Shown here: in pieces, positions 1 to 32,139 of the stretch
Numbering within the stretch: the first letter of the stretch is position 1
Layout of the letters: each line of letters starts with the position of its first letter
From: an uncultured Clostridia bacterium
Lineage (GTDB): Bacteria; Bacillota; Clostridia; Oscillospirales; Oscillospiraceae
Assembly: GCA_947164825.1 (NCBI GenBank)
Contig: CAMUYE010000018.1
Coordinates: 1-32,139, forward strand
Direction of reading: 5' to 3'
Length of the DNA: 32,139 nt
Position numbers and translations under genes: made by a program
Notes under the pieces: model-generated
Told to the model about the DNA's origin: nothing
The model's database searches: none
What the model saw: only the letters and a program-made list of their open reading frames with translations

Positions 1-540
1 GGCGGCTACAGCGGCAACGCCGTCAAGCCCATCGCTCTGCGTTTTCTGGCGGAGCTGGGGCAGAATCCCGAACTCGCGTGTATGCACATGAGCGGCATGG
101 GCGGCGTGGAGAACTGGTCCGACGCGCTGGAGTTCATTCTGTTAGGCGCGGGAAGCATCCAGGTAACGACAGCCGTCATGCAATACGGTTACCGCATCAT
201 CGACGATCTGAAGACCGGATTGAACTTCTACCTGGCGGAAAAGGGATTTCGCAGCGTGAAGGAGGCAGTGGGGCTGGCCCTGGACTCCGTCAGCGGCTCC
301 ACCGACGTTCTGGAGCGGGACACCGTGATCTTCCCCAAATTCCTCCGGGACCGCTGCATCGGCTGCGGCCGCTGCGTCGTTTCCTGTGCCGACGGCGGCC
401 ACCAGGCCATCACCCTGAATGCCGACAGAAAACCCATCCTGAACGGCAAAAAATGCGTCGGCTGTCACCTCTGCGTGTTGGTCTGCCCGCAGAAAGCGAT
501 CCGCTCAAGCCGAAGGCGAATCACCAAAGCGACAAAATAA
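1..540 (+). CDS. preA: NAD-dependent dihydropyrimidine dehydrogenase PreA-like subunit, C-terminal part (5' truncated by window edge)
   Basis: Frame 1 open from base 1: GGYSGNAVKPIALRFLAEL...MSGMGGVENWSDALEFILLGAGSIQVTTAVMQYG, then two 4Fe-4S ferredoxin motifs (CIGCGRCVVSC, CVGCHLCVLVCP). Confidence 0.9.
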   Translation, partial: GGYSGNAVKPIALRFLAELGQNPELACMHMSGMGGVENWSDALEFILLGAGSIQVTTAVMQYGYRIIDDLKTGLNFYLAEKGFRSVKEAVGLALDSVSGSTDVLERDTVIFPKFLRDRCIGCGRCVVSCADGGHQAITLNADRKPILNGKKCVGCHLCVLVCPQKAIRSSRRRITKATK

Positions 541-586
541 GGAACGGATGCCATATAATACTGATATTTGCTTGAAGGGTTCAAGG

Positions 587-699
587 GTTCGAAAGCATTC
601 CGAGTGGGAATTGTGCCAGACGAGGCGGAGGACGCGGGCTTGACGCCCAGCAAGGACGACAACGAAGTATGGCGCGATTCCCGACGGAACGAATCGAAC
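587..699. repeat. Imperfect 113-bp intergenic palindrome (possible MITE/REP-like element or structured RNA)
   Basis: Left arm gttcgaaagcattccgagtgggaattgtgcca; reverse complement of right arm gttcgattcgttccgtcgggaatcgcgcca. Confidence 0.5.
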
Positions 700-718
700 A
701 ATATAGTCAAATAAGTAT

Positions 719-768
719 AAAATACCGGGATGCTGCGTACAGAACCGTACGCAGCATCCCGGTATTTT
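719..768. terminator. Bidirectional rho-independent terminator between convergent preA and tsf
   Basis: aataccgggatgctgcgtac (721-740), agaacc loop, gtacgcagcatcccggtatt (747-766): perfect 20-bp stem with A/T flanks. Confidence 0.85.
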
Positions 769-898
769 CATTTCAGCCAAGCCTGTCAGACAAGTGCTCA
801 AAGCATGTTCAATCGGTGATGATGAAAGCCTTACTGGTGAGCATCCGTCCGGGACGGGCGGCGTCTTTTGCTCCGTACCGAAATCGATCCGATGCGGA

Positions 899-1825
899 TT
901 ACTTGTTCATGTTCATCTGCGCGGCGACTTCAGCGGCGAAGTCTTCGACCTTTTTCTCAATGCCCTCGCCCTTCTCGAAGCGAACGGCCTTGACGAAGCG
1001 GATCTTTCCGCCCAGCTTCTTGGCGGCGTCGGCGATGTAGCCTTCGACGGAGCCGGTGAACAGATCGGAGCGGACGAAGGTCTGCTGCAGCAGGCAGTTC
1101 TCTTCATAGAACTTGTTCAGCTTGCCGGCGGCGATCTTCTCCTTGACCTGAGCGGGCTTGGAGGCCATCTTGGGATCGGCGTCCATCTGGGCGACCAGGA
1201 CCTTCTTTTCCTCCTCAAGGACGTCGGGGGTGACGTCTGCCTTGTCCCAGAAGCGGGGGTTCAGAGCGGCGATCTGCATGGCGACGTTCTTGCCGATCTC
1301 GGTGGCGTCAATGCCGCCCTCGACAGCCAGGTTCACCAGCACGCCGATCTTGCCGCCCGCGTGGACGTAAGCCACGGAGGTATTGTCGGCATAGCGGACG
1401 AAGCGGCGGATCTGCAGGTTCTCACCGATGGACATGACCTTCTCGGGCAGGACGCCTTCGACAGTCAGCTCGGTGCCGGGGAAGGGGCACTTCTTGAGGG
1501 CGTCCACGTCGGCGGGATCGGAGTCCACGACGACCTGGGCGATACCCTTGACAAATTCGACGAAGGGAGCGGACTTGGCGCAGAAATCGGTCTCGCAGTT
1601 GACCTCGACCACGGCGCCCACGTTGCCCTGGACGGTGGCGTAAGCCATGCCCTCGGCAGCGATGCGGCCGGACTTCTTGACGGCCTTGGCCAGGCCCTTC
1701 TCACGCAGCCACTCGATGGCCTTGTCCATGTCGCCGTCGCAGGCGGCCAGGGCCTTCTTGCAGTCCATCATGCCCACGTTGGTTCTCTCACGCAGGGTCT
1801 TCACATCAGCAGCGGTAAATGCCAT
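899..1825 (-). CDS. tsf: Translation elongation factor Ts
   Basis: MAFTAADVKTLRERTNVGMMDCKKALAACDGDMDKAIEWLREKGLAKAVKKSGRIAAEG; EF-Ts family motifs; next to rpsB. Confidence 0.97.
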   Translation of the reverse strand: MAFTAADVKTLRERTNVGMMDCKKALAACDGDMDKAIEWLREKGLAKAVKKSGRIAAEGMAYATVQGNVGAVVEVNCETDFCAKSAPFVEFVKGIAQVVVDSDPADVDALKKCPFPGTELTVEGVLPEKVMSIGENLQIRRFVRYADNTSVAYVHAGGKIGVLVNLAVEGGIDATEIGKNVAMQIAALNPRFWDKADVTPDVLEEEKKVLVAQMDADPKMASKPAQVKEKIAAGKLNKFYEENCLLQQTFVRSDLFTGSVEGYIADAAKKLGGKIRFVKAVRFEKGEGIEKKVEDFAAEVAAQMNMNK

Positions 1826-1837
1826 GGTAGTTCCTCC

Positions 1838-2569
<732 letters not shown>

Positions 2570-2646
2570 TTTGATATTCTCCTTTTTTGTTTTTTCCTCC
2601 ACCCCGATCATTTTCCCCATTCACCGTTCGGAATCGCTCCGGTTCT

Positions 2647-2686
2647 GTCATTGCGAGACCAGTGCGCACACTGGTCGTGGCAATCC
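2647..2686. repeat. Palindromic GTCATTGCGAG...GTGGCAATCC intergenic repeat-like element
   Basis: gtcattgcgagaccagtg-cgca-cactggtcgtggcaatcc; inverted arms gaccagtg/cactggtc and attgc/ggcaat; lies inside the predicted rpsB leader. Confidence 0.6.
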
Positions 2687-2775
2687 GTACTCCAACGCCT
2701 CCCGAACAGCACAAAACGGGGAATCTCCGGGTGTGTGAGTTGCAGCGTCACGGGCTTTTTCACCCGTGCCGCAGT

Positions 2776-2804
2776 ATTATACATGATCGAATGCCGGATT
2801 GCAA
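2776..2804 (-). promoter_or_regulatory. Sigma-A-type promoter for rpsB-tsf
   Basis: Minus strand TTGCAA-N17-TATAAT. Confidence 0.7.
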
Positions 2805-2860
2805 GTGTTTTTTTGCAAAAATGCGGGAAAAATTTCGCGGAAATCAAGAAAAAACAAAGG

Positions 2861-2900
2861 AAAAACGCCCCGTGAGAGGAGCTTCTCTCACGGAGCGTTT
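2861..2900. terminator. Rho-independent terminator for the DUF4349 gene (minus)
   Basis: aaaaacgccccgtgagagga-gct-tctctcacggagcgttt hairpin; T-run on minus strand. Confidence 0.75.
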
Positions 2901-2910
2901 CAACAGGGGC

Positions 2911-3870
2911 TTATTCGTCGAGATTCGGCTGCTCCGCTGCGGCCAGGGCGGCCTCTTCGTCCATCTTCTGACGGGCCGCCTCCAGGCGGGCTCTCTTTTT
3001 CCGGTTGTGCCGCTTGAGCAGAACGATCAGGATGATCAGCGGAAGGATGACGAAGACGAACAGATAGGGAAGCGAGATAATGAACAGGCGGAAGAGCTCC
3101 TTCAGGAAATTCCAAAGGCCGCTCAGACTGTTGCACAGGCCGTCCCGGATGCTCTCCCAGTAGCCGACCTCTTCCGTGGGGGTGAAGGTCGTGACCTGGC
3201 TCACCTCAATGGTGGCGGTGGCATAATCCACCTGGTTGGCCAGGGCGCGCAGAGCGCGTTCGTAGGTCCCCAGCTGATACCGGACCTCGGCCAGCCGATC
3301 CTCGATCTCCAGGACCTCGGACAGGCTTTCCGCCTGCTGCAGCAGCTCCAACAGACGGTCCTGCTCCGTGTTCAGGGCCTGGATATGGCTCTCGGTGTCC
3401 ACATACTGCAGGGTGACGTCCTGCTGGGACTCGTGCTTGTAGGTGACGTTGCCGATGTTGGCCACGCTGTCGGTCAGCGCCATCAGCTGATTTGCCGGGA
3501 CGCGGACGATGATGGTCGCGTGGGGATAGCTGCCGGAGGTGCTGGCTTCGATGTCCTCAATGTAGCCCCCAAGCTCGTCGATCTTCCGGTCCAGCGCGTC
3601 CACAAAGATCTGATAGTCGTCCGTCTCCACCGTGAGCCGGATCTTGCGGATGAGCTTCTGCCCGGTGGAGGCGCTGGTCGTTTCTCCGCTCTTACCGTTG
3701 CCGCTTTTGGGTTCGCCTTCATAGGAGTCGTAGCGGTTGTAGCCGTACTCCTGACCGGCCTCCGCCGGCACTTCATACTTGCCCTCATCCGCCATCGAGG
3801 CGGATGCGCCGCAGGCCGCGAGGCCGAGCAGCATCAGGACCGCCAAAAGAACCGCGATCAGCTTTTTCAT
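2911..3870 (-). CDS. DUF4349-type lipoprotein with C-terminal transmembrane helix
   Basis: Lipobox MKKLIAVLLAVLMLLGLAAC; coiled-coil core LIRKIRLTVETDDYQIFVDALDRKIDELGGYIE; C-terminal hydrophobic helix PYLFVFVILPLIILIVLL. Confidence 0.8.
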   Translation of the reverse strand: MKKLIAVLLAVLMLLGLAACGASASMADEGKYEVPAEAGQEYGYNRYDSYEGEPKSGNGKSGETTSASTGQKLIRKIRLTVETDDYQIFVDALDRKIDELGGYIEDIEASTSGSYPHATIIVRVPANQLMALTDSVANIGNVTYKHESQQDVTLQYVDTESHIQALNTEQDRLLELLQQAESLSEVLEIEDRLAEVRYQLGTYERALRALANQVDYATATIEVSQVTTFTPTEEVGYWESIRDGLCNSLSGLWNFLKELFRLFIISLPYLFVFVILPLIILIVLLKRHNRKKRARLEAARQKMDEEAALAAAEQPNLDE

Positions 3871-3984
3871 GGATCATTCCTCCGTTTTTCTTTGGTACCG
3901 TTGGTGTTTATTAGACGCCGCAAAATCAGCTTTGTTCCGGCCCTGCCAAAGAATTTGGAGGCGGCGATCGGCTTGTTTGCCTGC

Positions 3985-4275
3985 TTACCGGTCGTTTCGC
4001 CAGCGACGGCGGGGCGGCCTGGTCCGGCAGTCGCAGAGCGCCGCGTCTACCAGGATCATATCGCTTCCGATCCGCTGGATCCGGGGCCAGGGAATGCGGT
4101 AGTACCCGTCGTGGCCGAAGAGCCCCAGCCAGCGCCAAGGACCCGGCACCCAGATGGCGCAGACCCGGCCCTCTGGAAGCTCCACTTCCACGTCGCAGAC
4201 GTAGCCCAGCCTGCATCCGTCGCAGACGTTGATCACTTCCTTGCAGCGCAGATCCGTATATCTGCATGGCGACAT
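3985..4275 (-). CDS. YlmC/YmxH family (PRC-barrel-like) protein
   Basis: YTDLRCKEVINVCDGCRLGYVCDVEVELPEGRVCAIWVPGP...IGSDMILVD; G-rich RBS upstream of ATG. Confidence 0.8.
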   Translation of the reverse strand: MSPCRYTDLRCKEVINVCDGCRLGYVCDVEVELPEGRVCAIWVPGPWRWLGLFGHDGYYRIPWPRIQRIGSDMILVDAALCDCRTRPPRRRWRNDR

Positions 4276-4376
4276 AAGAATCCCCCCTCTATCGGAGATC
4301 CTATGCCTGTCAGACGGGAAATATGACGCCGCCGGGCGCGCCGGAACAGCAGGTTTTTACCTACGGGTACAGCGCC

Positions 4377-5759
4377 TCAGCCAAAGACCCGTTCCAGAAA
4401 AACTACTGCCTGCCCTCTGCTGCAGGGATTCTTGGGGGAAAAGCAATCCTCCGAGGTTCCGAAGACGATCCCTTTGCTTGCAAACCAGCAGACAGCCTTG
4501 TAGTAGTAGGCGTCTTTGGGCACGTCGGTAAAATTGGGATCATAATACGAAGCGACGACGGGGGAGCCCTGGCTGCGCCAGAGGAAGGTCAGGAGCTGGG
4601 CCCGGGTGCAGGTTTCCTTCGGGGCAAAGGTGCTTTCCGTCTTGCCGGCGGTGATGCCGTTCTCCGCAGCCCAAAGCACAGCCTTGTAGTAATAGGCATC
4701 CGCGGGCACGTCCAGGAAAGGACAACTTGTGCTCACGGGCTCAGGACTGCCGGCTGCCTTCCAGAGGAAGGTGACGAGCTGAGCCCGGGTACAGAGCATC
4801 TTCGGGGAGAAATGGGTCGCGTCGGTACCGCTGGTGATGCCGAAATAATAAGCCCAGAGCATGGAGCGATAGACGTAGCTGCTCTCCGCCACGTCGGTGA
4901 AGGGACAATCGACCTCCACCTTTTCGATCCGCTTTGTGCCAGGCACCGTGTTTCCGTCCCGATCCACGAAGCGCCCGTCCCGGTACCGGACGCCGGCGGG
5001 CTCGGTGATCATCATCGGGAAGCGGATGGAAACAGCCGCTTGTTCTTCGGGACCGGAAACCCCGTCAACGCTGCGCAGAAGCGTGACGCCGCCGTCGAAG
5101 TTGATGAAATAGGAGCTGATGGAGTCCACGTCCAGGAAGCCGCCGCTGATGCTGAAGCCTTCTCTGGCGAAGATGTATCCCGCCTTCACGCTGCCGTCGG
5201 ACTGACTGTATCCGAACAGGGCATTGATCGTATCCGCCTGCACCTCGCCGCCGGAAACATGGACGGTCTCGGGGCCTGCGCTGATAACCGGGCAGCTGAG
5301 ACTGCCGCCCTTGATCCGGACCCCGCCATAAGCGGTGATGCCGTTGTGGACGGTGGTATCGTCATCCGGGGGATTTTCCATTACCGGACAGACGACGGTG
5401 CCGGATTCCATGTCGCAGGCAGAGCGGGTGTTCAGAATCTCCGCCGTGAGGACCGCGTCTCCGCGGATGGTGAAACCCTCGTAAGCGCAGAGGACGGAGC
5501 TTGAATAATCCTCGTCGATGACAAGCTCAACCGCCTCCCAGAAGACGTAGTTTTTCCCGGGCTCAAGCTCGCTGGTGCGCACTTCGCCGCCGGGGGCGGG
5601 GGTGCAGCCGAACATCTCCATCATTTCCAGGGCAAATGCCCGGGCTTCGTCCGAGAGCCAGGGGGGCAGATCAGAGTCCTCGGCCCTGGCCGCGGGAAGG
5701 CCGGAGAGAAGGCCGAGCGTCAACAGCAGAGACAGAATCAGAGACAGCAGTTTTTTCAT
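4377..5759 (-). CDS. Secreted S-layer homology (SLH) domain protein with repetitive beta-rich N-terminal region
   Basis: Signal peptide MKKLLSLILSLLLTLGLLSGLPAARA; three C-terminal SLH repeats (CPFTDVAESSYVYRSMLWAYYFGITSG.., CPFLDVPADAYYYKAVLWAAENGITAG.., NFTDVPKDAYYYKAVCWFASKGIVFG..). Confidence 0.9.
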   Translation of the reverse strand: MKKLLSLILSLLLTLGLLSGLPAARAEDSDLPPWLSDEARAFALEMMEMFGCTPAPGGEVRTSELEPGKNYVFWEAVELVIDEDYSSSVLCAYEGFTIRGDAVLTAEILNTRSACDMESGTVVCPVMENPPDDDTTVHNGITAYGGVRIKGGSLSCPVISAGPETVHVSGGEVQADTINALFGYSQSDGSVKAGYIFAREGFSISGGFLDVDSISSYFINFDGGVTLLRSVDGVSGPEEQAAVSIRFPMMITEPAGVRYRDGRFVDRDGNTVPGTKRIEKVEVDCPFTDVAESSYVYRSMLWAYYFGITSGTDATHFSPKMLCTRAQLVTFLWKAAGSPEPVSTSCPFLDVPADAYYYKAVLWAAENGITAGKTESTFAPKETCTRAQLLTFLWRSQGSPVVASYYDPNFTDVPKDAYYYKAVCWFASKGIVFGTSEDCFSPKNPCSRGQAVVFLERVFG

Positions 5760-5777
5760 GGGATACACTTCTTTTGT

Positions 5778-5810
5778 TTATTTGCTTTTTTCAAATCGTT
5801 GTTTTTTCAT
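5778..5810 (-). other. 10-codon upstream ORF (MKKQRFEKSK*) preceding the SLH gene
   Basis: 15-bp direct repeat gttttttcatgggat at 5750-5764 and 5801-5815 duplicates the start context (atcccATGAAAAAAC on minus). Confidence 0.3.
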
Positions 5811-5850
5811 GGGATTTTCCGTACCGTGCGCCGCGGTTGGCGCCTGCCGC

Positions 5851-5878
5851 AGCCCCGCGGCAAATAGGCCGCAGGGGC
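5851..5878. repeat. GC-rich inverted repeat / hairpin between esterase and SLH genes
   Basis: agccccgcggc-aaatag-gccgcaggggc. Confidence 0.45.
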
Positions 5879-5912
5879 CCTTATCGAGCGCCTGCCGCGC
5901 CTGCCGAACGGA

Positions 5913-6674
5913 TCAAGCCCCCGGGTACAGATAATCCATAAAGATCGGGATCCGCTTCTCCCAGGCGGCCTCATTGTGCTCCGCGCCGGGAACGACCCGG
6001 GCGGCGACGTCGGCGCCGGACTTTGTCAGGATGGCAGCCGTCTCAAAGAGCGCAGAGAGGGCGTGGTGATCCTCCGGGGGCAGCTCCGCCGTGCCGATAT
6101 CGAGCCAGATCCGGGTCGGCTCCGGGAAACGCGTTTCCGCCAGAAGCGCGGGAAGCGCCAGACCGCCCGCCCAGAGGCTGGGGGAGAGGGCGGCGGCCCG
6201 GGAGAAGACCTCGCTGTATGCCGCGGCGGCATAGAGGGCCATGAGGCCGCCCATGGAGCTGCCCGCGATCAGGGTGTGTGCCCGGTCCGGCAGGGTGCGG
6301 TATTTCCGGTCGATCTCGGGCTTGAGGGTCCGGGTGAACCACTCCATCGTCAGGCGGCCCTGGCCCTCCAGCCGGCCCAGCTCCGGGATGTCGAGATCCC
6401 AGGGTGCGTATTCGTTCAGCCTGCGGGTCCCCTCGGGATTGCACTCCACGGCCACAAGGATCAGGGGCAGCTTCGTCTTCTGCAGATATTCCTTCATGCC
6501 CCAGCTCTTGCCGTAGGTGGCGTGGCTGTCGTAGAACACGTTGTGGCCGTCGAACATGTAGAGCACGGGATAGCGCTGCTCCGAGCGGGCATAGCCCCGG
6601 GGCGTGTACACGTAGAGCCGCCTGGGCTTCCGGGTCTCGAGCCCGGGGATCTGAATGTTCGAAATACGGATCAA
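5913..6674 (-). CDS. Esterase-D / enterochelin-esterase-like alpha/beta hydrolase
   Basis: RRLYVYTPRGYARSEQRYPVLYMFDGHNVFYD; nucleophile elbow GSSMGG; TTG start at 6674 with GGAGGG 7 nt upstream preferred over the long ORF start at 6815. Confidence 0.85.
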   Translation of the reverse strand: MIRISNIQIPGLETRKPRRLYVYTPRGYARSEQRYPVLYMFDGHNVFYDSHATYGKSWGMKEYLQKTKLPLILVAVECNPEGTRRLNEYAPWDLDIPELGRLEGQGRLTMEWFTRTLKPEIDRKYRTLPDRAHTLIAGSSMGGLMALYAAAAYSEVFSRAAALSPSLWAGGLALPALLAETRFPEPTRIWLDIGTAELPPEDHHALSALFETAAILTKSGADVAARVVPGAEHNEAAWEKRIPIFMDYLYPGA

Positions 6675-6722
6675 CTTAATTCCCTCCTTTTTCGCATGAA
6701 AGCAGTTATGTTCATCCATATG

Positions 6723-6751
6723 ATTATAGGAGATGCGAATGCCGTTGTCAA
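6723..6751 (-). promoter_or_regulatory. Perfect-consensus sigma-A promoter for the esterase gene
   Basis: Minus strand TTGACA-N17-TATAAT. Confidence 0.85.
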
Positions 6752-6808
6752 TGAAAACCCTCCGGCTCGAAAAATGAAAAAAATAGATGAATATATTGAA
6801 AATATATC

Positions 6809-6837
6809 TTGACATTTCTCCGTATCCCCGTTATCAT
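6809..6837 (+). promoter_or_regulatory. Sigma-A promoter for the YitT-family gene
   Basis: TTGACA-N17-TATCAT. Confidence 0.75.
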
Positions 6838-6901
6838 GTTGCCGAAAAACAGACGCACAGCCTGCGTCCCGACGGCTTGCAAGACAAATGAGGTAACCAA
6901 T

Positions 6902-7834
6902 ATGACAAAGAAATACACGGCCCTCGCGCCGAAGAAGAAACAGAGCGTCCTGGGCTATTACCGCAAATACGGCTGGAAGGCCGCCGCACGGGACCTGCTG
7001 CACGACATCATCGGCAGCTTCCTCTACGCGGTGGGCATCTCTTATTTCGCGTCAAACGCGGACTTTGCCCCCGGCGGCATCACCGGCGTGGCGATGATCC
7101 TCCATCACTATTTCCCGGTCATCGGCATCGGCGCCATCACCCTGATCATCAACATCCCCGTGGCGCTGATCTGCTATCGGCTCTTAGGGCGGGTGTTCTT
7201 CTTCAAATCCGTTAAGAGTATGCTGATCTCCGCCCTGTTTGTGGACTACGTTGTCCCGCTGCTGGGCTACTATCCCGACGCGGCGACGAACCCCCTGCTG
7301 ACGGCCCTCTTCGCGGGCGCCATTTACGGCGCGGGCCTGGCCATCATCTACATGCCCGGCTCCTCCACCGGCGGCACGGACTTCGTCATTATGAGCATCC
7401 GCAAGTTCAAGCCCCATCTCTCCATCGGCACCATCTCCATCATTGTGGACGGCGTAGTCATCTTGGCCGGCGGCTTCGTCTTCGGCAACGTCAACGCGGT
7501 GCTCTACGGCGTTCTGATGACCTTTGTCTCCACCACCGTGATCGACAAGGTCATGTACGGCTCCGGCACCCGGCGTATGCTCCTGGTGGTCAGCGACAAG
7601 GCCCAGGAGATCGCCAACGTGGTCATGGAGGAGACCGAGCGCGGCGTGACCCTGGCCGACGTCCGGGGCGCCTACACGGGCCAGACCCACCAGATGATGA
7701 TGTGCGTCTGCTCCAAGGTCGAGGTCTTCCACGCCCGCCGCATCATCAACCGCATCGACCCCACTGCCATCGTCATGCTGACCACGGTGGACGAGGCCTA
7801 CGGCAAGGGCTTCCTGGATCCGGAAATGGACTGA
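6902..7834 (+). CDS. YitT family membrane protein (YitT_membrane + DUF2179)
   Basis: Multiple TM helices, FAPGGITGVAMILHHYF, MPGSSTGGTDFVIMSI, C-terminal DUF2179-like RRMLLVVSDKAQEIANVVMEETERGVTLADVRGAYTG. Confidence 0.92.
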   Translation: MTKKYTALAPKKKQSVLGYYRKYGWKAAARDLLHDIIGSFLYAVGISYFASNADFAPGGITGVAMILHHYFPVIGIGAITLIINIPVALICYRLLGRVFFFKSVKSMLISALFVDYVVPLLGYYPDAATNPLLTALFAGAIYGAGLAIIYMPGSSTGGTDFVIMSIRKFKPHLSIGTISIIVDGVVILAGGFVFGNVNAVLYGVLMTFVSTTVIDKVMYGSGTRRMLLVVSDKAQEIANVVMEETERGVTLADVRGAYTGQTHQMMMCVCSKVEVFHARRIINRIDPTAIVMLTTVDEAYGKGFLDPEMD

Positions 7835-7871
7835 TCGCAGCCGACCCCAAATTTGAGACGGTCGAATACAG

Positions 7872-7913
7872 AAAAAGCGCCGTGAGCGAGTTGGATCGCT
7901 CACGGCGCTTTTT
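7872..7913. terminator. Bidirectional terminator between convergent YitT and xanthine dehydrogenase genes
   Basis: aaaaagcgccgtgagcga-gttgga-tcgctcacggcgctttttt. Confidence 0.9.
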
Positions 7914-7925
7914 TGTGTTTATCCC

Positions 7926-10511
7926 TTATTTCTTCCGCTCATAGGGCGTTCCCGTCAAAGGCAGCTGGGTTCTTCTCACACCGTCCCGCTGATAATAGGC
8001 TTCCGCGATGGCGGGAGCCGTGGGGATGGAGGTGATCTCGCCGATGCCGATGGCGCCGTTGGCGTAGGGGAGGCCCGGCTTGTCTACGACAATGGCCCTG
8101 ATCTCCGGGATCTGGTCGGCCTTGAAGAGACCCAGAGTGCCGAATTTGCCCGTGGGCCTGCAGTTGTCGTCGATGGGATAGCGCTCTGTCAGGGCGAAGC
8201 CCATGGACATGACCATGCCGCCCTCGATCTGCCCCTCGCAGGAGAGGGGATTGACGGCCTTGCCCACGTCGTGAATGCCGATGAGCTTTTTGATCCGGCC
8301 CGTTTCCCGATCCAGAACGCACATCTGCGTCGCGTAGCCGTAGGCCACGTGGCTCACGGGGTTCGGCAGATCGGCCCTGAGCTTGTCGGTCTTCGCCAGG
8401 TATTCCCCGTAGAACGCCTGCCCCTTCAGATCCGCCAGTTCCCTGCCCCGCAGGGCTTCGACCAGCTTTTCGCAGGCCCGGCGTACGGCCTCCCCGGTGA
8501 TGAGGGTCTGGCGGGAACCGGAGGTGTCGCCGGAGTCCGGGGCGATCCAGGTGTTGGAGCGTTCGTAGACAATCTGGTCGGGCCGCAGGCCTGCGTTGGT
8601 GACCACCATCTGGACCAGGACCGTCCCCAGGCCCTGGCCGATGCAGGAGGCCCCGGAGTAGATGTGCAGCTTGCCGTCGTCCTCCACGATGAGCCTGGCC
8701 CGGCCCCAGTCGGGGAGTCCCACGCCGACCCCGGCGTTCTTCATGGCGCAGGCCAGACCCACGGGGTCTCCCGCGGTCACGGCTTCGTCGTAGTATTGCT
8801 TCGCAATCACCAGAGTTTCCACCAGGCCCGTTTCCGGGCCCACGATCTGGCCGTTGGGCAGCACGCCGCCGGGGCGGATGGCGTTGCGTATCCGGATCTC
8901 CCAGGGCGAGATGCCAACGCGCTCCGCCATCTCGTTCAGCAGACTCTCGATGGCAAAGCAGGTCTGGGTGACGCCGAAGCCCCGGAAGGCCCCGGCGGGG
9001 GGATTGTTGGTGTAGTAGGCCGTGCCCTCGATTTCAAAGTTTTCGTAGGCGTAGGGCCCGGCGGCGTGGGTGCAGGCCCGTTCCAGCACCGGCCCGCCCA
9101 GGGAGGCGAAGGCGCCGGTGTCGGAGACGACCTTGGCCTTGACGCCCTGGATGACGCCGTTCTCGTCGCAGCCCAGGGTGAAGTCCATGGAGAAGGGGTG
9201 GCGCTTGGGGTGGACCAGAATGGACTCGGCCCGGCTCAGCTTGACCTTGACGGGCACCCGGGCCAGGTAGGCGATCAGGGCCGCGTGGTGCTGAACGCTC
9301 ATGTCCTCCTTGCCGCCGAAGCCGCCGCCGACGAGCTGATTTTCCACCAGACATTGTTCGTAGGGGACCCCCAGCATGGAGGCGCACTCATGCAGCGTGG
9401 TGTGAGCGCCCTGATCCGAGGTCAGCAGCTTGACCCCGCCGTTCTCCAGGGGCAGGGCCACGCAGCATTCGGGCTCCAGAAAGGCGTGCTCGGTCCAGGG
9501 GGTCTCAAAGTGCCGGGAGATCACGTGGGCGGACCTGGCGATGGCCCCCGCAGCGTCGCCCCGGGAGACCTGCCTGTGGGCCTGGACGTTGTCCTTGTCG
9601 GTCTCGAAGACCAGGGGCGCCCCGGGAGCCGCGGCCTCCGCCGGATTGTGGACGGCGGGCAGGACCTCGTATTCCACCCTGACCAGCTTTTTCGCCGCCT
9701 CCAGGGTCTCCCGGTCCCTGGCGCAGACCAGGGCGATCGCGTCCCCCAGATAGTGGGTGATCTGCCCTACGCCGATCAGGGTGGGCTGATCCTTCTTGAT
9801 GTGGCCCACATTGACCTGGCCGGGAATGTCCCTGGCGGTCAGAACGCAGACCACGCCGGGCAGGGCCTCGGCCTCGCCGGTATCGATGGAGAGCACCCGC
9901 GCCCGGGGATAGGCGCTCCGCACGGCGGAGCCGTAGCACATGCCCTCCACGTAGATATCGTCGGGGTATTTGCCATAGCCCAGAACCTTCTCCGCCACGT
10001 CGATCCGGTGGACCCGGGAGCCCACTTGAAAGTCGTCCGCGGAAGGCGCCGGGATCCGGCCCTCCCGGAACAGCTTCGCGGCCAGCAGGATGCCGTCGAT
10101 GATCTTGACGTAGCCCGTACAGCGGCAGATGTTGTTGCGGATGGCGTAGCCGGCCTCGGCCCGGGTAGGGGAGGGGTTGAGGTCCAGCAGGGCTTTGGCG
10201 GCCATGACCATGCCGGGGATGCAGAAGCCGCACTGAACCGCCCCCGCCTCGCCGAAGGCGTAGACGAAGACTTCTTTTTCAAAGGGGGACAGACCCTCCA
10301 CGGTCAGGACCGACTTGCCCTCCAGCTTGTCCGTCATGGGGACGCAGGCCTTGGTCAGCTTGCCGTCGATGAGGACCTGGCAGGTTCCGCAGGCGCCTTC
10401 GCTGCAGCCGTCCTTGACGCTGGTCAGCCCCAGCTCGTCCCGCAGGAAGCGGATCAGCTTCTGATTCCGTTTTGCTGTGACGGCCTTCCCGTTCACGGTA
10501 AAGCTTGCCAT
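7926..10511 (-). CDS. Single-chain molybdenum hydroxylase, selenium-dependent xanthine dehydrogenase type (2Fe-2S domains fused to molybdopterin domain)
   Basis: CSEGACGTCQVLIDGK...C and CGFCIPGMVMAAKALL...NNICRCTGYVKI 2Fe-2S motifs; molybdopterin domain GGGFGGKEDMS, GAFRGFGVTQ; no FAD domain in the chain. Confidence 0.9.
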   Translation of the reverse strand: MASFTVNGKAVTAKRNQKLIRFLRDELGLTSVKDGCSEGACGTCQVLIDGKLTKACVPMTDKLEGKSVLTVEGLSPFEKEVFVYAFGEAGAVQCGFCIPGMVMAAKALLDLNPSPTRAEAGYAIRNNICRCTGYVKIIDGILLAAKLFREGRIPAPSADDFQVGSRVHRIDVAEKVLGYGKYPDDIYVEGMCYGSAVRSAYPRARVLSIDTGEAEALPGVVCVLTARDIPGQVNVGHIKKDQPTLIGVGQITHYLGDAIALVCARDRETLEAAKKLVRVEYEVLPAVHNPAEAAAPGAPLVFETDKDNVQAHRQVSRGDAAGAIARSAHVISRHFETPWTEHAFLEPECCVALPLENGGVKLLTSDQGAHTTLHECASMLGVPYEQCLVENQLVGGGFGGKEDMSVQHHAALIAYLARVPVKVKLSRAESILVHPKRHPFSMDFTLGCDENGVIQGVKAKVVSDTGAFASLGGPVLERACTHAAGPYAYENFEIEGTAYYTNNPPAGAFRGFGVTQTCFAIESLLNEMAERVGISPWEIRIRNAIRPGGVLPNGQIVGPETGLVETLVIAKQYYDEAVTAGDPVGLACAMKNAGVGVGLPDWGRARLIVEDDGKLHIYSGASCIGQGLGTVLVQMVVTNAGLRPDQIVYERSNTWIAPDSGDTSGSRQTLITGEAVRRACEKLVEALRGRELADLKGQAFYGEYLAKTDKLRADLPNPVSHVAYGYATQMCVLDRETGRIKKLIGIHDVGKAVNPLSCEGQIEGGMVMSMGFALTERYPIDDNCRPTGKFGTLGLFKADQIPEIRAIVVDKPGLPYANGAIGIGEITSIPTAPAIAEAYYQRDGVRRTQLPLTGTPYERKK

Positions 10512-10636
10512 GTTGTTCCCTCCCGAATCCGGATATGATCGGCGGATCCCGCCGATGGGGGCAGATACGCCCGGAGCTGCGATCCCGTCCCGGACAAGCG
10601 CGCCGGCTTCCGGTCAGAGCGGCTGATCAGAGCGGA

Positions 10637-11923
10637 TTATTCGATGCCGGCCACCGTGACGCCGTTGAGTTTGGTCACGGCGGGGATGGACCAGTTGTCG
10701 TACTGGACGGTCTCGGCGGAGAGGTACAGCTCACCCAGGAGCTCCCGGAGGTTGCCGCTGACGCTGCCGCCGGTGACGGGGGTGACGGTCTCGCCGTCGT
10801 GCCAGTAGGCCAGGCGGATCTCGCCGAAGATATCTCCGGTCATGGAATCCACCTCGAAGCCGGAGAACTCCACAGCCTCCAGATATTTGCCCTTCCGCAG
10901 CTCGGCCTCGCTCTGCTTTCCGCCGGCCACGGCGTAGTTGCCGGGCTGGAAGGAGTCCTCCAGGCCCATATAGCAGGAGAACATCCGGCCTCCGAGGAAG
11001 TGCTCGGGCACGTTGTCCCGGAGCATGACCGTGTCCCGGATGGGAGAGCCCTCGTTGTCGAAGGCCCGGTTCAGGGAGGAATTGGGCAGCTCCCGCTTGG
11101 CGGTCAGGGTCACCCTGTCGCCCTTCACGTCCTCGGCGATGGGCTTGCCGATGGCCCAGTCGCTCATGCGGCGGCAGATCATGGCCGGATCCAGTCGGTC
11201 GGCAAAGTAGGCGTAGACCTCGATGGCGTCCTCGCCGGAGAGGATCAGGTCCGCCTTGCCCAGGGCCGGGGTGGGCTTTGCCAGAAGCCGGTCCCGGCCG
11301 TAGGCCATGGCCTTTTTTACATCCCGTTCCAGACCCGCGGCGTCGCAGGAGCCGCTTTCGTACATCCGGTAGAGCTCGATCTCATGGTTCCCGTTTCTGG
11401 CATTCACGATGACCTCCGCCATGCTCTCGGGATAGGTCTCGGTCACGTCCACGCCCTCGGAATTGAGATAGCGGCGGGTGGCGGAGGATGCGAAGATCTC
11501 ATAGCTGTTGAGGTCCTCCGTCTCCGTCTCGGGCAGAGCCTTCAGGGTGCGGAGGAAGTCGCCCGCGATGGCGGGGACGTCCACACAAACCCGGTCCCGA
11601 TGGGCGGCGTGGGCCTCCGAGGGCTTGCGGAGGGTGTAGAGCTTGTTGGGCGCCAGGGTGGCCTGATAGGCCAGGTTTGCCACCAGCTTTTTGGCCTCTT
11701 CCGAAGAGGCCGTGGGAGGCAGCTCCGCACCGGCGGAGCCGATTTTGTCCTCGCCGATCTTTTGATACACCTTGATGCCCAGGCTGTAGATCCGCTTGGC
11801 CCGGTTCTGATCCAGCGCGTGGCGGATGAAGTAGAACTCCCAGCCCTCGGTGCGCATTTCGGTGACTTCCCAGGCGTAAACGCCTGCGTTTTTCAGGATT
11901 TCAAGTACCTGTTCCAGCATCAT
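10637..11923 (-). CDS. tldE: TldE/PmbA family metalloprotease partner subunit
   Basis: MMLEQVLEILKNAGVYAWEVTEMRTEG...; C-terminal SGNLRELLGELYLSAETVQYDNWSIPAVTKLNGVTVAG; start overlaps tldD stop. Confidence 0.82.
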   Translation of the reverse strand: MMLEQVLEILKNAGVYAWEVTEMRTEGWEFYFIRHALDQNRAKRIYSLGIKVYQKIGEDKIGSAGAELPPTASSEEAKKLVANLAYQATLAPNKLYTLRKPSEAHAAHRDRVCVDVPAIAGDFLRTLKALPETETEDLNSYEIFASSATRRYLNSEGVDVTETYPESMAEVIVNARNGNHEIELYRMYESGSCDAAGLERDVKKAMAYGRDRLLAKPTPALGKADLILSGEDAIEVYAYFADRLDPAMICRRMSDWAIGKPIAEDVKGDRVTLTAKRELPNSSLNRAFDNEGSPIRDTVMLRDNVPEHFLGGRMFSCYMGLEDSFQPGNYAVAGGKQSEAELRKGKYLEAVEFSGFEVDSMTGDIFGEIRLAYWHDGETVTPVTGGSVSGNLRELLGELYLSAETVQYDNWSIPAVTKLNGVTVAGIE

Positions 11924-13353
11924 CCCAACCTCGCTTTCGTTTTGAGATAGGGGCCTCCGTCGGCCACCTTGACCCACTCCTTGTGGCCCTTGCCGCAGCC
12001 GCCGCTGCCGAAGACCTCCCGGTCACGGGAGCGCATGCAGATGCCGCCCAGAAGATCGGGCACATAGCCCGTGAGGATGATGGGGGCCACGACCCGGCCG
12101 GTCAGCTTGCCGTCCACAATCTCCCGGCCCTTTTTGATGATGCACTGGATGCCCCAGTGCTTGGGGTCCTCCATGCCGCTCTCCATGCCCTCCAGGAGGA
12201 AGCCCCGCTTGGTGGCGGCGATCATCTCCTCCAAGCTGCTGTCGCCGGAGTCGAACATGGTGTTGGTCATGCGGGTGTAGACCTTGTGGGCGTAGTTCTG
12301 ACGCTTGCCGTTGCCTGTGGGCTTCACGCCCAGACGCAGGGCGGACAGGGCGTCGCAGATGCCGGTTTTCAGGATGCCCTTGTCGATTTCCGTCACGTCC
12401 CCGGCCAGGACGCCCTCATCGTCGAAGGCGTAGCTGGTGACATTCTCGGCGCACAGAGCGCCCTCATGCATGGAGCAGAGCTCGCTGCCAACGCGCTTGC
12501 CGATGTAGTCCTTGCCCAGGGCGCGGTTTTTGACAAACATGTCCATCTCCACGCCGTGGCCGAAGGCCTCGTGGGCGATGAGGCCCGTCACCTCGGGAGA
12601 GGTGATGATCTCGTATTCGCCGGGCTCGATGCGCTCGGCGGAGAGGAGCTCCGCCGCGCCGGCGGCTGCCTTGTCCAGCTTGGCCGCGAGGCCGTCAAAG
12701 AGCTCGGGACCGCAGAGACCGGAGACAGAGGCGTAGTCCATCTGATTCTTGCCGTCCTCCATCACCACGACGCCCACCATCCCCTCGGAGTAGACGTAGC
12801 TCTGGCTCAGATCCCGGTTTTTGGTGAGGAAGAGCTTGCTGATATGGGTGCTCTGGGCGGAGGTGAAGCATTCGATCGTGCGGGGATCCAGGCTCATGCC
12901 CCGGTCGGACAGGGCGGTGAGCTTCTCCACCAAGGCCTTGATGTCCGCGGTCTCGGGAAGCTGCTCGGTCTCCTTCTCCACAAAGAGCGTCAGGGGCTCG
13001 TCGTCCAGAACCGGAGTGTCATAGATCGTGGTTCCGGTCTCGCGGAGGAGGGCGAGCTGGGCGTCCAGGGCAGCCTTGATCTGGCCGCAGGTCGCTTCGG
13101 CAGCGGCCGGGTCGAACTCGTTGAGGGCATACTCACTGTAGAGCCCGTCCTTCCAGACGCGGAACACGACGCCGCGCTCCGTGGTCATGGTCGCGTTCCG
13201 GACGGCCTTGGAATGCTGGGAGATGCTCAGCCCCAGACCCACGGAATCCGTCGCCAGAGCGCTGACGTAGGGATAGTCCCGCCCCAGCAGCTCGATCAGC
13301 GTTTTGAGCCCGTCCCGGATGTGCAGCAGCCAGGGGGAAAAGTTTGCTTTCAT
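11920..13353 (-). CDS. tldD: TldD family metalloprotease
   Basis: Zinc-protease motif HEAFGHGVEMD, ICMRSRDREVFGSGGCGKG; overlaps tldE by ATGA-like junction. Confidence 0.92.
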   Translation of the reverse strand: MKANFSPWLLHIRDGLKTLIELLGRDYPYVSALATDSVGLGLSISQHSKAVRNATMTTERGVVFRVWKDGLYSEYALNEFDPAAAEATCGQIKAALDAQLALLRETGTTIYDTPVLDDEPLTLFVEKETEQLPETADIKALVEKLTALSDRGMSLDPRTIECFTSAQSTHISKLFLTKNRDLSQSYVYSEGMVGVVVMEDGKNQMDYASVSGLCGPELFDGLAAKLDKAAAGAAELLSAERIEPGEYEIITSPEVTGLIAHEAFGHGVEMDMFVKNRALGKDYIGKRVGSELCSMHEGALCAENVTSYAFDDEGVLAGDVTEIDKGILKTGICDALSALRLGVKPTGNGKRQNYAHKVYTRMTNTMFDSGDSSLEEMIAATKRGFLLEGMESGMEDPKHWGIQCIIKKGREIVDGKLTGRVVAPIILTGYVPDLLGGICMRSRDREVFGSGGCGKGHKEWVKVADGGPYLKTKARLG

Positions 13354-13388
13354 CTGATCAGTCCTTTCTGTAATAGGTTTCTGCGTCT

Positions 13389-13417
13389 ATTATACAAAAG
13401 TCGGAATCCTTTTTCAA
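13389..13417 (-). promoter_or_regulatory. Sigma-A promoter for tldD(-tldE-xdh)
   Basis: Minus strand TTGAAA-N17-TATAAT. Confidence 0.7.
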
Positions 13418-13492
13418 CCGTTATTCTGCTGAATGACGGAACGAATTTTTTGTATAAAACAAACAAAAACATGGCGAATATTTATAAAATTG

Positions 13493-13520
13493 TGGACAAA
13501 TTCACCGAATGTGCTATAAT
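13493..13520 (+). promoter_or_regulatory. Extended -10 promoter for the C1A protease gene
   Basis: TGGACA-N16-TATAAT with TGC directly before the -10. Confidence 0.7.
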
Positions 13521-13571
13521 AGCAATGTATCGGGACGCCCGATGCAAAATTATTTTGATGGGAGAGTTTTT

Positions 13572-16500
13572 ATGAAACACTCGCTGAAAAAGGTCATGGC
13601 GCTTCTTCTTGCAACGATTCTGGTCATGACGATGCTTCCGACTGTCGCCTTCGCCGGAAACGGGATCGCCGGAGAAGGCCGGGCCGACGACGCCCGGATA
13701 CCCAACGACTACATCCCCTTCGTGCGGCACGGCAGCAGCGCCGTCTCCGACGCCTACGCCCGCGGCGATATGGCGACCTACCGCCAGCTCTCGGGCTGCA
13801 GCGCCACCCGCGGCACCCTGCCCTCCAGCTACGACAGCCGCGACTACGGCTACATCACCTCCGTCAAGAATCAGAACCCCTACGGCACCTGCTGGACCTT
13901 CGGCACCATGGCCCCCATCGAGGCCTACATGATCAAGCACGGCATCATCAACAAGGCCACCGGCGCCGCCGCCACCACCAGCATGGACCTCTCCGAGTAC
14001 CATCTGGCCTGGTTCACCTACACCAACGCCTATGACGCCGAGGGCATGCTCACCGGCGACAAGACCACCGCCAAGACCGACAGCAGCGCCTCCTCCTATC
14101 TGGATCGGGGCGGCAACTACGCCCTTGCCACCTATACGCTGATGCGCTGGGAAGGCGCGGCCTCCGAGTCCACCTCCGCCCTGGCCTACAGCAACGCCTC
14201 CACCTCCGGCCTGAACTCCCAGTACGCCTACGCCTACAACGTGGCCCACGTGACCGACGCCACTTGGATCAACGTCTCCGATCAGGACGCCGTCAAGCAG
14301 GCCATTATGGAGTACGGCGCCGGCACCATCAGCTACTATCACAGCGACAGCTATCTGAATACCTCCACCTACGCCTACTACTACAACGCCGGCACCTCCT
14401 CCAACCACGCGGTCACCGTCGTGGGCTGGGACGACAACTACGCCGTCTCCAACTTCAAGTCCGGCAAGCGGCCCTCCAACCCCGGCGCCTGGATCATCAA
14501 GAACTCCTGGGCCTCCTCCTGGGGCAAGAACGGCTACTTCTACCTCTCCTACGAGGATACCTCCGTCGTCAACGGCGCCTGCTGCTTCTACAAGGTCGCC
14601 GCGGAAGACAACTACGCCCACTGCTATCAGTACGACGGCACCGCCAACGTGGTGAACTATCAGAGCATGGGCAATAACTGCCAGATCGCCAACATCTTCA
14701 CCGCCAACGGCACCCAGTCCCTGAAGGCCGTGGCCCTCTCCCCCTGGGACGAGGCCACCACCTACACCCTGTACATCTACACGGGCCTGAGCTCCGACAC
14801 CAACCCCACCTCCGGCACCCTGGCGTGCACCCAGACCGGCTACCTGCCCTACTCCGGCTACTTCACCATCCCCCTGGATCAGAGCGTGTCTCTGACCAAC
14901 GGCGAGAAGTTCTCTGTGGTCTTCAAGCTGAGCACCCCCGAGCCCGACCCCGACGAGAACAACACCTACGTCCACATCCCCTACGACGCCACCAGCAGCG
15001 ACGTCAGCTGGGTCACCTTCACCCACACCAACCACGGCAACACCTCTTACTATAAGGAAGCCAACGGCTCCTGGACCAACGTGCCCAACAACGGCGACTT
15101 TCGCATCAAGGCCTACACCGACGACGCCTCCTACACCGTGACCGCCGTCTCCAACAACACCAGCTACGGCACCGTCTCCGTCAACGGCAACAAGATCACC
15201 GCCAGCCCGAAGACCGGCTACTACGTCTCCGACGCCCAGGTGACCTCCGGCACCGCCACGGTCTCCATCAACGGCAACGTCATCACCGTCAACGCCTCCT
15301 CCGACTGCACCGTCAAGGTCATCTTCGCGGTCAAGCCCCAGTATACCGTGACCTACAAGGCCCTGGGCTCCACCCTGAGCACCGCCACGGCCTACGTGCA
15401 GGACGTCATCAACCTGCCCGCCACGGCCACCGCCGTCGACGGCTATAGCTTCGTAGGCTGGACCACTTCCACCGTGGCCGAGACCACCGTGAAGCCTGAG
15501 TACTACGCCCCCGGCGCGGAGTACACCGTCACCGGCAACGCCACCCTCTACGCCCTCTATACTCGCAGCGAGGGCAGCGGCGAGATCGTCTACGAGATCG
15601 TCTCCGAGCCCATCACCGACTGGGCAGGCAAGTACGTCGTCACCTGCGGCAAGGACAGCTCCATGCTGGTCCTGAAGGGTCTCTCCGGCAACACCTCCTA
15701 TGAGAGCTCCTCCGCCGGCGGCGCCGCCAGCTTCTCCGGCACCGGCATGACCCTTGACAACGGCGTGCTCAAGAACGTCGGCAGCGCCTACATCTTCGAG
15801 GCCGCCTCCGCCGACGGCGGCTGGAGCCTCAAGAACGCCTCCACCGGCACCTACCTGGGCAGCTACAACAGCTACCTCTACAGCCGCTCCTCCTACTCCT
15901 CCAGCTACTGCGTCTGGAGCCTGGAGTACGACACCTACAACATCTGCATGAAGGTGAGCAACGCCGCCAGCTCCAGCTACCCCTACCTGGTGAAGGGTTC
16001 CAACAGCTACTTCGTCATCAACAGCGGATACACCACCAACAAGACCCAGCTCTGGAAGCAGACCACCGCCTCCACCACCTACTACAACACCAACCCCTCC
16101 GCGACCCACACCCACACCGCCGCGGCCGCCGTGCAGGAGAACTACGTGGCTCCCACCTGCACCGCCGCCGGCAGCTATGACGAGGTTGTCTACTGCTCCA
16201 GCTGCGGCGAAGAGATGAGCCGCACCGCCAAGACCGTGGCCGCCCTGGGCCACAACGCCGGCTCTCCCGTCCAGGAGAACTACGTGGCTCCCACCGAGAC
16301 CACGGACGGCGGCTACGACACCGTGACCTACTGCACCCGCTGCAGCGCCGAGCTGAGCAGGACCCACACCACCCTGCCCGCCACCGGCCCCACCGTCTAC
16401 TACACCGTGAGCTTCTCCGTGCCCAATGGCGTGACCTCTCCCGCCAGCCAGACCGTGGCCGCGGGCGGCTCCGTCACCCTGCCCACCGCCGGCGCGCCCG

Positions 16501-18197
16501 ACGGCTACAGCTTCGTCGGCTGGGTCACCGCTTCCTGCGAGAACGTCACCGTCAAGCCCACCGTCCTGACCGGCTCCTACACCCCCGCCGCCAACGTCAC
16601 GCTCTACGCCCTGTACTCCTTCACCGAGGGCAGCGGCGGCGACACCGTCTACCAGCTGGCCGACGCCTTTGAGAACGGCGGCAAGTACATTCTCGTGGCC
16701 TCCGGCGCCGTCTCCGGCACCAGCGGCAAGGCCGTCGGCAACACGGCGGTCACCAGCAGCCACTACCTGACCCCTGTGGCCGTCACCGTCAACAGCGACA
16801 ACACCGTGACCGCCACTTCCACCAACCTGCCCAAGGTCCTGTGGGTCGCCTCCGGCAACAGCACCAACGGCTACACCCTCTACAACGAAGCCGTCGGCAA
16901 GTACATGGGCCTGGATTCCTCCGAGTATCTGGCTCCCACCGCCAGCGGCCTGGCCTGGACCTACACCTCCGACCAGTATCTGGATAACAAGGTGGACAGC
17001 GAGGGCTACTACTACCTGTCCTACTCCTCCAGCTCCACCGTCCGCTACACCACCAGCAAGTCCGGCGCCGTCATCAAGCTCTACAAGGAAACCAGCACCG
17101 GCGCCACCTACTACACCACCGTGATCGGCGAGACCACCCACACCCATACAGCCGCGGCCGCCGTGCAGGAGAACTACGTGGCTCCCAGCTGCACCGCCGC
17201 CGGCAGCTATGACGAGGTCGTCTACTGCGCCACCTGCGGCGAAGAGATGAGCCGCACCCACAAGACCGTTGCCGCCCTGGGCCACAACGCCGGTACGCCC
17301 ATCCAGGAAAACTACGTGGCCCCCACCGAAACCACGGACGGCGGCTACGACACCGTGACCTACTGCACCCGCTGCAATGCCGAGCTGAGCCGTGAGCACA
17401 CCACGCTGCCCGCCACCGGCAGCACCACCTACTACACCGTGACTTTCTCCGTGCCCTCCGGCGTGGCCGCTGTCAGCGCCATGACGGTGGAAGCCGGCGG
17501 CTCCATCACCCTGCCCACCGCAGGCGCTCCGGCCGGTTACACCTTCCTCGGCTGGGTCACCTCCACTGTGAGCGACGCCACCGAGCAGCCCACCACCTAC
17601 ACTGGCACCGTGACGGTCAACGGCAATGTGACGCTGTACGCCCTGTACTCCTACACCGCTTCCTCCGGTTCCGGCGAGACCGGCTACGAGCTCCTGGGTT
17701 CCGCTCCCTCCGACTGGACCGGCAATTACATCATCACCTACGGCACCAGCACCTCCAGCCTCTACGTGCTCAAGGGCCTGTCCGGCAACACCAGATATGA
17801 GTCCACCTCCGCCGGCGGCGCGGTCCTGTACAGCAACGCTGGCATGAGCTACGCCGACGGCATGATGACCGGAGTGGGCAGCGCCTACGTCTGGAACCTG
17901 GCCAAGACCGGCTCCTACTACACCATCAAGAGCGCCAACACCGGCACCTACCTGGCCAACAAGAGCAACTACCTCTACAGCCAGAGCTCTTACAGCTCCA
18001 GCTACTGCCGCTGGACCCTGTCCATGGACAGCTCCGGCAACGTGACCGCCAAGAACACCGGCTCCAGCCGCTATCCCTACCTGAGCTTCTCCAGCAGCAA
18101 GTACTTCATGGTGAACTCCTCCGTGCCCACAGGCCTGTACTTCTGGAAGGAGACCACCACCTCCGGCAGCTCCGTGACCTACTACACCACCGGCTGA
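13572..18197 (+). CDS. Large secreted papain-like (C1A) cysteine protease with InlB-like B-repeats, Cys-pair repeats and three lectin-like modules
   Basis: Signal peptide MKHSLKKVMALLLATILVMTMLPTVAFA; QNPYGTCWTFG (Cys codon 13890), NHAVTVVGWDD (His codon 14406), KNSWASSWG (Asn codon 14502); repeats YSFVGWxT...VTLYALY (x3) and LKGLSGNTxYES...NYLYSxSSYSSSYCxW. Confidence 0.93.
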   Translation: MKHSLKKVMALLLATILVMTMLPTVAFAGNGIAGEGRADDARIPNDYIPFVRHGSSAVSDAYARGDMATYRQLSGCSATRGTLPSSYDSRDYGYITSVKNQNPYGTCWTFGTMAPIEAYMIKHGIINKATGAAATTSMDLSEYHLAWFTYTNAYDAEGMLTGDKTTAKTDSSASSYLDRGGNYALATYTLMRWEGAASESTSALAYSNASTSGLNSQYAYAYNVAHVTDATWINVSDQDAVKQAIMEYGAGTISYYHSDSYLNTSTYAYYYNAGTSSNHAVTVVGWDDNYAVSNFKSGKRPSNPGAWIIKNSWASSWGKNGYFYLSYEDTSVVNGACCFYKVAAEDNYAHCYQYDGTANVVNYQSMGNNCQIANIFTANGTQSLKAVALSPWDEATTYTLYIYTGLSSDTNPTSGTLACTQTGYLPYSGYFTIPLDQSVSLTNGEKFSVVFKLSTPEPDPDENNTYVHIPYDATSSDVSWVTFTHTNHGNTSYYKEANGSWTNVPNNGDFRIKAYTDDASYTVTAVSNNTSYGTVSVNGNKITASPKTGYYVSDAQVTSGTATVSINGNVITVNASSDCTVKVIFAVKPQYTVTYKALGSTLSTATAYVQDVINLPATATAVDGYSFVGWTTSTVAETTVKPEYYAPGAEYTVTGNATLYALYTRSEGSGEIVYEIVSEPITDWAGKYVVTCGKDSSMLVLKGLSGNTSYESSSAGGAASFSGTGMTLDNGVLKNVGSAYIFEAASADGGWSLKNASTGTYLGSYNSYLYSRSSYSSSYCVWSLEYDTYNICMKVSNAASSSYPYLVKGSNSYFVINSGYTTNKTQLWKQTTASTTYYNTNPSATHTHTAAAAVQENYVAPTCTAAGSYDEVVYCSSCGEEMSRTAKTVAALGHNAGSPVQENYVAPTETTDGGYDTVTYCTRCSAELSRTHTTLPATGPTVYYTVSFSVPNGVTSPASQTVAAGGSVTLPTAGAPDGYSFVGWVTASCENVTVKPTVLTGSYTPAANVTLYALYSFTEGSGGDTVYQLADAFENGGKYILVASGAVSGTSGKAVGNTAVTSSHYLTPVAVTVNSDNTVTATSTNLPKVLWVASGNSTNGYTLYNEAVGKYMGLDSSEYLAPTASGLAWTYTSDQYLDNKVDSEGYYYLSYSSSSTVRYTTSKSGAVIKLYKETSTGATYYTTVIGETTHTHTAAAAVQENYVAPSCTAAGSYDEVVYCATCGEEMSRTHKTVAALGHNAGTPIQENYVAPTETTDGGYDTVTYCTRCNAELSREHTTLPATGSTTYYTVTFSVPSGVAAVSAMTVEAGGSITLPTAGAPAGYTFLGWVTSTVSDATEQPTTYTGTVTVNGNVTLYALYSYTASSGSGETGYELLGSAPSDWTGNYIITYGTSTSSLYVLKGLSGNTRYESTSAGGAVLYSNAGMSYADGMMTGVGSAYVWNLAKTGSYYTIKSANTGTYLANKSNYLYSQSSYSSSYCRWTLSMDSSGNVTAKNTGSSRYPYLSFSSSKYFMVNSSVPTGLYFWKETTTSGSSVTYYTTG
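16104..16388 (+). repeat. 285-bp direct repeat copy 1 inside the protease gene (Cys-pair module THTHTAAAAVQENYVAP...LPATG)
   Basis: Near-identical to 17136-17420, offset 1032 bp (in frame). Confidence 0.9.
17136..17420 (+). repeat. 285-bp direct repeat copy 2 inside the protease gene
   Basis: Near-identical to 16104-16388. Confidence 0.9.
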
Positions 18198-18256
18198 TCC
18201 GGGAAGAACGCAAAGAAGCCTCCCTGACGCAGGGAAACGAAGCCCCATACTCGCAG

Positions 18257-18289
18257 CGCCCGCCGCAATCCCTGCGGCGGGCGTTTTTT
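18257..18289 (+). terminator. Rho-independent terminator after the protease gene
   Basis: cgcccgccgc-aatccct-gcggcgggcg-TTTTTT. Confidence 0.9.
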
Positions 18290-18341
18290 GTTTCTCAGAA
18301 GCTTGTCGTTTTTTGTTGCATTATTTTCGAAGATGTGTTAA

Positions 18342-18347
18342 TATAAT
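18342..18347 (+). promoter_or_regulatory. Candidate -10 box of the lipid operon promoter (no good -35)
   Basis: TATAAT, 6 nt upstream of an ATG at 18354; AT-rich upstream. Confidence 0.5.
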
Positions 18348-18353
18348 ACGAGT

Positions 18354-18440
18354 ATGAAAAAACTGATCGATGAGCCGGTTCGCCGCCGCTTCGGCGCCTG
18401 CCGCGCATCGGATTACGAAACCCGGAGAAGACTGTTATGA
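18354..18440 (+). CDS. Candidate 28-aa small/leader ORF MKKLIDEPVRRRFGACRASDYETRRRLL
   Basis: Stop TGA (18438-18440) overlaps the ligase ATG (18437-18439); ATG sits at the expected transcription start. Confidence 0.3.
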   Translation: MKKLIDEPVRRRFGACRASDYETRRRLL

Positions 18441-20365
18441 CGGACTATCAGATCGGCGGCGCAAAAACCATCAACTCCTTTGTTGCGGAAAAGCTGCAGG
18501 CCTTCCGGGACCAGGGGCTCCGCTTCGAGACCCTGTTCGCGCTGATGTTCCGGGAGCGCGACAACGTGCTGTACGAACGCAGCGTCGGCTGGAAGATCGA
18601 AAGCACGACCTACGCGGAGGCAAAGGAACACGCCGAACAGAGAGCCGCCCGCCTGCGCTCGAAGCTTCCCGGACTGGAGCAGGACTCCGTGGTGGGCCTG
18701 TATCTGGACAACAGTCTGGCCTGGATCGAGTGCTTCTGGGCCATTCTGATCGCGGGCTTCCGCCCTCTGCTGATGAATCTTCGGCTGGATCGCCGTCTGC
18801 TGGAGCAGACTCTGGCGGACACCGGCTGCTGTGCCGTGATCGCCGAAGGTACGGCCTTCTCCTGCCCGACCCTGTCTCCGGCGGAGCTGGAAGGGGAGGG
18901 GCTGCCCGTTCCCGGCGTGCCCTTCGGGACGGAGCTTATGGTCATGTCCTCGGGCACCTCGGAGCACGTCAAGGTCTGCGCCTACAGCGCCGAGGAGTTC
19001 TATTATCAGATCTGCGACAGCTATGCCATCGTCCGGGAATGCCGCCGGATCAAGCGCCATTATGACGGGAAATTGAAGCTGCTGGCGTTTTTGCCCTTCT
19101 ATCACGTCTTTGGCCTGATTGCCATGTATATCTGGTTCGGGTTCTTCTCCCGCACTTTTGTCCACCTGCCGGATCTGGCGCCGGAGACCATCGTCAATAC
19201 GATCCGGCGGCATAAGGTGACCCATATCTTCGCGGTCCCCCTCTTCTGGGAGAAGGTCTATGAGCAGGCCCTCCGCGGCATCCGGGATCGGGGCGGGGAG
19301 ACCCTTGCCCGCTTCGAGCGGGGCGTGAAGCTCTGGGAAAAGCTTCCCGCGCCTGTTGCCGAAGCCTTCTCGAAGCGCGCCTTCCGGGAGGTCCGTGAAA
19401 AGCTCTTCGGCGAAAGCGTCCAGTTTATGATCACCGGCGGAAGCATGATCGACCCGAAGATCCTGCGCTTTTTCAACGCCATCGGCTACCGCCTTGCCAA
19501 CGGGTACGGCATGACGGAGATCGGCATCACCTCCGTGGAGCTCTCCGCTTCCCACCGCTGGCTTTGCGGCGGCTTTGTGGGCGGACCCATGCGCTGCGCG
19601 GAGTACCGCCTGGCCGAGGACGGGGAGCTGCTGGTCCGGGGGCAGGTTATCGCCCGCCGCGTGCTGACCGAGGGGCTGTGGACCGAACCCGACGGCTGGT
19701 TCCATACCCGGGACCTGGCAGTCTGCGAAAATGGCCACTACCGCCTGCTGGGCCGCAAGGACGATCTGATCGTGGGCCCCGGCGGCGAGAATCTGAACCC
19801 CAATCTGCTGGAGCCCCTGCTCCAGCCCGTCGGCTGCGGCCCTGTCTGCCTCATCGGCAGCAAGCGGAGCGGCAAGACCGCCCCCGTCCTCCTCGTGCCC
19901 GCCGACGGCCTGGCTTCCACCCGGGAGCTGGAGGCGCTGAAACAGGATGCGGCTGCCCGGATCGAGGCCGCCGGACTCCGGGGCGAGATCGCGAAGGTCG
20001 CCCTCGTACCGGGGCCGCTGATGCTGCCGGAGGAATTCAAGCTCAACCGTCTGCGCCTGGCCCGGGCCTATGATTCCGGTGAACTTCGGGAGACGGATCC
20101 CGCCCTGCGGGGGGAAGGCGTGTCGAAGGATGCGCTGCTGCAGCGGATTACAGCCTGCTTTGCCAAAGCGCTCTGCGCCGAGGCAGGGGAGATCGGGGCG
20201 GACCAGGACTTCTTCCTGGACCTGGGCGGCACCAGTCTGGACTACTTCGCCCTGCGGGCAGAGCTGCAGGATGAACTTGGCGTGTCCTTCCCCATGGAGA
20301 GCGCCGAGCTGCACACTGTCCGCCAGTTTGCCGACTATCTACGAAACCACCGGGAGATCGGATGA
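18437..20365 (+). CDS. AMP-binding acyl ligase (acyl-ACP synthetase-like) with C-terminal carrier (ACP/PCP) domain
   Basis: FLPFYHVFGL, NGYGMTEIGI, GWFHTRDLAVCENGHYRLLGRKDDLIVGPGGENLNP; C-terminal carrier DFFLDLGGTSLDYFALRAELQDELGVSF. Confidence 0.9.
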   Translation: MTDYQIGGAKTINSFVAEKLQAFRDQGLRFETLFALMFRERDNVLYERSVGWKIESTTYAEAKEHAEQRAARLRSKLPGLEQDSVVGLYLDNSLAWIECFWAILIAGFRPLLMNLRLDRRLLEQTLADTGCCAVIAEGTAFSCPTLSPAELEGEGLPVPGVPFGTELMVMSSGTSEHVKVCAYSAEEFYYQICDSYAIVRECRRIKRHYDGKLKLLAFLPFYHVFGLIAMYIWFGFFSRTFVHLPDLAPETIVNTIRRHKVTHIFAVPLFWEKVYEQALRGIRDRGGETLARFERGVKLWEKLPAPVAEAFSKRAFREVREKLFGESVQFMITGGSMIDPKILRFFNAIGYRLANGYGMTEIGITSVELSASHRWLCGGFVGGPMRCAEYRLAEDGELLVRGQVIARRVLTEGLWTEPDGWFHTRDLAVCENGHYRLLGRKDDLIVGPGGENLNPNLLEPLLQPVGCGPVCLIGSKRSGKTAPVLLVPADGLASTRELEALKQDAAARIEAAGLRGEIAKVALVPGPLMLPEEFKLNRLRLARAYDSGELRETDPALRGEGVSKDALLQRITACFAKALCAEAGEIGADQDFFLDLGGTSLDYFALRAELQDELGVSFPMESAELHTVRQFADYLRNHREIG

Positions 20366-20368
20366 CCC

Positions 20369-21010
20369 ATGTTTTTGATTCGCTTTTGGCATGCCTTCAC
20401 CAAGCTGACCGGCTGGCCGGTGCAGTTCTTCTGCTTCCGCACGAAGCTGTATTATGAAGACCGTTCCGTCCAGGGACGGCATATCCGGGGGCCGGCCATT
20501 CTGATATCCAACCATACCGCGGTCTACGACTTCGCGGTGTATATGTTCGTGTTCTGGACCAGGACCCTGCGCTGCCAGATGGCGGAGCTGCTCTTTGACA
20601 TGCCCATGCTCGGGCGGCTCCTGCGGCATCTGGGGGGCATCCGGGTGGACCGAACGGGCTACGACTTCGGTTTTTTGAATCAGTCCCGGGAGATCCTGGA
20701 ACAGGGCGGCGTGGTGGAGATTTTCCCCGAGAGCCGCATCCCCCGGCCCGACGAGCCCAGGCCCCTGGAGTTCAAGGTCAGCGCGGCCTGGCTGGCGCTG
20801 GCTACCGGCGTGCCGGTGATCCCCGTGGTCACCAACGGCTCCTATTTTAACCGCCAACGGGCCCGGGTTCTCATCGGCAAGCCGCTGCTGGCCTCCGATC
20901 TCACGGAGGATGGCCTGGACGAAAAAGAGAACCTGCGCCTCGTTTCCGAACGGTTCCGGGAACGCATCATGGAATTGGAGAAGCTTCTCAATGAACAAAC
21001 AAGCAAATAA
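20369..21010 (+). CDS. PlsC-type lysophospholipid acyltransferase 1
   Basis: HX4D motif NHTAVYDF; FPESRIP; IPVVTNGSYF. Confidence 0.88.
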   Translation: MFLIRFWHAFTKLTGWPVQFFCFRTKLYYEDRSVQGRHIRGPAILISNHTAVYDFAVYMFVFWTRTLRCQMAELLFDMPMLGRLLRHLGGIRVDRTGYDFGFLNQSREILEQGGVVEIFPESRIPRPDEPRPLEFKVSAAWLALATGVPVIPVVTNGSYFNRQRARVLIGKPLLASDLTEDGLDEKENLRLVSERFRERIMELEKLLNEQTSK

Positions 21011-21662
21011 AGCGAAGCCCGTTTCGTTTCGCTATCTGTTTTACGACTTCGTAAAACTGACGGCCGCTCTGCCTGGCTTGATCTGGCTTCGCCCGAAGTG
21101 GATCTTCGAGAGTCCCGCCGCGAGAAAGCGGATCCGGGGCGGCTGCGTCGTGATCGCCAACCACGCCGGTTTTTTGGATCCGGTCTACGTGATGTTCGCG
21201 ATCTGGTATCGGCGGCACCGCTTCGTCTGCGACAAGCTGTTCTTCCAGGGGAAAAAGCGCTGGCTCTTTCAGGGCTTCCGCTGTATCCCCGTTGACCGGG
21301 AAAACTTCGGCATGGACTCCATGCGGAAGATCACCGGGGAGCTGCGCGGCGGTTCGCTGGTCTCGATCTTCCCTGAGGGACATATTTCCCAGGAGGGCGA
21401 GGGGGGACTGGCTTCCTTCAAGTCCGGCATGGTGCTGATGGCCCTCCAGGGCAAAGCGCCCATTGTGCCGGTCTACTGCTGCCAGAAGCCGCATGTTTAC
21501 AGTCGGCTGCGCATCGCCATCGGCGAGCCCATCAACATCATGGAACGCTACGGTTCCCGCCCCTCTCTGCCTCAGATCGAAGGCATCGTCGAAGATCTGC
21601 GGGCAAAGGAGGAGGAACTGATCGCTTTAGTCAATACTAAGAGGAGGATAAAAGAGAAATGA
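20991..21662 (+). CDS. PlsC-type lysophospholipid acyltransferase 2
   Basis: HX4D motif NHAGFLDP; FPEGHISQEGEGGLASFKSGMVLMAL; start at ATG 20991, overlapping the previous gene by 20 nt. Confidence 0.9.
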   Translation: MNKQANKAKPVSFRYLFYDFVKLTAALPGLIWLRPKWIFESPAARKRIRGGCVVIANHAGFLDPVYVMFAIWYRRHRFVCDKLFFQGKKRWLFQGFRCIPVDRENFGMDSMRKITGELRGGSLVSIFPEGHISQEGEGGLASFKSGMVLMALQGKAPIVPVYCCQKPHVYSRLRIAIGEPINIMERYGSRPSLPQIEGIVEDLRAKEEELIALVNTKRRIKEK

Positions 21663-23179
21663 TCGTCACGACCAAGGAAGCTTTCCGGAAATACACGGAC
21701 GAAGCGCAGTTTGCCCGCATCGTCGAGATGGATACGGTCTCCGAGATGTGGACGCGCTGCCTGGCCGACTACGCGGAGCTGCCCGCCATCGTGGACGGCG
21801 GCGTGAGCCGGAGCTATGCGGAGCTGGAGCGGGATGCGGCCGGCTTCCGTACCCTGCTGGATCAAGCCGGGGCAGGGGAGCGCGTCGCCATCTTCGCGGC
21901 AAACTCCTACGATTTTGTCAAGGCCTATCTGGCTGTCGTCACCACGGGCCGCACGGCGGCGATTTTCCCGGCCCATCTGGACGCGGGCGCTGTGTTTGGC
22001 TGCTGCATGATGTTTGGCGTGTCCGCTCTGATCTATCAGCCGAGCTTCAGCGAGCGGCTGGAGCTGCTTCGCCAGCGCAGACCCGACCTGAAGCTGCTGC
22101 CCGCCGACGCCCTCTGCGAGGAAAAGACCCCCCACCGGGCCTGTGAGGCCAAGACGCCCTGTGCCATCGTCTTTACCGGCGGCACCAGCGGCAAGAGCAA
22201 GGGTGCGCTGCTCTCCAACCAGGCGGTCATGCAGGGCACGGTCAACGGCTGCTACGGGTACCCCGACGTGTTTGAGCAGCGCTATCTGCTGATCCTGCCC
22301 CTGTCCCACGTCTTCGGCCTGATCCGCAACCTGATGACCAGCCTCTACACCGGCAGTACGCTGTGGATCTGCCGCGACAACAAAGAGATGTTCCGGGACA
22401 TCGCCATGTTCAAGCCCACGATCCTGGTCATGGTACCGGCTCTGGCGGAAATGGCTCTGACCCTGTCCAAGAAGTTCAAGCGCAATATGCTCGGCGACGA
22501 TCTGAAGTGCATCATCTGCGGCGCCGCGCCGGTCTCTCCTTTCCTGATCGCCGAGTACGACAAGATCGGGGTCAAGCTCCTTGCGGGCTACGGACTGACC
22601 GAATCGGCCAACCTGGTTTCCGGAAACCCGGAGAGCCTGACCAAGCCCGAGTCTGTGGGCATTCCCTATCCGAACCAGGAGCTCCGGATCGAAAACGGGG
22701 AACTCTGGCTCAAGGGCAAAAACATGATGGAGGGCTACGTGGGGACGGAGGAGCCCGACGCCTACAGCGACGGCTGGTTCCGTACCGGCGACCTGGTTCG
22801 CATGGACGAGGACGGGTACCTCTACATCACCGGCCGCATCAAGGAGATCATCGTTCTGCCCAACGGCGAGAACGTCTCTCCCGCGGAAGTCGAGGCCCAT
22901 TTCAACACGCTGGCGCTGATCCAGGACTCCCAGGTTTTTGAAGACCGGAGCGAGCTCGGCGCGCCGATCCTCGCCCTTGAGGTGGTGCTGCGGCCCACCG
23001 AGCTGGCCCAGCTTCCCGAGGAAGAGCGCCGGGCGAAGGCGGTGGCACAGCTGGAGGAGATCAACCGCAGCCTGCCAGGTTGGATGCAGGTTTCCAAAAT
23101 CACCGTCCGGGACAGCGATTTCAAGCGCACGCCGGCTATGAAGATTGTGAGATATCATTATGGAACTGACAAGAACTGA
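21659..23179 (+). CDS. AMP-binding acyl ligase 2 (acyl-CoA/acyl-ACP synthetase-like)
   Basis: P-loop FTGGTSGKSKGALLSN, LLAGYGLTES, GWFRTGDLVRMDEDGYLYITGRIKEIIVLPNGENVSP, C-terminal FKRTPAMKIVR. Confidence 0.93.
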   Translation: MIVTTKEAFRKYTDEAQFARIVEMDTVSEMWTRCLADYAELPAIVDGGVSRSYAELERDAAGFRTLLDQAGAGERVAIFAANSYDFVKAYLAVVTTGRTAAIFPAHLDAGAVFGCCMMFGVSALIYQPSFSERLELLRQRRPDLKLLPADALCEEKTPHRACEAKTPCAIVFTGGTSGKSKGALLSNQAVMQGTVNGCYGYPDVFEQRYLLILPLSHVFGLIRNLMTSLYTGSTLWICRDNKEMFRDIAMFKPTILVMVPALAEMALTLSKKFKRNMLGDDLKCIICGAAPVSPFLIAEYDKIGVKLLAGYGLTESANLVSGNPESLTKPESVGIPYPNQELRIENGELWLKGKNMMEGYVGTEEPDAYSDGWFRTGDLVRMDEDGYLYITGRIKEIIVLPNGENVSPAEVEAHFNTLALIQDSQVFEDRSELGAPILALEVVLRPTELAQLPEEERRAKAVAQLEEINRSLPGWMQVSKITVRDSDFKRTPAMKIVRYHYGTDKN

Positions 23180-23417
23180 AATCACCGAACGGCTGCGGGA
23201 GATCCTGCTGGCAGCCGACGACCGGAACCGTGACGTGGTGGCCGCCTGTACGGAGGATTCCCGCCTCGTTGCCGACCTGGGCTTCACCTCGGTCAGCATG
23301 CTCTACATGGTCATTGCCATCGAGGAGGAATTCAATATCCGATTCGAAAACGTCGGTGTCGCTGACTTCAACACCCTGGGCGAGGTCATCGACTACATCG
23401 AAGCGCAGCTGAAGTAG
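23160..23417 (+). CDS. Stand-alone acyl carrier protein
   Basis: 85 aa; phosphopantetheine site DLGFTSVSMLYMVIAIEEEFNIRF; 20-nt overlap with the upstream ligase. Confidence 0.88.
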   Translation: MELTRTEITERLREILLAADDRNRDVVAACTEDSRLVADLGFTSVSMLYMVIAIEEEFNIRFENVGVADFNTLGEVIDYIEAQLK

Positions 23418-23426
23418 AGATCCGCC

Positions 23427-24401
23427 ATGATCGTTCTGTACATATTGCTGGGTCTGGCGGCACTCTATCTGGTGTTTGTGTTCGGACCGGCTGCCGTCGC
23501 CTCCAAGGTCATTTTTTCCCGCGGGACGGGGACGGAGTTCGACCGGGCCATCGCGCCGGAGGGAGATTTTGCCTGCTATGCGGAACAGCTCCGCGCCGGA
23601 CGGGATCTGCTGTACGCCGAAGGGCTTCGGGAAGTATCCGTTTCCTCTGAAGACGGACTCCGGCTCGCTGCGGACTACCGGGACGCCCACTCCGCATATA
23701 CGGCGATCCTGCTGCACGGCTACCATTCCGATCCCATGCTGAACGTCTCCGTTCAGGGCGCCTGCTTCGCGAAACGCGGCTACAATATTCTGATCCCGGA
23801 TCAGCGCGCCCACGGCCGCAGCGGGGGAGAGCGGACCGGACTCGGAATTCTGGAGCAGGAGGACCTGCTGACCTGGACGCGCTGGCTCCTGGCGGAGACC
23901 TCCACGCGGCGGATCGTCGTCTACGGCGTCTCCATGGGCGCGGCGACGACAGCTTACGCCTCCGATCGGCTGGATCCCCAGACTGTGGCAGCCATCGTCC
24001 TCGACTGCGGCTTTGATTCGCCGGATTCTCAGATCCGGAGGGAATGCGTGAAGCGGCATCTTCCTCCCTTCCTGATGATGCCGGTCATCCGGCTGCTGGC
24101 GAAACGCCGGTTGGGCAGGGACATCCGCTGCTCTGTGCACGATTCCCTCTCCCGAACCACGATCCCGGCCTATTTCCTGCACGGCACCCGGGACCAGACC
24201 GTACTCTGGACGGAAGGCCGCGCCGCCTTTGAAGCCTGCGCTTCCAAAAAATCGTTCTATTCCGTGGCCGGAGTCGGCCACGCCGCTGCGTTCCTGAAGG
24301 ATCCTGAGCGGGCCGAAGAAGCCCTCTTTGCGTTCCTGGAAGAGGTCGATCCCTCCGCGGGACGGCCGCATATAAGCGTCAACCAAACAAATCAAGCATA
24401 A
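23427..24401 (+). CDS. Membrane-anchored alpha/beta hydrolase (Ser nucleophile)
   Basis: N-terminal TM MIVLYILLGLAALYLVFVFG; LLHGYHSDPM, DQRAHGRSGGER, GVSMGAATTAYAS, GTRDQTVLW, VGHAAAF. Confidence 0.88.
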   Translation: MIVLYILLGLAALYLVFVFGPAAVASKVIFSRGTGTEFDRAIAPEGDFACYAEQLRAGRDLLYAEGLREVSVSSEDGLRLAADYRDAHSAYTAILLHGYHSDPMLNVSVQGACFAKRGYNILIPDQRAHGRSGGERTGLGILEQEDLLTWTRWLLAETSTRRIVVYGVSMGAATTAYASDRLDPQTVAAIVLDCGFDSPDSQIRRECVKRHLPPFLMMPVIRLLAKRRLGRDIRCSVHDSLSRTTIPAYFLHGTRDQTVLWTEGRAAFEACASKKSFYSVAGVGHAAAFLKDPERAEEALFAFLEEVDPSAGRPHISVNQTNQA

Positions 24402-24414
24402 TCAGGAGGAGAAA

Positions 24415-25347
24415 ATGAAACAGTTTGCCATTCTTGCCGACGGTACCTGTGATCTCAATGAGGGATTCCGGAAACAGTACGACGTCAAGGTGCTGCCCGG
24501 TCACATTGTCCTGCCGGACAAAAGCGACATTCCCGCTTTCCTTACCTGGGAGAACTATCCCAAGGAGAAATTCTATGCCGATCTGAAGAAGACCCCCAAT
24601 GACTTCACCACCGCGCCTCCCAACACCGCGGAGTTCGCCGACGCGATGGAGAAGATCGTTATGGACGGGACCCAACTGCTGGTGATGACCATCTCCGGCG
24701 GCATGAGCGGCGCCTTCCAGTTTGCCCTTTCCGCCCGGAAGCAGGTGCTTGAAAAATATCCGGACGCAAAGATTAACTGTGTAGACAGCATGCGCTTCGG
24801 CCCCGGCTTCGGCCTGATGGCCGTTTGGGCCGCCAAGCTCCGCGCCGAGGGCAAGGATCTGGACGAGGTTACCCGCGAGCTGGAGGAGAATAAGAACCGA
24901 TTCCACCAGGCAGGCTGGCTGGATGATCTGAGCTTTGTGGCCAAGAAGGGCCGCCTGACCAACGCGAAGGCCTTCTTCGGCACCCTGGCGGGCATCAAGC
25001 CCATCGGCGAGTTCGACTACAACGGTCTGACTACGGTCATCGGCAAAGCCAAAGGCGCCAAGGCAGCCTATGAGGTCCTGATGACCTATATCGAGAAGAC
25101 CATTGAGAACCCCGAGGAGCAGATGATCTTCATTGCCCAGACCAACCGGATGCCCCAGGCTGAAAAATTCCGCGACCTTATTCAGGAGCGCTTCCACCCC
25201 AAGGAGATTTTTATCAACGACGTGTTCCCCTCCTGCGGCATCAACATCGGCCCCGGCCTCATGGCCGCCTATTATATGGGCAAGCCGATCTCCCGGGATC
25301 TGTCCGAGGAAAAGGCGATTATCGAACAGGCGCTGGCCAAGGCCTGA
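24415..25347 (+). CDS. DegV family fatty-acid-binding protein (FakB-like)
   Basis: LADGTCDLNEGFRKQYDVKVLPGHIVL, TISGGMSGAFQFA, DDLSFVAKKGRLTNAKAFFGTLAGIKPI, INIGPGLMAAYYMG. Confidence 0.9.
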   Translation: MKQFAILADGTCDLNEGFRKQYDVKVLPGHIVLPDKSDIPAFLTWENYPKEKFYADLKKTPNDFTTAPPNTAEFADAMEKIVMDGTQLLVMTISGGMSGAFQFALSARKQVLEKYPDAKINCVDSMRFGPGFGLMAVWAAKLRAEGKDLDEVTRELEENKNRFHQAGWLDDLSFVAKKGRLTNAKAFFGTLAGIKPIGEFDYNGLTTVIGKAKGAKAAYEVLMTYIEKTIENPEEQMIFIAQTNRMPQAEKFRDLIQERFHPKEIFINDVFPSCGINIGPGLMAAYYMGKPISRDLSEEKAIIEQALAKA

Positions 25348-25382
25348 ACGACAGCTGAATCTGAAACTGGAAAGGGATAGTT

Positions 25383-26726
25383 ATGAGAAAACTGACGAAA
25401 AAATGGCAAATGTTCCTGTACGCCATCGGCGGCATGGGCGTCAATATGCTCAATCTGATGGTGGGCTCCTACCTCTGCTCCGCCCTGATCGCCTCGGGCT
25501 TCGGAAAGGAAGCCGTGGCAAATCAGACCTTCCTGGGCCGTGACCTGGTCTTTGCCGGGACCTGGGCGGTCTTCGGCGTCATCGCCAAGATCATCGACGG
25601 CGTCATCGACGTGCCCATGGCCTCCTTCACCGACAACCTGAAGACGAAGTTCGGCCGCCGCCGTCCCGCTTTGATCATCGGCCTCGTTCCCATGATCCTG
25701 GCCTACGTGCTCTTCACCCTGGTGACGCCGAACCCCGAGGGCGCTACCATGCTGAACACGGTCTTCTACGGCCTGGTGCTCTGCGTGTTCTTCAGCTTCT
25801 ATACTCTCACCATGGTCACCTACTACGCTACCTTCACCGAGATCGTGGACACCCAGGAGGAGCGCAATTTCATCTCCAACGTCAAGTCCGTCTGCGATAT
25901 CGTCTACTTCATCCTCGGCTACGTGGTGGTGCGGATGCTGCTCAACGGCATGAACATCCGGCTGGTGTCCATGATCGTCCTGCCCATGGTTCTGACCATG
26001 CTGATCCCCCTGTTCCTCATCAAGGAGCGTTCCACGGAAAAGGGAATCGTGACAGACGAGAACGGAGAGGTCTCCAAACCGGTCAACCTCTTCAAGTCGA
26101 TTGGCTTTACCTTCAAAAACAAGAATTATATCCTCTGGATGCTGGTCTACTCCTTTATGACGCTGGGCGTCCAGCTCTTCCTCAGCGGCATCAACGAGTA
26201 TTTCTCCGTGGCCGGTATGAGTATGATGTTCGTGATGATGGCGGCCTTTGCGCCGGTGCCCCTGACCCTCCTGCTCTACAACTGGTTCACCCGGCGCTTC
26301 GGCTTTGGCTTCTCCTATCGCTACGTGCTGATCATCTTCGCTGTGGGAATGCTTTCCATGTTCGGCGTCTCCCTGCTGCCAGCGGGCACTCTGAAGACCG
26401 TCCTGGCCATCGTCACCGGCCTGATTTCCTCCTTCGGCATCGGCGCCATGTTCTCCGTGGCCTATTCCGTGCCCTCGCAGCTGGCGGCGGAGGAGGAGAA
26501 AAAGACCGGCGTCTCCAACGCCGCCATGTACTTTGCCGTGCAGGGCCTCTTTGCGGGCGTTGCCTCCGGCATCGGCGGAGCCGCCATTCTCACCTGGCTC
26601 AAGACGACGGATAACGTTCGTTATATGACGCCGATCTGCGCCATTGCCATGCTGCTTGCCTTCGTCCTGTCCTTCCTGCTTCCCAAATCCGTCCGCGAGA
26701 TGGGTAAGAAGAACGGCAAGAACTGA
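25383..26726 (+). CDS. MFS_2 / GPH-type cation symporter
   Basis: About 12 hydrophobic segments; helix II/loop motif KIIDGVIDVPMASFTDNLKTKFGRRRP (MelB-like DxxxD). Confidence 0.85.
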   Translation: MRKLTKKWQMFLYAIGGMGVNMLNLMVGSYLCSALIASGFGKEAVANQTFLGRDLVFAGTWAVFGVIAKIIDGVIDVPMASFTDNLKTKFGRRRPALIIGLVPMILAYVLFTLVTPNPEGATMLNTVFYGLVLCVFFSFYTLTMVTYYATFTEIVDTQEERNFISNVKSVCDIVYFILGYVVVRMLLNGMNIRLVSMIVLPMVLTMLIPLFLIKERSTEKGIVTDENGEVSKPVNLFKSIGFTFKNKNYILWMLVYSFMTLGVQLFLSGINEYFSVAGMSMMFVMMAAFAPVPLTLLLYNWFTRRFGFGFSYRYVLIIFAVGMLSMFGVSLLPAGTLKTVLAIVTGLISSFGIGAMFSVAYSVPSQLAAEEEKKTGVSNAAMYFAVQGLFAGVASGIGGAAILTWLKTTDNVRYMTPICAIAMLLAFVLSFLLPKSVREMGKKNGKN

Positions 26727-26778
26727 GCGAAAGCGGCAAATCAAGAACGTAACACTTTATCAGGAAGAGACTTGAATC

Positions 26779-28422
26779 ATGTCTGTCAAACGAATTAACG
26801 GCGTTCAGCTGGAGCAAATGCTCCGCAACGGTCTCGCCAACCTGCGTCTGCATGAGAAGGAGATCAACCAGCTCAACGTATTCCCGGTCCCCGACGGCGA
26901 CACCGGCACGAATATGCGCATGACCCTGGAGCATGGACTTCAGAGCGCCCACAGCACCACTGAGGCGGGGGAGTATCTGAAAGCCCTCGCAGCGGGGACG
27001 CTGCTCGGCGCCCGGGGCAATTCCGGCGTCATCCTCTCCCAGTTCTTCTATGGCTTTGCCCAGGAGCTGTCCCGCAGTTCGCTGATTGGGCCGGGCGAGC
27101 TTCGCAACGGCTTGATCCGAGGCTACCGCGTGGCCTATGACGCGGTGATCAGCCCCGTGGAGGGGACCATGCTCACCGTGGCCCGGGAGGGCATCGAGCA
27201 TATCCGCGCCCAGATCACCCGAAACAGCGGGATCGACGTGATCCTCTCCATGTACACCGCGGAGATGCGGAAGACCCTGGCCCAGACGCCGGAAATGCTC
27301 GACGTGCTCAAGGAGTCCGGCGTGGTAGACAGCGGCGCCGCCGGTTTTATTCTGATCTTCGAGGGCATGCTGAAGCAACTTCGGGGCGAACAGCTGGACG
27401 ACGGCGAACGCATCGTCCGCGAATCCGCCGAACCGGAGGGGCCGGATCTGAGCCTTTTCGACGAAAACAGCGCGTTTGTGGACGGCTATTGCATGGAGTT
27501 CATTCTCCAACTGATGAACGCCAAGGAATACGAGCACAAATTCAGGCTCCAGGCCTATATCCGGGCGCTGGAGAAGCTGGGCGAGTCCATTGTCTGCGTA
27601 CAGAATGAGAAGCGGATCAAGGTCCATATCCACACGAAAAAGCCCGCGATCATCATCCAGTATTCCCAGAAGTACGGAGAATTCCTGACCTTCAAGCTGG
27701 AAAACATGCAGCTCCAGCACAATGAACGGGATCGGAGCATCCGTCCGGAGAAGCATAAGCCGCTCGCGATTGTGGCAGTGGTGAACGGCTTTGGCATGCG
27801 AAAGCTCTTTGAAAGCCTCGGCGTGGACTTCGTCATCGACGGCGGCGCCACCATGAACACCTCCTCCAAGGAATTTGTTTCCGCCATCGAGAGACTCAAC
27901 GCCGATGTGGTTGTGATCCTGCCGAACCATAAGAACGTGATCCCGGCAGCGGAGCAGGCGGCCGCCCTGGTTACGGGGAAAACTGTCACGGTTATCCCCA
28001 CCAAGAGCGTTGCTGAGGGCTATTTCTCCATCGCTATGGATATCCCGGACAGCGCGGACGTCGAAAACCGGATTCACCAGCTCCGCCGGGGCAGGGAAGA
28101 TGTCATCACAGTCTGTGAGACCACTGCCTCACGGGATTTCTCCTGGCACGAGCTGAACTGTCGTCGGGGCGATGAGATCGCGCTGCGCAACGGAGAGCTC
28201 TGCTGCGTCGGCAGCGACTGGAAAACGTTGATCCTCGACGCCCTGGCGCAGATCGAGGACATTGAAGACAAGGAGACCTGCGTCGTGTTCCGCGGGCTCA
28301 ACGTCCCGGAGGAGGACGAGGAGCTTCTTTCCGAGGCTGTGGCCGAGCGCTATCCGATGCTGGAGCTCAGCTTCGTGGACGGAGGCCAGGAGATCTATCA
28401 ATGGATACTGGGGGTGCCGTAA
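26779..28422 (+). CDS. fakA: FakA-like fatty acid kinase (DAK2/DhaL domain plus FakA C-terminal domain)
   Basis: INQLNVFPVPDGDTGTNMRMTL, LLGARGNSGVILSQFFYGF, GVVDSGAAGFILIFEGML, VKVHIHT-like KVHIHTKKP, GGATMNTSSKEF, ILPNHKNV. Confidence 0.93.
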   Translation: MSVKRINGVQLEQMLRNGLANLRLHEKEINQLNVFPVPDGDTGTNMRMTLEHGLQSAHSTTEAGEYLKALAAGTLLGARGNSGVILSQFFYGFAQELSRSSLIGPGELRNGLIRGYRVAYDAVISPVEGTMLTVAREGIEHIRAQITRNSGIDVILSMYTAEMRKTLAQTPEMLDVLKESGVVDSGAAGFILIFEGMLKQLRGEQLDDGERIVRESAEPEGPDLSLFDENSAFVDGYCMEFILQLMNAKEYEHKFRLQAYIRALEKLGESIVCVQNEKRIKVHIHTKKPAIIIQYSQKYGEFLTFKLENMQLQHNERDRSIRPEKHKPLAIVAVVNGFGMRKLFESLGVDFVIDGGATMNTSSKEFVSAIERLNADVVVILPNHKNVIPAAEQAAALVTGKTVTVIPTKSVAEGYFSIAMDIPDSADVENRIHQLRRGREDVITVCETTASRDFSWHELNCRRGDEIALRNGELCCVGSDWKTLILDALAQIEDIEDKETCVVFRGLNVPEEDEELLSEAVAERYPMLELSFVDGGQEIYQWILGVP

Positions 28423-28426
28423 GAAA

Positions 28427-29362
28427 ATGGAGTGGTACTGGATCCTTCTCGGCGCGCTTCTGCTGCTGATCCTGTTTCCCACCATCCTCATCTCTTCCGT
28501 GATCTACACGATCCTGTTCGTGCGCACGGGCAAGGATAAATTCGGCCGGAGCTGCAGCTTCCCGGATGACCCGGAATACGTCCGGATGTTCAACATCGGC
28601 CTGGAATGGGGCAAGCAGTACGAAGCCTATAAACGGCCCGTGGAGATCGACAGCGACGGCTATCATCTGGTGGGAGAGTATTTCGACTTCGGCGGGAGCT
28701 CCGCCGTCCTCATCGTCGCGGGCAGAACCGAATGCCTGTTGTATTCCTACTATTTCGCGGAGCCCTACCGAAAGGCGGGGCGCAACGTCCTGGTCATCGA
28801 CAACCGTTCCCACGGCCTGTCGGAGGGCAGGGTGAGTTCTCTCGGCTATAAAGAATACCGGGACCTGCTGGCCTGGTCCCGGCTGCTCCACGACGAGCTG
28901 GGCAACGAGACCGTCCTCTTCCACGGGGTTTGCATCGGCGCCTCTGCGGCCCTGTTCGCCCTGACGAGCCCGGACTGCCCGGACTGGAACGAGGGGCTTG
29001 TCGCCGATGGGATGTACTACAATTTCTATAAGTCCTTTGAGAACCACATGAAGGCGGACCGGCCCAAAAGAATGCGCTTCCCCGTCATGCAGGTGGTCAT
29101 GCTCTGGATTCGTCTCTTCTCCGGGGCGGACGTGGTCTTTGACGGCCCCTTTAAGCGGATCGAAAAGCTGAAAAAGCCCATCCTCTTCCTCTACAGCCGG
29201 GAAGATACCTACTCCACCCCGGACCAGGCGGAATATCTTTACGCCCACTGTACGGCGCCGAAGAAGCTCGTATGGTTTGACAAAGGAGCCCATTCCCGGA
29301 TCCGGATCAACACGCCCGAGGAGTATGACGCTGAAATAATGGAATTTGTGTCGAAATTGTAA
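28427..29362 (+). CDS. Membrane-anchored alpha/beta hydrolase with Cys at the nucleophile elbow
   Basis: N-terminal TM MEWYWILLGALLLLILFPTILISSVIYTILF; DNRSHGLSEGR; elbow HGVCIGASAALF; SREDTYSTPDQ; DKGAHSR. Confidence 0.85.
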   Translation: MEWYWILLGALLLLILFPTILISSVIYTILFVRTGKDKFGRSCSFPDDPEYVRMFNIGLEWGKQYEAYKRPVEIDSDGYHLVGEYFDFGGSSAVLIVAGRTECLLYSYYFAEPYRKAGRNVLVIDNRSHGLSEGRVSSLGYKEYRDLLAWSRLLHDELGNETVLFHGVCIGASAALFALTSPDCPDWNEGLVADGMYYNFYKSFENHMKADRPKRMRFPVMQVVMLWIRLFSGADVVFDGPFKRIEKLKKPILFLYSREDTYSTPDQAEYLYAHCTAPKKLVWFDKGAHSRIRINTPEEYDAEIMEFVSKL

Positions 29363-29393
29363 AAAAATTATTGCCGATTTTTGCACAATATGC

Positions 29394-29421
29394 TTGATTT
29401 TTCCGCGTTATATGCTATAAT
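29394..29421 (+). promoter_or_regulatory. Extended -10 promoter for the small membrane protein gene
   Basis: TTGATT-N16-TATAAT preceded by TGC. Confidence 0.7.
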
Positions 29422-29452
29422 ATAACTATCTTTGAGAAAAGGAGGATTCCAA

Positions 29453-29767
29453 ATGGATCCGCAGTACAACCAGTCCAACTTCAAGTCGTCTGTTTATCAG
29501 ACCATGGCCCAGCCCAACCTCCTGGTGTTCGGCATTCTGAGCCTCGTGTTCTCCGGTATCGTGGGACTCATCCTTGCCATCGTCGGCAGAAAAAAGGGTA
29601 AGGCTTTCATCGAGCAGGGCGGCACTCTCACCGGCGCCTCCAAGGTCGGCTACATCCTTTCCCTGGTTGGCCTGATCTTCAGCATCATCGCCATCGTCTT
29701 CATCGTGATCTACATCATTATCATCATTGCAGCTGCCGGCGCTGCCTCCAGCTACAGCTACTATTAA
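29453..29767 (+). CDS. Small two-TM membrane protein, DUF4190-like
   Basis: NLLVFGILSLVFSGIVGLILAIVGRKKGKAFIEQGG...ASKVGYILSLVGLIFSIIAIVFIVIYIIIII; AAAGGAGG RBS. Confidence 0.8.
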   Translation: MDPQYNQSNFKSSVYQTMAQPNLLVFGILSLVFSGIVGLILAIVGRKKGKAFIEQGGTLTGASKVGYILSLVGLIFSIIAIVFIVIYIIIIIAAAGAASSYSYY

Positions 29768-29793
29768 TCCGCACGGGCGTCAGCCCACAGCGC

Positions 29794-29838
29794 AAAACGG
29801 AACGATGCCGTCCCCCGCGGGCGGCATCGTTCCGTTTT
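29794..29838 (+). terminator. Rho-independent terminator
   Basis: aaaacggaacgatgccg-tcccccgcggg-cggcatcgttccgtttt, 17-bp perfect stem. Confidence 0.85.
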
Positions 29839-29970
29839 CGGGAAAAACAAATATCCCGGCTTGATCCTGTCCACCGATTTTCAAAACCGTATCCTGTTCC
29901 CCGTCTGTCGGAAGGGTATAAAGCCCCGAAAACAGGGGATCCTCATTTTGTGCCGGAAGGAGACCGCTCC

Positions 29971-30996
29971 ATGAACGACCAAACCATATGCGCTTCCGGG
30001 ATCCGGCACGGATCCTCTGTTCGAAAGGCGTTGAAAATCCTCGTGATCATCATTCTGATCTATTCGTTGGGCTCCGTGGCCCTCTCCGCCATCATTTACC
30101 GTCTGCTCTTTCCCCGGCGGGACGGCATTTCCGAGTTCCGCTATACCTATTCTGAGCTGGGCGCGGAGGCTCCGCCCCGGGAGGCGTTCCGGTTTTCCTC
30201 CGGTGATAATCTGCTGTCGGGCTACCGATATGACGCGGAGGATCCGAAGGGCCTGATCGTGGTAGTCAACGGCGTCGGAGCCGGGGTGGACGCCCATCTG
30301 CCGGAGATCTGCTACTTCGTCGCCCACGGCTATTCCGCCGTGGTCTGGGATAACACCGGCATCGGGGAAAGCGAGGGCCGCTGGTCCGTCGGGATGCAGC
30401 AGATCAAGCTGGATCTCCTGGCCTTTCTGGATTGGCTGGAGGCGCAGAAGCCCGGAGAAGAACTGCCGGTTTTCCTCTACGGGCACAGCGCAGGCGCTTA
30501 CGCCGCCTGCACCGCCCTGGCGACCGACCACCGGATCGACGGCGTGATTAGTATTGCCGCGTTTGAATCTCCCATTCAGATCATGCTTCACCATGCCAGA
30601 AATCGCGTCGGCCTCCTGGCAGATCTGCAGAGCCCCTTCCTCCGCCTGGAGAATCTGCTCCTCTTTGGAGAAGACTCTGACTGTTCCGCCTTCGAGGCGA
30701 TCAACGCAGCCGAGGTTCCGGTGCTGATCGTTCAAGGCAACTCCGACGATCTGGTGCCTTACAGCCAAAGCCTGATCCGCTTTGAGGGAGAATTTGAGAA
30801 TCCCCGGGTCTGCTGCGTGGAGATCACCACCGAATACCGCAACGAGCATTCTACGCCTTGGCTCTCCGAAGCGTCGGCCTGCTACGAGTATACCCTCCCG
30901 AAAGGGGAGACCCCGGATAAATCCCAGGCCAACGAGCTCAGCGAAACCTTCATGGGGGAGCTGTTGGCCTTCCTGGACGAAACCGTGGGCCGCTGA
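29971..30996 (+). CDS. Membrane-anchored alpha/beta hydrolase (Ser nucleophile)
   Basis: N-terminal TM KILVIIILIYSLGSVALSAIIY; WDNTGIGESEGR; elbow YGHSAGAYAA; VQGNSDDLVPYSQS. Confidence 0.85.
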   Translation: MNDQTICASGIRHGSSVRKALKILVIIILIYSLGSVALSAIIYRLLFPRRDGISEFRYTYSELGAEAPPREAFRFSSGDNLLSGYRYDAEDPKGLIVVVNGVGAGVDAHLPEICYFVAHGYSAVVWDNTGIGESEGRWSVGMQQIKLDLLAFLDWLEAQKPGEELPVFLYGHSAGAYAACTALATDHRIDGVISIAAFESPIQIMLHHARNRVGLLADLQSPFLRLENLLLFGEDSDCSAFEAINAAEVPVLIVQGNSDDLVPYSQSLIRFEGEFENPRVCCVEITTEYRNEHSTPWLSEASACYEYTLPKGETPDKSQANELSETFMGELLAFLDETVGR

Positions 30997-31100
30997 CGGG
31001 CTCACGCGGCTTTCTGACCGCTGGGGATTTCCGAAACTCAAAGTATGAGAAGCTCCAGATGCTCTGTACACACAGGGGTTGCTTCTGTACTCCAATATGA

Positions 31101-31129
31101 TTGACAAGAGCGAGGATATCGTTTATAAT
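31101..31129 (+). promoter_or_regulatory. Perfect-consensus sigma-A promoter for the zinc-ribbon protein gene
   Basis: TTGACA-N17-TATAAT. Confidence 0.85.
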
Positions 31130-31165
31130 TATATCATATCCTGATGATAATTGGAGGTATCTGAG

Positions 31166-32017
31166 ATGGTATATTGCGGCCAATGCGGAACCCAGGTGAC
31201 GGAAGGGACCAAATTCTGCCCGAACTGCGGAGCGGCGATCGAGGAATATACGGGCCCGTCCACACAGCCGGCGTCTCCGCTGCAGGAGTACTGGACCAAC
31301 CGCGATGCGACTTACGCCTGCGCTGACCCTGCAGCACAGGCTGTACAGCCTGTGCAGCCCGTACAACCCGTACAGAACATACCGCAGAATCATGTGAATC
31401 GACAGCAGGAAGAGCAAAGCATCCAGGATTTGATCAGATATTTCAGTGAAAAACAGCGGCAGTACAACGAGTACGACGCGATCAGCGAAGCGCTTTATCA
31501 GCCTCGGGATCGGGCGCATAAAGCGCTGCTGGTTTGGGGCATTATTCTGATGGCGATTCCGCTGCTGATCGGATTTCTCGTGCTGCTGATCGGAATTGCG
31601 GCCGACGACGTTGGCAGTGGGTTTGGGATTTCACTGATCTTTTTCCTTTTGGCGCTTCCGGGCTTTTTTATGATTTTTGGCTATGTTCGCCAGAATAATC
31701 GGAGCAAAGCAGCCTATCAGTACAACGATACCCGGTTTATGAAACTGACAGACGAGCTGGTTCAGCATTACAACAACTACGGGTACTGCCCGATCGGCTT
31801 TGAATACTCCAATCCCTCCGTGCTCCAGACGATTCTCAATACGATCCACGGCGGCAGAGCGGATACGGCCAAGGAAGCGATCAACCTGCTCCTGGATGCC
31901 GCTCGCAGACAGAACAAGCGGGCGTTCGCCATCCAGCGGGCACAGAGCGCCAGAGCCGCCGCCCACGGCGCGTATCCTCCCGCAGCCTTCTGCGCAACCG
32001 CGTTCTTCACCCGCTGA
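31166..32017 (+). CDS. Zinc-ribbon membrane protein
   Basis: MVYCGQCGTQVTEGTKFCPNCGAAI zinc ribbon; VQPVQPVQPVQ linker; two TM helices; GGAGG 8 nt upstream of ATG 31166. Confidence 0.82.
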   Translation: MVYCGQCGTQVTEGTKFCPNCGAAIEEYTGPSTQPASPLQEYWTNRDATYACADPAAQAVQPVQPVQPVQNIPQNHVNRQQEEQSIQDLIRYFSEKQRQYNEYDAISEALYQPRDRAHKALLVWGIILMAIPLLIGFLVLLIGIAADDVGSGFGISLIFFLLALPGFFMIFGYVRQNNRSKAAYQYNDTRFMKLTDELVQHYNNYGYCPIGFEYSNPSVLQTILNTIHGGRADTAKEAINLLLDAARRQNKRAFAIQRAQSARAAAHGAYPPAAFCATAFFTR

Positions 32018-32049
32018 CGCGATATGGAATATGATATAAATAATGTGAG

Positions 32050-32089
32050 AAAAAAGAGGAGAACGCGAAAATGCGTTCTCCTCTTTTTT
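32050..32089. terminator. Rho-independent terminator (potentially bidirectional)
   Basis: aaaaaagaggagaacgc-gaaaat-gcgttctcctctttttt, 17-bp perfect stem. Confidence 0.9.
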
Positions 32090-32101
32090 CAGTCTGTCAA
32101 A

Positions 32102-32136
32102 GAACCGCAGGTTTCAGAGGGTGAAATCTGCGGTTC
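32102..32136. repeat. Inverted repeat directly downstream of the terminator
   Basis: gaaccgcaggtttca-gaggg-tgaaatctgcggttc, one mismatch. Confidence 0.6.
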
Positions 32137-32139
32137 AAG

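Follow-up and report, generated by a model that had tools for sequence, protein, structure and literature searches.

MFSD2A (SLC59A1) is an animal symporter that couples the transport of lysophosphatidylcholine to Na+, and MelB, a member of the GPH family, is a melibiose/Na+ symporter. FakAB is the fatty acid kinase system of Gram-positive bacteria. In E. coli, the Aas protein, which combines an acyltransferase with an acyl-ACP synthetase, is encoded beside lplT (PMC11416262). The LplT-Aas pair has been reported only from Gram-negative bacteria; the authors of that work noted that further lysophospholipid transporters may exist, and cited lyso-PC uptake by Gram-positive bacteria and MFSD2a as hints of this (PMC11416262). 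LysoPC uptake and GPC scavenging in mitis-group streptococci proceed via unidentified transporters (PMC6805115).

We analyzed a 32,139-nucleotide stretch of DNA (the window) from an uncultured Clostridia bacterium. An initial annotation had proposed that one of its genes encodes an MFS_2 protein that might act as a lysolipid symporter, with MFSD2A and LplT as parallels.

Gene composition of the operon

Ten genes on the plus strand, overlapping or separated by no more than 52 nt, occupy positions 18437-29362 (Table 1) in the order AMP ligase-ACP fusion, PlsC1, PlsC2, AMP ligase, ACP, hydrolase 1, FakB, MFS, FakA and hydrolase 2. The transporter gene had been described as lying between fakB-like and fakA genes with no sugar gene nearby, and this description is correct, although the context goes further than was described. 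The gene follows the FakB gene after 35 nt and precedes the FakA gene by 52 nt, all on the same strand. A scan of window genes revealed no sugar gene; the scanned genes encode EF-Ts, ribosomal protein S2, TldD/PmbA, a molybdenum hydroxylase, an SLH protein, an esterase, a papain-like protease and the lipid-related proteins.

Table 1. Features of the operon, its downstream flank and longer relatives of the transporter (positions in the window unless a locus is given)
Feature	Position	Strand	Remarks
AMP-binding ligase fused to acyl carrier domain	18437..20365	+	domain profiles
PlsC-type acyltransferase 1	20369..21010	+	HX4D motif
PlsC-type acyltransferase 2	20910..21662	+	HX4D motif; true start probably slightly downstream
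AMP-binding acyl ligase	21659..23179	+	candidate acyl-ACP synthetase
Free acyl carrier protein	23160..23417	+	DLGFTS motif
Alpha/beta-hydrolase 1	23427..24401	+	GVSMG serine elbow; hydrophobic segment at N-terminus
FakB/DegV-like fatty-acid carrier	24415..25347	+	Asn replaces His of HxGPG
MFS_2 transporter	25383..26726	+	447 aa, ATG start, 12 TM; cation-site D72, D76, T141
DGVID, DxxxD cation motif	25596..25610	+	TM2, residues 72-76; ORF frame
FakA-like fatty acid kinase	26779..28422	+	DAK2, FakA-M, FakA-C; PDGDTG motif
Alpha/beta-hydrolase 2	28427..29362	+	Cys in nucleophile elbow (GVCIG); N-terminal TM helix
Small two-TM protein	29432..29767	+	often downstream in close relatives too
Alpha/beta-hydrolase-like protein 3	29950..30996	+	GHSAG; peripheral; conserved only in close relatives
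Longer MFS_2 relatives	L049:5159-7060, L051:9623-11551, L069:8371-10212, L071:8681-10630		three of four in acyl-ligase/PlsC clusters

The operon contains the functions of E. coli Aas split over several genes. Judged by sequence, a transporter is linked to acyltransferase and acyl-ACP synthetase functions in 26 loci, as in LplT-Aas; LplT, however, comes from another MFS branch, and the Clostridia operon distributes the Aas functions over separate genes and adds FakAB. Among NCBIfam models, acyltransferase 2 matches the Aas-type fusion PRK08633 best, with 70 bits against a far higher cut-off of 1221. The FakA-like protein exceeds the cut-off of the YloV subfamily (495.8 bits against 396) and misses that of the strict S. 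aureus FakA equivalog (364 against 975). With its three FakA Pfam domains, the PDGDTG motif and a DegV-fold FakB the operon resembles FakAB, whereas the classical system has no transporter and the operon FakB carries Asn in place of His270.

Elsewhere in the genome there are a stronger FakA match (contig C55), a further FakA match (C56), PlsX (C29) and other PlsC-family genes (for example, on C1). Since the genome has these other copies, the FakA and PlsC genes of the operon are extra, dedicated paralogues. Those other MFS_2 genes of the genome whose surroundings were inspected, on five contigs, were rejected as parts of the same system, as no cassette gene adjoins any of them.

Two further genes of the window were recorded. 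Directly upstream of the operon, positions 13509-18197 encode a protein of 1562 aa, probably unrelated to it, whose domains are of the papain-like protease, lectin-like and Listeria-Bacteroides repeat types. On the minus strand, positions 7926-10511 encode a molybdenum hydroxylase of 861 aa (xanthine dehydrogenase type), a single chain that carries both 2Fe-2S and MoCo-binding domains.

Family, fold and residues of the transporter

The assignment to MFS_2 is confirmed by Pfam: the product matches PF13347 with 95.3 bits (4e-27; cut-off 27), while its MFS_1 match is weak. The GPH sugar-symporter model gph TIGR00792 (NCBIfam) gives 35.6 bits, the curated cut-off being 231. An AlphaFold2 model calculated with 16 relatives (pLDDT 79.5, pTM 0.79) is mostly helical and of the 12-TM type. 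The top Foldseek matches of this model are MelB (E 9e-10, TM 0.72) and MFSD2A (E 1.5e-9, TM 0.70), and on the predicted structure the two are essentially tied. The top PDB sequence match found by phmmer is MFSD2A, a weak one (E 2e-4). A profile built from 30 relatives was uninformative in a search of the PDB, since it retrieved only a weak SUC1 fragment (E 0.007) and lost MFSD2A. No match to a defence system was found.

Of the two proposed parallels, that with MFSD2A stands as regards superfamily and fold, and the two TM2 cation-site aspartates of the proteins align. The Clostridia protein differs from MFSD2A in being bacterial and encoded in an acyl-gene operon, in its low identity (~15%) and in the absence of the TM11 lysine that MFSD2A and MelB have in common. 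The parallel with LplT stands for gene context but not for sequence, where no homology between LplT and the transporter is detectable (hhalign probability 0.6%).

Residues were compared in an alignment of the 30 relatives with MelB and two GPH paralogues from the same genome, with the roles of MelB residues, both at the Na+ site and in the sugar pocket, taken from PMC12851581. The DxxxD cation-site pattern noted initially in DGVID is well founded: MelB Asp55, Asp59 and Thr121 correspond to D72, D76 and T141, and all three are kept in 30/30 relatives. The position of MelB Asn58 is occupied by Ile, Val or Ala in the relatives. K69 and K168 of the transporter are also invariant, and E272 in TM7 is present in most of the clade.

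As can be seen from the same alignment, the sugar pocket is different. Only Tyr120 and Gln372 are kept out of 14 MelB pocket residues, and the positions on TM1, 4, 5, 10 and 11 are not of the MelB type. Arg149 is replaced by Lys, and Lys18, Asp19, Ile22, Tyr26, Asp124, Trp128, Ala152, Trp342, Thr373, Val376 and Lys377 are altered; in the window protein the substitutions include Asp19 to Asn, Asp124 to Met, Trp128 to Tyr, Trp342 to Phe and Lys377 to Gly. The last of these is the TM11 lysine, present also in the GPH paralogues, and it is Gly, Ala or Ser in all 30 relatives. In contrast to the similar fold and the shared cation-site residues, the pocket sets the protein apart from MelB, as do a GPH score far below the cut-off and the lack of an alpha-galactosidase or other sugar gene nearby. 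The residue pattern fits a cation-coupled transporter without MelB-style sugar binding.

The loss of MelB sugar residues was also considered as proof of a lipid substrate, and was rejected. Two relatives in a sugar-gene neighborhood, L067 and L068, show identical losses; since they share all of them, the losses do not separate lipid from sugar. The absence of sugar-binding residues, which the initial annotation had suggested looking for, was therefore found but does not discriminate, as a 37%-identical relative in a sugar context lacks them as well. A hydrophobic C-lobe has been reported for LtaA and MFSD2A (PMC8866510). The number of charged and polar residues in TM cores, a crude proxy for this property, did not separate the transporter clade from the GPH controls, the polarity of its C-lobe core being no lower than theirs.

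Conservation across Clostridia

Relatives were gathered from GTDB species genomes and from named MAG contigs, those retrieved by name being rumen and gut MAGs. At 26 same-clade loci from several Clostridia families, FakA lies on the same strand within 8 kb in 25, as do PlsC1 in 24, hydrolase 2 in 24 and AMP-ACP in 20; some of the contigs are short. It follows from the FakA linkage that the layout is not due to chance. The order in other families is FakB-FakA-MFS-AMP-ACP-PlsC-hydrolase 2, often with one PlsC, and a single PlsC was detected at about eleven clade loci (L043-L048 and L062-L066).

More distant relatives (~34%; L049, L051 and L069) are found in AMP-ACP-MFS-PlsC1-PlsC2-AMP ligase-ACP clusters that contain no Fak genes, L069 being without an AMP-ACP match. 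Since Fak is absent from these clusters, the partners that accompany the transporter throughout are PlsC and the acyl-activating functions. In the tree, many deep forks of which are open, the Fak-less acyl-linked relatives stand apart from the Fak-linked ones, with sugar-context and TetR-linked relatives nearby. Two acyl-linked transporter groups thus exist. These three distant MFS_2 relatives, together with L071, are longer (610-650 aa; Table 1), with a C-terminal membrane extension not named by Pfam.

The nearest outgroup consists of L067 and L068, at 37% identity. At both loci the transporter gene stands between genes for a ROK kinase and an amidohydrolase, and GH2 and PfkB genes are found near L067 (8482-11891). 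L067 possibly represents a sugar-type sister group, one of use for studying a change of substrate. In two close relatives (L036:7627-9321 and L037:3-1691) the match within an open frame of ~560 aa is interrupted beyond residue 338, which reflects either a C-lobe insertion of ~115 residues or an assembly error.

The transporter family is present in ~3% of the sampled genomes of the class. A phylum-wide sample of 399 genomes, searched at E<=1e-30, contained no genome with the family besides the window's own, which suggests that the family is restricted to the class Clostridia.

The AMP-ACP gene was found in 13 of 391 class genomes, and in eight of these 13 no MFS relative was detected at E<=1e-8. 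In one of the eight, G761 (L097), AMP-ACP, PlsC1, PlsC2, AMP ligase, hydrolase 1, FakB, FakA and hydrolase 2 follow one another in the window's order with MFS missing. Other MFS-free cassettes add PlsX, a second FakB, an LRAT-domain protein and GT2 and, once, a MATE transporter. An obligatory role of the transporter in the cassette is thus ruled out by G761 and seven further genomes. The cassette is therefore a module for glycerolipid acylation, and the MFS protein is its optional transport part. The MFS-free acyl cassettes (L097 and L099-L105) point, in their own right, to an uncharacterised Clostridia lipid gene cluster of broader scope.

Two partner proteins of the cassette are unusual. Hydrolase 2, whose fold resembles esterases and monoacylglycerol lipase, has GVCIG instead of GxSxG, with Cys in all 24 cassette copies checked and in most MFS-free cassettes too; it may be a thiol hydrolase or acyltransferase. 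In the operon FakB, NIGPG takes the place of the HxGPG/N of solved DegV/FakB proteins, so that Asn occupies the position of S. aureus FakB1 His270 in operon copies (Ser, Asn or Cys in MFS-free cassettes). His270 is part of the FakB carboxylate network (PMC8892158). The fatty-acid carboxylate site of the operon FakB may therefore be altered, and since this position is substituted, the cassette protein may bind a different ligand, or the same one differently.

Candidate function of the transporter

That the transporter is dedicated to a glycerolipid operon is well supported, and we consider it very probable. Starting from what is observed of the protein (its family, cation-site residues, lost sugar pocket and conserved operon context), we infer what it may carry, in which direction and with which coupling ion, and how the acyl donor may be supplied. 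A lipid building block is most likely as cargo, ahead of a sugar. FakAB would produce acyl-phosphate, the AMP ligases and ACP would produce acyl-ACP, and PlsC would transfer acyl chains onto a glycerol backbone, while the acylation acceptor would most likely be brought in by the MFS protein, a predicted cation-coupled transporter.

Lysolipid import is our leading guess for the transport step, a tentative one that we put somewhat short of an even chance. The MFS_2 transporter would take up a lyso-glycerolipid, either a phospholipid or a glycolipid bearing a single acyl chain, and flip it to the inner leaflet, where the PlsC acyltransferase(s) would restore the second chain from acyl-ACP made by the operon; free fatty acids would be dealt with by FakB/FakA and the hydrolases. 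A protein of the MelB/MFSD2A branch would here fill the place that LplT has beside Aas. We prefer a lysolipid because Aas with LplT is a known arrangement, because MFSD2A shows lysolipid transport within the same MFS branch and because many loci carry just one PlsC. Since L067 and L068 share every residue loss in a sugar context, polar substrates are compatible with the same residues. The missing TM11 lysine, the polarity of the C-lobe core with E272 in TM7, the cassettes that lack the transporter and the lack of detectable similarity to LplT also speak against a lysolipid.

A polar cargo could be a water-soluble glycerol head group (a glycerophosphodiester or galactosylglycerol) that is imported and then acylated twice by the two PlsC enzymes, the candidates being GPC, GPE or galactosylglycerol from plant galactolipids in the rumen. 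Polar solutes are the cargo of most MFS_2 relatives, the nearest outgroup lies in a sugar context, and the relatives retrieved by name come from the rumen and gut. The tandem pair of PlsC genes in the operon would suit double acylation, and mitis-group streptococci acylate scavenged GPC twice to make PC (PMC6805115). However, the roughly eleven clade loci with one detected PlsC are better suited to single acylation, and neither a glycerophosphodiesterase nor a glycosidase turned up in the operon; we regard this explanation as unlikely.

The additional genes of MFS-free cassettes (PlsX, the LRAT-domain protein, GT2 and the single MATE) look more like machinery for making a special lipid than for salvage, and MFS lipid exporters such as LtaA exist (PMC8866510). 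The transporter might then, in an LtaA-like manner and opposite to LplT, flip outward or export the finished molecule that the cassette makes, whether an acyl-glycerolipid of an unusual kind or some acylated compound. The conserved DxxxD and Thr, however, resemble the Na+ symport site of the importers MelB and MFSD2A, and there is no known cassette product, which leaves export rather improbable. A GPH-type symporter of the usual kind, carrying a sugar or other small polar compound and placed in the operon by chance, would agree with the superfamily, the fold and the sugar-context relative L067, but is very unlikely given a score far below the curated GPH cut-off, the lost sugar pocket and a linkage to acyl genes kept over many Clostridia families.

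Under the preferred reading, lysolipid import, it is conceivable, although we hold it with more doubt than confidence, that the lysolipid importer still missing from Gram-positive bacteria is this Clostridia-specific MFS_2 subfamily, which would parallel MFSD2A in bacteria and work with a split Aas-like operon and FakAB, and that lysolipid salvage evolved here separately from LplT-Aas. To our knowledge, no bacterial lipid transporter has been described earlier in the MelB/MFSD2A branch, and the Clostridia protein would be the first. The operon with its dedicated MFS_2 transporter provides a concrete, testable candidate for a lysolipid transporter and, if the proposal is true, would offer a simpler model for MFSD2A.
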